Below, piece by piece: positions 1-49,975 of a DNA stretch of 49,975 bases. How positions within the stretch are numbered: the stretch's first letter is position 1; each line of letters starts with the position of its first letter. This stretch comes from Candidatus Bathycorpusculum termitum (GTDB lineage: Archaea > Thermoproteota > Bathyarchaeia > Bathyarchaeales > Bathycorpusculaceae). The DNA is taken from assembly GCA_031254875.1 (NCBI GenBank), contig JAIRTW010000022.1, positions 1 through 49,975 of the forward strand, given 5' to 3'. Under the pieces are notes generated by a model. The model did not search any database and was not told where the DNA came from. It worked only from the letters and a program-made list of their open reading frames with translations. A program made the translations under genes and the position numbers.

Positions 1-3000
1 CTAAACGACTCAATAGCACTCACATTACTCGGCAAAGTATAGCTAATCGCATAAACAACCGACTCACCCAACGCAAACGCAGACGACCCACTGCTGATAA
101 CCTTAACCACACCACCCAACGGGAACCACATTGCATACAATGTTAAATCATCAGTGTAGGTGAAATTAAAAGCCACTCCATCAACAAAAATAGTACCTAA
201 ACCATTTGCCTGAGTATTCCAACCAACAAAAACATAACCCTCCCGACTAAATTCATTCGCACTCAAAGTAACATTAGTGTTAAAGGTGACTGGGGTATTT
301 TGCATCGTACCTGTACCGCTATTAGAATCATAGATGATATTGTAGGTATTAGCTTGCCAATTAGCTGTTATAGTGACATTACTTAACGGCATAGTAAAGT
401 TTGTGATAGGGTCGTTAGGCAGGGTGATGCCGCCTTGGTTTAGGGTCCAGTTGGCGAATGTGTATCCGAGTTGGGCGCCAGCATCAACGGTGACGGATTC
501 CCCGGCTTGATAGGTGCCGGTACCGGTTGTTGTTGCGTAGCTGTTGTGTACGGTTACGTTGTAGAGGGTGAAAGGTGGGCCACCTGTGTAGGCTATGTCA
601 TAGTTGTTATAGCCTTGGATGAAGGGGTGGGTCCAGTGGTCTGTGAATATGTGTGTGTAGTAGAGGGTATCATCTCCGGGACGACGGTCGGTGGCGCGGG
701 ACGCCGTATTATTTGCGAAGAAGCTTTGGCTGGGGGCACCTTGTGTGTCTATGTATAGGTTGGGCAGGTTTGTATAGCTTATCCATATACCCCCGCCGTC
801 TCCGTTGGGGGCTTGGTTGCCGGTTAGGGTGGAGTTGGTTATGTTAAGTCGGGTTGGGGCATTTTGGTATAGGGCGCCTCCGTTTTGGGTGGCTTGGTTA
901 TTTGTTATGATGTTGTCATTTATGGTGAGGTAGGCGTTGGTACCGGTGTTGTATATGACTCCACCGTTTTGGGTGGCTTGGTTATTTGTTAGGGTACTGT
1001 CTGTTATGGTGAGGTATGCATTGCCCCCACGACTAGGGTACCCGACGTAGTCGCCGGTGTTGTATATGACTCCACCGTTTTGGGTGGCTTGGTTATTTGT
1101 TAGGGTACTGTCTGTTATGGTGAGGTATGCATTGCCATTATACGTGCCGGTGTTGTATAGGGCGCCTCCGTTTTGGGCGGTATTGTTTGCTATGGTGCTA
1201 TCTGTTATGGTGATGTTTGCGTTGCCTATAGTCGAGCCGCTGTTGTGTATGGCGCCTCCGTTTTGGGTGGCTTGGTTATTTGTTAGGGTGCTATCGGTTA
1301 TGGTGAAGTATGCGGTGGCATTAGCGTACCCGCCGCTGTTGTATAGGGCGCCTCCGTTTTGGGCGGTATTGTTTGCTATGGTGACGTTTGTTTGGGTAAA
1401 GTTTATGATGACTCTGCTTTGGGCGTAGGTGTATATGCCTCCACCGTCGCCTGTTCGGGCGGTGTTGTGTGCTATGATGGTGTTTGTTTGGGTAAAACTG
1501 AGACCGCCGCTGTAACCGACGTAGGTGTATATGCCTCCACCGTTGCCTGTGGCGGTGTTGTGTGTTATGGTGGTGTTTATTTGGGTGATGTTGCCGGAAC
1601 CGGTGTACATGCCTCCACCTTGACCGTTGGCGGTGTTGTGTGTTATAGTGGTGTTTATTTGGGTGATGTTACCGTCGGCATATATGCCGCCTCCCCCGCC
1701 TGTGGCGGTGTTATGTGCTATGATGGTGTCTATTTGGGTAAGGTTGAAGTAGTAACCGAAGCCAGATAGGCCGCCACCATTCCCGTTGTTGGCGGTGTTG
1801 TTTGTTATAGTGGCGTTTATTTGGGTGATGGTGATGCCTTTAGAGGCTATAGGGCTGGAGGCGGTGGTGATTATGCCTCCACCGTCCCCGCTGTTGGCGA
1901 TGTTGTTTGTTATGGTGGTGTTTATTTGGGTGAGGTTGAAAGCGCCGTTGTACATCAGGCCGGAACCGCCATAAATGTATATGCCGCCTCCGCTGGTTCT
2001 TGCGGTATTGTTCGTTATGGTGGTGTTTATCTGGATAAGGTTAGTATCGCCGTTATTAGTTGAGCTGTATATGCCTCCACCTTGACCGGCGGCGGTGTTG
2101 TGCGCTATGGTGGTGTTTATTAGGGTAAAATTGGAGAGGGCCCTGTTTCCTCCACCGAGGATCATGCCTCCACCTTGACCGGTGGAGGTGTCGGTGGCGG
2201 TGTTGTATGTTATGGCAGTGTTTATTAGAGTAAAGTTGAAGCTACCGAGGCTACCATCACTGCCACGGTTGTGTATGCCCCCGCCTGCTCGGGCGGTGTT
2301 GTGTGTTATGGTGGTGTTTGTTATGGTTATGGTGACGTTGTTAAAGTTGGTGGGCGAATTATATCCTTGGTTGTATATGCCTCCGCCGTTGGTGGTGGCG
2401 GTGTTGTGTGCTATGATGGTGTCTGTTAGGGTTATGGTGATGTTGTCGGGGGTGTAACCGGAAATGGTGGCATCGTTGTTGTATATGCCGCCGCCGTTTG
2501 TGGCGGTGTTGTTTGTTATGGTGGCGTTGTTTAGCGTGAGACTACCTTCATTGCTTATGCCTCCGCCACTAGTTGCCCGGCTGTTTTGGATGGTTGGGTT
2601 GTTTAGGGTGGTGTTGGTGCTTGTTCCGGTTATGGTTATGCCGCCGCCGAAGGGTCCGGTTGGGGTGGTGGCTTGGCCGCTTAAAATGATTTTACTGTCT
2701 GCGAAGGTGAGGGTACTGGAGCCGCCGGATATGGTGAAGTGACGGAAGTTTCCGTTGGTGGTTAGGGTGACTTCTGTTCCAGGAAGACTGTGATAGGTGA
2801 GGGTTCGAGAGGCAGTTATAGTTAGGGTCTGTAACAAGGGGATATCGTTTTTAATCAAGATATCTTCAAAGGGTGCATATGCAGTATTCAAAATTACGCC
2901 GTGATTAAACGTACGCACCGCCGAAGGATTATCAAAGACCACATTATCAAACGCATACAACACCAACTCGCCATTAAACAAGGATATATCAGTATTGAAA

Positions 3001-6000
3001 TTCCATGGGGAACCAGAGAAAATATTAGTAGATGCATTATAATTCTCATACCACAGAGGAATTATGTAATTTTCGGGGTAGGTGCCGATTTCTGAGAGGT
3101 TCGGAGCTACAATGGTACCGTTTTCCACCGTTCCAGTCCATTCAACTTCGTATGCGCTACTGGGATCTAAACTGATAATCTTGAAAGTCACACTAAATTC
3201 AACAAAATCAGGACCATCCGGATAACTTATATCATAATTATTATAACCCTGGGTTAAGGGGCTGGTCCACTGGTTGGTAAAGATATGTGTTGCATAAACA
3301 GCATCATCAGCCGCAAGTCTGATGGTAGCGCGAGAGGCACGGTTACCTGAAAAGAGGGTTTGGTTACTACCCGCCCCAGCAGAGTCGATATTTAAATTAG
3401 CCAAGTTAGCACGAGCAATCCAAATACCACCCCCATCACCATTAAGAGCCGAATTATTGGTAATAGTTGCATTGCGGATATCAAGTGGTCCTGCACCATT
3501 TTGGTATATACCACCACCATCACCATTGAGGGCTGTGTTGCCTGAAATTGAGCCACCCACCAAACTAAAACTACCAGAGTTTATGTATATGCCACCCCCA
3601 TCGCCAGCGGTGTTGTTGTGGATGGTTGTCATGTTGCTTGCTTCAAAAACCCCATAGAGATTGTATACACCCCCGCCGAGGGTATTGGCCGTGTTGTTGG
3701 AAATTGCGCCACCAGATACAATAAATCGGTCGGCATTGTACACACCGCCGCCCTCATAATCGGCCCTATTGTTAGAAATTATACCATCGTGCATAGTAAA
3801 GGTACTATCGAAATCATTGAGCACCCCGCCGCCAGCCTCTGCGCTGTTGCCCGAAATTGCGCCACTTAACAAGCTAAAATTGCCCCCCAAGTTATCTACG
3901 CCGCCGCCCCATCTAGCGGTGTTGTTAGAAATTTGGCCGTTATACAAACTAAAGTTAGCAAGGTTGGTCACACCACCGCCACGCCAGGCTGTATTGCCAA
4001 AAAGTGCACCATCAAACATACTAAAAAGGGCATTGTTGACTACCCCGCCGCCAAACTCAGCACTGTTACCCGAAATCTCGCCGCCAACCAAATTAAAACT
4101 GCCTGCGAGATTGTACACGCCGCCGCCAAAATGTCCACCACCATTGCCGTCACCAGCAGTGTTATTGGATATTGTGCCTCCCAACATAGTGGAATTGCCC
4201 AAGTTGACCACGCCGCCGCCAGTTGCGGTAGCAATATTGTTTGAAATTGTGCCATCAAACATCGTAAAATTGCCATTGTTGCGCACGCCGCCGCCAAGGC
4301 CATTAGAGCTTGTGCCGATAGCGATGTTGTTTGCAATTGTGCCATCAAACATCGTAAAATTGCCGCTGTTTTGTACACCGCCGCCGATGGCAGCAAAATT
4401 GTCCAAAATCTCACCACGCCTATACAGGGCAAAGTTACCGCTATCTATGAACACCCCGCCCCCCGTAGAGCGGGCGGTGTTGTTAGCAATCACACCACCC
4501 AACAAATCAAAGTAGCTGTTACTGTTAGTGTTGTATACGCCCCCGCCATGGTTAGCAGTATTGTTAGAAATCGCACCATCAGTTACAGTAAGGTTGCCGT
4601 TATTGTACACGCCACCACCATTGCCAGTGACAGCGTTGTTTAAGATTGTACCATCAGACATTGTAAAAGTTTCTCTATTGTGTACGCCGCCGCCAGATTC
4701 AGCGGTATTACTCGAGATCACACCCCCAGACAAACTAAAACTGCCCCTATTGTATACGCCACCGCCCTCGCCAGAGGCACTCATAACGGTGTTGTTTGAA
4801 ATCTCACCCCCAGACATAGTAAAGTTGCTACCGATGTTGTATACGCCTCCTCCACCACTGTTAGCGGTGTTGCCCAAAATCTCACCACCCAACAAATTCA
4901 AGCGGCCGCTATTACCAGTGTTGTATATACCACCGCCGTTTGTAGTAGCGTTATTGTTTAAAATTTCCCCCTCAAATATAGTAAAACTGCCCCGGTCATT
5001 GTATATACCGCCGCCAAACCGGGCTGTGTTACCCGAGATTACACCCCCAGACAAAGTAAAACTGCCAAAACGAGTCCATACGCCGCCGCCATTGGTGGCT
5101 GTGTTGTTTGAAATCTCGCCAGCCAACAAATCAAAACTGCCATAGTCGTTGTATATGCCGCCGCCATTATGGGCAGTGTTACCCGAGATTACACCCCCAG
5201 ACAAAGTAAAACTGCCATCATTGTTCACACCACCGCCACCACCCACAGCAGTATTGTTTAAAATTGCTCCATCAGACATAGTAAAGTCGCTATCGCCGGT
5301 GTTGTATACGCCGCCACCCCAACCATATCCATCATCATTCCAGCCAGCGGTGTTGCCCAAAATCATACCACCCAACAAACTAAAGCTACCGCCATCGCTG
5401 TTGTATACACCGCCGCCATACTCACTAGCGGTGTTGTTTGAAATCTCACCATCCAATAAACTAAAGCTACCGCTGTTGTGTACGCCGCCGCCATACCCAT
5501 AAACGGTGTTGTTTGAAATCTCACCACCTGACAAACTAAAGCTACCGCTACCAGTGTTATGTACGCCGCCGCCAAAATCAGCACTATTGCCCCAGATCAC
5601 CCCACCACTCATTTCAAACGTACCGCTATTGTACACACCGCCACCGTAAGCGTTACTGACGCCGCTGGCGGTGTTGTTGCGGATTGTGCCGCTACTCAGG
5701 TTAAGCTGGCTACCGCTGTCAATATAAATCGCGCCGCCACTTGCTGCCTTAGAATACTGAATAACCGCATCCACAAGTGTAACATTAGTATTTGCACCGC
5801 TTATGTTAACACCGCCGCCATTAGGCCCACTGGAGATAACCGCCCGGCCGCTCAGTATTACCTTGCTGTCTGCAAAAGTGAGAACAACATTACCGCCGCC
5901 AGAGATGCTAAAGTGACGGAAATTTCCACTAGTGGTAAGAGTGACATCGGCACCAGACAAGCTGTGATAGGTAAGATCTCGGACAGTGGAAATATTTAGC

Positions 6001-9000
6001 GTCTGTGTTAAACTAAGGTTATTTTTAACTAAAATATCGACAAACGGATCAGATTCAGAATGCAAACTTACCCCATGGTTAATCGTACGCACCGCTGAAT
6101 TATTATCAAACGCCACATTATCAAACGCATACAACACCATCATCCAACTATATCCAGATATATCTGTGGTGAAATTCCAAGGCGACCCAGAGAACGTATT
6201 AGTAAGCACATTATAGTCGGTGTACCAAACCGGCGCATTATAACAGGCGGGGTAGCCACCTGTTCCAGAGGGGTTTAGAGGTTCAGGCTGCACAATTCTA
6301 TCATCCACCACTGTACCTTCCCACGCAGTCTCATAGGCTCCACTGGGATCTAAACTAATAATTTTAAAGGTCACGCTAAAATCGGTAAAATTGGTACCTT
6401 GGGGATAGTTAATGTCATAGTTGTTGTATCCCTGCGGCAACGGAGCACTCCACAGATTCGTAAAGATACGTGACGCGTAGAGTGCGTCGTCGGCGGGTAT
6501 GCGGTTTGTTGCTTTTGAAGCATTGTTGCCTGAAAAGATAGTTTGATTAGGGCTAGCGACCGAATCAACAAACAAATTACCCAAATTACTTATCCAGATG
6601 CCGCCGCCATCTCCATTGGGCGCACCATTATTGTTCAGGTTGACGTTGCGGATATAGAGAGGAGTTGGGCTGTTGGAGTATATACCACCGCCATTTAGGG
6701 CAGCATTGTTGTTGGCGATTGTACCGCCCGATAAACTAAGGCTACCATTGGCGCCGGTATTGTATATACCGCCCCCAAGGCCCCCAGCAACATTAGTACT
6801 GGCCGCGATGTTGTTGATTATGATGCTATCAGTTAGAGTGAGGTTACCTTGACTGTTATATATACCTCCGCCAAAACCCGTAGTGGCAGTGGTTCCGCGG
6901 ACAGTATTGTTAGATATAACCCCACCAACTATCCACAGATTAGCTGTAGTGTCGGTGTTGGCTATGCCTCCGCCTTGGTTGGTTGCGGTGTTTTGGGTTA
7001 GGGTGGTGTTTGTTTGAGTAAAATTGATACCTCCAACACCACCTTGGTTGTATATACCCCCACCCTGACTTGTAGCAGAATTATTAGCTATGAGGGTGTT
7101 TGTTTGAATAAAGGTTATACCCCCGCTGCTACCGACAACGGTGCCACCGGTATTGTATATGCCGCCACCTTGACTGGTAGCAGTGTTGTTAGCTAGGGTG
7201 ATATCTGTTTGAATAAAGGTGATACCAATGCCGATGCCTTGGTTATATATGGCACCGCCTTGACTGGCAATGTTTTGCGTCATGATGGTGTTTGTTTGAG
7301 TAAAGTTGACTATACCATCAATGCCAAAACCGGTGTTGTATATACCTCCACCGCTTGGAGCTGCATTTTGCGTTATAAGGGTATTTGTTTGGATAAAGTT
7401 GACTACACCTTCAAAACCGCCACCAGAGTTGTGTATAGCACCACCGCTCTCAGTGGCAGTGTTGTTAGCTAGGATAGTTCCGGTTTGGACAAAGTTAACT
7501 GAGCCACCAATACTACCGGTATTGTATATACCCCCGCCTTGGCTAGCGGTGTTGTTTGCTATGGTGACGTTTGTTTGGATAAAGTTGACGGCCCTGCTAC
7601 TGCCGGAGTTGTATATGCCACCGCCAAAGCCGCTAAAACCGCTAGCGGTGTTTTGGGTTATGAGGGTGTTTATTTGAGTAAAGTTGACTATACCAGCACC
7701 ACCGCCAATGTTGTATATACCTCCGCCTCGACTGGCGGTGTTTTGGGTTATGAGGGTGTTTATTTGAGTAAAGTTGACACCCCCAGCGCCAGCACCAGCA
7801 CCGTTGGATATGCCTCCACCATAGTTAGTGGCGGTGTTGTTGGCTATGGTGGTATCTGTTTGGATAAAGTTGACTATACCCCCGCCTGAGCCGGAGCCGC
7901 CGCTGTTGGCTATGGCGCCGCCGTTTTCAGTGGCGGTGTTTTGTGTTAGGGTGGTGTTTGTTTGGATAAAGTTGACTGTACCACTAACGCCACCGTTGCC
8001 GCCGCTATTGTATATGCCGCCGCCTTGGCTGGCGGTGTTTTGGGTTATGAGAGTATTTGTTTGAGTAAAGTTGACTGTGCCGCCGCCTCCGCCGGTGTTG
8101 TAGATGCCTCCGCCAAGGGTGACACGCAGACCGGTGGTTGTGGCGGTGGCGGTGTTGTTGGCTATGATGCCGCCGTTCATGGTAACGGTGGCATTGCCGA
8201 TGGTGGCTATGCCGCCGCCATAGACGGAACTGGTTCCGGTGGATTGAGTGGCTATGGCAGTATTGTTACTTATAGTAGCGGTGCCGCTTAACTCAAAGAC
8301 ACCACTATTGTATATACCGCCACCATAAACATTATTGGGACTACTAGCAGTATTGCCAAAAACCAACCCATCAAACATGCGAAGTACCCCACCTGAGTTG
8401 TATATGCCACCGCCGTAACCATTGGTAACGACATTATTAGAAATTGTACCACCAGATAAACTAAAGCAACCGTTGCTGCCGGTATTGTATACACCGCCGC
8501 CATTGGTGCGTGCAGTATTGTGGGAAAGCTCTCCACCAGATACAGTAACGTTGCCGCCATTGTTGTATATGCCCCCGCCAGCACCATCAGAGCCAGTGCC
8601 AGTGGCGCTGTTGTTAGAAATCAGGCCGACAACTAGGCCAAAGTTAGAGGTGCTACCTGTATTGAACACTCCCGCGCCATTGGCAGCGGTGCTGTTAGTG
8701 ATTATCCCGCCAGATACCGTCAAATTCCCATTACTATTATACACCCCTCCACCATTAGAAGAGGCAGTGTTGTTAGAGATTACCCCGCCAGATACCGTCA
8801 AATTCCCATTATCTGCATTATACACGCCCCCGCCATTAGCAGCTATATTACCCCAAATCAAACCTGTCCCAGCTAAACTAAAGCTTCCAAACGGACTAAA
8901 TATACCCCCAAGATTATACACGCCTCCGCCGTATGCTACGGCTTTATTGGTTAAAATTGTACCATTAATCATGGTAAAATGACCGGTATTGAATACGCCC

Positions 9001-10763
9001 CCGCCGCCGTAGGAGGGATGGTTGGCAGTGTTGTTAGAAATTTCACCGCCAATTAAGTTAAAAACGCCTCCGCTATTAAACACCCCTCCGCCATTAGAAG
9101 AGGCAGTGTTGTTAGAGATTATGCCTCCAGACAAGCTAAAAGTTGTGCTGCTAAAGATGTACACTCCGCCACCGGCGGTGGCTCTGTTGTTTATAATTGT
9201 GCCCTCAGACATGGTGAAACTACCCCCAAGGATGCATACGCCGCCTCCGGAATCATTAGATGTATTGTTAGAAATTATGCCCCCCGACAAGCTAAAAGTG
9301 CCGCCAGTGTTGTAGATGCCACCTCCATAACCAACATTGGCGATATTGTGAGAGATGGCTCCCCCAGACATAGTAAAACTACCCCGATTGTTCACGCCGC
9401 CGCCATGGGATGCAGTATTAGTTGAAATTGCGCCTCCTGACATAGTAAAGCTACATCCGCTGTCAAGATAGGCGCCTCCGCCATTTGTGGCTGTGTTGTT
9501 AGAAATTTCGCCGCCAACCAAATGAAAAACGCCGTTGTTAACATACACTCCGCCCCCGCTATATGCTGCTTCTCCCCAGGAGGCTATGTTAGCTGAGATT
9601 TTACCGCCGGACATATTAAAGTAAGCATTGCCGGTTAGGTATACGCCGCCGCCATTGCATCTAGCAATGTTGGTTAAAATTGCACCGTTGCCAGACAAGT
9701 TAAAGGTGTTGCTGGATCCGGTGTTGTATACGCCGCCGCCGTCTTGGTTGGCTGTGTTGTTTGAAACTGTTCCAGCAGACAGGGTAAAGGCACCGCCGGT
9801 GTTGTATATGCCGCCGCCATAGTTGGCGGTGTTGTTTGAAACTGCGCCGTTAGTTAGGGTTAGGTTTCCGTTGGTGTTGTATATGCCTCCGCCAAGGCCA
9901 AAGCCGGTGCCGTTGGCGGTGTTGTTAAAAATTGTGCCTCCAGATGCTTGCATGTTGCCGTTGTCTAGGTATACGCCGCCGCCGTTTTTTGCGGTGTTGT
10001 TAGAAATTAGGCCGCCAGATAAATTGAAGCGGTTGGTATTGCCAACAGAGTACACTCCGCCGCCAATGCCATTAAGGGCTGTGTTGTTGTTGATTGTGCC
10101 GCTAAACATATTGAATTCATTATAAAAATTTCGTATGCCGCCGCCATTGTTTGCGGCTGTGTTGTTGGAAATTACACCCCCGAGCATGTAAAAGGTGCCT
10201 TCATTGTTCACGCCTCCACCATCGATAAAAGCGTGATTGCCAGAAATCGTACCCCCAAGCATCATGAAGATGGCATTGTTAACGTTAAACACTCCACCGC
10301 CCTCATTGCCGTTAAGTATGTTGCCAGAAATCGAACCATTAGTCAAAGTTAGCATACCGCTATTTAGTACGCCTCGGCCATAGGTGCCGGCGGCATGGGT
10401 TACAATGATGCCGTCAAGGGTTAGGGTGCCAAAATTTTGAATGGTATTTAGATTGTTTGGGCCGATGAGTTTCCAGGGTCCGCCAGCGTTGTTTGTTAGG
10501 GTGATAGTTTTGTCAGGGGGAATGAAGGTGGTGTTGGTGAGTTGGATATTTGTTGTGAGGGCGATGATTGTGGGTTCGGCGGCGTTGTTAATGGCGTCTC
10601 TGAGTTCGTTTTCATTGCTAACGGGTATGGGGCCTGCGGCATTTACGGTTAATAGGCAGGCAAATAGGGAAGCCAGTAATACTGTAAATAGTAAAGAGAC
10701 AATCAGTATTTTTTTATGGAGGCTGTGGAGTTTGAGGGCAGGTTTTTTAGGGTTATTTTCCAT
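1..10763 (-). CDS. Giant secreted adhesin-like protein with PMP-type beta-helix repeats (C-terminus beyond left edge)
   Basis: The reading frame is open from the ATG at 10763 to the left edge, at least 3,587 codons; I checked the frame at the start, at three internal linkers and at the edge. Residues 1-43 form a signal peptide: a Lys-rich start, a hydrophobic core at about 18-41, then VNA-A. Three arrays of short repeats follow (about residues 117-1375, 1634-2430 and 2694-3308) with recurring NNTA and GGGVYN/GGGIYN, the pattern of Chlamydia PMP-type repeats and archaeal adhesin-like proteins predicted to fold as parallel beta-helices. Each array ends in a related linker containing QGYNNYDI. 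The first two linkers also carry VTFKIISLDPS and later YHSL and GNFRHF. After the third linker come InlB-type repeats (GYTFANW, GYVFVGWN). The likely role is cell-surface adhesion. A TATA box and Shine-Dalgarno support the start. The anchor is not in the window. Confidence 0.92.
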   Translation of the reverse strand, partial: MENNPKKPALKLHSLHKKILIVSLLFTVLLASLFACLLTVNAAGPIPVSNENELRDAINNAAEPTIIALTTNIQLTNTTFIPPDKTITLTNNAGGPWKLIGPNNLNTIQNFGTLTLDGIIVTHAAGTYGRGVLNSGMLTLTNGSISGNILNGNEGGGVFNVNNAIFMMLGGTISGNHAFIDGGGVNNEGTFYMLGGVISNNTAANNGGGIRNFYNEFNMFSGTINNNTALNGIGGGVYSVGNTNRFNLSGGLISNNTAKNGGGVYLDNGNMQASGGTIFNNTANGTGFGLGGGIYNTNGNLTLTNGAVSNNTANYGGGIYNTGGAFTLSAGTVSNNTANQDGGGVYNTGSSNTFNLSGNGAILTNIARCNGGGVYLTGNAYFNMSGGKISANIASWGEAAYSGGGVYVNNGVFHLVGGEISNNTATNGGGAYLDSGCSFTMSGGAISTNTASHGGGVNNRGSFTMSGGAISHNIANVGYGGGIYNTGGTFSLSGGIISNNTSNDSGGGVCILGGSFTMSEGTIINNRATAGGGVYIFSSTTFSLSGGIISNNTASSNGGGVFNSGGVFNLIGGEISNNTANHPSYGGGGVFNTGHFTMINGTILTNKAVAYGGGVYNLGGIFSPFGSFSLAGTGLIWGNIAANGGGVYNADNGNLTVSGGVISNNTASSNGGGVYNSNGNLTVSGGIITNSTAANGAGVFNTGSTSNFGLVVGLISNNSATGTGSDGAGGGIYNNGGNVTVSGGELSHNTARTNGGGVYNTGSNGCFSLSGGTISNNVVTNGYGGGIYNSGGVLRMFDGLVFGNTASSPNNVYGGGIYNSGVFELSGTATISNNTAIATQSTGTSSVYGGGIATIGNATVTMNGGIIANNTATATTTGLRVTLGGGIYNTGGGGGTVNFTQTNTLITQNTASQGGGIYNSGGNGGVSGTVNFIQTNTTLTQNTATENGGAIANSGGSGSGGGIVNFIQTDTTIANNTATNYGGGISNGAGAGAGGVNFTQINTLITQNTASRGGGIYNIGGGAGIVNFTQINTLITQNTASGFSGFGGGIYNSGSSRAVNFIQTNVTIANNTASQGGGIYNTGSIGGSVNFVQTGTILANNTATESGGAIHNSGGGFEGVVNFIQTNTLITQNAAPSGGGIYNTGFGIDGIVNFTQTNTIMTQNIASQGGAIYNQGIGIGITFIQTDITLANNTATSQGGGIYNTGGTVVGSSGGITFIQTNTLIANNSATSQGGGIYNQGGVGGINFTQTNTTLTQNTATNQGGGIANTDTTANLWIVGGVISNNTVRGTTATTGFGGGIYNSQGNLTLTDSIIINNIAASTNVAGGLGGGIYNTGANGSLSLSGGTIANNNAALNGGGIYSNSPTPLYIRNVNLNNNGAPNGDGGGIWISNLGNLFVDSVASPNQTIFSGNNASKATNRIPADDALYASRIFTNLWSAPLPQGYNNYDINYPQGTNFTDFSVTFKIISLDPSGAYETAWEGTVVDDRIVQPEPLNPSGTGGYPACYNAPVWYTDYNVLTNTFSGSPWNFTTDISGYSWMMVLYAFDNVAFDNNSAVRTINHGVSLHSESDPFVDILVKNNLSLTQTLNISTVRDLTYHSLSGADVTLTTSGNFRHFSISGGGNVVLTFADSKVILSGRAVISSGPNGGGVNISGANTNVTLVDAVIQYSKAASGGAIYIDSGSQLNLSSGTIRNNTASGVSNAYGGGVYNSGTFEMSGGVIWGNSADFGGGVHNTGSGSFSLSGGEISNNTVYGYGGGVHNSGSFSLLDGEISNNTASEYGGGVYNSDGGSFSLLGGMILGNTAGWNDDGYGWGGGVYNTGDSDFTMSDGAILNNTAVGGGGGVNNDGSFTLSGGVISGNTAHNGGGIYNDYGSFDLLAGEISNNTATNGGGVWTRFGSFTLSGGVISGNTARFGGGIYNDRGSFTIFEGEILNNNATTNGGGIYNTGNSGRLNLLGGEILGNTANSGGGGVYNIGSNFTMSGGEISNNTVMSASGEGGGVYNRGSFSLSGGVISSNTAESGGGVHNRETFTMSDGTILNNAVTGNGGGVYNNGNLTVTDGAISNNTANHGGGVYNTNSNSYFDLLGGVIANNTARSTGGGVFIDSGNFALYRRGEILDNFAAIGGGVQNSGNFTMFDGTIANNIAIGTSSNGLGGGVRNNGNFTMFDGTISNNIATATGGGVVNLGNSTMLGGTISNNTAGDGNGGGHFGGGVYNLAGSFNLVGGEISGNSAEFGGGVVNNALFSMFDGALFGNTAWRGGGVTNLANFSLYNGQISNNTARWGGGVDNLGGNFSLLSGAISGNSAEAGGGVLNDFDSTFTMHDGIISNNRADYEGGGVYNADRFIVSGGAISNNTANTLGGGVYNLYGVFEASNMTTIHNNTAGDGGGIYINSGSFSLVGGSISGNTALNGDGGGIYQNGAGPLDIRNATITNNSALNGDGGGIWIARANLANLNIDSAGAGSNQTLFSGNRASRATIRLAADDAVYATHIFTNQWTSPLTQGYNNYDISYPDGPDFVEFSVTFKIISLDPSSAYEVEWTGTVENGTIVAPNLSEIGTYPENYIIPLWYENYNASTNIFSGSPWNFNTDISLFNGELVLYAFDNVVFDNPSAVRTFNHGVILNTAYAPFEDILIKNDIPLLQTLTITASRTLTYHSLPGTEVTLTTNGNFRHFTISGGSSTLTFADSKIILSGQATTPTGPFGGGITITGTSTNTTLNNPTIQNSRATSGGGISNEGSLTLNNATITNNTATNGGGIYNNDATISGYTPDNITITLTDTIIAHNTATTNGGGIYNQGYNSPTNFNNVTITITNTTITHNTARAGGGIHNRGSDGSLGSFNFTLINTAITYNTATDTSTGQGGGMILGGGNRALSNFTLINTTIAHNTAAGQGGGIYSSTNNGDTNLIQINTTITNNTARTSGGGIYIYGGSGLMYNGAFNLTQINTTITNNIANSGDGGGIITTASSPIASKGITITQINATITNNTANNGNGGGLSGFGYYFNLTQIDTIIAHNTATGGGGGIYADGNITQINTTITHNTANGQGGGMYTGSGNITQINTTITHNTATGNGGGIYTYVGYSGGLSFTQTNTIIAHNTARTGDGGGIYTYAQSRVIINFTQTNVTIANNTAQNGGALYNSGGYANATAYFTITDSTLTNNQATQNGGAIHNSGSTIGNANITITDSTIANNTAQNGGALYNTGTYNGNAYLTITDSTLTNNQATQNGGVIYNTGDYVGYPSRGGNAYLTITDSTLTNNQATQNGGVIYNTGTNAYLTINDNIITNNQATQNGGALYQNAPTRLNITNSTLTGNQAPNGDGGGIWISYTNLPNLYIDTQGAPSQSFFANNTASRATDRRPGDDTLYYTHIFTDHWTHPFIQGYNNYDIAYTGGPPFTLYNVTVHNSYATTTGTGTYQAGESVTVDAGAQLGYTFANWTLNQGGITLPNDPITNFTMPLSNVTITANWQANTYNIIYDSNSGTGTMQNTPVTFNTNVTLSANEFSREGYVFVGWNTQANGLGTIFVDGVAFNFTYTDDLTLYAMWFPLGGVVKVISSGSSAFALGESVVYAISYTLPSNVSAIESF
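840..2680 (-). repeat. Repeat array 3 of the giant adhesin, with C-rich codons
   Basis: Third in-frame array, dominated by TITNNTA, TIAHNTA and DSTLTNNQA units with GGGIYN turns. On the coding strand its codons end strongly in C or A (ACC, AAC, ATC), whereas the sequence to its left (1-430) ends mostly in T. Repeats at 940-1130 are nearly identical at DNA level, which indicates recent tandem duplication. Confidence 0.8.
3480..5860 (-). repeat. Repeat array 2 of the giant adhesin
   Basis: Second in-frame array of GGGVYN/NNTA repeats, closest to the first sub-family of array 1 (for example SFSLSGGEISNNTA units at about 5400-5560). It lies between two copies of the QGYNNYDI linker, so array plus linker looks like one duplicated super-module. 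Confidence 0.85.
6640..10410 (-). repeat. Repeat array 1 of the giant adhesin
   Basis: In-frame degenerate repeats with a period of roughly 20-45 residues, each with a Gly-Gly-Gly-(Val/Ile)-Tyr-Asn turn and an Asn-Asn-Thr-Ala strand end. The part from about 10400 to 8270 uses LSGGxISNNTA units. The part from about 8270 to 6980 switches to units containing NFIQTN or NFTQTN. Two repeat sub-families in one array suggest separate expansions. Confidence 0.85.
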
Positions 10764-10770
10764 ACAAATG

Positions 10771-10812
10771 TCCTCTGTGGTATATCGTTATTCCCTAAAC
10801 CACACATATATA
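10771..10812 (-). promoter_or_regulatory. Promoter and ribosome binding site of the giant adhesin gene
   Basis: On the minus strand a TATA box (TATATAT, 10806-10812) lies about 45 bases upstream of the ATG at 10763. AGAGGA at 10771-10776 sits 7 bases before the start as a Shine-Dalgarno. Both support the chosen start. Confidence 0.6.
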
Positions 10813-11030
10813 GCTTATCGCATTAGTCACGAAAAAAATCACATGAAACCATAAAAACCCAAGAACCAACAAAAACCCACAAACAAACACCAAACAATAA
10901 AAACCCACAACCATTAACCCCGACTGACCACACAAAAATACCACAAAACAACACCTAAACAAACAAAAACAAAAAACACCTTTTCTCACTTTAGCGCATT
11001 CAGCAACTACACAAACAGACCACGCTAGTC
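10813..11030. other. Intergenic region with strong C/A strand bias
   Basis: This spacer separates two divergent genes. From about 10845 to 10985 the + strand is almost entirely A and C, with runs such as AAACCCACAA. I see no gene, hairpin or repeat family in it. The same C/A bias continues into the coding strand of the next gene. Confidence 0.5.
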
Positions 11031-11075
11031 TTTATATTAAAGCACCGTTTCCATCTTTATAGCTAAAATCAGGAG
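11031..11075 (+). promoter_or_regulatory. Promoter and ribosome binding site of the MacB-type exporter operon
   Basis: A TATA-like box (TTTATATTAA, 11031-11040) lies about 45 bases before the ATG at 11085. AGGAG at 11071-11075 is a well-spaced Shine-Dalgarno. Confidence 0.6.
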
Positions 11076-11084
11076 ACACACTAA

Positions 11085-11780
11085 ATGTCATCAAAAACGG
11101 TTCCCGTAGTAGAAGCAATGAACGTTAAAAAAACGTACATGCTAGGCAAAGTCCCCGTAGAAGCACTCCGCGGAGTAAATCTCCGAGTGGAAACAGGCGA
11201 CTTTGTCTCAATTCTAGGACCATCTGGAAGCGGCAAATCCACCCTTCTAAACCTCATCGGCGCATTAGATAAACCTACATCGGGCACACTACGCATCGAC
11301 GGCATAGACATAGCCAAACTCAACGACAACCAACTAGCAGAGCTACGGCTCCGCATAGGGTTTGTCTTCCAATTCTTTAACTTGATCCCAAGACTCACAG
11401 CACGTGACAACGTAGAATTACCCATGTCGATAGCAGACATGAACAAAACCGAACGCAAAAAACGCGCCACAGAACTCCTCGAAACCGTGGGACTCAAAGA
11501 ACGCACCAACCACAAACCCGCAGAACTCAGCGGCGGACAACAACAACGCGTCGCCATAGCCCGCGCCCTAGCAAACAACCCCAAATTTCTCCTCCTAGAC
11601 GAACCCACAGGCAACGTAGACTCCAAAACCGCCAGCGAAGTTTTAGCACTGATACAAAACCTAAACAAAGAACAAAACGTCAGCATCATCATGGTCACCC
11701 ACGACGAAAAACTAGCCCACCAAGCCAAACGCATCATAAAAGTGTTTGACGGCGAAATACACTCAGACGTGGTGAACTAG
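11085..11780 (+). CDS. ABC transporter ATP-binding protein, MacB/LolD family
   Basis: This 231-residue ATPase powers the FtsX-type permease encoded immediately downstream. It has Walker A GPSGSGKST (about residues 44-52), signature LSGGQQQR, Walker B LLLDEPTGNVD and an H-loop in MVTHD. The family (MacB/LolD/YtrE-like) uses mechanotransmission to move lipoproteins, peptides or drugs rather than a channel through the membrane. The stop codon directly abuts the next ATG, so the two are co-translated. A TATA box and AGGAG precede the ATG. Codons end mostly in C, unlike many neighbours. The family assignment is firm; the substrate is unknown, although the nearby giant surface protein makes cell-envelope work plausible. 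Confidence 0.95.
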   Translation: MSSKTVPVVEAMNVKKTYMLGKVPVEALRGVNLRVETGDFVSILGPSGSGKSTLLNLIGALDKPTSGTLRIDGIDIAKLNDNQLAELRLRIGFVFQFFNLIPRLTARDNVELPMSIADMNKTERKKRATELLETVGLKERTNHKPAELSGGQQQRVAIARALANNPKFLLLDEPTGNVDSKTASEVLALIQNLNKEQNVSIIMVTHDEKLAHQAKRIIKVFDGEIHSDVVN

Positions 11781-13085
11781 ATGAAAGGCATAGATGTCTT
11801 TGGATACTCATTTAGCGCAATAAAACTCCGAAAACTAAGAGCCGCCCTGACCACCCTTGGGGTAATCATAGGCATAGCAGCCATCGTGGCCTTGCTTTCA
11901 ATAACACAGGGACTGCAGGCAACCATAACCGGTCAGCTCAATCAAGGCTTATCGGCCAACACCCTAATCATAACACCTAGCAGCGGAAGTTTTGGAGGCG
12001 GAGGCTTTGGAGGCGGAGGCTTATCTGATGCAAGCAGCTCAGGCTTTAGTCTCCATGTTACGGACACCACTGAAATTGTTGCGCTTTCACCAGACATAGA
12101 GACAGCGGTGGCGATTATAAGTCGGAGTGGATATGTTCAAACAGAAAACCTCAACCGAGAAACCACCATCTATGGGGTAGACTTTGAACAGTACGCCCAG
12201 GTTTACCCAACCTTTAGAACAACAGAAGGAACCATACCCACAAATCCCTCAGAAAACCAAGTTGTGGTGGGCACCAACATAAACCAGCCAGGACAGAATG
12301 GAACCATATTTTTCAATACCGGAGACACCATCAACATCACATGGACCAACGCCACCAGCGGACTACCAGTCAATAAAACCTACTCTGCAAACGTCGCAGG
12401 TGTGCTAGAGAGAATCGGCGGTTTAGGCATCGGCGGACCCTCAGACACAGGCATCTATATCCCCATAGAACAAGCCCAGAGCTTCTTTGGAACCGATCAG
12501 TGTAATATGATAATTGTCACAGTAAAAAACAATGATAACGCAACCATAACCAGCGTCTCTAATGCCATAACTAGTCACTTCAGCAATCAAGTTTCGGTTA
12601 TCTCCGCAACTGCTGTGTTGAGTCTGCTTTCCTCAGTATTTAGCACCATCCAGCTGTTTCTAATTGGCATAGCAGCAATCTCACTCTTAGTGGCAGGCAT
12701 AGGCATAATGAACATCATGATAGTATCTTTAATTGAGCGCACCCGAGAAATTGGCATCCTCAAAGCGTTGGGCATGAAGAGCAGAAGTGTCTTGGCAATA
12801 TTTCTAGGTGAATCGGTTATCATTGGCTTAATTGGTGCTATAATTGGCATCGGGGTAGGCTGGGGATTAGCAATCGTTGCCTCTCAGGTACTAGGTTCAG
12901 GAGCTTTCAGCCCCGGAGCAGGAGGCGGGGGAGGAGCAAGCGCATTTACCATAACACCATTGTTAACCCCCGAGGTTCTGGTGGGGGCCTTGGCTTTTGG
13001 TGTAGGGGTTAGTGTCATCTTTGCGCTCTATCCTGCATGGCGCGCTTCAAAACTAAAGCCGGTAGACGCCCTCAGATACGAGTAA
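11781..13085 (+). CDS. ABC transporter permease, MacB/FtsX family
   Basis: This 434-residue protein has one N-terminal membrane segment (about residues 26-48), a large extracytoplasmic MacB-PCD-like domain and three C-terminal membrane segments within the FtsX domain (about 285-430). The start directly follows the stop of its ATPase, giving a two-gene transporter operon. Two glycine-rich stretches stand out: SFGGGGFGGGGLSD near residue 75 in the external domain and GAGGGGGAS near residue 380 between the last membrane segments. No separate membrane-fusion protein gene lies next to it, as expected for a single-membrane cell. The substrate cannot be read from the sequence. Confidence 0.94.
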   Translation: MKGIDVFGYSFSAIKLRKLRAALTTLGVIIGIAAIVALLSITQGLQATITGQLNQGLSANTLIITPSSGSFGGGGFGGGGLSDASSSGFSLHVTDTTEIVALSPDIETAVAIISRSGYVQTENLNRETTIYGVDFEQYAQVYPTFRTTEGTIPTNPSENQVVVGTNINQPGQNGTIFFNTGDTINITWTNATSGLPVNKTYSANVAGVLERIGGLGIGGPSDTGIYIPIEQAQSFFGTDQCNMIIVTVKNNDNATITSVSNAITSHFSNQVSVISATAVLSLLSSVFSTIQLFLIGIAAISLLVAGIGIMNIMIVSLIERTREIGILKALGMKSRSVLAIFLGESVIIGLIGAIIGIGVGWGLAIVASQVLGSGAFSPGAGGGGGASAFTITPLLTPEVLVGALAFGVGVSVIFALYPAWRASKLKPVDALRYE

Positions 13086-13096
13086 CCACCAACCAA

Positions 13097-13114
13097 CTTT
13101 TTATTCTTTTTATT
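13097..13114 (+). terminator. T-rich terminator after the MacB-type operon
   Basis: An uninterrupted T-rich stretch (CTTTTTATTCTTTTTATT) begins 12 bases after the permease stop. Archaeal RNA polymerase terminates at such T-tracts without a hairpin. Confidence 0.5.
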
Positions 13115-13182
13115 CAACCTGCTTGTTTATTTGTTGCACAAAAATACACAAACATCCTTAATACACAACATTAAATCTATAG

Positions 13183-13341
13183 ATGATGAAACGATTAACG
13201 GGTACCAGGGCTAAAAGAGTGTTTCTGCTTCCTTTCATCCTCATAGCTTTCTCTGCAGGATGGTTTCTATATTTTCTGGCCGAACGTCTCGAACTCAACG
13301 AAGAACCGCCCCAAAACCAGGAAGGAAAAAATAAACCCTAA
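13183..13341 (+). CDS. Small single-pass membrane protein (52 aa)
   Basis: The frame starts MMKRLTGTRAKRVF and contains one membrane segment (about residues 14-32, FLLPFILIAFSAGWFLYFLA), followed by an acidic, Gln-rich and Lys-rich tail. The positive N-terminus predicts that the tail faces outside. No clear Shine-Dalgarno is visible. It lies between the exporter operon and the Nudix gene on the same strand. I do not recognise a family. The organised charge-hydrophobic-polar pattern argues for a real gene, but the length makes this uncertain. Confidence 0.5.
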   Translation: MMKRLTGTRAKRVFLLPFILIAFSAGWFLYFLAERLELNEEPPQNQEGKNKP

Positions 13342-13453
13342 ACATATCTCTAAAAAAGTCACACCAATCAACACCCCTTTACCTTGCATCTTCTGCTTTG
13401 TTTTGCTAACTCGATCCGTAGAAGCTTTAAGCAGGAAACAACATTAAACCACA

Positions 13454-13909
13454 GTGTTCTACTTGAAGCGTCTCTATCCTGACCAGCCGATTGTGGGAAT
13501 CGGAATCGTCATCGTAGCAAATCAGCAAATTGTACTTATTAAACGAGGTAACGAACCCGCCAGAGGCAAATGGACCATCCCCGGCGGCTTAGTTGAACTC
13601 GGCGAATCCAACGAAGAAGCCGTTATCCGTGAAGCCAAAGAAGAAACCTGCTTAGACGTTGAAAACCCCCTACTCGTAGATGTGGTGAGCCAAGTAGATT
13701 TAGATGCAGAGGGCAAAATCAAATATCATTACGTCATAGTCAACTACCTCGTACATATTAGAGCAGGAGATATTACCGCAGCAAGCGATGCAGTGGAGCT
13801 ACGCTGGGTACCATTTGACGAAGTGGAAAACTATGAGTTAACCACTTCTTTCCGCCGCTTCTTTGAAAACAATAAAACAAAACTCACAAAAGTAAACTCG
13901 GTTACCTAA
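13454..13909 (+). CDS. Nudix hydrolase, ADP-ribose pyrophosphatase-like
   Basis: Nudix enzymes split nucleoside diphosphates linked to another group, using a divalent metal bound by the Nudix box. The full box is present at about residues 43-65: GGLVELGESNEEAVIREAKE followed by ETCL, matching G-x5-E-x7-REUxEExGU. The 151-residue length equals a single-domain Nudix protein. The N-terminal part (VGIGIVIVANQQIVLIKR...GKWTIPGG) is typical of ADP-ribose pyrophosphatase-like members, but the substrate cannot be fixed by sequence. The start is GTG; a TTG four codons in (position 13463) is the alternative. Its leader is weak, with GCAGGAA about 20 bases upstream. Confidence 0.93.
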   Translation: MFYLKRLYPDQPIVGIGIVIVANQQIVLIKRGNEPARGKWTIPGGLVELGESNEEAVIREAKEETCLDVENPLLVDVVSQVDLDAEGKIKYHYVIVNYLVHIRAGDITAASDAVELRWVPFDEVENYELTTSFRRFFENNKTKLTKVNSVT

Positions 13910-14001
13910 AAACCCCTGCTATATCAGATCTGCGGACACAGAACCCTATCAACTCACAATCAGCAACTTGAGAGAAAATTTGTGCTGAATCAAATTTTCA
14001 G

Positions 14002-14196
14002 ATGAGCAACCAAAGAAGCAGGCTAAAGAACAAGCAAAAAAACAAAATAGAAACAGATGCCGAGCTCAAAATAACCAAGGAGCCCACGCGCAAAAAAAAT
14101 AGTCCCCTAACTATGGCAGCTGTCAACACCCTAATCACTGGACTACAGTTAGTGGAGCATACAAAGCAAGCTGTAACTTGGAACAGCGCACACTGA
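14002..14196 (+). CDS. Possible small basic protein (64 aa), uncertain
   Basis: The frame begins MSNQRSRLKNKQKNK, so the N-terminal half is strongly basic. The C-terminal half is more ordinary (SPLTMAAVNTLITGLQLVEH). There is no Shine-Dalgarno, and an opposite-strand frame of similar length overlaps it. I recognise no family. It may be noncoding. Confidence 0.25.
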   Translation: MSNQRSRLKNKQKNKIETDAELKITKEPTRKKNSPLTMAAVNTLITGLQLVEHTKQAVTWNSAH

Positions 14197-14390
14197 AACA
14201 TCAGCCCCGGCGGTAGCCAAATGCTTGTCATGGGCCCCTTACCGACACACGCATACCCCTAATACACATACCGAACGCTTCGAAAATATCGATTAAACTA
14301 CTTTCGAAAGTATTTCAAAAGATTATGTACAAGGTTCCATACCTTGCGGGATTTATATGACATAAAAAGAAGTTGGGAATTTGGTTCCGT

Positions 14391-15062
14391 TTAGATTTGT
14401 TTTCCGCAGTGTGAGCAGAAAGCGGTTTCGGGTGCGATCGGGGTACCGCAGTTTGGACAAAAGTTAGCCTTGTTTTCTGTTGGTGCAGTTTGGTATGGTT
14501 GTGCAGTTGGCGGTGGTGTGTAGCTGTATGATGATGTGATTGGGGCTATTTTGAGTGAGAAGAAGGCTATTATTAAGAGTAGATATGCAATCCATATCAA
14601 GAATAGGCCAACAACGATTACTGTTAGTATTGCACCAATAAATAGTAATGTTCCTGCTGTGCGAAATAGTTGCTCACCTGAACGGTCGGCTAATGCGTAG
14701 AGGGCCTTTCTAAAGTAGAGCGCCATCAACAGCATAAAGACGAATAACACCACTACAAGCAACACAAAAAAAGGTATGGCTGCCAAGGCAGATATTGCCG
14801 TAGATGTATCTGAATAAACGGTGGTTGTGGTGAAAAAGCTAAGGATGCCTATACTGAATATGCCAAGGGTTAGAGTGACAAAACCGATTATGCCAAAAAT
14901 TACGCCTGTGAGTGCGTTTCGGTAGATGCTGTCATCTTTATAGTGTTCAGATAAACCTTTCATGCCAATGAGAACAAGAATTATGCCAACGATGTTTAAG
15001 GCAGGAATTAGCATCAGTATCGAGCCGATTCCGGCCAAGATTTTGCTTGATTCAGCCGTCAT
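14391..15062 (-). CDS. DUF996 membrane protein with C-terminal zinc ribbon
   Basis: This 223-residue protein belongs to DUF996, a family of unknown function common in archaea. It starts with the diagnostic SSKILAGIGSILMLIPALNIVGIILVLIGMKGLSEHYKD pattern, here described as two hydrophobic segments before a KGLSEHYKD loop. Two further segments lie at about residues 50-75 and 90-118 and a pair at about 136-172. A Pro-rich linker (about 178-200) leads to a zinc ribbon with CPNCGTPIAP and CSHCGK, that is, Cys-x2-Cys twice. A paralogue without the ribbon lies at 31806-32480. A TATA box and two inverted repeats lie just upstream. Confidence 0.9.
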   Translation of the reverse strand: MTAESSKILAGIGSILMLIPALNIVGIILVLIGMKGLSEHYKDDSIYRNALTGVIFGIIGFVTLTLGIFSIGILSFFTTTTVYSDTSTAISALAAIPFFVLLVVVLFVFMLLMALYFRKALYALADRSGEQLFRTAGTLLFIGAILTVIVVGLFLIWIAYLLLIIAFFSLKIAPITSSYSYTPPPTAQPYQTAPTENKANFCPNCGTPIAPETAFCSHCGKQI

Positions 15063-15065
15063 TTT

Positions 15066-15114
15066 AGTTAATCACATTAACTACATATCGTAGTCAAAAT
15101 AAAAACTTTTATAG
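15066..15114 (-). promoter_or_regulatory. Promoter and operator-like inverted repeats of the DUF996 gene
   Basis: On the minus strand a TATA box (CTATAAAA, 15107-15114) lies about 47 bases before the ATG. Between them are two perfect inverted repeats: AGTTAATCACATTAACT at 15066-15082 (7+3+7) and CTACATATCGTAG at 15081-15093 (4+5+4). Their place downstream of the TATA box fits a repressor-binding site. Confidence 0.45.
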
Positions 15115-15156
15115 ACAAATCAAAAACTTTTATTGTTATAATCGGCGGGTAATGTT

Positions 15157-15345
15157 TTAGTGTTTTCCCCATTTCCACTTTTCAGGTATCTCCGATTTCA
15201 GTTTCTTGCACTTGACTTTTGCAACATCCTCTAAACTGACAGCTCCATACCTGGCGCAATCAATTTTGCTCCAAGCCTTCAGCTTAACCTCAACTGATAA
15301 ATCGTCTGAGTAGCATGGGCTAAGATGCCATAATTGACTTATTTT
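15157..15345 (-). pseudogene. Orphan coding-like frame without a standard start codon
   Basis: On the minus strand an open frame ends at the TAA at 15157-15159. It reads as a normal protein, beginning KISQLWHLSPCYSDDLSVEV and ending EIPEKWKWGKH. It contains no ATG, GTG or TTG in frame before the upstream stop; the only near-start is an ATA at 15340-15342. It may be the 3' remnant of a longer gene, a gene with an assembly error, or one using ATA. I do not recognise the family. Confidence 0.3.
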
Positions 15346-15362
15346 TGTTTGAGAATTTTTTT

Positions 15363-15677
15363 ATGGTGAATATTTTGTCAAAAAATGTTTTAGTAAATTT
15401 TGAGGATTTAACTGGAAAAGATGTTATCGACACAAGTGGCACAGTCTTGGGACAAGTGAAAGGTGTCAAAGTAAACCTTAAAAACTGGCGGGTTACACAT
15501 TTAAAAGTTAAGTTATCAAGTCAGGCATCTGAGCCGCTGGGTTTTAAGAAGCTGTTTGGAAGTGCAAACGTGTGCATGCCGGTTTCGCTGGTCTCAGCAG
15601 TTGGAGATGTCATAACCATAGGCAGCACGATAAGTGAATTACGACAAACCGCCGAAATAGCAGAGTGCCCAGAATAA
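15363..15677 (+). CDS. PRC-barrel domain protein
   Basis: PRC-barrel proteins are small beta-barrels found in ribosome maturation factors, photosynthetic reaction centres and, in archaea, many stand-alone proteins thought to bind RNA or protein partners. About residues 10-85 show the domain: a LTGKDVIDTSGTVLGQVKGV opening, then WRVTHLKVKL, and a late VCMPVSLVSAVGDVITI strand pair. I chose the ATG at 15363, giving 104 residues; a TTG at 15345 would add six. It stands alone, between two minus-strand genes. The specific role is unknown. Confidence 0.85.
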   Translation: MVNILSKNVLVNFEDLTGKDVIDTSGTVLGQVKGVKVNLKNWRVTHLKVKLSSQASEPLGFKKLFGSANVCMPVSLVSAVGDVITIGSTISELRQTAEIAECPE

Positions 15678-15869
15678 CAAACAGATCTGCAACAACACAC
15701 AACTGATGCTGAGTAGCTAAAGCATATTTGTTTTTTGATGGACAATTAGATAGTGCAGAATACATCTGCCAAACTACCGTAACTCAACTTACGCATAGCA
15801 CCGCGGATATCCCTTGCAGGAAAACCATGCAGTATAACATATCATAATGTTCAATTCAAAAAGAAGAAA

Positions 15870-16289
15870 TTAGATGTATTGTTTGATTTTTGACGCGATT
15901 TCATCGAGTTCTTTACGTTCGGCTATGCTGAGTTCCTTGAAGCTTGGCATTGTCTGTCCACTGAAACGCGGCACCACATGAACATGTAGGTGAAAGATTT
16001 CTTGTCCTGCGGCTTTGCCATTTTGCTGGATGATGCTTATACCGTCAGCGTTTGTAGCGGCTTTTATGGCAACGGAGAGGGTTTTGGCGGCAACATGAGT
16101 TGCTTGGAGGTCTTGTTTTGGTATATCAAAGATATCAACATAGTGACATTTGGGGATAACCAATGTGTGCCCCCTGCTAAGAGGTCTTATGTCAAGGAAC
16201 GCCAGGACGGATGCATCTTCATAGAGTATACTTGAAGGCGCGTCTCTAAGCGCAATTTTACAGAATATACAGCTTTCATTTATGGTCAA
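15870..16289 (-). CDS. HIT family nucleotide hydrolase/transferase
   Basis: Histidine-triad proteins cleave nucleotidyl-phosphoramidates or dinucleoside polyphosphates through a His-x-His-x-His centre. The triad is seen as HLHVHVVPR at about residue 99-107, and the N-terminal CIFCKI supplies the Cys pair common in zinc-binding HIT proteins. The 139-residue length and RPLSRGHTLVIPKCHYVDIFD segment match the HINT branch. The start appears to be TTG at 16289, preceded by GGTGAG; no in-frame ATG lies near. The gene is monocistronic by its spacing. Confidence 0.93.
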   Translation of the reverse strand: MTINESCIFCKIALRDAPSSILYEDASVLAFLDIRPLSRGHTLVIPKCHYVDIFDIPKQDLQATHVAAKTLSVAIKAATNADGISIIQQNGKAAGQEIFHLHVHVVPRFSGQTMPSFKELSIAERKELDEIASKIKQYI

Positions 16290-16940
16290 ATCAACTCACC
16301 ATTATACAGTTACCCCTTTTGGAGTTAGCCAAATTTATTTTGGTTGTTGCGGGGTAACATATTCCAATCTCTTTTTCTTTTATCATTTTTAAAGATATAA
16401 ATTAATTGCTAATCATCACTTAATATTTGCATCATTTTGACCGCATTATAAGTGCACTAAAACAAAATATTTGGAGAATTTGTGAGAATTAGACGAAACA
16501 TCAGCCACAAACAAATAAAAAATACCACAGACACCCGCGGTCACTACAGCAAAAAACAATACCAAGGTAAACTAAAACATCAAACATAATTAACGGTCCA
16601 ACATCATTGAAAACCAGTCAAGCATTACTCTAAATCCACTCACACGCCCAATACTCAACGTGCGACATAGCATGCAAGAAGTAAAGAAGAACCCAGCAAT
16701 ACCAATAGTAAATAAACAAACAACAAACCTCACAAAAACGATACAAATGAGTGGCTTAAATTTGTATTTTTAACATTTATAAACACATCAATGTACCGCA
16801 CATAATATAGCGTTAAACCACCATCACAAATATCTTCCCATCACATCATACACGCGAAATCCGTCAAGAAATTATGCGGCTCCATCCTGTATAAAACAGT
16901 TTATATGTGCGGCACTTTTATCTCTTTTAGCCAAGGTTTG
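16290..16940. other. AT-rich intergenic region with one possible tiny gene
   Basis: The region is rich in A and C on the + strand after about 16490. It holds the possible 35-residue frame listed separately and a TATA-like TTTATATG at 16900-16907 that would serve the DUF59 gene. I found no RNA gene or repeat in the rest. Confidence 0.4.
16482..16589 (+). CDS. Possible very small basic protein (35 aa)
   Basis: A GTG start preceded by GGAG with a 5-base spacer, and a TATA-like TTATAAG at 16446-16452, lead into a highly basic frame beginning VRIRRNISHKQIKN and ending KQYQGKLKHQT. The ordered promoter, binding site and start are its main support. No family is recognised. Confidence 0.3.
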   Translation: MRIRRNISHKQIKNTTDTRGHYSKKQYQGKLKHQT

Positions 16941-17231
16941 ATGTTTATGACTGAGCTTGAAGATAAAGTGCGCGTTGAAGTAGGTAAAGTTCAAGATCCA
17001 GAAACTGGGCAGACCTTTGAGGAAATGCAGATGATACAGAGTGTCAAAGAAACTGCGCCAGGTACAGTCACGGTCGAATTCGTTCCAACCAGCCCGTTTT
17101 GCCCCATCGCCTTTAAACTTGCTACAGACATCCGCGACACCGCCAAAACCATCTCGGGCGTAGAAAAGGCAGTTGTTTACTGCCGGGGCCATGCAATGGA
17201 AGAACAGATTAACGACATGACCAACAAGTAA
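16941..17231 (+). CDS. DUF59 / MIP18 family protein (SufT-like)
   Basis: DUF59 proteins take part in iron-sulfur cluster assembly or carriage. The protein has the family core KVRVEVGKVQDPETGQTFEEMQMIQSV, described here as a DPE-x-G step followed by a TVTVEFVPTSPFCPIAFKL strand with the conserved Cys. A second Cys lies in VVYCRGHAM. An upstream in-frame ATG at 16905 is unlikely because it overlaps the TATA box (16900-16907). The ATG at 16941, or 16947, gives about 96 residues, the normal domain length. It converges with the ABC-2 permease, with 13 bases between. Confidence 0.82.
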   Translation: MFMTELEDKVRVEVGKVQDPETGQTFEEMQMIQSVKETAPGTVTVEFVPTSPFCPIAFKLATDIRDTAKTISGVEKAVVYCRGHAMEEQINDMTNK

Positions 17232-17244
17232 CACATGTTTTTAA

Positions 17245-18006
17245 TTATTTCATTCGACTAAAGGCCCATGTGCCGACTCCAATCATTGCCACATCAAATA
17301 GACACAAAACGCCTATGTTGATATAGAGGGGATTTAGAGGAACCCAAACTGAGCCTAAAATCACTGTGCGCAGTGCATCCACGCCATATGTGAGCGGATT
17401 AAATCGGGCGGCAATTTGCAGCCATTCGGGGGTACCGACACCGCTTATGGGAAACAGGGAACCGCTTAGGAAGAATATAGGCAGATTGATGAATGTTTGG
17501 ACAGCACCAAAATTTTCGAGACTACCCATAAAGCTGGCTATGATTAAGCCTACACTGACCAAACCGATTGTGATGAGCAACATAACGGGCAGGGCGGCGA
17601 TTAACGTGAGAGGGTTGAAGGGGATTCCTAAAATGAATCCGAAGGCAAACACGATCAAACCTTGAATTAGCGCGGCTGTACTGTCACCTAGCATTTTACC
17701 TATAAAGATCGTGAAGCGCGATACGGGGGAGACGAGGACTTCTTTCATAAAACCAAATTCTTTATCCCAAATTACGCTTATACCCATGAACATGGCTGTG
17801 AAAAGCAGTGTCTGTCCGATTATACCGGGGAAAAGGTACTGCTGGTAATCTATACCTGGTATGACGAGCCGTGCACCAAAACCGGCTGCGAAAACAACCA
17901 GCCACAGCAACGGCTGAATGAAACTTACAACGACCCGTACACGATCTCGGAGGAACCGCTTAATTTCTCTTAACCAAAGGGTGTAAAGCGCGTGTAGTTC
18001 ACTCAT
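17245..18006 (-). CDS. ABC-2 type transporter permease (DrrB-like)
   Basis: This 253-residue integral membrane protein has six predicted segments. The N-terminal cytoplasmic helix ALYTLWLREIKRFLRDR and the segment QTFINLPIFFLSGSLFPISG are diagnostic of ABC-2 exporters of the DrrB/NodJ class. Its ATG overlaps the stop of the ATPase gene upstream by four bases (ATGA), so the two are translationally coupled. Such pairs export drugs, lipids or polysaccharides; the substrate is unknown. Confidence 0.93.
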   Translation of the reverse strand: MSELHALYTLWLREIKRFLRDRVRVVVSFIQPLLWLVVFAAGFGARLVIPGIDYQQYLFPGIIGQTLLFTAMFMGISVIWDKEFGFMKEVLVSPVSRFTIFIGKMLGDSTAALIQGLIVFAFGFILGIPFNPLTLIAALPVMLLITIGLVSVGLIIASFMGSLENFGAVQTFINLPIFFLSGSLFPISGVGTPEWLQIAARFNPLTYGVDALRTVILGSVWVPLNPLYINIGVLCLFDVAMIGVGTWAFSRMK

Positions 18007-18992
18007 CGTATCGCTCTCCTATGAATGGCGGCCAAGCCGTGCAACTCTTTGGTTGAATCCTCGCGTATTGAACGCCCTGTGTAGTGCAGAAACACATCTT
18101 CAAGATCGGGTTCCCGCGACAGTATTGATTCAATATAGATGTTGTTGTGTGTAGCTATTTCCATAATTCGGGGCATCGCGGTTTTACCGTTAGGTACTGT
18201 AATTTCCAAAACGCCATCATATAAGCGGGTTTTGCTAAAATCCAGCCATTTAGTTACCAGCTCTGAGAGGGCCTCGGGATTATTTGCCTGAACTGTTATG
18301 ACATCTCCTTCAAGGGTGCCTTTTAGTGTAGCTGGAGTATCCAATACCACAACTTTGCCGTGATCCATAATTGCAATACGGTCAGAGAGCCGGTCGGCTT
18401 CATCCATATAGTGAGTGGTTAAAACGACCGTTATGTCGTGAGCTTCTTTGAGTTCTTTGATGTATTTCCAGATGTGATCTCGTGTCTGTGGATCTAAACC
18501 TACTGTGGGTTCATCGAGGAATAAAACCGTAGGATAGTGAAGCAAACCCCTACCAAGCTCCAGTCTACGACGCATACCACCCGAATAGGTGCGCAACATA
18601 TCATCCGCACGGTCTTCAAGTTCCACAAGTTTGAGAATACGAGCTATTCGGTCGCGCTGCTCTGAAACAGGTACACCATAGAGATTGGCATGCATGGAGA
18701 GGTTTTCTCTGCCTGTCAAACGATCATCTATACTTGGATCCTGAAAGACTATGCCTATAGATTTGCGAACCTGATTGGCTTGGCGCACGATATCAAAGCC
18801 GTTCACTATCGCAGTACCCGAGGTGGGTTTTAGAATAGTACAAAGCATAGAGACAGTGGTTGTTTTACCTGCACCGTTTGGTCCCAGAAGCCCAAAAATT
18901 TCGCCTTTTTCCACTGTTATATCGAGGCTGTCAACAGCTTTGAAGGATCCGTATGCTTTTGTGAGCCTTAGAGCTTCGATGGCAGGAGGCAT
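18003..18992 (-). CDS. ABC transporter ATP-binding protein (DrrA-like)
   Basis: This is the ATPase partner of the permease that follows it. Walker A GPNGAGKTT lies near residue 37, signature YSGGMRRRLE near 135, Walker B VLFLDEPTVGLD near 158, and the H-loop in TTHYMDEADRL. The extra C-terminal portion (about residues 220-329) with EDVFLHYTGR is the DrrA/NodI accessory region. I prefer the ATG at 18992, which follows GAGAT; an upstream TTG at 19010 would add six residues. The gene diverges from another ABC operon at 19236. Confidence 0.93.
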   Translation of the reverse strand: MPPAIEALRLTKAYGSFKAVDSLDITVEKGEIFGLLGPNGAGKTTTVSMLCTILKPTSGTAIVNGFDIVRQANQVRKSIGIVFQDPSIDDRLTGRENLSMHANLYGVPVSEQRDRIARILKLVELEDRADDMLRTYSGGMRRRLELGRGLLHYPTVLFLDEPTVGLDPQTRDHIWKYIKELKEAHDITVVLTTHYMDEADRLSDRIAIMDHGKVVVLDTPATLKGTLEGDVITVQANNPEALSELVTKWLDFSKTRLYDGVLEITVPNGKTAMPRIMEIATHNNIYIESILSREPDLEDVFLHYTGRSIREDSTKELHGLAAIHRRAIR

Positions 18993-19010
18993 TTTGATCT
19001 CTTTATCCAA

Positions 19011-19235
19011 GGGAAAAGATTGATTTAAAGATATTTACAAAACATATTCATAGTTAGTTAAGCTAAAAAAAACCGTTTATCTATTGTTCTTTAATGCAGA
19101 CACGAATATAAAGGTAAACTTGCAAGAAGATTAACTGTCACTTTATAGTTAGGAAACACTTTCCAGGTCATCATGTATTGACTAACATTAGCCTTAAATA
19201 CCGATACAGCATAGTTGCAGTGAGCGTACACGAGC
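19011..19235. promoter_or_regulatory. Divergent promoter region between two ABC exporter operons
   Basis: For the rightward operon a TATA-like TTAAATA lies at 19194-19200, about 38 bases before the ATG at 19236. No Shine-Dalgarno precedes that ATG, so its leader is short. The leftward promoter is less clear in the A/T-rich sequence near 19030-19075. No other feature is visible. Confidence 0.4.
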
Positions 19236-20009
19236 ATGAACGGTTCAAACGCTGTTGAGTTAAGAGACGTAACTAAACGCTACAACGAGTTAGTAGCCGT
19301 AAATAACATTAATTTAACAATCAACACAGGCGAAATTTTTGCTTTGTTGGGGCCCAACGGTTCAGGCAAGTCCACCACCCTCAAGATGCTTTTGGGCTTG
19401 TTGCAACCAACCGCAGGCTCAGTGCATGTACTGGGTATCGATGTATCCAAAGATCCCGTTGCAATTAAGCGCCAAGTTGGATATGTTCCCGAGTCACCGG
19501 ATGTATATGAATTTTTAACCGGTATCGAATATCTTGATTTCATAGCTGATATCTATAATGTCGCGCCTGCTGAAAAGAGTCAACGCATCACCGAATACCT
19601 AAAAGCGTTACAACTCGAAGGCAGAGAAGGCGATATGATAAACAGCTACTCAGACGGCATGAAAAAGAAAATCAGTCTCATTTCGGCCTTTCTGCATAAA
19701 CCTAAATTGCTCATTCTTGACGAGCCCCTAAACGCACTCGACCCCCGAAGCGCAAGAATCGTCAAAGACTACCTTCAATCACTCAAATCACAAGGCGTTA
19801 CCACTATCCTCTCGACGCATGTACTTGAAATCGCAGAGGCAGTCTGCGACCGTATCGGTATTATGTATCAGGGCAACATCTTGGCGTTAGGCGGCATGAA
19901 GGAACTCCGAGAAAAAGCCAGCCTGCCCAGCTCGGGCTTAGAAGATATATTCCTCAAGTTAACTGGAACAGGGGATCTCAAACCGATTGTTGAGGAACTT
20001 TTACGATGA
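19236..20009 (+). CDS. ABC transporter ATP-binding protein (CcmA/NatA-like)
   Basis: The 257-residue protein has Walker A GPNGSGKST near residue 40, a signature altered to YSDGMKKK (the usual SGG is SDG), Walker B LLILDEPLNALD and an H-loop in STHVLEIAE. The C-terminus with EDIFLKLTG is typical of ABC-2 ATPases. It overlaps the permease gene by four bases (ATGA). The pair likely forms an exporter with two permease domains supplied by the downstream protein. Confidence 0.93.
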   Translation: MNGSNAVELRDVTKRYNELVAVNNINLTINTGEIFALLGPNGSGKSTTLKMLLGLLQPTAGSVHVLGIDVSKDPVAIKRQVGYVPESPDVYEFLTGIEYLDFIADIYNVAPAEKSQRITEYLKALQLEGREGDMINSYSDGMKKKISLISAFLHKPKLLILDEPLNALDPRSARIVKDYLQSLKSQGVTTILSTHVLEIAEAVCDRIGIMYQGNILALGGMKELREKASLPSSGLEDIFLKLTGTGDLKPIVEELLR

Positions 20010-21706
20010 ATTGGCGAAACGTCCGCTCTCTGATACGTGTTGAACGTAAATCAGACAGACTTTTGCGGGGTGCAAAAACCACTAAGTTTCGGGAGCGGGG
20101 CATAATTGCTTTTTGGCCCTACTGGCTTGCCGCAATTCTTGGCTTGATCGGGGGATATTTGGCTAAAATTGCAGTTGAGGCAATTTATTCAAGCCCTGAA
20201 GCCATCATGTTCCCACCGCTCAATGAGGCGATAAGGAGTGTCTTTATTTCATTGCCAGCGATTGTTTTGATTGGCTGTATTTTTTTGACGTTAATGCAAC
20301 AAATTCAGCTTGCTGGCATGAAATCTACTCGTGTGGTGAATTATTGGTTACCCATCACATGGCAGGAGCATACGTTAGCGTCTATTATATCTAACTTGTT
20401 GGGGTTCCCTTTTGCAATAGTTATAGGGTTCTCCGCAGGTATTCTTGTTTTTGCGGCTTTTAATGGTCTTATGTTAGCTGCACTCTTAACGTCTCTGCTT
20501 TTGTTTGGTGCGGCATTCACCGCAAGTGCAACAACAGAAATCTTGCGAATAGTACAGACAAGGTTTACGGGTGCGGTCTATAAATCCAGTGGTAAAGCCG
20601 CTGTCTGGGTACGGTTTGCTGGTACGCTTTTCTTCTTTTTGATTTTCTACGTTGCTTACTTTACGATAGTGGGGGGTCCAGCAGAGTTCCTTCAAAGTAT
20701 AACAAATGCACAAAACACTATTTGGTTTGTACCCTTTGTCTGGCTGGGTGTTGCTTTATTCTATCTGCTACAGGGTACAGTTTTAGAAGGCGTATTATTC
20801 TTGGGTTTGGCAGTATTATTCATGGGCGGGTTGTACTATTTGGCTCTCGCGCTCAACAAACGGTTTGGTCTCTATGAGCCGCCGGCAATTACAATTCAGA
20901 CCAAAGGGTCACTTTATGCGCCTAAAACAGGCCTTTTGGGTAAACTGGGTTTTAGTAGTGTTGAAGCGGCTATAATCCGCAAAGATATTCGATCGTTCAC
21001 AAGACGCCGAGAATTAATAACTACATTCATTGTGCCTATTGTCTTTGTGATATTACCCATCTTTTATTCGACAACTCTTTCCAGTCCAGGGACGGGAAGT
21101 GAGGTGAGCGTGATTTATGAAGTTATGATATTTTTCTTCCCTGCCGCCATGATGGCTACACTACTGGGTAATATGCTCATAGGTGAAGAGGGCAAAGCTG
21201 TTTGGCGCATCTATGCCTCCCCGGTCTCGCCTAAAAATTTGGTTAAAGCCAAATATGCCTTTTTAATCCTTATGTCCCTACTTATCCTTATCATAACGGG
21301 TACCGTTGGCGCCATTTTCTTCCGGCCATCCCCCGAGTTGTTAGTGACGGCGATTTTGGGATCAATATTTTTGATCTTCGCGGTGGGGGCAGTTGGTTTA
21401 TTTTTTGGTTTTAAAGGTGCAGATTTTACTGGAGGACATCGGCAACGCATGATCCGCCAGGAATGGGCCCTTGTAAGCCTCCTTGTGAGTGCAGTTACGG
21501 GTTTAGTGATACTGATACCACTTGCACCATTCTTGCTTGTAGGACTCATAGGGGAGATTTTACCGTTTACCCTTCCCACCATGGGACTAACTGAGCTGGC
21601 AATTGCCATAGCCGTTAGCGGCATCATCGCAACTGTGTTTACAGTGATATTCTACAAAATCAATCTCAACAGCGCAAAAGAACTCATACGCAAAGCAGAA
21701 ATATAA
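20006..21706 (+). CDS. Large ABC-type permease subunit (566 aa)
   Basis: The protein carries about twelve hydrophobic segments in two halves, with a soluble loop at roughly residues 285-335 (GLYEPPAITIQTKGSLYAPKTG... IIRKDIRSFTRRREL). Its layout resembles ABC-2 family membrane proteins that fuse or duplicate the six-segment unit. The start overlaps the ATPase stop. It is preceded by a basic N-terminus (VRSLIRVERKSDRLLRG). The substrate is unknown. Confidence 0.88.
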   Translation: MNWRNVRSLIRVERKSDRLLRGAKTTKFRERGIIAFWPYWLAAILGLIGGYLAKIAVEAIYSSPEAIMFPPLNEAIRSVFISLPAIVLIGCIFLTLMQQIQLAGMKSTRVVNYWLPITWQEHTLASIISNLLGFPFAIVIGFSAGILVFAAFNGLMLAALLTSLLLFGAAFTASATTEILRIVQTRFTGAVYKSSGKAAVWVRFAGTLFFFLIFYVAYFTIVGGPAEFLQSITNAQNTIWFVPFVWLGVALFYLLQGTVLEGVLFLGLAVLFMGGLYYLALALNKRFGLYEPPAITIQTKGSLYAPKTGLLGKLGFSSVEAAIIRKDIRSFTRRRELITTFIVPIVFVILPIFYSTTLSSPGTGSEVSVIYEVMIFFFPAAMMATLLGNMLIGEEGKAVWRIYASPVSPKNLVKAKYAFLILMSLLILIITGTVGAIFFRPSPELLVTAILGSIFLIFAVGAVGLFFGFKGADFTGGHRQRMIRQEWALVSLLVSAVTGLVILIPLAPFLLVGLIGEILPFTLPTMGLTELAIAIAVSGIIATVFTVIFYKINLNSAKELIRKAEI

Positions 21707-21771
21707 CTCGCCAACACGAAAACATTATATTTAAATGAATAGAAGAGGGGTAATCTGCTAGTGAACCCAGT

Positions 21772-21960
21772 ATGGGAACTGAGGGAAAGGGAACAATCTT
21801 TCGCAGAAAGGATGATCGCTACATGCTTTATCTGCCGGTCCGTTTAGTAGATGACAGCATGTTTCCCCTAAAATGTGAAGGCTCCATGCCCGTTAAGATC
21901 CGTTTCAGTCCAAATGAAAACAAGTTAATCGTTGAAAAATGGACGGATGAACAAAGCTAA
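21772..21960 (+). CDS. Conserved small archaeal protein (62 aa)
   Basis: The protein starts MGTEGKGTIFRRKDDRYMLY and ends with PVKIRFSPNENKLIVEKW. This KGTIFRK...YLP...L..DSMFP...PVKI.F......LIVEKW pattern resembles small proteins I associate with Bathyarchaeia and related archaea; the function is unknown. It is probably a small beta-rich domain. A TATA-like TTATATTTAAA lies at about 21724-21734, roughly 45 bases upstream. Confidence 0.75.
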   Translation: MGTEGKGTIFRRKDDRYMLYLPVRLVDDSMFPLKCEGSMPVKIRFSPNENKLIVEKWTDEQS

Positions 21961-22031
21961 CCGGGGTCTTTGCAGTTATTAGTTTGGTACAGTCACAAAT
22001 TTATTTAAACATTCAAAAGTTTCTGGCTGGC

Positions 22032-22170
22032 AGGAGGTCACGTTATGTATGAAACTTTTAAGTGTCCTTTCTGTAAAACAGAATTTATAAACCCTGAAGA
22101 GCTCCGAGTCCACAGGATGAATACCCATAAAGGTCAGAGCCACGAAGCCAGCCTTAGAGTTTTCTCCTAA
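22032..22170 (+). CDS. One-finger C2H2 zinc-finger mini-protein (41 aa), with its ribosome binding site
   Basis: The coding part runs from the ATG at 22045 to the TAA ending at 22170. GGAGGT at 22032-22037 is a strong Shine-Dalgarno, 7 bases before the ATG. The finger is complete: CPFC, then a 12-residue spacer with F and L at the core positions, then H-x4-H (HRMNTH), the classical C2H2 spacing. Such single-finger proteins are frequent in archaea and may bind nucleic acid or protein. Upstream, TTTATTTAAAC at about 22000-22010 may be the TATA box. Confidence 0.8.
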
Positions 22171-22263
22171 CTATAGCTAAGTGGTAAAACAGCTTTTCTA
22201 TGCATGAAACACTTAATATTAGTTAAACCCGTCTTTAAGCTCGGTTTGTCATCCCATAAAAGT

Positions 22264-22370
22264 GCTCTGTAGCGGAAGCTATTTTGTCTCTAAGCGATTG
22301 GGAGGTAAGGGGGAGGCTGAAAAACAGAGCGCAATTTGGGCCTGGTTAAGAGGTAGTGCCTCCCCGCCTC
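22264..22370 (+). ncRNA. Candidate pseudoknotted structured RNA
   Basis: Two perfect helices interlock. GCTCTGT (22264-22270) pairs with ACAGAGC (22324-22330), and GGGGAGGC (22310-22317) pairs with GCCTCCCC (22358-22365). The order 5'A-5'B-3'A-3'B makes an H-type pseudoknot. The second helix can extend with GAGG (22302-22305) to CCTC (22367-22370). Directly after the first strand, AGC-GGAA-GCT (22271-22280) forms a small hairpin with a GNRA-type loop. The block is much richer in G and C than its surroundings and has no open frame. The TTAATATT at 22214-22221 could be its promoter. It matches no RNA family I know, and the + strand is assumed. Confidence 0.45.
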
Positions 22371-22684
22371 ACAATGTTTACTATGAGAGTTTGGTTTTAT
22401 ATGACTTCGTTCAATTATGAATTATTACGATTTATGCAATATGTCAGAAAATCTAAAAAATACAGAAACAAGCAGACACGGATACCATCTCCGAAATTAT
22501 TTCGGCCGCACGCATAACCCTTCTCAGAAGATAGGCCCAAAGACCGTTTTTGCCAGACCAAACCAGTAATACCTCTAAAGTGACACACCTGTTTTTAGGC
22601 ATACCGAATTCATTAAATAATCTTTTTAGCATCTTATCTCTTCAAACCACGATAGATATATATGGATAAATAAATATCTCCTAA
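22371..22684. other. Intergenic region with the promoter of the glycosidase-like gene
   Basis: The only clear element is a TATA box (ATATATAT, 22656-22663) about 26 bases before the TTG at 22685. This spacing places transcription start at or next to the start codon, so the mRNA is probably leaderless. No Shine-Dalgarno is present. I see nothing else in the stretch. Confidence 0.5.
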
Positions 22685-23830
22685 TTGAGTTCATTGAATC
22701 GTAAAGTTATCTTTCCCGTGGCTTCAGTGCTAATTGCCGCCCTTGTTCTCTCGCTCTTTCTGGGTTTCAACTGGAACAACAACCAACCACCCGGGCGAGA
22801 ATTCTATGTCGGTATCGAATATGCTTACGGCGGTGAAGTCGGTGAAGTCAAGGCATTGGTAGATAAAGTTAAGGATTATACAAACTTGTTCATCATGGGT
22901 TCAGTAGATGACAATTTTAAGACTAACCGCTCTGCGTTAGATGAAGTCTGCGAGCACATAATTAATGCCAAACTGCACCTTATTGTCCTGTTTACGGGCA
23001 GCAACCAATACAGTTACTCCATCTTTGATTGGATGTCTGATGCCGAACAGAAATACGGTGACCAGTTCTTAGGAGTGTACCGTTATGATGAGCCGGGAGG
23101 AAACCAAATAGACAATGGTCCCACAAGTCTCATCAAAACCGGCTCGGATTATACAGAGGTTGCCCAAAACTACACCAACACCATAAAATCCATCTTTGTC
23201 GACAACTATCTCCAAGCGGCGCCAAAAATCTTCACTGCCGACTATGGGCTCTACTGGTTTAATTACAAAGCAGGCTATACCACTGTTTTTGTTGAGTACG
23301 TTGGAAATGAAAGCCGTGCACGCCATATTGCACTTGGCAGAGCCGCAGCAGAAGTCTTCGGTAAAGACTGGGGCGTCATCATCACATGGAAGTATGAACA
23401 GCCACCCTACCTTGAATCAGGAGAAGAACTCTACAGTGATCTCACATTGGCTTATGCATGCGGTGCCAAGTACGCAGTGGTCTTTAGCTATCCCCAAATC
23501 GGCGATTATGGCACCTTAACCGATGAACACTTTGAGGCACTAGAAAAATTCTGGAATACCCTCCACACTAACCCACGCAGTTTAGGCTCCATCTCAGCCA
23601 AAGCCGCCTATGTTGTACCCGCGGACTATGGATTTGGCTTCCGCCGCCCCCACGACACCATCTGGGGATTATTCCCAGCTGACGAATTATCAGAAAAAAT
23701 CTACACTGATGTTGAAACCTTGATCGATAGATACGGTGCACAACTAAACATTTTTTATGATGAACCCCAAACATCGGCCATACTAAAAAACTACCGCGAA
23801 GTCTTCTATTGGAACCAGAGTTTACAGTAG
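22685..23830 (+). CDS. Secreted or membrane-anchored glycosidase-like protein (paralogue 1)
   Basis: The 381-residue protein has an N-terminal signal or anchor (about residues 8-27) and then a domain resembling TIM-barrel glycoside hydrolases. I infer this from alternating beta-strand motifs and acid-rich turns: FYVGIEYAYGG, FLGVYRYDEPGG (135-139), KIFTADYGLYWF, WGVIITWKYEQPPYLESG and YAVVFSY. The DEPGG motif is conserved in the paralogue at 35489-36835, as is an acid in (E/D)SG near residue 244, making them the best active-site candidates. E238 is Gln in the paralogue. I cannot name the family or substrate. The start is TTG at 22685, fixed by the TATA position; a TTG at 22694 is the alternative. 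Confidence 0.75.
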   Translation: MSSLNRKVIFPVASVLIAALVLSLFLGFNWNNNQPPGREFYVGIEYAYGGEVGEVKALVDKVKDYTNLFIMGSVDDNFKTNRSALDEVCEHIINAKLHLIVLFTGSNQYSYSIFDWMSDAEQKYGDQFLGVYRYDEPGGNQIDNGPTSLIKTGSDYTEVAQNYTNTIKSIFVDNYLQAAPKIFTADYGLYWFNYKAGYTTVFVEYVGNESRARHIALGRAAAEVFGKDWGVIITWKYEQPPYLESGEELYSDLTLAYACGAKYAVVFSYPQIGDYGTLTDEHFEALEKFWNTLHTNPRSLGSISAKAAYVVPADYGFGFRRPHDTIWGLFPADELSEKIYTDVETLIDRYGAQLNIFYDEPQTSAILKNYREVFYWNQSLQ

Positions 23831-23848
23831 TTCCGCAAGTGCGAAGCA

Positions 23849-24070
23849 TTAAGTCCGAATCCAACATCCCTGTAATTATGCAGGGAGTTTGTCCGTCACC
23901 TAACGCATACATGGCAAGAAATATTGCCCGATTCACCAACCACGCACTATACTCCCTCGAGATATCGAAACTTTAACTCACCCCATCAAAAACGGATCGA
24001 ACTCTGAAACGTACTCACTTTCAATAGATGTAAAGAAATGTGCAGAAATAACTTAACGCTCAAAAAGGGG
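23849..24070 (+). repeat. Direct repeat copy A (about 225 bases)
   Basis: This intergenic block is about 80% identical by eye to 26997-27240, in the same orientation. Shared landmarks include AGTCCGAATCCAACAT, ATTATGCAGGGAGT, TGTCCGTCACCTAACGCATA and CTCACCCCATCA. In this copy the + strand reads through a coding-like tail: SESNIPVIMQGVCPSPNAYM..., ending HALYSLEISKL then TAA at about 23975. The two copies bracket the serpin and the AAA ATPase gene. Confidence 0.75.
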
Positions 24071-24104
24071 TATAAGATGCGGGAACCAAGTGGTACTTTG
24101 TAGC

Positions 24105-25355
24105 TTATAAATCAAGCACTGTGCCAATAAAAACGGGTATATTTGTTTCACAGTCTATAATCATATAAACGAATGGACGATCAAGGTAAACAGTTTTTGG
24201 CGGCTCCAAAGGCGCTGATGTTATGCTCCCTTCAATAGCCGTAATAGCTCCAGCTTTTGTACCTTTCTCGTCAACAGATATAATGGCTTTATGAGTCACT
24301 TTACTGATGTAGATATTATTTCCGACTGGAGAACTGCCAAGCCTTGAAAAGTCAGCAGCATATGGGTCAAAAGCCGCACTCATCCCCCTATCCGACAGAA
24401 TATTGTTCAGATCTATGGAGTATGCGCTTTCAAACTTTGGCACGGCAGCATTAACTGCAATTTGCTGTTTGTTATTAAGCAGGTTGACAAGCTTTTGGCC
24501 TGTCAACGTTGAAATATAATCGTTAACTGAGGTGCCCTCGTTTGGTAACATAGCCACAAAGGCATACTTTCTTCCGGCATAGTACTTCATAAAACCTGTT
24601 GCGTCACGGTCATTGAGAAAAACACCTTCGGTGCTATACATCATTTGTACATCACGTTTTTGTCCTGAAACGGAAGTGAAATTACCCGGTCGAACGTTAG
24701 ACTCATTGTAGATTTGTTCCCACTCGGCATCAAATGCTATGGCATTGATAAGATACATAACAGCATCGGGCGAAATTTCGTTAAGAATATTTTTTATCAT
24801 ACCATGGGTCTTCTCGCTCACCCAACCATTTATGGCCTTAAGAGTACTATCATCAAAAAGAGCTTTGTAAATTGAAGCATCGTAATAGTCAGCATTTGTT
24901 TGTAGAAAGTCCTTCACAACTAAAATGGAGCCATCGTCTCTTATCCAAATAGAATTAGCAATATCTAAAGATGCCTTATCATCAGAGGAGAGACTTTTAA
25001 GATAAACATGTAGATACTCATTGAGTTCAACAATAGAAATACCGAAAACGCTTTCAATTTGAGAAAGTGTATCACCATCAGCTCCATTAGCAACCATAGC
25101 TAATGCACATAACACGGACAAAGGAGACATTATAGTGTTCTCTTTATCTGACAAGCTCTGCTGAAACAGCCAAATAGAAAAATCGACTGCGCCTATGTTG
25201 CCATCCTTGATATTGATATTGAGACTTAACTCGTTGGGCTTTATGCCTTTCATCAAGTCATCTGAAGTTGATGAAGTGTATCCAATAAGAGGTATGAGGA
25301 GAGATGCGGCAACCAAGACAGCAATAAGTACCGCAAAGACCCTTTTGTTTTTCAT
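24105..25355 (-). CDS. Secreted serpin (serine/cysteine protease inhibitor)
   Basis: Serpins trap proteases by inserting a cleaved reactive-centre loop into a beta-sheet. The 416-residue protein has a signal peptide or anchor (residues 1-26) and the full fold: NTIMSPLSVLCALAMVANGADGDT, SLDIANSIWI, then YLINAIAFDAEWE and FVAMLPNEG. The hinge of the loop reads EKGTKAGAITA from residue 363, with small residues at P12-P9, which predicts an inhibitory serpin. The predicted P1 lies near ITS-A, so a small residue at P1 is likely. The C-terminal RPFVYMIIDCETNIPVFIGTV matches the family end. A TATA box (CTTATAATTT, about 25392-25401) and GGAGAT precede the ATG. The protein would act outside the cell, perhaps against host or gut proteases. 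Confidence 0.95.
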   Translation of the reverse strand: MKNKRVFAVLIAVLVAASLLIPLIGYTSSTSDDLMKGIKPNELSLNINIKDGNIGAVDFSIWLFQQSLSDKENTIMSPLSVLCALAMVANGADGDTLSQIESVFGISIVELNEYLHVYLKSLSSDDKASLDIANSIWIRDDGSILVVKDFLQTNADYYDASIYKALFDDSTLKAINGWVSEKTHGMIKNILNEISPDAVMYLINAIAFDAEWEQIYNESNVRPGNFTSVSGQKRDVQMMYSTEGVFLNDRDATGFMKYYAGRKYAFVAMLPNEGTSVNDYISTLTGQKLVNLLNNKQQIAVNAAVPKFESAYSIDLNNILSDRGMSAAFDPYAADFSRLGSSPVGNNIYISKVTHKAIISVDEKGTKAGAITAIEGSITSAPLEPPKTVYLDRPFVYMIIDCETNIPVFIGTVLDL

Positions 25356-25664
25356 ATTGAGACAATCTCCAGCATTAATAGATCTCTTTGGAAATTATAA
25401 GTATTGTGTGAGGTTTGTTTGTGTAAAGTGGTTTAACTTATGAGTGATTAACATCATGAAGTCAAATTAACGCAAATAAAGGTGCAAGATCAAAAAAACG
25501 TTTTCAATATACGTCCGGGTGTCAAAATACAATAATACCCAACAGCACTACAACGATCTAAACAATAGACATACGTCAATATCATTGTATGCTACTATAT
25601 GCTACCCCATCAAACGATGACCAGTATCGCAAAAAAAATAGCATAATTTTGGGAAGACATGTTG
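25356..25664. other. Intergenic region upstream of the serpin
   Basis: It contains the serpin promoter at about 25392-25401 on the minus strand. From 25560 to 25610 there is a short repeated ATTGTATGCTACTATATGCTA motif, given here as two overlapping ATGCTA steps. I see no gene. Confidence 0.35.
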
Positions 25665-26840
25665 TTATAAGAATAATGCTTTTTTGCCCAACAAGAAATC
25701 CTCTAAACCACAATTCACACCACCAATGATGAGGGACAATACATTTGGGTAATGCTGTTTGAAAACAAGACTCCCGCCAACATTTTTCAACCTACCACTT
25801 TTTACCTCTATAGCCGTAAGCTGATTACCTTTCTTTATAACAAAATCAACCTCATAATTACGTTCACGCCACCAATAAACCTCAAACCCCTCCTCCTGCC
25901 CCCTTGCAAGCAAATAAGCACCCACCGCACTCTCAACAAGACGCCCCCTATCTGTCGCATTATCAAGCAAACGCCGCCTATTAGTCCAATCTGTATAAGT
26001 CATTAGCGACGTGTCATACACCATAAATTTTGGAGAACTTTTACGAGTACGAATTTTGTTACCTGAATAGTTCTGTAAACCTGTAAGCGCATTTGCTTTA
26101 TTTAAAAGATCAAGATAATGCGCCAAAGTTACAGTATTACCTGCATCTGAAAGTTGTCCGAGCATTTTTGTAAAAGACAATTCCTGCGCACTGTATATTG
26201 AACCGAGCATGAAAAGCGAACGAAGCAATGCGGGTTTACGAACTTCTTCCATCATGAGAATGTCCTGTGAAATAGTTGGTTCCACAATGGATGTTCCCAT
26301 GTATCGGGCCCAGCGTTCTTCATCTTTTATGAGCGGGGCGGCACCGGGGTAGCCTCCAAAAAATAAAAAGTCCTCAAGACTATATCCGAAAGCCTCTTTG
26401 CATTCTGAATAATTCCAATGAGGCGAATAAAGTATTTCGAACCTGCCCATAAGAGATTCACAAAGACCCTTTTGCAAAAGCAGAGAAGAAGAACCCGTGA
26501 GAACCACTTTCAAAGGTGTAAACAATCGATTATCTTCGTCCCAAAGAAGTTTTACTATGGAGGACCATTTGCTGATTTTTTGTATTTCATCAATTACAAG
26601 AATAGCTTCTCCAGTTTTTGCAAGTGCACGGGCTTGTTCCCACTCATTGTAGAGCCATTCTGTTGAAATAAGTGTTGGGTCGTCTGCGCTGACAAAGTGT
26701 GTTGGTTTGTTTATTTCTTTGAGTGCTTGTAGTACGGCGGTTGTTTTGCCTGTTTGTCTTGGGCCGACTACGATTTGAATAAATCGGCGTGGTTCGTTTA
26801 ATCTGTCCACGAGTTGGGTGACTAGTTTTCTTTTGAACAT
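25665..26840 (-). CDS. AAA_14/DUF4143 family ATPase
   Basis: These proteins pair an N-terminal P-loop ATPase with a C-terminal DUF4143 domain of restriction-endonuclease-like fold; their role is poorly known. With the start at 26840, Walker A GPRQTGKT lies at residues 26-33, Walker B ILVIDE at 80-85, and sensor-like VVLTGSSS near 123. The C-terminal domain has EVDFVIKKGN and AIEVKSG, the D...E-x-K pattern of that fold. I prefer the ATG at 26840 because GGAG lies six bases ahead of it; an ATG at 26876 would add 12 residues. It is flanked by direct repeats A and B together with the serpin. Confidence 0.92.
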   Translation of the reverse strand: MFKRKLVTQLVDRLNEPRRFIQIVVGPRQTGKTTAVLQALKEINKPTHFVSADDPTLISTEWLYNEWEQARALAKTGEAILVIDEIQKISKWSSIVKLLWDEDNRLFTPLKVVLTGSSSLLLQKGLCESLMGRFEILYSPHWNYSECKEAFGYSLEDFLFFGGYPGAAPLIKDEERWARYMGTSIVEPTISQDILMMEEVRKPALLRSLFMLGSIYSAQELSFTKMLGQLSDAGNTVTLAHYLDLLNKANALTGLQNYSGNKIRTRKSSPKFMVYDTSLMTYTDWTNRRRLLDNATDRGRLVESAVGAYLLARGQEEGFEVYWWRERNYEVDFVIKKGNQLTAIEVKSGRLKNVGGSLVFKQHYPNVLSLIIGGVNCGLEDFLLGKKALFL

Positions 26841-26975
26841 AGACATCTCCTGATGGTCAATGTGTTCTGCGTACACGGTAATTTACTCAGTATGTTTTAC
26901 TAATTACTCATTATAAAGGTTTTCACATGTTCGCGTAAAAAAGAAAAGGGGCAGGTGCAGAAAGAAACATTGCTT

Positions 26976-26991
26976 GTGGCGATGTCGCCAC
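26976..26991. repeat. Inverted repeat, related to the palindrome at 28945
   Basis: GTGGCGATGTCGCCAC is an inverted repeat with a two-base centre. It lies downstream of GCGTAAAAAAGAAAAGGGG. A similar order occurs at 28895-28960, where ACGTAAAAAGAAATGGG is followed by ATGGCGATATCGCCAT. The shared context suggests a dispersed element or binding site. Confidence 0.5.
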
Positions 26992-26996
26992 GTAAT

Positions 26997-27240
26997 CATT
27001 AGTCCGAATCCAACATACATCGCAATTATGCAGGGAGTCTGTCCGTCACCTAACGCATACATAACAAAAAATATTACCCGACACACCAACCACACACTAT
27101 ACTCCCTTGTGACATCAAGACTTTCTAACTCACCCCATCAGAAACGGATCTAACTACTTTATGAAACGTGCTCACTTTAGTAGTAGATGTAACAGCAAAG
27201 ATTAACACAAAATCCCCACTTAATGACGAAAAAGGGTAAA
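26997..27240 (+). repeat. Direct repeat copy B (about 225-240 bases)
   Basis: This is the second copy of the block at 23849-24070. It carries a one-base length change near 27017-27023 that breaks the coding-like frame seen in copy A. After the change the same reading resumes as IMQGVCPSPNAYI. It ends within the first codons of the small gene at 27223. Confidence 0.75.
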
Positions 27241-27495
27241 CTGTACAAATACTTTTCAGAAACATGTGCAAAACCAACAAACCTACAAAAAACCCAAAAT
27301 ACTAAAGTTGAAGTGATAAAGGTGAATGAACCATGCAAAAAACCCCCTAAACCCAAACTGCCCAAACAAAGATTGTTGTGTACATACAAATCGGACAAGA
27401 GAGCTTACCCTATATGTCGTCAATGTTGGGCTGACATAGCGGAATCTAATACTGAAGGGAACGAAACGGGAGCAAAAACTGAAAACAAGCCCTAA
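27223..27495 (+). CDS. Small Cys-containing basic protein (90 aa)
   Basis: The protein is rich in Lys and Pro (CKKPPKPKLPKQR) and has a C-terminal CTYKSDKRAYPICRQCW, so a Cys-x12-Cys-x2-Cys arrangement that could bind zinc with an upstream Cys. I do not recognise a family. There is no good Shine-Dalgarno, and the start lies in the tail of direct repeat B. It may be a gene fragment brought with the repeat. Confidence 0.4.
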   Translation: MTKKGKLYKYFSETCAKPTNLQKTQNTKVEVIKVNEPCKKPPKPKLPKQRLLCTYKSDKRAYPICRQCWADIAESNTEGNETGAKTENKP

Positions 27496-27878
27496 CCGTC
27501 CAACAACGTAACACCTAACTTTTCACTTATTAACATAACCTGATTTACTTTAAGCTTTAACTCTTGATCGTTCATACAAACCCGCTAATACGTTAATTTT
27601 ATAATAGGATAAACTAGAGGTCTATAATTAATTCTCATCTATGGGTGTTTCTCTTTTTACATTTCTTTTTGAACACAACTTACCCAAGTTGACAGATGCA
27701 CATTCGAATGATATTAACAAATTTTTACGTTCAAGACCTACTACCCAGACAACAAACCAAAGATAATCAGGATTGCAAAAGAGAACCTTTTCACTTGTCT
27801 AATTTTCTCAAAATTTACAGCATACGGTTAAATGTGTTGATGCAAAAAAATGTATAAGTACCCAAAGGAGCAGGTCAC
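27496..27878. other. AT-rich intergenic region upstream of the BRO-family gene
   Basis: At its right end a TATA-like TGTATAAGT (27851-27859) and GGAG (27866-27869) precede the ATG at 27879. A possible 27-residue minus-strand frame (27492-27575, MNDQELKLKVNQVMLISEK...) reads like an N-terminal helix but is too short to call. Nothing else is recognised. Confidence 0.35.
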
Positions 27879-28821
27879 ATGGACGACAAAAACATCCAAT
27901 TATTTGAAAATAAACGCATTCGTACAGTGTGGAACGAAGAAAAACAAGAATGGTACTTTTCAATTATTGATGTTATTGAAGTGTTAACCGATACAGATAA
28001 TCCACGGCGCTATTGGAGTGATTTAAAACGAAAGATGAAATCCGAAGGCAGCCAACTGTACGAAAAAATCGTACAGTTGAAAATGCCTGCACCAGACGGC
28101 AAAATGCGACAAACAGATGTTGCAGATACTGAACAGATTTTACGCATTATACAGTCCATACCCTCACCCAAAGCAGAGCCGTTTAAGATGTGGCTTGCAG
28201 TCGTTGGAAAAGATAGGATTGATGAAACAATAGACCCTGAAATGGCTATTGATCGCGCGTTTGCTACGTATCTACGGAAGGGTTACTCGAAAGACTGGAT
28301 AAATCAGCGTATTTTGACTCTTCGGGTGCGAAATGAGTTAACTTCGGAGTGGGATGAACGGGGAGTTAAAGAGGGCAAAGAGTATGCAATTCTAACGGAT
28401 GAAATTTCCAAAGCTTGGAGTGGAATGACGACAAGGCAATATAAGAGGCAACCTCCGGAAACCCACATTTTACCCCCAAACAGGGCATATAACAGCGTTT
28501 CAAACCATATTTAGAAGGTTTTCGGAGGCTGCCAAGAGTTTTAAAGGCTTAAAGAAGGAAAATTTGAGGGATAACATGACAACACTTGAACTTGTGTTAA
28601 ATATGCTTGGTGAGGCAACTACAACGGAAATCTCAAAAAAAGAAAAACCAAATACTTTTGAGAGAAATAGAGCGGTGGCAAAGCGTGGTGGTAGTGCTGC
28701 TGGAGTTGCACGAAAAGCAGTTGAAGCGCAAACAGGTAAACCGGTTATAACTTCCAAGAAGGCTGTTGATTTTGCACGGCTCCTTACGGACGCAATAGAA
28801 GATAATAAGGATACGGAGTAA
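27879..28821 (+). pseudogene. BRO-N/DinD-like antirepressor-type gene interrupted by a MITE
   Basis: The N-terminal part (27879-28446) reads as a BRO-N domain (NKRIRTVWNEEKQEWYFSIIDVIEVLTDTDNPRRYW, AEPFKMWLAVVGKDRIDE), found in phage antirepressors and DinD-like proteins. It then runs into a foreign 87-base element and stops at 28514. The remainder (28538-28821) continues in another frame as FKGLKKENLRDNMTTLELVL...RAVAKRGGSAAGVARKAVE. Removing the element and one copy of its AAGA duplication joins the parts as QYK-SFKGLKKEN and restores a 283-residue protein. The upstream GGAG and TATA box are intact, so a truncated protein of 211 residues may still be made. BRO-family genes are typical of mobile elements. 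Confidence 0.88.
28447..28533. mobile_element. 87-base MITE inserted in the BRO-family gene
   Basis: The ends are GGCAACCTCCGGAAACC and the inverted counterpart of GGTTTTCGGAGGCTGCC, matching at 15 of 17 positions. The element is flanked on both sides by AAGA (28443-28446 and 28534-28537), a four-base target duplication. It has no coding capacity. Its removal exactly restores the interrupted reading frame, which is strong evidence for insertion. No autonomous partner with these ends was noticed in the window. Confidence 0.85.
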
Positions 28822-28944
28822 AGCTCTTCCTACAGGAGCGTCTAAATTTTTTGGTTCTGTTTAATCACGGAATTTGTCTGTTCTGTTGAGTAACGGTTTT
28901 TACGTAAAAAGAAATGGGAAATTTGCGAAGAGGAGCGAGTGGTT

Positions 28945-28960
28945 ATGGCGATATCGCCAT
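28945..28960. repeat. Perfect 16-base palindrome
   Basis: ATGGCGATATCGCCAT is perfectly self-complementary. It resembles the inverted repeat at 26976-26991 and shares an upstream A-rich motif with it. Confidence 0.6.
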
Positions 28961-29090
28961 GAACGGACGGGTTCGTCTCAACCCACTGCAAATGTTATGG
29001 CGGTCAAACACTGACTGTTTTCTGGTGCAGAACTGGAGAATGACTTGAACGTTTTTGAATGTCTGGTTTATTATTAATACACAGCGTCCT

Positions 29091-29157
29091 ATTCTGCACT
29101 AAACCACAAGCATTATAACACCAGCATGCAGACATAATACAGGTGCAGAACGGAGGG
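29091..29157. repeat. Intergenic repeat R1
   Basis: The unit begins TTCTGCACTAAACCACAAG, continues CATTATAACACCAGCATGCAGA and ends GGTGCAGAACGGAGGGG. Diverged relatives are R2 and R3. The ends (TTCTGCAC and GTGCAGAA) are inverted with respect to each other. Confidence 0.55.
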
Positions 29158-29226
29158 GTAATAGGTCAGTCAGTTTTGATCTCCATCTCTGATTCATCTG
29201 TTTGCTCACCCCCTCCATTCTGCACC
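29142..29226. repeat. Long inverted repeat, MITE-like
   Basis: GGTGCAGAACGGAGGGGT (29142-29159) is mirrored by ACCCCCTCCATTCTGCACC (29208-29226), giving a stem of about 18 pairs with one mismatch and one extra base. The ends lie 85 bases apart, close in size to the 87-base MITE, but the end sequences differ and no target duplication is evident. Confidence 0.6.
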
Positions 29227-29425
29227 AAAGTAAAGTTTTTAGTAGCATAATGAATATTATTTTTTTCGGTTAGAGCAGGATAATTCTGAAGGGGTTGACA
29301 GTTCATCTTTCTGCTCTGCGCTATTGGGGATAAATTCGGATGCCGCAATCTTACAATCAGGCATATACGGTATTAGTGCGGCGGGAAACCCGCGCACAAC
29401 ACGAAGATACAAAGCATTTTTTCCC

Positions 29426-29493
29426 GTTCTACACTATTAAACCACAAGTATTATAACGTAAGTATGTAGATAACAATAACTGTGCAGTGCAGG
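29426..29493. repeat. Intergenic repeat R2
   Basis: A diverged copy of R1: TTCTACACTATTAAACCACAAG at the left (first 20 bases quoted as TTCTACACTATTAAACCACA), TATTATAACGTAAGTATGTAGA in the middle and TGTGCAGTGCAGGG at the right. Confidence 0.5.
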
Positions 29494-29530
29494 GAACATC
29501 ATAATACACCTTACATAATCGCCACAATCC

Positions 29531-29609
29531 CTGCTCTGCACCACGACCACCACACTCGCGTAAACGTTATAACACCAACATACAAACGACAGAACAATGC
29601 AGAACAGAC
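29531..29609. repeat. Intergenic repeat R3
   Basis: A third diverged copy: CTGCTCTGCACCACGACC at the left, CGTTATAACACCAACATAC in the middle and AATGCAGAACAGAC at the right. Confidence 0.5.
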
Positions 29610-29854
29610 GACAGATCCCCAGCTTATATCTCACCCCAGCTTTTCAGTCTGCACTATTTATTCAACTTGTGTGAGTTTTATGCCTTGACCCTACAACGCC
29701 TAAAACCGACACACAAATAATTTTATGGAGTTACTTGTACCCTAAACAACAAAAGAGGGCCCCAAACAAAGATATCACACACTACCTAACGTTTCTTGTT
29801 GTTTTTTGCAGAGTCAATTTTAAGTTCGGGTGTTTAAATCTATATTTGAGCACT

Positions 29855-30781
29855 ATGTCCTCCAGAGAAGTTCTCATCAAAGCCTCAGGTCTAACTAAGA
29901 AATATGGTGAATTCACCGCAGTGGATCATATCGATTTTGAGATATACCGAGGGGAATGTGTTGGTTTTTTGGGACCCAATGGCGCAGGTAAAACAACAAC
30001 TGTACGCATGATGTATTGTTTTCTTATGCCCACCTCAGGCATACTTAAAGTGGCAGGGTTAGACATTAACACAAAATGCCGCGAAATCAAGGCATTGGTT
30101 GGAGTGGCGCAACAGGAGGATAACTTGGATCCAGACTTTACCGTTATAAAAAACCTCACTGTTTATGCCCGGTACTTTGATATTCCCAAAGCAGAGGCGC
30201 TTAAACGAGCGGAAGAGTTGCTTAGGTTTTTTCAGCTGGAAGAAAAACGGGATGTTTCCATCATGGCACTCTCTACGGGTATGAAGCGCAGATTAATTTT
30301 TGCTCGGGCGCTACTCAATAAGCCGCAGGTTCTGCTCCTAGATGAGCCCACTACAGGACTGGATCCACAGGCGCGGCATCTGGTTTGGGATGAAGTACGG
30401 CAACTCAAAAAACAGCAGGTAACAGTGATTTTAACTACGCATTATATGGATGAGGCTCAAATTCTTTGTGATCGTATCTTAATTGTGGATCAGGGCAGAA
30501 TTATCGAGCAGGGCACCCCTGCGGAACTCATCAAAAAACATGTAGGTCGTGAAGTCTTAGAAGTGGACTATAACGAAAAGCTGGTGCCGCTTCTCAAGGA
30601 GGTGTTTGTGAATGCGCGTATCGAGCGGCTTGGTGATCGTATACAGGTATTTACCGATCAGCCGCATGGTGTGTTTGAGGGTTTTTTAAAAGAGCACAAA
30701 CTGCAAAACGTTTCCATACGTAACGCCAACATTGAAGATGTTTTCTTGAAATTAACTGGCAGAGGTCTAAGAGAAGCATGA
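29855..30781 (+). CDS. ABC transporter ATP-binding protein (NodI/DrrA-like)
   Basis: Walker A GPNGAGKTT lies near residue 43, signature LSTGMKRRL (SGG replaced by STG), Walker B VLLLDEPTTGLD and H-loop TTHYMDEAQ. The C-terminal extension with EDVFLKLTGRGL marks the DrrA/NodI group. I chose the ATG at 29855, giving 308 residues; a TTG at 29846 or 29735 would lengthen it, but the family begins with ...ASGLTKKYGEF a few residues after this ATG. It overlaps the permease gene by four bases. Confidence 0.93.
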   Translation: MSSREVLIKASGLTKKYGEFTAVDHIDFEIYRGECVGFLGPNGAGKTTTVRMMYCFLMPTSGILKVAGLDINTKCREIKALVGVAQQEDNLDPDFTVIKNLTVYARYFDIPKAEALKRAEELLRFFQLEEKRDVSIMALSTGMKRRLIFARALLNKPQVLLLDEPTTGLDPQARHLVWDEVRQLKKQQVTVILTTHYMDEAQILCDRILIVDQGRIIEQGTPAELIKKHVGREVLEVDYNEKLVPLLKEVFVNARIERLGDRIQVFTDQPHGVFEGFLKEHKLQNVSIRNANIEDVFLKLTGRGLREA

Positions 30782-31629
30782 GCAAAACCCACATTCGCGC
30801 GTCACCTGCAAAACTCTCCATACCCCACCTGTCTTATCGGGTGTGGATAGTATGGCGCCGCAATGTCGATGTGTTTTTCAAAACTATCAAGGTTAACTTT
30901 TTTCCCTCACTTTTAGAGCCGATTCTCTACCTCTTTGCCTTTGGCTTTGGTTTGGGCGGCTTTATCCCCGACATAGCTGGGCAACCCTACATCAACTTTA
31001 TTGCACCTGCACTGGTGGCGGTTGCTATTATGAATGGCTCCTTTTTTGAATGCACTTTTGCCTCGTTTGTGCGTATGTATTTCCAAAAAACCTTTGATGC
31101 CATTGTTGCTACACCGGTGAGTGTGGAAGAAGTTGTCGCTGGTGAAATGCTCTGGGGGGCCACACGTGCCACCATAAACGCAACCATTGTACTGGTGGTT
31201 GTTGCCGTGGCAGGGTTGTTTACGCCGGTACCGCTGGTTAGCTCTCCGCTGTTTCTGCTTGCTGTACCCATCGCCTTTTTGGGCGGGTTGCTTTTTTCAG
31301 CCATCGCCATGTGCTTCACCGCCGCCGCACCCAACATTGACTTCTTTAACTATCCCTCATTTCTCTTTTTGACCCCGATGTTTTTTTTGTGTGGAACCTT
31401 TTTTCCTCTAACTTCTCTCCCGATTGTTGCACAGAGCTTAGCTATGGCAATTCTGCCCCTGACACATATCGTCAATGTCATACGTGCTGTTTTGGTAGGT
31501 GGCGTGGAACCGATTTGGGGTTTAAGCACCGGGGCTCTTTTATCAGTCAGCCTTGTCTGGTTGACAGTCGTCACAGTTGCCTTCTTTATACTAAGCATCA
31601 ATTTGATGAAAAAACGTTTAACCAGCTAA
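30778..31629 (+). CDS. ABC-2 type transporter permease (NodJ-like)
   Basis: The 283-residue protein has six membrane segments. The YRVWIVWRRNVDVFFKTIKVN helix and EPILYLFAFGFGLG at the N-terminus, AIMNGSFFECTFASFVRMYFQKTFDAIVATP in the middle and the FFLCGTFFPLTSLP loop are the NodJ/ABC-2 hallmarks. It overlaps the ATPase gene by ATGA. This is the third ABC-2 exporter pair in the window. Confidence 0.94.
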   Translation: MSKTHIRASPAKLSIPHLSYRVWIVWRRNVDVFFKTIKVNFFPSLLEPILYLFAFGFGLGGFIPDIAGQPYINFIAPALVAVAIMNGSFFECTFASFVRMYFQKTFDAIVATPVSVEEVVAGEMLWGATRATINATIVLVVVAVAGLFTPVPLVSSPLFLLAVPIAFLGGLLFSAIAMCFTAAAPNIDFFNYPSFLFLTPMFFLCGTFFPLTSLPIVAQSLAMAILPLTHIVNVIRAVLVGGVEPIWGLSTGALLSVSLVWLTVVTVAFFILSINLMKKRLTS

Positions 31630-31770
31630 TTGACTACCTGTAATATGTCAGCAACATCGTACTCAACAATATGCTATGTAGAAGCCCTACATGCCTCAGC
31701 AAAACAAAATAATAAAGATCACAAGCTTGATTGTCTGACTTCCTATCGGCCATAGGCTAAACAACTAAAT

Positions 31771-31799
31771 ATCAGTTTGTCTGACTGATGTTTAGAGGA
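31771..31799 (+). promoter_or_regulatory. Inverted repeat and ribosome binding site before the second DUF996 gene
   Basis: ATCAGTTTGTCTGACTGAT (31771-31789) is a 6+7+6 inverted repeat. The embedded TTGTCTGACT also occurs at 31731-31740. AGAGGA at 31794-31799 is a Shine-Dalgarno and places the start at the ATG at 31806 rather than at 31788. Confidence 0.4.
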
Positions 31800-31805
31800 A
31801 AAACA

Positions 31806-32480
31806 ATGAACTTTGACACAAGCAAAACAATAGGCGGTATAGGTGCGATCCTGGCGTTCATCAGTGTATGCATGTCGGTACTCTTTAGTTACTCGGGTAT
31901 CATAGGATTTGTAGGCATAATTTTGATGGTAGTGGGTTTACATGGTTTAAGTGGCCACTACCGTGAACCCGGTATCTTCAAATACACCCTCATCGGCGTA
32001 GTTGCTGGTGTAGTCGGCATATTTTTAGGGGTGATTGTTTTTTTCACCGTTTTCTTATCAAACGTTAACCCTCTGCTACATCAGCTGTACCCCGGCTGGG
32101 ATGGCAATTTAGCATCACTTGCAACTATGACCCCTGACGCAAGTCAATTAACACCAGACAAAATCGACCCTGCAACAATTTACCCCGTTGTAACCAGCAC
32201 AGTTATCATGCTTGCCATCATGTGGATTTTCGCCATCATAGCAACCTACTTTATCAGACGATCCCTAAAACAGCTCAGCGAAAAATCAAACGTCGGCTTA
32301 TTTGGAACGGCAGGCACCCTACTACTCATCGGCGCATTCTTAACTATCATTGCTATAGGCGTTATTCTAATCTGGATAGCCATTCTGCTTTTAGCAATCG
32401 CATTCTTCCAGATTAAACATCAAGAGCCAAACACACCCCCATATGATACATATCAACCACAGACACCACCTCAACAATAG
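31806..32480 (+). CDS. DUF996 membrane protein (no zinc ribbon)
   Basis: The 224-residue protein has the DUF996 layout also seen at 14391-15062: SKTIGGIGAILAFISV, then IIGFVGIILMVVGLHGLSGHYREPGIFKYTLIGVVAGVVG, a longer extracellular-type loop (about residues 86-118) and two late segments near 160-200 ending IAFFQIKHQ. It ends in a short Pro/Gln tail where the paralogue carries a zinc ribbon. The function is unknown. The start follows AGAGGA. Confidence 0.88.
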   Translation: MNFDTSKTIGGIGAILAFISVCMSVLFSYSGIIGFVGIILMVVGLHGLSGHYREPGIFKYTLIGVVAGVVGIFLGVIVFFTVFLSNVNPLLHQLYPGWDGNLASLATMTPDASQLTPDKIDPATIYPVVTSTVIMLAIMWIFAIIATYFIRRSLKQLSEKSNVGLFGTAGTLLLIGAFLTIIAIGVILIWIAILLLAIAFFQIKHQEPNTPPYDTYQPQTPPQQ

Positions 32481-32497
32481 CTAACTAACAACTCTTC

Positions 32498-32504
32498 TTT
32501 TTTT
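32498..32504 (+). terminator. T-tract after the second DUF996 gene
   Basis: A run of seven T residues lies 18 bases after the stop, in the space before a convergent gene. It fits an archaeal oligo-T terminator. Confidence 0.4.
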
Positions 32505-32659
32505 ATCAGATAACTTTAAATCAACAACTATACCCGCATTTTGCATAACAACATTACCGAGCAAAGTTTACAACACAACAAAAAATTGCAGAACCACAAG
32601 AATGCACAGTACAAAAAATAATCAAGATAAAAAAGGAAAGAGGGTCGTATGTGTTGAAC

Positions 32660-35275
32660 TTATCTTTTTCGTCTAAGCAGTATAACTCCAACCGCAACCG
32701 CCACAACCGCTAATACCACAGCTATAACCACGGCATACATGGCCCAATTCATACCGCTATCGGAGGGGTTGTTTAGCGATGATTCATTATCGAGTTCTAG
32801 GGTTATTGTGTGTATGCTGTGTGTATAGGAGAGAATTATTAACCATGAGTCACCTATGGATTTACTGCTAAAGGTCACTACTTCGCTGTTGTCTATGTAG
32901 GCTTTAAGTGTGGATATGTTGTTTAGTACGGCTTTGGGAATGTAGATGTTTACGTAGCCAGCTGTGCCTGTGGGACCTTCTGCAGTGAAGGATAGGGTTT
33001 TGTTGTCGGGGTTAAATGTGAATTGGCGTATTGTAGAGTTGGAGTTTAGGGTAAACACGTTGCTTTCGGGGTTCTCGGGGTTATCAGGTGTGAGAGCCAT
33101 GTTTATTGTTTTTTCAGCCGCGGCCGTTGTTTGGGTTGCTTCAATTGTTGCTTTGATTAAATAGTCACCAGTAACAGAGGGCATCCAAGCGGCTGCAAAA
33201 CTACCATCAGAGGTGGTCTGCACTAGTGTTAGGCTCTCCCAGGTACGACCGCCTGTAACGCTGTAGGAAATAAGAACGGATTCATCTGATAGCGGATTGC
33301 CGTTTAAGGATACGCCGCCGTTGATGTTGACTCTAAAGTTGCCGCCTGTAACTGTACTTATGCAGGAAAGATCTATGCTGGATGTTGGCATAGGCGGACG
33401 AGAGGTGGGAATAGGTGTGGTTGTAGGTATTGAAGAAGCAGTTGGCTGGGCAGTTGTGGTAGGTGTAGGGCTGGGTGGGGGGTTAATCGGTGCGGTAACA
33501 TTTATGGCTATTGAGAGTATACGCTCAGAATCTTCAAATGCGATGTAATGTGCGCCTCCGCTGGTTTGGGGGATTGTAACGGTTGTTTCAAAAGAGCCGG
33601 CGGCGTTTGTTGTTGTTGTGCCGAGGATTTGGGCGTTTAACCAATCGTCGCTCGTGACAGTTCCGGGGAAATATGATGTGCCGATAATGGGGGTGTTGTC
33701 GAATCGAATATAAATTATGTCGTTTGAATGGAACCAGTTGCCCAAAACGCGCAAGCTGTCTCCGGGACGTACGTTCACTTGTAAGGAAAGATTGGTGCCG
33801 TCACCAAAGAGCCCGTAGGAGGCAACTGTGTTTCCAACCTGTTTTAATCCGCGCCAGAATTGAGTGTAATCAGCATATGCATATGGGAAAGAGCCTATTT
33901 CAGTACAGAAAGAAATTGCTGTAGAGCCATTGGACTCGCCGCTATATCCAGCTTTATTCAAGTCGGGGATTTTGGTGTTAAATGAGATTCTGCCCGTGGA
34001 ATCAGAGGTTGTGCTTGCCCAATAGTTCCAAGTGTTAAAGGAGGAATCTAAATAGTAAATGTTGATGGGGGTATTTGCAGGATAGAGTGAACCAGTGAAT
34101 TGGACATCAGCGCCGCCGGGTCCGGAGGCAGGTGAGATCTGGAGGTGGGCTTTGGATACAAAGATTTTAACGGTGATTCGGGTTTCGGAATCTTCAATGG
34201 CGATGTAGTGTTCTCCAGCATAAGCGGTTTGAGGAATAGTTACAGTGGTTCTAAAAGAACCATTTATGCTAGAACTGGTTGAACCGATAATTTTCGCGTT
34301 CGCCCACTCATCGCTTGTTACCGTTCCCGCAATAGTGTCACTGTCCCAGCGGAGGTATATTTGGTCACGGGAGTGGAACCATTTGCCTTCTATAACAATA
34401 GTATCACCGGTCATGGTTTTGACGCTTTGCAGGTTTGTTCCATTGCCAAATAGTCCATAGGCAGTTTGGTCTCCAACAGTTTTTAGGCCTCTTGCATATT
34501 CATTATAGTTTGCGTAGCTGTATATACTACCAGGAACTCCGGCGGTTTGGGCTCTATATTGAATTTGAGTATAAGTTTCGGTGCAGTCATAACCGCTGAG
34601 GGATTTTCTTAAGTCAGGTGCAACTGAATTAACGCTTATCCGTCCATTTGCGTCAGCAGTCGTTTCGGTCATTAAACGCCAATAGTTAAAGGTTTGATCG
34701 TAATATTGGATGCTGACTTGTGCCCCTGCAGGGTAGCCAGAACCGGTAAAAGTGAGTGGAACTCCGCCTGGACCTGCAGAGGGGGAGACATTTAGGGTTG
34801 TATTATAGGTTATCGCATTAACTGTCAGATAGGTGTCTGTTACAGCCGTTCTGCTACTGACATCGTCAAATACTTTTATGTAATAGTTACCAGGTGCAAC
34901 AGTAGCGGGGATTGTGCCGTTAACCCAATAGTTTCCTACAATCCAAGAATCTAAACCTGAGGTATAGGTATGGATTACGTCTGCGTCAGCTATATCATAA
35001 ACCGAGAATGAGGGCGTGTAAACGTACCCTGAAGACGCTGAAGGGCTATTGTCCGTGCCTAAAATTAAAAAGGCCCGATCCCCGGTCCATGTGACCCCGC
35101 CAAAGTAGAGGTTTACGTTACCTCCAGCTACAATCTGCTGGCCGGGGGTGGTTGCCGTTCTACTGTTAATGGTGATAAATCCGCTTGAAGACGTCACCGA
35201 GGTAATAAAATATGGAAATGTAAGTGTTAGTATAAGAGAAATTATCAAAACGACACTTAATTTACGTTTTAACAT
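32660..35275 (-). CDS. Cell-surface protein with twin beta-domain repeats and C-terminal anchor (871 aa)
   Basis: The protein has a signal peptide (residues 1-29) and a C-terminal membrane segment followed by LLRRKR, so most of it is outside the cell. Two related units of about 200 residues begin near 157 (SPSAGPGGVPLTFTGSGYPAGAQVSIQYYDQTFNYW) and 380 (SPASGPGGADVQFTGSLYPANTPINIYYLDSSFNTW). Each continues with RGLK.VG...YGLFG(N/D)GTNL, WFHS.D.IY.R.D and SDEW/SDDW...ITVTIPQT-like strands, here paraphrased. A Thr/Pro-rich stretch (about 602-640) is a likely glycosylated spacer. Another Ig-like domain precedes the anchor. It is a structural or binding surface protein; no enzyme motif is visible. 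Confidence 0.85.
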   Translation of the reverse strand: MLKRKLSVVLIISLILTLTFPYFITSVTSSSGFITINSRTATTPGQQIVAGGNVNLYFGGVTWTGDRAFLILGTDNSPSASSGYVYTPSFSVYDIADADVIHTYTSGLDSWIVGNYWVNGTIPATVAPGNYYIKVFDDVSSRTAVTDTYLTVNAITYNTTLNVSPSAGPGGVPLTFTGSGYPAGAQVSIQYYDQTFNYWRLMTETTADANGRISVNSVAPDLRKSLSGYDCTETYTQIQYRAQTAGVPGSIYSYANYNEYARGLKTVGDQTAYGLFGNGTNLQSVKTMTGDTIVIEGKWFHSRDQIYLRWDSDTIAGTVTSDEWANAKIIGSTSSSINGSFRTTVTIPQTAYAGEHYIAIEDSETRITVKIFVSKAHLQISPASGPGGADVQFTGSLYPANTPINIYYLDSSFNTWNYWASTTSDSTGRISFNTKIPDLNKAGYSGESNGSTAISFCTEIGSFPYAYADYTQFWRGLKQVGNTVASYGLFGDGTNLSLQVNVRPGDSLRVLGNWFHSNDIIYIRFDNTPIIGTSYFPGTVTSDDWLNAQILGTTTTNAAGSFETTVTIPQTSGGAHYIAFEDSERILSIAINVTAPINPPPSPTPTTTAQPTASSIPTTTPIPTSRPPMPTSSIDLSCISTVTGGNFRVNINGGVSLNGNPLSDESVLISYSVTGGRTWESLTLVQTTSDGSFAAAWMPSVTGDYLIKATIEATQTTAAAEKTINMALTPDNPENPESNVFTLNSNSTIRQFTFNPDNKTLSFTAEGPTGTAGYVNIYIPKAVLNNISTLKAYIDNSEVVTFSSKSIGDSWLIILSYTHSIHTITLELDNESSLNNPSDSGMNWAMYAVVIAVVLAVVAVAVGVILLRRKR

Positions 35276-35280
35276 ATGAA

Positions 35281-35308
35281 ACCCTAAAGTAGGGTAATAT
35301 AATAGCGC
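35281..35308 (-). promoter_or_regulatory. Promoter of the 871-aa surface protein with inverted repeat
   Basis: ACCCTAAAGTAGGGT (35281-35295) is an inverted repeat just upstream of the ATG, and on the minus strand its AGGGT half also serves as the ribosome-binding region. A TATA box (CTATTATATTAC) lies at about 35297-35308. The overlap would allow a repressor or RNA hairpin to control translation. Confidence 0.4.
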
Positions 35309-35488
35309 TTATTAACATTTACTGATAGAAAAATATTTAAGTGAACATACTATGACTGAAAAGGCGTTTAGGCACAAATTCTTTAATATTTTTTAAAAAA
35401 AAAAGCATGAAATCATGAGGCATCAATTTTGGGAGTTTAGGGCGTAAGAAATTTATCAAACAAAGGAATCATTAGGTTGAGGCATAAA

Positions 35489-36835
35489 ATGAAGAAGCTA
35501 TACCTCGCAGTCATCGCAGTATTCATCATCGTTTTGATTTCGCTGTCGGGATTTCTCATTAACACACAAAGGCCAGCGGGTGAGTCTGAAACCCCCCAAG
35601 CATTTGTGGGCATAGCATACTGTGGAAACACTGTTGCAGAGGGCAAACAGCTGATTGATAAAGTCAAAGATTACACTAACCTCTTTGCGCTACAGTCAGG
35701 CTTACTTCAAAGAGATCTGCCAAGTGTTGAAGAATTAGGCAACTATGCAATTGACGCCGGAATGTATTTTCTGCCCTCATTTGGCGAGTTTGTTGAAGCG
35801 CCTCTTTCAGATTGGCTTGATTCTGTGAAAACAAAATGGGGCGACCACCTCTTAGGAGTATATCATGGAGATGAGCCGGGAGGCAAAATGCTCGACGACA
35901 ACGTCAAATTTAAAGACCCCCTCACCGGTGACGCCATAACAAAGACCAAATACGGCGATATTGTCGTGCAAAAATCCAACGGTATAATAATCAGCTATCA
36001 GCTTAACGGCGCCATACGCCTATCCGAACCTGCCCCCGCCGACAGCACCTCAGATATCAATAGTGAAAAAGTATTTTATGCAAACGGCACAGTTGAAGTT
36101 ATCAAAGCAGCACCCAACGGCTTTAGCTTCCAAACATACCAGCAACTACAAGAGTTACGGGTCTTCAAAGATATAGATGAAACAGTTCAAAGATTCTATG
36201 CACGAGATAAAAACAAGATGGATTTTCTAAGAGATAAAACCCAAGTCTTCACATCCGATTATGCACTGTACTGGTTTGATTACCTATCAGGCTACGATGT
36301 GATGCTGAGTCAAATTGGATGGAACATCAGCATAAACCAACAGATAGCACTTCTAAGGGGCGCTGCAACTGCACAACAGAAGGACTGGGGAGTAATCATA
36401 ACATGGATGTATCAACATCCACCGTTTCTTGACAGCGGCACCGAAATTTTCAATCAGCTAAAAACCTCCTATGAATGCGGGGCCAAATACTTACTCGTAT
36501 TTGACTACTACACTGAAAACTCGGGACCATATGGCACAATGCAGGAAGAACATTTTGATGCCATGAAATCATTTTGGAATGATGTTGTTAAAAATCCCAA
36601 AGTACTTCAGGGATCAATCAAAGCAGACACACTAGTGGTTTTTCCAAAAAATTACGGGTGGGGAACCAGATGGGCAGAAGACAAAATATGGGGTATCTAC
36701 AAAGCCGACAAACAAACACAGCAACTTTGGACGCTAATGCAGACAACCTTAGAAAAACACGGATTAGCAACAGACATCATCTATGATGACACAGACTATC
36801 CGCCTTCAGCAACATATCAAAACATCTACCGATGA
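35489..36835 (+). CDS. Secreted or membrane-anchored glycosidase-like protein (paralogue 2)
   Basis: This 448-residue protein is related along its length to the protein at 22685-23830. Shared segments include KVKDYTNLFAL, LLGVYHGDEPGG (DEPGG at 128-132), FTSDYALYWFDY, WGVIITWMYQHPPFLDSG, CGAKYLLVFDY and YGTMQEEHFDAMKSFW. It differs by an insertion of about 75 residues directly after DEPGG. The N-terminus has a signal or anchor segment (about 4-24). I chose the ATG at 35489 because GAGG lies six bases ahead; a TTG at 35477 would add four residues. The fold is most like a TIM-barrel hydrolase. The substrate is unknown. Confidence 0.76.
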   Translation: MKKLYLAVIAVFIIVLISLSGFLINTQRPAGESETPQAFVGIAYCGNTVAEGKQLIDKVKDYTNLFALQSGLLQRDLPSVEELGNYAIDAGMYFLPSFGEFVEAPLSDWLDSVKTKWGDHLLGVYHGDEPGGKMLDDNVKFKDPLTGDAITKTKYGDIVVQKSNGIIISYQLNGAIRLSEPAPADSTSDINSEKVFYANGTVEVIKAAPNGFSFQTYQQLQELRVFKDIDETVQRFYARDKNKMDFLRDKTQVFTSDYALYWFDYLSGYDVMLSQIGWNISINQQIALLRGAATAQQKDWGVIITWMYQHPPFLDSGTEIFNQLKTSYECGAKYLLVFDYYTENSGPYGTMQEEHFDAMKSFWNDVVKNPKVLQGSIKADTLVVFPKNYGWGTRWAEDKIWGIYKADKQTQQLWTLMQTTLEKHGLATDIIYDDTDYPPSATYQNIYR

Positions 36836-37109
36836 AACGTTCATTATTTTTATAGGGATAACCTATATTTTGGTGCTACAAGCAATAAGACCGGTTATTG
36901 GAGGTTATGCTCTTAGGCGTTTACCTCTTTTTCACGTTATACGCGGGATTGTGATTTTGTTCTCCAAAGGCGGAAAAGTAGAATTTAGATAGCCTTCAAA
37001 ATACGCTACGCACAGAGATGTTTGGATACTTGCGAAAAGTTTGACGCTAACTACATCGTCGGCTGAGCAGTAACTAAACACCGGGCATTTTGTTTGTACA
37101 TACTGTGAA

Positions 37110-40100
37110 TCATACTTTTAGGGTTATTCTGCTTCCGGTTGTTGTTTTTTTGACTTGGACTTGTTTGTCGATACGCTCGTTTAATTCGGTGATATGGGAT
37201 ATGATGCCAATTATGCGGTTTCCTCCAGCGATGTCTGATAAAGTCCGTACCGCAAGTGATAGAACTTCTGTGTCAAGAGATCCAAATCCCTCGTCAATAA
37301 ACATGGCATCAAGATGAACCCCACCGGCATTTTGTTGCACTACATCAGATAAACCAAGAGCTAACGAAAGTGAGGCCATAAATGATTCACCCCCCGAAAG
37401 ACTTCCTGAAGAACGCGCCTTACCAGTATAAGCATCTAACACTTCAATATCTAAACCTGACTTTTTACGTCGATCATCATTATCAGTTTTCCGCAGAAAA
37501 GAGTACCTGTTTTGGCTCATCACCTTCAATCGCTGATTAGCCGCTCGCAGTACACACTCAAAGTATGCTCCCTGTGCATAAGTTTCAAAGTCAAGTTTAC
37601 CGTTTGCCGTGTCTGATAATTGTCTAATAGCCGCGTATGTTTTTTCATTTTTTTCAAGTTCAATTGTTGTTTTACGAAGCTCGTCAAACATGTTTGTTGT
37701 CTGAGTTAATCGACTGTTGATTTCATATAGTCTCTGACGTAATTCAGCTGATTTTGATTGTACTGTGTCTGCTTGTTTTTGCAAATTTTCTATGTCTGGT
37801 CGCTCTTTGTTGGCAGTGTCGTATTTCAAACGGTTAAGATTCTCTGTAAGTAGAATGCTATTTGTTGTGTAATTTGTGGTTTGTTTATTAAGTTCAACAA
37901 TTTCCTTTTCAGTTACAAGGGCCGCTATATATTCTGCTTCATCAGTAAAGTGATTTCCTTGTAGACCTACAGTATATGCACTCTGAGTATCCTTATAGAT
38001 TTTCAATAAGTTTTGTTCGCTATCAGTACGTTCAGCTACGAGAGTTTTAGCAGCTCCTACAGCAACTATAGCTTTTTCTTTTCGTTCAGTTACAGAGATC
38101 CAATTCTTGGAGAGTACACCAAGTAGGTTCTCATCAGTGTTTTTTTGTTTAGTTAATTCATTTACGGTATTTTGTGTTTGAGTAGATATGGTGTAAAGTT
38201 CTGTTTCAGTAGTTTCCCATTGAGTGTTTGGAACAAATTTGGATAGATCAAGCATAAACCGTTTGGTAAGCGTGTCAATTTCACTTTTAAGTGAGGCCGT
38301 TATCGGAGTTAGTTCATCACGCTTGCTTGTAGCATTCATAGTTTTTGTTTTAAGATTTAAAAGTGCATTTTCAGCAAAAACTTTCTTTTCGGAAAGATCT
38401 GTAACCTTTGTTTGTGTCGCACTAATTATTTCTGGCAAAAGAGGGGTAGCAATTTCAAGGGTTACATCAGGAATAAAAATTGAAAAGTCAGTAACAAAAC
38501 GGTTTGTTCTGGTTTCTATTTCAGCGTTTAATGCGCCACATTTCGAAGATATGGCTTCACGACTTGTTTGCGCGTTATCTTTGGTAGTTTTTGCTTTTTT
38601 GCATTCTATTTCAGTAATGCTATTGTCGGATAATTCAGCTTGTGCGGGATGCTTAGTTGAGCCACAGACAGGACAGGGTTCACCCTCGGATAGTTTGCTT
38701 GCAAGAAGACCTGCTTGATTACGAAGAAAGGCTTCTTCTACAATCTGATATTGCTTATCAGCGTCATTAAACTCGACATTAAGACGTTCAAACTCTCTCT
38801 GGTTGTTTTTTAGCTCAGTTTGTTTGTTTGTGATTATGTTTAAATCAGTCTGTAAGTTAGATAATTTTTTTGATTTATCCGCCTCATTTTTCAAATCTGT
38901 TTTTATCTGGTCAAATTCGACTTGACCATCGACAATTTGCGGCAAATTATTTAACTCTTCACATATGCAGGTTAATTCGTTCTGTTTTTCGTTTAACATA
39001 ATTTGCTTTTCGACAATTTCTTTACGGTCTGCTTGCAAAGTTTGTAATTGTTTTTGTTTTTCAGTCGCAACTTCCCATTCTTTTAACAAGATGTTAAAAG
39101 CTGTTTGTGCTTCCTCAAGAGGAGACAAAGCTTCAAGTACTTTAACAGCTTCCTCCAACTCGGTATTGACGGCCCTTTCTTGTCCTTTTGCATTTGTCAG
39201 GGCAGTTTGCGCGTTAGCATAAGTTGTTGCTGCTTTTTTTGCTTCATCAGCAAGAGGTTTAACTTTATACAAGGCCATTTCGCCACGAGAAACCCGAGCT
39301 TTTATAGTTGCCATTTCATCAGCCTTCGCACCATGTTCTTCAAAGGCAAATTGGGCTTGGGATAAGGCGTCAAATTTTTCGCAGAGACTTTTTGCAACAG
39401 CAATTTCTGTGGCGAGGAAGAGTTTTTGCTCATCATACATTTTGAGTTGTTTATCAGCGTCTAGTTGTTCAGTTTTGTCAGCTTCAATTTGTTTTCCCCA
39501 TTCGATAAACTGTTCATTACGTTTGTTGACATCAACATTGTAGCGCTCAAAGTTGCTAAGAATTATTATTCGTCTATCTTTTTCGTTTTTAACAAGTTCT
39601 TTAAGCCTCTCTTGGAATTGGTTTAACGCTTCAGTGTTAAAGATATGGCGCAGTATTTTCGATCGTTCTTCTGTGTCGCTTTGCAGAAAGCGAAGAAAAT
39701 CGTTTTGGGCTATCATTACAATTTGTGCGAATTGATCACAGTTAAGCCCAACAATTTCGATGATGTTTCGTTCAATATCTCGAATGCCACTGATTATCTT
39801 GCCGTCTGGTAAACTTAAATCAGCACTTGGGCCTTTTTCCTTTATAGTTCGTTTTATTTTATATTGTTTACCTCTGGAGTAAAAATCAAGTTCCACAAAA
39901 GTTTTGGCGTTTTTGTCCGCAAAGTCAGAGCGGAGCATTTGACTATTGTTTCGTGTTTTTCCACTTGCTTCCCCAAATAGGGCAAAAGAAATGGCATCGA
40001 AAATGGTTGTTTTGCCTGCGCCTGTTTCGCCAGTTATTAAGTACAAACCGTTTTGGCCAAGTGTAGTGAAATCTATTGTTTCAGTACCGGCGTATGAGCC

Positions 40101-40133
40101 AAAAGCGCTCAGGGTTAGTTTTAGAGGTTTCAT
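37110..40133 (-). CDS. sbcC: SbcC, DNA-repair exonuclease ATPase subunit (bacterial type)
   Basis: SbcC/Rad50 is an SMC-like ATPase that, with SbcD/Mre11, opens hairpins and processes DNA ends. Walker A GETGAGKTT lies near residues 35-43 within the canonical KPLKLTLSAFGSYAG...FDAISFALFGE start. Long coiled coils surround a zinc hook CPVC near residue 485. The signature LSGGESFMASLSLALGLSD lies near 912 and Walker B MFIDEGFGSLD near 948. The 1,007-residue length and the ETIDF opening are those of bacterial SbcC rather than of the archaeal Rad50 usually linked to herA-nurA, which suggests transfer. It overlaps sbcD by four bases. Confidence 0.95.
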   Translation of the reverse strand: MKPLKLTLSAFGSYAGTETIDFTTLGQNGLYLITGETGAGKTTIFDAISFALFGEASGKTRNNSQMLRSDFADKNAKTFVELDFYSRGKQYKIKRTIKEKGPSADLSLPDGKIISGIRDIERNIIEIVGLNCDQFAQIVMIAQNDFLRFLQSDTEERSKILRHIFNTEALNQFQERLKELVKNEKDRRIIILSNFERYNVDVNKRNEQFIEWGKQIEADKTEQLDADKQLKMYDEQKLFLATEIAVAKSLCEKFDALSQAQFAFEEHGAKADEMATIKARVSRGEMALYKVKPLADEAKKAATTYANAQTALTNAKGQERAVNTELEEAVKVLEALSPLEEAQTAFNILLKEWEVATEKQKQLQTLQADRKEIVEKQIMLNEKQNELTCICEELNNLPQIVDGQVEFDQIKTDLKNEADKSKKLSNLQTDLNIITNKQTELKNNQREFERLNVEFNDADKQYQIVEEAFLRNQAGLLASKLSEGEPCPVCGSTKHPAQAELSDNSITEIECKKAKTTKDNAQTSREAISSKCGALNAEIETRTNRFVTDFSIFIPDVTLEIATPLLPEIISATQTKVTDLSEKKVFAENALLNLKTKTMNATSKRDELTPITASLKSEIDTLTKRFMLDLSKFVPNTQWETTETELYTISTQTQNTVNELTKQKNTDENLLGVLSKNWISVTERKEKAIVAVGAAKTLVAERTDSEQNLLKIYKDTQSAYTVGLQGNHFTDEAEYIAALVTEKEIVELNKQTTNYTTNSILLTENLNRLKYDTANKERPDIENLQKQADTVQSKSAELRQRLYEINSRLTQTTNMFDELRKTTIELEKNEKTYAAIRQLSDTANGKLDFETYAQGAYFECVLRAANQRLKVMSQNRYSFLRKTDNDDRRKKSGLDIEVLDAYTGKARSSGSLSGGESFMASLSLALGLSDVVQQNAGGVHLDAMFIDEGFGSLDTEVLSLAVRTLSDIAGGNRIIGIISHITELNERIDKQVQVKKTTTGSRITLKV

Positions 40134-41281
40134 TCTGTAGCCTCCGTTTCCAATAGGCCTCTTACAATACGTTCCTGTTCTTGACTCATTTCAGAACCAC
40201 AGCTTTTATGAAAAAATTTACAGAAAAGCTCGAATGGAGATAGCTGTTTTGTTTGTTCCAAACTCAGGTATGTTTCGGACTGTTTGTTTTTTGTTCGTGA
40301 ATTTTCAAAATCAAGTGACATGACATTGGGATAAACGCTACGAAGCTTTCCCATGGGGTCAATGAGTTCTTCTTCGTCGGTTAAAACGACATGTAAATAG
40401 TCTTCTTTGTTTGCAAGTGAGGAAACTTGTTCACTTATCAGGGTTTCAAGTTTTCCTTTAATCTTGCGCATGTCATGGAGAGGCGTTAATATGAGGGTTT
40501 TTGTCATTATGTTACTGTTTTTTTCCTTTAGTTCTACTAGGAGAATAGATTTAGTTTGATGGCTTTCTGAGGAAGAATATTTTAAGGGTGAACCCGCATA
40601 GCGAATGTTTTCTACTCCGACTTTTTGTGTTCCGTGTAAATGTCCAAGGGCGACATAGTCAAATTTTTCAATTATAGATGTGTTAATTGCATCAAGTCCA
40701 CCAACAGGGTTTTGTTCGGAGTCACTTCGGATTGGCTCGACACCTGATTTAGTGAAAAATTGGTGTGACACAAACACATTACGGGTGTTATAGTCAATAT
40801 TAGTGGTTTTAATTACCGCAGTAAGCGCGTCATCATAGGTCTCAATTGGGTGTTCCCTAAAATAATTCTGCGCCAATAAGGGTTTAATGAAGGGCAAGAG
40901 CCAGAATTTTATTTCTCCATGTTCATCAGTGAAGGTTACCTTTTGTAAGCTACCAGCAAATGAACCGCATAGAAACAACTGTTTATCGATAAGCAAACGA
41001 TTTGCGTAAGAGATTCGTTCGGGTGAATCATGATTACCGGCAACTATTAAGACTGCAACATTTTTTTGAGCAAGGTCTGTTAGAAAATCATCAAAAACAC
41101 GTATAGCCTCTGTTCTTGGCAAAGAGGTATCGTAAATATCGCCTGCAATTACTACGGCATTAACTTGTTCAGATTGTATGTAATGGAGTATTTGTTGGAA
41201 AATATGTTTTTGTTCATCAATCATTGAAACGCCGTTCACGCTTTTGCCAATGTGAAGGTCGGATAGATGTAAGAATTTCAT
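40130..41281 (-). CDS. sbcD: SbcD, DNA-repair nuclease subunit (bacterial type)
   Basis: SbcD is the Mre11-family metallophosphoesterase nuclease of the SbcCD complex. The metal-binding motifs are DLHIGK (residues 8-13), GDIYD (47-51), GNHDSP (82-87), FVSHQFF and GHLHG. The 383-residue length matches bacterial SbcD. GGGGAGGG precedes the ATG with about seven bases between. The stop overlaps the sbcC start (ATGA), so the proteins are made in a coupled way. SbcCD also serves as an antiviral and anti-palindrome nuclease, in keeping with the adjacent defence-type genes. Confidence 0.95.
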   Translation of the reverse strand: MKFLHLSDLHIGKSVNGVSMIDEQKHIFQQILHYIQSEQVNAVVIAGDIYDTSLPRTEAIRVFDDFLTDLAQKNVAVLIVAGNHDSPERISYANRLLIDKQLFLCGSFAGSLQKVTFTDEHGEIKFWLLPFIKPLLAQNYFREHPIETYDDALTAVIKTTNIDYNTRNVFVSHQFFTKSGVEPIRSDSEQNPVGGLDAINTSIIEKFDYVALGHLHGTQKVGVENIRYAGSPLKYSSSESHQTKSILLVELKEKNSNIMTKTLILTPLHDMRKIKGKLETLISEQVSSLANKEDYLHVVLTDEEELIDPMGKLRSVYPNVMSLDFENSRTKNKQSETYLSLEQTKQLSPFELFCKFFHKSCGSEMSQEQERIVRGLLETEATE

Positions 41282-41334
41282 AGCGTGCCCTCCCCATATT
41301 GTTACTCTATTTAGTGTGGATGGGCTGTTTCTGC

Positions 41335-41343
41335 TTTAAATAT
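41335..41343 (-). promoter_or_regulatory. TATA box of the sbcD-sbcC operon
   Basis: On the minus strand ATATTTAAA lies about 55 bases upstream of the sbcD ATG and is the best TATA match in the region. Confidence 0.45.
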
Positions 41344-42040
41344 CCTCGGTATATTAACGGTTGCTTCCTATTTGGAACTTTGTCCGTGAGGACTGCTACT
41401 GGATTTAAGGCGTCGCCCAATGCGGAAAACAACACGGGAAATACCAACACGCATCATTAGTATACAATTACAATCTACTCTATCAAAAACATTAACGGGA
41501 AACACGGGAAAACACACAACCAACACGGAAAACACACGCACTCAGTCTTTAAATCAACGCTTCAAACCGAAAAGCAAACCTAAAAAACGCAGAAATCAAT
41601 CTCGATGTAAATCGTCCCAATAGCGAAAAATTGCCCAAAAACTACCTATTTTGGAGGGTTTTGTTTGGTCGGGAGAGCTAACTGGTTTGAGTCGTTTTAA
41701 GGGTCGGACACAATTGACATATTTATGTTAATTTTTCACACGTTTTTACCGTATATTATTGATTGTGGTTATGAGGTATACTTTTGTTGAACACCAAAAA
41801 CGGATGATAATTATTATGATTTTCTATTGGATAACGGTTCTATCACCGCCACTGGCACAAAACAACACCACAACGGTCATACTGAGTCTCAAGTACCTAT
41901 ATCACCCTCAATCACCTTGAAAATATAATTGCAATAAAAATCGGATATAGCAAGTATTATCCCAAAAGCCATTTAAAGTGTTACGGTTATAAATTAAATC
42001 AACTGAGTTATTATTATGTAACTTAAGGATAGGGTGTAAC
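41344..42040. other. Intergenic region upstream of the five-gene operon
   Basis: The block at 41420-41560 repeats a CACGGGAAA/ACACGGAAAAC motif several times on the + strand. A frame through it is Arg/Lys/Thr-rich and low in complexity and is probably not a gene. A possible 49-residue frame (41771-41920, starting MRYTFVEHQKR) has one hydrophobic stretch but no binding site. The operon promoter is likely TTATAAATT at 41987-41995. Confidence 0.35.
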
Positions 42041-42044
42041 ATGG

Positions 42045-42536
42045 ATGGCATCAGACAATACAAGGACGATGAAAAAGCAGGAAAAAGAAAAAGAAGCTTT
42101 CGCCCTAAGGTATAAGAGATGGAAACTGCGGGCAGGCTATAGATGGAGCACATTTAAACGCAATATTAATTTTGCATACATTTTGTTTTTCTTAGCAATA
42201 TTCCTTTTCGCTGCAGTAATGATTCCTAATGCCGTACACCGTCTACCGCTTCCTAGTGAAGACTGGCCTTTTGTTTTTCACCTCCAAGGCTCAGTAATTT
42301 ATTCTCTAAACGCCAGTGATCCCAACAGTTTTCAGCCAGTGTTTAATGCAAAAGTTGAAGTGGGTGGTTATCAAACATTTACTGATTCCCAAGGACATTT
42401 TTCGGTAAAATTTGTCTCAGCGAATAGAGTAGATATTCCGGTACTCATAACTTGGAATAATAATAGTAGAATAGAACGAATAACTTTCGACCAAAACCAG
42501 TTCGATAGAATTGTCTCATTCCAATTAGGTGCATGA
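42045..42536 (+). CDS. Operon gene A: single-pass membrane protein with extracellular beta-domain
   Basis: The 163-residue protein has a very basic N-terminus, one membrane segment at about residues 44-62 (YILFFLAIFLFAAVMI) and an outer domain of about 95 residues. That domain (LQGSVIYSLNA...FNAKVEVGGYQTFTDSQGHFSVKF) has the look of a carboxypeptidase-regulatory-like or other Ig-like beta-sandwich. AGGGTG lies eight bases before the ATG, and TTATAAATT at 41987-41995 is the probable TATA box. Gene B starts four bases after its stop, so it appears to be the first gene of the operon, although it could be an older neighbour. I recognise no specific family. Confidence 0.7.
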   Translation: MASDNTRTMKKQEKEKEAFALRYKRWKLRAGYRWSTFKRNINFAYILFFLAIFLFAAVMIPNAVHRLPLPSEDWPFVFHLQGSVIYSLNASDPNSFQPVFNAKVEVGGYQTFTDSQGHFSVKFVSANRVDIPVLITWNNNSRIERITFDQNQFDRIVSFQLGA

Positions 42537-42540
42537 TTTT

Positions 42541-43899
42541 ATGAAAAAAGAGGTTTGCATAATTGGTTTAGGCCCAGCAGGTTTTGGCGCGCTTAATGTA
42601 TTAGCCAAATCCAGTCTCGCGTCAGACACCATCTGTGTGGAAGTTGGAGGAAGCCTCACCGAAAGAAAATGCCAACTATCAAGAGGAAAATCTTGTTCGA
42701 ATGAAAAACCATGTGAACTAATAAGTGGTGTTGGGGGTCGTTCATACACTACCGGTGCAAAGCTTTCTGGTTACCCAGCAGGGGGCGGATTAGCGCAGAT
42801 TATTGGTTCAGCTAAAAGGACAAAAGCTGCGATAGACGAAACGCTATCAACTTTGAGCCATTTATTGCCGATAGAGGAAGAGAAAAAGGTTTTGTCACCA
42901 GAAACGTCACTTTGCTTCAAAAAAATGGGTTTTGAATACCGACATTATCCAGTCTACACGTTCAAGCAGTCCGATCTTGGTTTGGCGTACAGTAAGATTT
43001 TATCAGATGCTTCTTTGGCGGGAGTAGATATTTTACTCAAGACCAAAGTAATTGATATAATAAAAAGCGGAGAAAATTTCAAGTTATCTCTACTACAAAA
43101 ATCAAATCTTATTGAAGTTGAAGCCAAGTATGTAATATTATGTGTCGGTTCAGAAGGACAAGAACTCGTTGAATGTTTATACTCGAAATTTGATCTGCCA
43201 ACGAAAAAGTACCATTTAGATGCAGGTGTACGTGTAGAATTTCCATCAGAATTGTATCATGACATCGATAAGCACCATGGCGACTTAAAACTTTTATTTA
43301 AAAACGCAAGAACGTTCTGTATATGCAAAGAAGGTAAGATTACGCCGTATAGGTATCATAAAATCTATGCATTGGAGGGTTCGCTACAGAAAGAACAAAA
43401 AACAGGGTTTACAAATCTTGCCATTACGATAAGAAAATCACCTTCAGGAAAGAATCTATCACTTTTCAACGAAATTCTCGATAAAATGTATAAAGAAAGT
43501 GGCGGATATCCAGTTCATCAACCCCTCACTCAATATCTACATAAAACTGAGCCGGAGCGGGACAATCATTTAAAGTTGTCTTCTACGCTTAACATATGGA
43601 GGTATGGAAAAATCGACAATTGTTTTCCACAGATAGTGTCTGACGAATTAAAGGATGCTGTTCAGTTTTTTGTCACAAAACTTTTACCTAACGAGCAATG
43701 GAATCACGTTAATGTTTTTGCGCCAGAACTTGATTTTCGCCTTATATTTCCGTTGCAACAAGATTTTTCAGTTACACCCAAGTTATATATGGCAGGCGAG
43801 TGTACAGGCAGATTTCGAGGTATTCTTCAAGCGTTCTGTTCTGGCGAAATATCTGCCAATAGCATATTGACAGATCATAATGGGGGATATCAATGTTGA
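42541..43899 (+). CDS. Operon gene B: FAD-dependent oxidoreductase (COG2509-like)
   Basis: The 452-residue protein begins with a dinucleotide-binding fold: VCIIGLGPAGFGAL, with GxGxxG at residues 9-14. It ends with LYMAGECTGRFRGILQAFCSGEISANSIL, the FAD-contacting end of this class. Between them are GVGGRSYTTGAKLSGYPAGG (like the GGAGxxSDGKL loop of COG2509) and a strand YVILCVGSEG. A cluster of Cys at 44, 52 and 58 could be redox-active or hold a metal. A GTG at 42529 is an alternative start, but AGGTG is better placed for the ATG. The last seven bases overlap gene C. The substrate is unknown; its pairing with nucleotide enzymes is unusual. Confidence 0.85.
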   Translation: MKKEVCIIGLGPAGFGALNVLAKSSLASDTICVEVGGSLTERKCQLSRGKSCSNEKPCELISGVGGRSYTTGAKLSGYPAGGGLAQIIGSAKRTKAAIDETLSTLSHLLPIEEEKKVLSPETSLCFKKMGFEYRHYPVYTFKQSDLGLAYSKILSDASLAGVDILLKTKVIDIIKSGENFKLSLLQKSNLIEVEAKYVILCVGSEGQELVECLYSKFDLPTKKYHLDAGVRVEFPSELYHDIDKHHGDLKLLFKNARTFCICKEGKITPYRYHKIYALEGSLQKEQKTGFTNLAITIRKSPSGKNLSLFNEILDKMYKESGGYPVHQPLTQYLHKTEPERDNHLKLSSTLNIWRYGKIDNCFPQIVSDELKDAVQFFVTKLLPNEQWNHVNVFAPELDFRLIFPLQQDFSVTPKLYMAGECTGRFRGILQAFCSGEISANSILTDHNGGYQC

Positions 43900-45461
43900 G
43901 TGGAGCACCAAAAGGGCGGTATATTTGTGACGCTCTCTACGGGATTATTTATTTTCCGGAATTTGTCTGGGAAGTAATACCAACAATCGAACTTCAAAGA
44001 CTAAGAGAAGTACGCCTTTGCAATATCAATTCGTTTTGTTTAACAGGCGGAGCAAACATAAATCGTTATGAACACGCTATTGGTACTTGTTATTTGGCTC
44101 TAGAATGCCTCAAAAGTTGGCCCGCCCTAAATCCTATCACCGAAGATGAACGCCGGCAACTTGCAATAGCAGCACTTTTACACGATACGTTGAATGCACC
44201 CCTTGGTCACTCTATACAGTACACTGAATCTAAGGATGGGTATGAACCAGAAAAACATTTTAAAGGAGCAATTACAGAAGGGCATGCAGAGCAATACTAT
44301 TATCGTCAAGCGCAACTGGAACCTATTTTTTTTGGAATGAACGGAAATCTTATTGAAAAAATTTCGAAAAATGATTTTTTGCCGATTAACAATATTATAT
44401 CTGGAAAAGGACGTTTGGGGCCTCTCATAAATGGAACAATTGACTTAGATAACATCGATAACGTCTATAGATTTGCTTACCATCTTGGAATAGTGCGATC
44501 AGGTAAGAATGCCTTAGAGTTAGCTAAATCACTATTTATCGAAAGTGGCAAATTAACGGTTAAGCAAAATGCTGTTCCTTTGTTAAGAGAATGGTTTGAT
44601 GTTAGACGAAAACTCTATTCATTTTTACTTTTGAACCCTGAAGAGTTCAGTGCAAAGTGCATGTTAGAAGAGGCATTTCAGTTTGCTAAAAGTCAAAGGG
44701 TTACGTATAGTTGGCATGATACAGATTATGCGTTTCTCACAGAACTTAACAAATTGCCTTCTGCGAGAGAAATCGTGCGAGAGTTCTTGTTCAGTATTAA
44801 CAACGATTTAAGCAAGAGCATAACCAAACAGGCGTTAAATGATGACATTTCTGAGGCGTTTAAGCGTAAAGATTATTGTCTTTCACCTAAAGTAAAAATT
44901 GAAGATATTGATAATGGTTGGAAATTGACAGATAAAACTAAAGAGTACTTGATAGAAAATGTGGGTGACGCGTTTAATGTGTTCAAACTTGTACCACGAC
45001 CTTTTGAAATTTCCACTACCGTAAGAAGATTAATGGCTGGTGATCTTTATGGATGCATCGGCATTTTTTCTTCAAGCAAAATTGAAGAGCGTTCAAGGTT
45101 TAAAGATGTAATGACCAAAAGAGCCATAGAAAATCGGGCCAGTGAAATTGTAAGGGCGTTAAAGGGTCGATTTGGTACGGCAACCGTGATTTTTCACCTA
45201 ATTGAAGATATAAATAAAACGCAACGTAAAATTGACATTCGCACAGATCAGGGGAACATAATAGAAATAGGCAAACCATTAAACCGCCTTTTAATCGGCG
45301 CTTTTTTCCGCAATCAACAATTGTCTATGTATAGTCTTCCAAACTCAGACGAAATGGGAAAAATTAGAAGTCACATACACAAATACTTATCAAGTATATT
45401 GACAGACCAAGGGTTAACTGCAATTTCACTATATGAGGAGGCGGTAATGTATACAGAGTAA
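43893..45461 (+). CDS. Operon gene C: HD-domain phosphohydrolase (SAMHD1/dGTPase-like)
   Basis: HD proteins of this branch split dNTPs into nucleoside and triphosphate. Visible metal ligands are H61 in NRYEHAIG, H97-D98 in ALLHDTLNAPLGHS and an Asp in IDLDNIDNVYR (about 183-193), which lines up with IDVDKWDYFAR of SAMHD1-type enzymes. The early QRLREVRLCNINSFCLTGGA also fits this class. The other 300 residues are less typical and may hold an allosteric or nucleic-acid-binding part. It starts within the end of gene B after GGGGGAT and its own end contains the likely binding site of gene D (AGGAGG, 45436-45441). dNTP-depleting enzymes of this type are known antiviral effectors. Confidence 0.88.
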   Translation: MLSGAPKGRYICDALYGIIYFPEFVWEVIPTIELQRLREVRLCNINSFCLTGGANINRYEHAIGTCYLALECLKSWPALNPITEDERRQLAIAALLHDTLNAPLGHSIQYTESKDGYEPEKHFKGAITEGHAEQYYYRQAQLEPIFFGMNGNLIEKISKNDFLPINNIISGKGRLGPLINGTIDLDNIDNVYRFAYHLGIVRSGKNALELAKSLFIESGKLTVKQNAVPLLREWFDVRRKLYSFLLLNPEEFSAKCMLEEAFQFAKSQRVTYSWHDTDYAFLTELNKLPSAREIVREFLFSINNDLSKSITKQALNDDISEAFKRKDYCLSPKVKIEDIDNGWKLTDKTKEYLIENVGDAFNVFKLVPRPFEISTTVRRLMAGDLYGCIGIFSSSKIEERSRFKDVMTKRAIENRASEIVRALKGRFGTATVIFHLIEDINKTQRKIDIRTDQGNIIEIGKPLNRLLIGAFFRNQQLSMYSLPNSDEMGKIRSHIHKYLSSILTDQGLTAISLYEEAVMYTE

Positions 45462-46734
45462 ACTCAGTTTAGCGAATGATTTCAACAATGTTGAATGTGC
45501 ACTTGATAAGATAGACTGGGGTTTTACTTCTATTAGAACATATGAAAATCAAGGGTTGTATCCATTTGATTGCCGTAAACATCATTGGTATCCAGCAACA
45601 TTTATTCCAGCTATTCCATTTACACTTATAGAAATTTTAACTCAGCCCCAAGCAACCATTTATGACCCATTTTCGGGAATTGGAACAACTTATTTCCAAG
45701 CCTTATTACTCAGCCGCAAACCGTTTGCCACTGAAAACTGCACGGTTGCCGCAGAATTTACGAAATCGATGTTCTTATTATTCGATCCTGGATTAGACCA
45801 TTTAACTGTTGCTAACGAAATTTGTCGTGAAACTGAGAATTTTGATTCTCAGAAAATATATCCGGACGAGATACGTAAAACCAGTGACTTTACGGTTCTG
45901 ATAGATGAGCTTTCGTACTGGTATACTCCCAATGTTTTGAATAAGCTGGCCTATCTTTTCCTTCTGGAAAAAAAAGAGAAGGATATGTATAAAAAGGCGG
46001 CAATGCGCATAACCATTTCTGCGATATTGAGAACAACCTGTTGTCAAGATCGAGGTTGGGGTTGTATCGCAGATAACATGAAACCAAACGAAGCGCAAAA
46101 AAAAGATGCCGATAATGTAGATGCAATCAGAATATTTCAGAATCATGTTAAAAGGCTATTAAGCGATGTAGGTAACCATCTAAAGTTTGTATCTGATGAC
46201 TACAGAGTGGTTTACAAAGAAGTTACAAGCAAAAAAACAATTTTTCAAGCTGATAATCGCGATTTTAATGAAATAGCTGATAATTCAATTGATTTGGTGG
46301 TAACATCGCCTACTTATCCTAACATGACGGATTATGTTAAATCACAACGGCTTTCGTATTATTGGTTAGGTCTTAGTTTAACAAAGGATAATGCCGATGG
46401 TCTCAGGGAAATTGGTGCACGCAGAAAACGGGGAATGAAAGATTCAATTTCTAACTATGTTGATGACATGAAGAAAACGAATGAAAAACTCGCTAGAACG
46501 GTCTCTGAAGGCGGTTATGTTTGTTTTGTGTTGCCTGAGTTCGGCAATTTTAATCAAAATGATGTGGAAAGAAAAGGATCCATTCAGCAGGTAATTAGCA
46601 ATTTTAGCACTCTTCTTTCCAAAGAAAAAGAGATTGAACGAATAGTTCCTGCAGGCAGGAAATCTCATAACATTAAATGGGCAACTCTTGAAAAAGAAAA
46701 AATTTACATATTTAGAAAAAATAAGAAGGTATAA
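45451..46734 (+). CDS. Operon gene D: DNA methyltransferase-like protein with anomalous start
   Basis: The S-adenosylmethionine motif DPFSGIGTT and the preceding WGFTSIRTYENQGLYPFDCR...WYPATFIPAIP match methyltransferases with an HPYPAKFIP lead-in. The catalytic motif reads TSPTYPN instead of TSPPY, followed by DYVKSQRLSYYWLGL, as in that family. The order, motif I then about 200 residues then motif IV, is kept. The conserved lead-in lies upstream of the first usual start (TTG at 45556), yet no ATG, GTG or TTG opens this frame. The strong AGGAGG serves an ATG at 45447 that stops after MYTE; one extra base separates it from this frame. An ATA at 45451 is the only near-start. A frameshift, an assembly error or an unusual start is needed. 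Confidence 0.8.
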   Translation: MQSKLSLANDFNNVECALDKIDWGFTSIRTYENQGLYPFDCRKHHWYPATFIPAIPFTLIEILTQPQATIYDPFSGIGTTYFQALLLSRKPFATENCTVAAEFTKSMFLLFDPGLDHLTVANEICRETENFDSQKIYPDEIRKTSDFTVLIDELSYWYTPNVLNKLAYLFLLEKKEKDMYKKAAMRITISAILRTTCCQDRGWGCIADNMKPNEAQKKDADNVDAIRIFQNHVKRLLSDVGNHLKFVSDDYRVVYKEVTSKKTIFQADNRDFNEIADNSIDLVVTSPTYPNMTDYVKSQRLSYYWLGLSLTKDNADGLREIGARRKRGMKDSISNYVDDMKKTNEKLARTVSEGGYVCFVLPEFGNFNQNDVERKGSIQQVISNFSTLLSKEKEIERIVPAGRKSHNIKWATLEKEKIYIFRKNKKV

Positions 46735-46736
46735 AG

Positions 46737-47885
46737 TTGGACTATAAAGGACTTGTAATTACCGGAACAAGTGGTTCAGGGAAAAGCACACTTGCTAGAC
46801 ACTTAACAGATACAACTGACTCATTCCAAATAGTTAAACCAGTCACAACTCGAAGTAAACGTGATGATGACGAACCTGATTTCTATGAATACATAGACAA
46901 AAACGCCTTTCATGAACTAAAAAATGACTTACTTGTTAGTGCTACGTACAGGACTGATTTTTATGGTATAACTCGCAAAGCGTTCCAAGAAGTAATCGAC
47001 TCAAAGAAGATACCCATATTAATAATTGCGCCTTCTTCAGATGTATCCGAAGAAAACAATTTTCTTTCCTTTTTCATTGATTTGTCAGATGAGCATTTAG
47101 ATGGAAGATTGAAAACAAGGATGACAAATATAACAGAAGAGGATCGTTTGCAAAGAAAAACAGATCGCAAGCTATCGACAAAATTTACATATAGTATCCT
47201 CAACGTTGATTCAACTAAAACAGCCAATCTTATAAAAGAGTTATGGGGTAATAGAAATTCAGGTGGACTATTACCACATCACATTATCACGCACATGATA
47301 GAGTGTGGAATGCTTCTTGATAACGTTAAGAATTTTGAAAATGTTAAGAGTGCGTCTTATGACCTGACCCTTGGCGATGAGTACTACTCACGTGGCCAAA
47401 TAAGCACACTAACATCAAAAAAACCATTTATCAGAATTGACCCCTATGACTACGCTATTGTCACAAGTGCTGAAGACGCTAATTTGCCAAGCGACATTGC
47501 CGCAAAATTTGGGCTTACCGTTGGGTTATTTTGCCAGGGCGTAATTTTGTCAAATGGTCCTCAGGTGGATCCTGGATTTAGAGGAAAACTCTTCTGTCTC
47601 CTTTTCAATACTTCTAACGCACCTGTGATATTAAAACGAGGCGAACATCATGCCACAATAGAATTTAATAAACTCTTAGAACCCGCCCGTCCATATGAAG
47701 GAAAATACCAAGGGAAGAAAGAAATCATTAACTATCTTCCATCGAACACTCTCAGAGGAGCGATAAACGAATTAAAAGAAGAACTGGAAGGTGTAAAATC
47801 GGAAAGCCGAAGAATTAATGCCAACGTACTAGGGATAGTTTCGGTGTTTCTTGCAATTCTGGGAGTATTACTTACATTACGGTAG
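46737..47885 (+). CDS. Operon gene E: guanylate-kinase-like / dCTP-deaminase-like fusion with membrane anchor
   Basis: Residues 1-170 resemble guanylate kinase: P-loop GTSGSGKST (10-18), the GMP-site motif VTTRSKRDDDEPDF, then YEYI and TDFYGI. Residues 180-315 resemble the dCTP-deaminase/dUTPase fold: SYDLTLGDEYY (207-216), GPQVDPGFRG (274-283) and LLFNTSNAPVILKRGEH. By eye the catalytic Glu of E. coli Dcd corresponds to L288, and the RSS motif is missing, so this domain may sense or bind nucleotides rather than deaminate. A coiled-coil stretch (342-361) leads to a tail anchor (364-381). The start is TTG, three bases after gene D, with AAGGT upstream. AvcD-type defence proteins likewise join a P-loop domain to a deaminase, but with a different deaminase fold. 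Confidence 0.86.
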   Translation: MDYKGLVITGTSGSGKSTLARHLTDTTDSFQIVKPVTTRSKRDDDEPDFYEYIDKNAFHELKNDLLVSATYRTDFYGITRKAFQEVIDSKKIPILIIAPSSDVSEENNFLSFFIDLSDEHLDGRLKTRMTNITEEDRLQRKTDRKLSTKFTYSILNVDSTKTANLIKELWGNRNSGGLLPHHIITHMIECGMLLDNVKNFENVKSASYDLTLGDEYYSRGQISTLTSKKPFIRIDPYDYAIVTSAEDANLPSDIAAKFGLTVGLFCQGVILSNGPQVDPGFRGKLFCLLFNTSNAPVILKRGEHHATIEFNKLLEPARPYEGKYQGKKEIINYLPSNTLRGAINELKEELEGVKSESRRINANVLGIVSVFLAILGVLLTLR

Positions 47886-48010
47886 AATATTAAAAGGCAA
47901 AAAACGGGTTTCGTATTAATCGAGATTGATTGTGTTTGTTGAGCATTAGTAAAGCTCAATGCTGATGTAGGTTCAGTCAGGTCCGCATTGATTTGTCATT
48001 TTTGTTTTTA

Positions 48011-48093
48011 TATATCGGTAAAGTATTTAAATAACATCAATTACCGATATATCGGTACAGATTCATAAGAAAACATTTACCGACATACTAAGG
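48011..48093 (+). promoter_or_regulatory. Promoter and operator of the AbiEi-like gene
   Basis: A perfect palindrome TACCGATATATCGGTA (48042-48057) is flanked by half-sites TATATCGGTA (48011-48020) and TACCGA (48078-48083). A TATA box (ATTTAAAT, 48025-48032) lies between them, and AAGG (48090-48093) precedes the ATG at 48102. AbiEi antitoxins are known to repress their own promoter at inverted repeats, so these are probable operator sites. Confidence 0.6.
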
Positions 48094-48316
48094 CGAACAT
48101 CATGAAGAGCAGAGGTACACATCGTGAACGTATAATTAGAACTCTTCTAGTGGAACCAAACAGCACCCTCACAAAATACAAACTTGCTAAAAAAGCAGAA
48201 ACCTCCTTCCCATGGACACACGAATTCCTAAACAAACTCCAAACCCAAAACCTAACCAAAAACACCCAAGTCACAAACTACTCGGGACTCATCAACTACT
48301 GGCTACAAGTGAACTA

Positions 48317-48845
48317 CTCACCCCTTCCGGGGTGAGCATCCACTGATTTTAAGATCGGTTGATGTAGTCTTCGATTTTTGCACTAGTCACAACGCCAGCA
48401 GTACGAACAGCATACCCTTCAGACCATAAGTGTCCACCTCAAAGGTGTAGCTTAATCTGCGGAAACTCCAAAAACAGCAAACGCGCAAGAATTAGACTTC
48501 AAAACACAAACAATATCAGGAATACATACTTTCGGCTTAGCAGACACAAACACATGCACATGATCACCATCATGAACACGAGCAGTCAACAGCGTATATC
48601 CATGGTTTTCAGCAATCATTTTAAGTACCTCCAGCAACCTAACCTCAACTGAGCCTACCAAAACCTTGCGTCGGTATTTAGTGGCCCAGATAAGGTGGTA
48701 GTTGGCTTGGAAAGCACAAGACCGAGTCTTATCCAATCTATCACCTCCCTTATCTAATGGTAACAAAAACTACAAATAGGACACTAAATAGAACTAACGC
48801 ATTCATCCTGCCGCTACCGCGGCAGGTATTCTGCTATGCTTTTTA
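48317..48845 (-). mobile_element. IS200/IS605-family element, tnpA only, degraded (529 bases)
   Basis: The element has the expected end hairpins, CTCACCCCTTCCGGGGTGAG at 48317-48336 and CCTGCCGCTACCGCGGCAGG at 48807-48826, and a single tnpA reading leftward. Its limits are set by restoration of the host gene; they are uncertain by two bases because TA occurs at both junctions. There is no target duplication beyond that, as expected for this single-strand transposing family. The host gene was otherwise uninterrupted. The transposase is broken, so the copy cannot move by itself. Confidence 0.88.
48349..48736 (-). pseudogene. tnpA: Degraded IS200-type transposase
   Basis: TnpA of this family is a small HUH (Y1) transposase acting on single-stranded DNA. 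The HUH centre is seen in GDHVHVFV, and the catalytic Tyr in AKIEDYINRS. The sequence CAFQANYHLIWATKYRRKVL is typical. A frameshift lies between about 48472 and 48490, after LKSNSCA, and an in-frame TGA at 48439-48441 replaces the expected Trp in HL-W-GGHLW. The likely start is the TTG at 48736 after GGAGGTGAT. Confidence 0.9.
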
Positions 48846-49238
48846 TAAAAACCAAACCAGAAAAAAAGAGTACATGCACAAAAACGCCTTAGACCTAATT
48901 CAAACAAGCAAACTCCCCTATACCCTCACCACTTATCAGGCAGAAAACCTTGTCCAACACTACCTCTTCCCCACACGCATAGACCTATACATAAAAAGAG
49001 ACGACGTAACTAAATGGCATGAAGAATTAACTACTGACGGGTTAGTTGGTAAAGGCAACCTAAGACTCCTAATAGCAGATGAACATATCTTCTACGGAGC
49101 ATTTAAACGCCAAAACCTAACCGTTGTAAGCATTGCACAGTTAATTGTTGACCTGCTACAAGAAGGCGGTGTATGCATTGAAGCCGCTGAAAAACTCATA
49201 AACAAAATGGAACAACAGGCCACATGAATTAACTATAC

Positions 49239-49421
49239 GTGAAAAAAAGAGTTTCACCAATTTTAGACCCAAAGATACCGCCCAACCCCAAGCATATCGC
49301 CCTAAACACCGAAATTCACAGATTGATTGTGAAAGGCAACAAGACATACCAAACAATAGTCAAGGGATCACTCGGATGTTATTCCTCATCAGTGTTCTCA
49401 AAATCGTTGGCATCCACATGA
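49239..49421 (+). CDS. Possible short gene or remnant after the AbiEi-like gene
   Basis: A GTG start opens a frame beginning KKRVSPILDPKIPPNPKHIA that overlaps the end of the convergent YhcG-type gene. The first 45 residues look protein-like; the last 15 lie in the opposite gene. Its place, 12 bases after the antitoxin-like gene, is where an AbiEii toxin gene would begin, but I see no nucleotidyltransferase motif. It may be a truncated relic. Confidence 0.25.
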   Translation: MKKRVSPILDPKIPPNPKHIALNTEIHRLIVKGNKTYQTIVKGSLGCYSSSVFSKSLAST

Positions 49422-49975
49422 GCAAGTTCTTTTAACTCACGTAGTTTTTCGGTGAGTAACGCCTTGTTTGGTAAATGAAGCTGATAATCAGCCACAAGTG
49501 CAGGCGAGAGGCTTCGGCTCAAAGCGTATTCGACAACCGTATCATCCTTTCCTGTACAAAGAATCAAACCAACACTTGGATTCTCATTTGGTTTGCGAAC
49601 ATCACGATCAAGGGCTTCAAGATAAAATTCTAACTGACCAAGATGCTCAGGTTTGAAATCCGTTACCTTTAGCTCAACAGCCACAAGACAGGTCAACACA
49701 CGATTATAAAACAACAAATCAATATGAAAGTCCGTATTTCCCACCTGAACACGGTATTCCTCACCAACAAAAGCAAAGTCTTTACCAAACTCTAAAATGA
49801 AGTCACGCAGATTAGCGATTATGGCTTTTCGCAGTTCTTTTTCTTTATGGTTTTCAGGAATATCAAGGAACTCCAAAACGTAACTATCACGAAGAGCAGA
49901 CAATCCCGTGTTCTTTTCAAAAAACAACTTATTGCGCTCATCAGAAATCATTGTACGCTCAAAGAGCATACTGTC
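49379..49975 (-). CDS. YhcG/DUF1016-type PDDEXK nuclease, C-terminal part (cut by right edge)
   Basis: The frame is open to the right edge, so the N-terminal DUF1016 part lies outside the window. The visible part begins near DSMLFERTMISDERNK and has SYVLEFLDIPE, then FAFVGEEYRVQVGNTDFHIDLLFYNRVLTCLVAVELKV. The Asp of HIDLLFY and the E-x-K of VELKV form the PDDEXK nuclease core. Later GLILCTGKDDTVVEYALS is also typical. Full family members have about 350 residues. They occur in defence and mobile-element regions and are thought to act on DNA, but their exact role is unsettled. Confidence 0.92.
   Translation of the reverse strand, partial: DSMLFERTMISDERNKLFFEKNTGLSALRDSYVLEFLDIPENHKEKELRKAIIANLRDFILEFGKDFAFVGEEYRVQVGNTDFHIDLLFYNRVLTCLVAVELKVTDFKPEHLGQLEFYLEALDRDVRKPNENPSVGLILCTGKDDTVVEYALSRSLSPALVADYQLHLPNKALLTEKLRELKELAHVDANDFENTDEE

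Follow-up and report, generated by a model that had tools for sequence, protein, structure and literature searches.

A conserved gene set with an HD-domain protein, a methyltransferase-like protein and a membrane-anchored kinase-DCD fusion as a candidate mobile conflict system of archaea and bacteria

What function could unite a flavoprotein, an HD-domain protein, a DNA methyltransferase-like protein and two membrane proteins encoded side by side in the archaeon Candidatus Bathycorpusculum termitum? An earlier note on this DNA had proposed either nucleotide depletion at the membrane, as a defence, or modification of nucleic-acid bases. We analyzed the window, i.e., the whole stretch of 49,975 nucleotides (contig JAIRTW010000022.1), and its ORFs confirmed the five same-strand genes of that note, here designated A-E:

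A, 42045-42536, + strand: accessory gene; 163 aa with a basic N-terminus and one membrane helix (43-61)
B, 42541-43899, + strand: FAD oxidoreductase flavoprotein (Pyr_redox_2, E 3.5e-7); the ORF opens at GTG 42529
C, 43893-45461, + strand: SAMHD1-type HD phosphohydrolase (HD, E 3.7e-5) plus a C-terminal region
D, 45451-46734, + strand: DNA methyltransferase-like protein (N6_N4_Mtase, E 2.7e-13); first standard start TTG 45556
E, first half, 46737-47261, + strand: guanylate-kinase-like P-loop domain (Guanylate_kin, E 1.4e-8)
E, second half, 47262-47885, + strand: dCTP-deaminase/dUTPase-fold (DCD) domain (E 5.6e-11) with a terminal membrane helix (363-381)

The operon exists as a five-gene set, in which the B and C reading frames share 7 nt and a gap of 2 nt separates D from E. 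Homology of D reaches upstream to approximately 45451, and its start codon is uncertain because the frame contains no ATG, GTG or TTG before TTG 45556. Pfam matches were found for the FAD, HD, methyltransferase, kinase and DCD families previously assigned to B-E, and the first and last products, described as membrane proteins, have one predicted helix each. A single promoter for A-E had also been proposed; a sigma-70 scan, with a model ill-suited to this host, which its SSU rRNA places in the archaea, was at chance level (18 found, 21.7 expected) and lent it no support. We tentatively infer that A-E are a conflict system that spreads horizontally, most likely acts against viruses and has a nucleotide-gated membrane output.

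Distribution of the set was assessed by a single scan of the genome collection with C alone as bait. At least 19 loci were detected, a lower bound because the scan found only relatives keeping one of two required short motifs. B-C-D-E occurred in this order in 14 of the 19, which span archaea and several bacterial phyla according to record titles; two loci (L023 and L033) were cut by contig ends, and three (L034-L036) contained only C and D. Thus, B-E are not scattered genes that never meet but co-occur in the same order across unrelated lineages, as the earlier note had suggested checking, and a chance cluster was rejected on the basis of this conserved order. The kinase-DCD protein was absent from 397 other genomes of the same phylum (E 1e-10), 8 of which had short DCD-type matches. 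Gene A is less widespread: BLAST identified relatives in L023 and L026-L029 and no match in L018-L022, and counterparts in L024 and L025 were assigned from position and weak alignment (16-19% identity). By the positive-inside rule, the domain of A that follows the helix would lie outside the cell.

The kinase half of protein E retains guanylate kinase fold features, including Walker A and TTRxxR, which we take to be the GMP-site signature of guanylate kinases; across 14 sequences, G10, G15, K16, T37 and R39 were invariant and T38 and R42 almost invariant, and this half matched guanylate kinases in the PDB (best E 5.6e-9). Among these 14 E proteins, 26 of the 35 invariant positions fell in the DCD half. 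This half was the best-conserved part between distant groups only, and C was more conserved within L018-L022 and within Pseudomonadota. In all 17 aligned E rows, the Glu, Ser and Arg that we assume to be catalytic in dCTP deaminases were replaced by Leu/Met, Val/Asn and Cys/Phe/Leu/Val, respectively. Four archaeal DCD-family control rows, which passed the filter out of eight DCD-type loci (L002-L009), also lacked the Glu, yet retained RSS..R or RTT..R. We therefore rejected E as a dCTP-depleting deaminase, and the earlier idea of dNTP depletion by this route was not supported. The loss of the deaminase residues favors a sensor over an enzyme that depletes dCTP, and we propose that the DCD half is a nucleotide sensor with membrane output. 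E may still have hydrolase activity, since the dUTPase-type Asp (D278) is retained.

Depletion of dNTPs could instead be carried out by C, which would hydrolyze them on infection in the manner of dGTPase-type defence proteins, with E tethering the complex to the membrane and DCD only sensing. C contains the SAMHD1/dGTPase-type signature H...HD...D, its metal ligands H61, H97 and D98 were kept in 21/21 covering rows and D186 in 22/22, and its PDB matches were SAMHD1 and a phosphohydrolase. We propose that C is a nucleotide phosphohydrolase. A preprint on the Clover system describes an HD dNTPase that acts in defence (PMC12265719). Against this explanation, E is unable to deaminate, as judged by its residues, and B and D are left unexplained. 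In addition, when the alignment was read by eye, the residue of C at the position of SAMHD1 His210 was not His, and the position of His233 was variable. On balance, we regard depletion by C as unlikely.

A second explanation is modification of DNA or of a nucleotide, in which D would methylate, B would oxidize, the kinase and HD protein would handle the pool and E would anchor the set to the membrane, any defence arising from the mark. D matches the PADLOC type II methyltransferase profile PDLC03364 nearly over its full length (residues 10-423 of 427, E 1e-21) and has DPFSGIGTT as motif I. Motif IV is TSPTY in the window and TSPPY in the 19/19 other rows of an alignment made without L035, where C and D are fused; the window copy of D may be impaired. 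The best solved relative of B in profile searches was VP0956 (3nlc), named uncharacterised, and B-like flavoproteins L012, L013 and L014 are located in other gene sets. At the loci with only C and D, these genes lie beside AIR-synthase-like, PAPS-reductase-like and carbamoyltransferase-ASCH proteins, and such loci fit base modification equally well because these partners look biosynthetic. However, the conserved membrane helix of E and an accessory membrane protein would not be expected of a modification pathway, and the literature searched yielded no description of a gene set composed of these members. We consider this explanation improbable, too.

HD relatives occur on a Priestia plasmid (L046) and a Natrinema plasmid (L047), where B, D and E were not annotated alongside, and a D-like match was present on six plasmid records, one of them from R. 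etli. In R. etli, a PNP_UDP_1 (nucleosidase-family) protein adjoins the core and the kinase occurs without the DCD-membrane half; the locus may be decaying, since its B gene appears broken. This nucleosidase-family protein, and a protein with C-terminal membrane helices in L034 and perhaps L036, may be alternative output modules of the C-D core. In viral contigs, the alignments of C, E and B each detected a single locus, and one contig accounted for all of these hits; scans with single-sequence E, single-sequence B or the D alignment returned no match. Among phages, distant and partial HD matches were present in 11 records, and the C-D genes of Pseudomonas had no DNA match in E. coli. Between L018 and L019, identity was 80-86% in B, C, D and the kinase and 59% in the DCD half, the drop falling inside E. 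A joint L018+L019 clade in the DCD tree gave AU p 0.027, for a group picked after the first tree had been viewed. These sequences indicate that the DCD half was exchanged once, in the L018/L019 pair. The window's shift in the DCD tree gave AU p 0.22 for D and 0.155 for DCD, neither significant, and 0.047 for C. The first trees excluded L010 and L033-L036; the later trees, used for the AU tests, also excluded L023.

The surroundings of the loci were analyzed as well. In the window, the sbcCD and YhcG-type neighbours of the earlier note were verified, the latter as YhcG_C (PDC-S02); its AbiEi-like neighbour was not, as neither Pfam nor PADLOC matched 48757-49227. Elsewhere, ORFs chosen by eye included integrase, resolvase, relaxase, IS and type IV secretion genes near the L027, L029-L032 and L036 copies, and the copy on a contig called viral lies directly 3′ of a type I restriction operon. 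Nine of ten neighbours chosen by eye matched PADLOC, whereas only three of 20 further flanking ORFs did, at least one doubtfully: a reverse transcriptase, an MTase_II match of a 133-aa ORF and a DpdF match of an ORF that we read as a topoisomerase. The 20 were mostly the nearest ORFs outside the ten (L027 935-3034 was not the nearest), and the best matches had been removed from this set beforehand because already-scanned neighbours were excluded. Enrichment in defence islands is therefore not claimed. sbcD itself was present in 10/32 genomes; at the nine loci viewed, of the ten other sbcD loci of the same genus, neither A nor B was upstream within 1.5 kb by eye, and no insertion point was revealed. 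Patchy presence, mobile genes near several copies, one DCD exchange (AU p 0.027) and the 3/20 PADLOC flanks may fit a mobile conflict system, and the case for a defence role is circumstantial.

The mobile genes and the viral-contig copy would also suit cargo that aids the mobile element itself, rather than the host, by anti-restriction, superinfection exclusion or addiction. Such cargo is distinctly unlikely in our view: it gives no mechanism by itself, and the mobile-family scan covered flanks other than those of L018, L019, L021 and L022, which are on short contigs. An operon of accessory metabolism, serving nucleotide salvage or detoxification and with no conflict role, would agree with core families that are nucleotide- or redox-related and is nevertheless very unlikely, given that the set is rare, patchy and near mobile genes, that E has lost the deaminase residues and that the host genome encodes a second SAMHD1-like protein (L040).

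Comparison with known systems was consistent with the earlier statement that no named system has this set. In PADLOC-DB 2.0.0 (E ≤ 0.05), A, B and C had no match, D had only MTase_II models among the best 25 of 30 matches, and the six matches of E were weak (VakA the best, E 4e-4). The A-E set was likewise not described in open-licence papers searched by title or start of abstract. D resembles type II methyltransferases in its profile match; compared to restriction-modification, however, A-E contain no recognisable restriction endonuclease family, and the HD protein might itself act as a nuclease. Defensive dCTP deaminases and dGTPases are nucleotide-acting defence proteins, with which A-E share DCD and HD folds. 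Unlike those named in passages of PMC11084316, A-E form a multi-gene set in which the DCD half lacks deaminase residues and carries a membrane helix. Clover, which pairs the dNTPase CloA with the nucleotidyltransferase CloB, is likewise a multi-gene set with an HD-fold nucleotide phosphohydrolase and is anti-phage and nucleotide-steered (PMC12265719); A-E contain no nucleotidyltransferase family (Pfam, E ≤ 0.05) and have other conserved genes and membrane helices. DndFGH is related in concept, as a conflict system whose sensor would be nucleotide-kinase-like: the P-loop nucleotide-kinase domain of DndF is proposed to sense phage nucleotides (PMC10853773). The kinase of E is guanylate-kinase-like, however, and A-E had no match to HerA/FtsK ATPase, HTH or restriction endonuclease families in Pfam (E ≤ 0.05). 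DefensePredictor predicted dUTPase, purine phosphorylase and nucleotide kinase domains in defence, and main-text passages of that paper do not describe the A-E set (PMC13092281).

Of the earlier overall reading, the ordered B-E co-occurrence, the lack of a PADLOC model for A-C and the mobile-element or defence genes near several copies stood, and deaminase-based dNTP depletion did not. For the conflict system that we favor, we infer both the defence role and every functional step of the following mechanism. The guanylate-kinase-like half would bind a nucleotide that is (d)GMP-like or phage-modified, and may phosphorylate it. The DCD half, its deaminase residues lost and its pocket strongly conserved, would take up a nucleotide ligand, probably in trimeric form, as in its relatives. 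A reference cited by PMC11090510 names a DCD domain in its title; we take that domain, which pairs with EVE, to be different from that of E. Ligand binding would be relayed to the C-terminal helix of E, with A as a partner where present, and the membrane would be altered, stopping growth of the infected cell. The HD protein C would set the ligand level or lower a dNTP, and D and B would mark self against invader by modifying a nucleotide or the DNA of the host.

It is possible, and we say so with caution, that this set represents an undescribed immune system found in both archaea and bacteria. In it, a dead deaminase would serve as a membrane-anchored nucleotide receptor fused to a kinase and controlled by C, B and D, and the C-D core would also serve other output modules. 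If so, it would provide a new route by which a nucleotide signal acts on the membrane, through a receptor that evolved from a nucleotide enzyme, and archaea would have this system in common with bacteria. The HD-methyltransferase core, conserved alongside changing partners, would help in finding further members and in asking which signal this core makes or removes.

The five genes that the earlier note placed on one strand at 42045..47885 were all recovered by ORF and domain searches, and their spacing is as tight as it had described, with neighbors that overlap or almost abut:

A, 163-aa protein with a single membrane helix
B, FAD oxidoreductase (domain match)
C, HD protein (domain match)
D, methyltransferase (domain match)
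E, guanylate-kinase-like domain followed by a dCTP-deaminase-like (DCD) domain, with a membrane helix within the final 20 residues

The host is an archaeon, as an archaeal model gave the best fit for its SSU rRNA. By profile, the closest solved relative of B was VP0956 (3nlc, E 3.4e-14), which is named uncharacterised. The kinase half of E matched guanylate kinases, and GMP-site residues were kept. Window D has no in-frame ATG, GTG or TTG where homology starts (45445-45560), the first being a TTG at 45556, and its motif IV reads TSPTY, compared to TSPPY in all 19 other aligned rows. Possible explanations are impairment of this copy of D, a sequencing error or an unusual start. Other features of the window were the following:

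1053-9894, imperfect tandem repeats (units mostly 75-150 bases), perhaps belonging to a repeat-rich surface protein
48042-48057, 16-base palindrome TACCGATATATCGGTA with similar half-sites close by (by eye), a possible operator
48102-48335, HTH-like ORF
48452-48766, IS200-type transposase remnant (PF01797)
48757-49227, ORF with no match in Pfam or PADLOC; it and the HTH-like ORF may be one gene interrupted by the remnant

C from the window and C from R. etli, aligned as a pair, served as the query for a scan of a genome collection (84,980 species genomes per its description). One of two motifs was present in 72 stretches, and a relative of C was encoded at 19 loci (L018-L036). Because C was the sole bait, neighboring genes count as independent evidence. 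Co-occurrence of B-E, posed as a check by the earlier note, was borne out by BLASTP: the four genes were collinear and on one strand in 14 of the 19 loci (L018-L022 and L024-L032; both parts of E counted). The parts of E are split over two overlapping ORFs in L018 and L021, and L018 and L020 have a short B, so some copies are perhaps not intact. Contig ends truncate L023 (B-C visible) and L033 (C-D-E visible); L034, L035 and L036 have just C and D of this set, fused in L035. Lineages named for these loci, many of which are metagenome bins whose individual assignments may be wrong, include archaea (Thermoplasmatota, ANME-1/Methanophagales, Heimdallarchaeota), Spirochaetes, Actinomycetota, Thermotogae, Tenericutes, Clostridia, Hydrogenedentota, Dehalococcoidia, Armatimonadota, Pseudomonas, Litchfieldella, Bradyrhizobium and Bowmanella. 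Beyond the genome scan, all four genes occur on viral contig L037, and plasmid pA of R. etli has C, D, an apparently broken B and a kinase that stands alone. When viral contigs were scanned with alignments of C, E and B, each gave exactly one locus, always on the same contig, and the scan with D gave none.

Among 398 genomes of the window's phylum, a full-length match to E was detected in its own genome only (E limit 1e-10). In 8 other genomes, matches of 96-104 residues lay in open frames of 158-205 aa, in which the kinase would not fit as well, and the 15 same-genus genomes listed had no match at that limit. The host encodes another SAMHD1-like protein (L040), in which the HD motif is fuller. 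Patchy presence of the operon is well supported. Ten neighboring ORFs chosen by eye were searched for mobile elements and 9 matched; neighbors included a phage integrase (L030), a resolvase (L032), a relaxase (L027), IS110 and rve transposases (L031), IS200-type transposases (L029 and window), a type IV secretion gene (L036) and a reverse transcriptase (L020). The operon is likely mobile. A similar search for defense genes (ten ORFs chosen by eye, 9 matched) found type I genes near L028, AbiEi/AbiEii near L020, a PDC-S09 match at L018 and, at L019, a fragment matching HEC-05 models, which we take to be a DUF262-type protein. The viral copy is directly preceded by a type I restriction operon, whose hsdM frame overlaps that of B by 4 nt. 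Against this, of 20 further flanking ORFs, chosen apart from these defense picks, only 3 had PADLOC matches, at least one of them doubtful. Membership in defense islands is only suggested.

The DCD half of E holds 26 of the 35 positions invariant among 14 E proteins, including I270-Q276 (ILSNGPQ) and D278-G280. Compared with solved structures, the Glu that we take to be catalytic in dCTP deaminases has been replaced by Leu in the window and by Leu or Met across 17 of 17 E rows; the presumed catalytic Ser is Val or Asn, and Cys, Phe, Leu or Val takes the place of the Arg. Of 8 DCD-type control loci in the same phylum, 4 passed the filter, and their rows lack the Glu as well but retain RSS..R or RTT..R; thus loss of Glu alone is unremarkable, and it is the joint loss of Glu, Ser and Arg that is special. 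D278, presumably the Asp position that dUTPases use, is kept, so some activity may persist. When distant groups are compared, no other part is as well conserved as the DCD half (window versus Clostridia, 62-65% identity versus 28-44% in B, C, D and kinase; window versus L031, 40% versus 17-31%), whereas within groups other parts are better conserved (L020 versus L022, 58% versus 71-74% in C and D; L030 versus L031, 38% versus 47% in C). This pattern would fit a receptor with a fixed ligand, between-group exchange of the DCD half, or both.

L018 and L019 point to an exchange of the DCD half: they share 80, 84, 86 and 82% identity in B, C, D and kinase versus 59% in the DCD half, the drop lying within E at about residues 120-210. 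Their joint clade had support of 99-100 in the C and D trees, while its AU p in the DCD tree was 0.027, for a group picked after the first tree was viewed. The window grouped with L018-L022 in the C (81/73) and D (88/95) trees, and the DCD tree placed it beside Clostridia (94/93), but alternative placements were not rejected for D (AU p 0.22) or DCD (0.155) and barely so for C (0.047). A was found in the window and L023-L029 (for L024 and L025 the evidence is position plus weak similarity). BLAST gave no match in L018-L022, and in the ORF list the gap upstream of B in L020-L022 (about 160-310 nt) is too short for it. In the window and in five loci of Clostridia type, A accompanies a DCD half that is Clostridia-like; A is also present in L026, whose DCD placement is not firm, and in the truncated L023, without E. 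From these few independent events, our guess is that A may work together with the DCD-membrane half.

Variant loci had other partners. In R. etli, a 611-aa ORF with a PNP_UDP_1 domain lies immediately upstream of the broken B. L034 encodes an AIR-synthase-like protein together with a 406-aa protein whose C-terminus has hydrophobic helices. In L035 (880-8423), a single 820-aa HD-methyltransferase ORF is accompanied by AIR-synthase-like, PAPS-reductase-like, HNH and 455-aa proteins. In Bowmanella (L036, 6959-13708), C and D adjoin a carbamoyltransferase-ASCH fusion; the type IV secretion gene lies immediately upstream, and the locus also encodes a 367-aa protein whose single weak helix is close to the C-terminus. 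Since the sole helix of the 455-aa protein at the cut-off used is near its N-terminal end, a membrane output shared across variants is not established. Related gene sets were also observed:

L012, 4766-8156 (Rhizobium plasmid), B-like flavoprotein flanked by an NTP_transf_5 nucleotidyltransferase and a thymidylate-kinase-like protein, a further flavoprotein-kinase pair
L013, 5018-10454 (Kitasatospora plasmid), B-like flavoprotein, nucleotidyltransferase and two radical SAM proteins
L017, 5923-7820 (Rhizobium), DCD-type relative of the second half of E, adjoining a "putative DNA base hypermodification protein"
L011, 4499-6654 (Rhizobium), DCD-type relative of the second half of E, with a uracil-DNA glycosylase nearby

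Our tentative best explanation is a mobile conflict system, most likely antiviral, in which a membrane output would be gated by a nucleotide. Such gating would explain why the DCD pocket is dead yet conserved, why it comes with a fused kinase and a constant membrane helix, why the DCD half has been exchanged and why R. etli has a nucleosidase-family gene. The model leaves B and D unexplained, apart from our guess that they serve self-marking. Depletion of dNTPs by C is a less likely alternative; in its favor, C matches structures of a phosphohydrolase (2q14) and SAMHD1 and keeps its HD metal ligands in every row covering them. Base modification is about as unlikely; in its favor, residues 10-423 of D fit a type II methyltransferase profile. 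A metabolic operon is very unlikely, although the lesser conservation of the DCD half within groups and the less clear tracking of DCD type by A slightly raise its standing and slightly lower confidence in a conflict system.

PADLOC, NCBIfam, PHROGs and Pfam name parts of the system, and none names the whole. In the accessible text on Clover, the HD element is common to both systems, but its partner there is a nucleotidyltransferase (PMC12265719). A nucleotide-kinase sensor is proposed for DndF in the accessible part of PMC10853773, which offers a precedent for a nucleotide-binding kinase half of E. The accessible part of PMC13092281 includes dUTPase, purine phosphorylase and kinase domains among predicted defense domains and does not name the A-E gene set, which is also absent from the accessible parts of PMC12839542, PMC11090510 and PMC11084316; no description of it was found among the open-licence papers searched. 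None of the known systems testable here has the core set of A-E in common with it, and its role in defense is putative.
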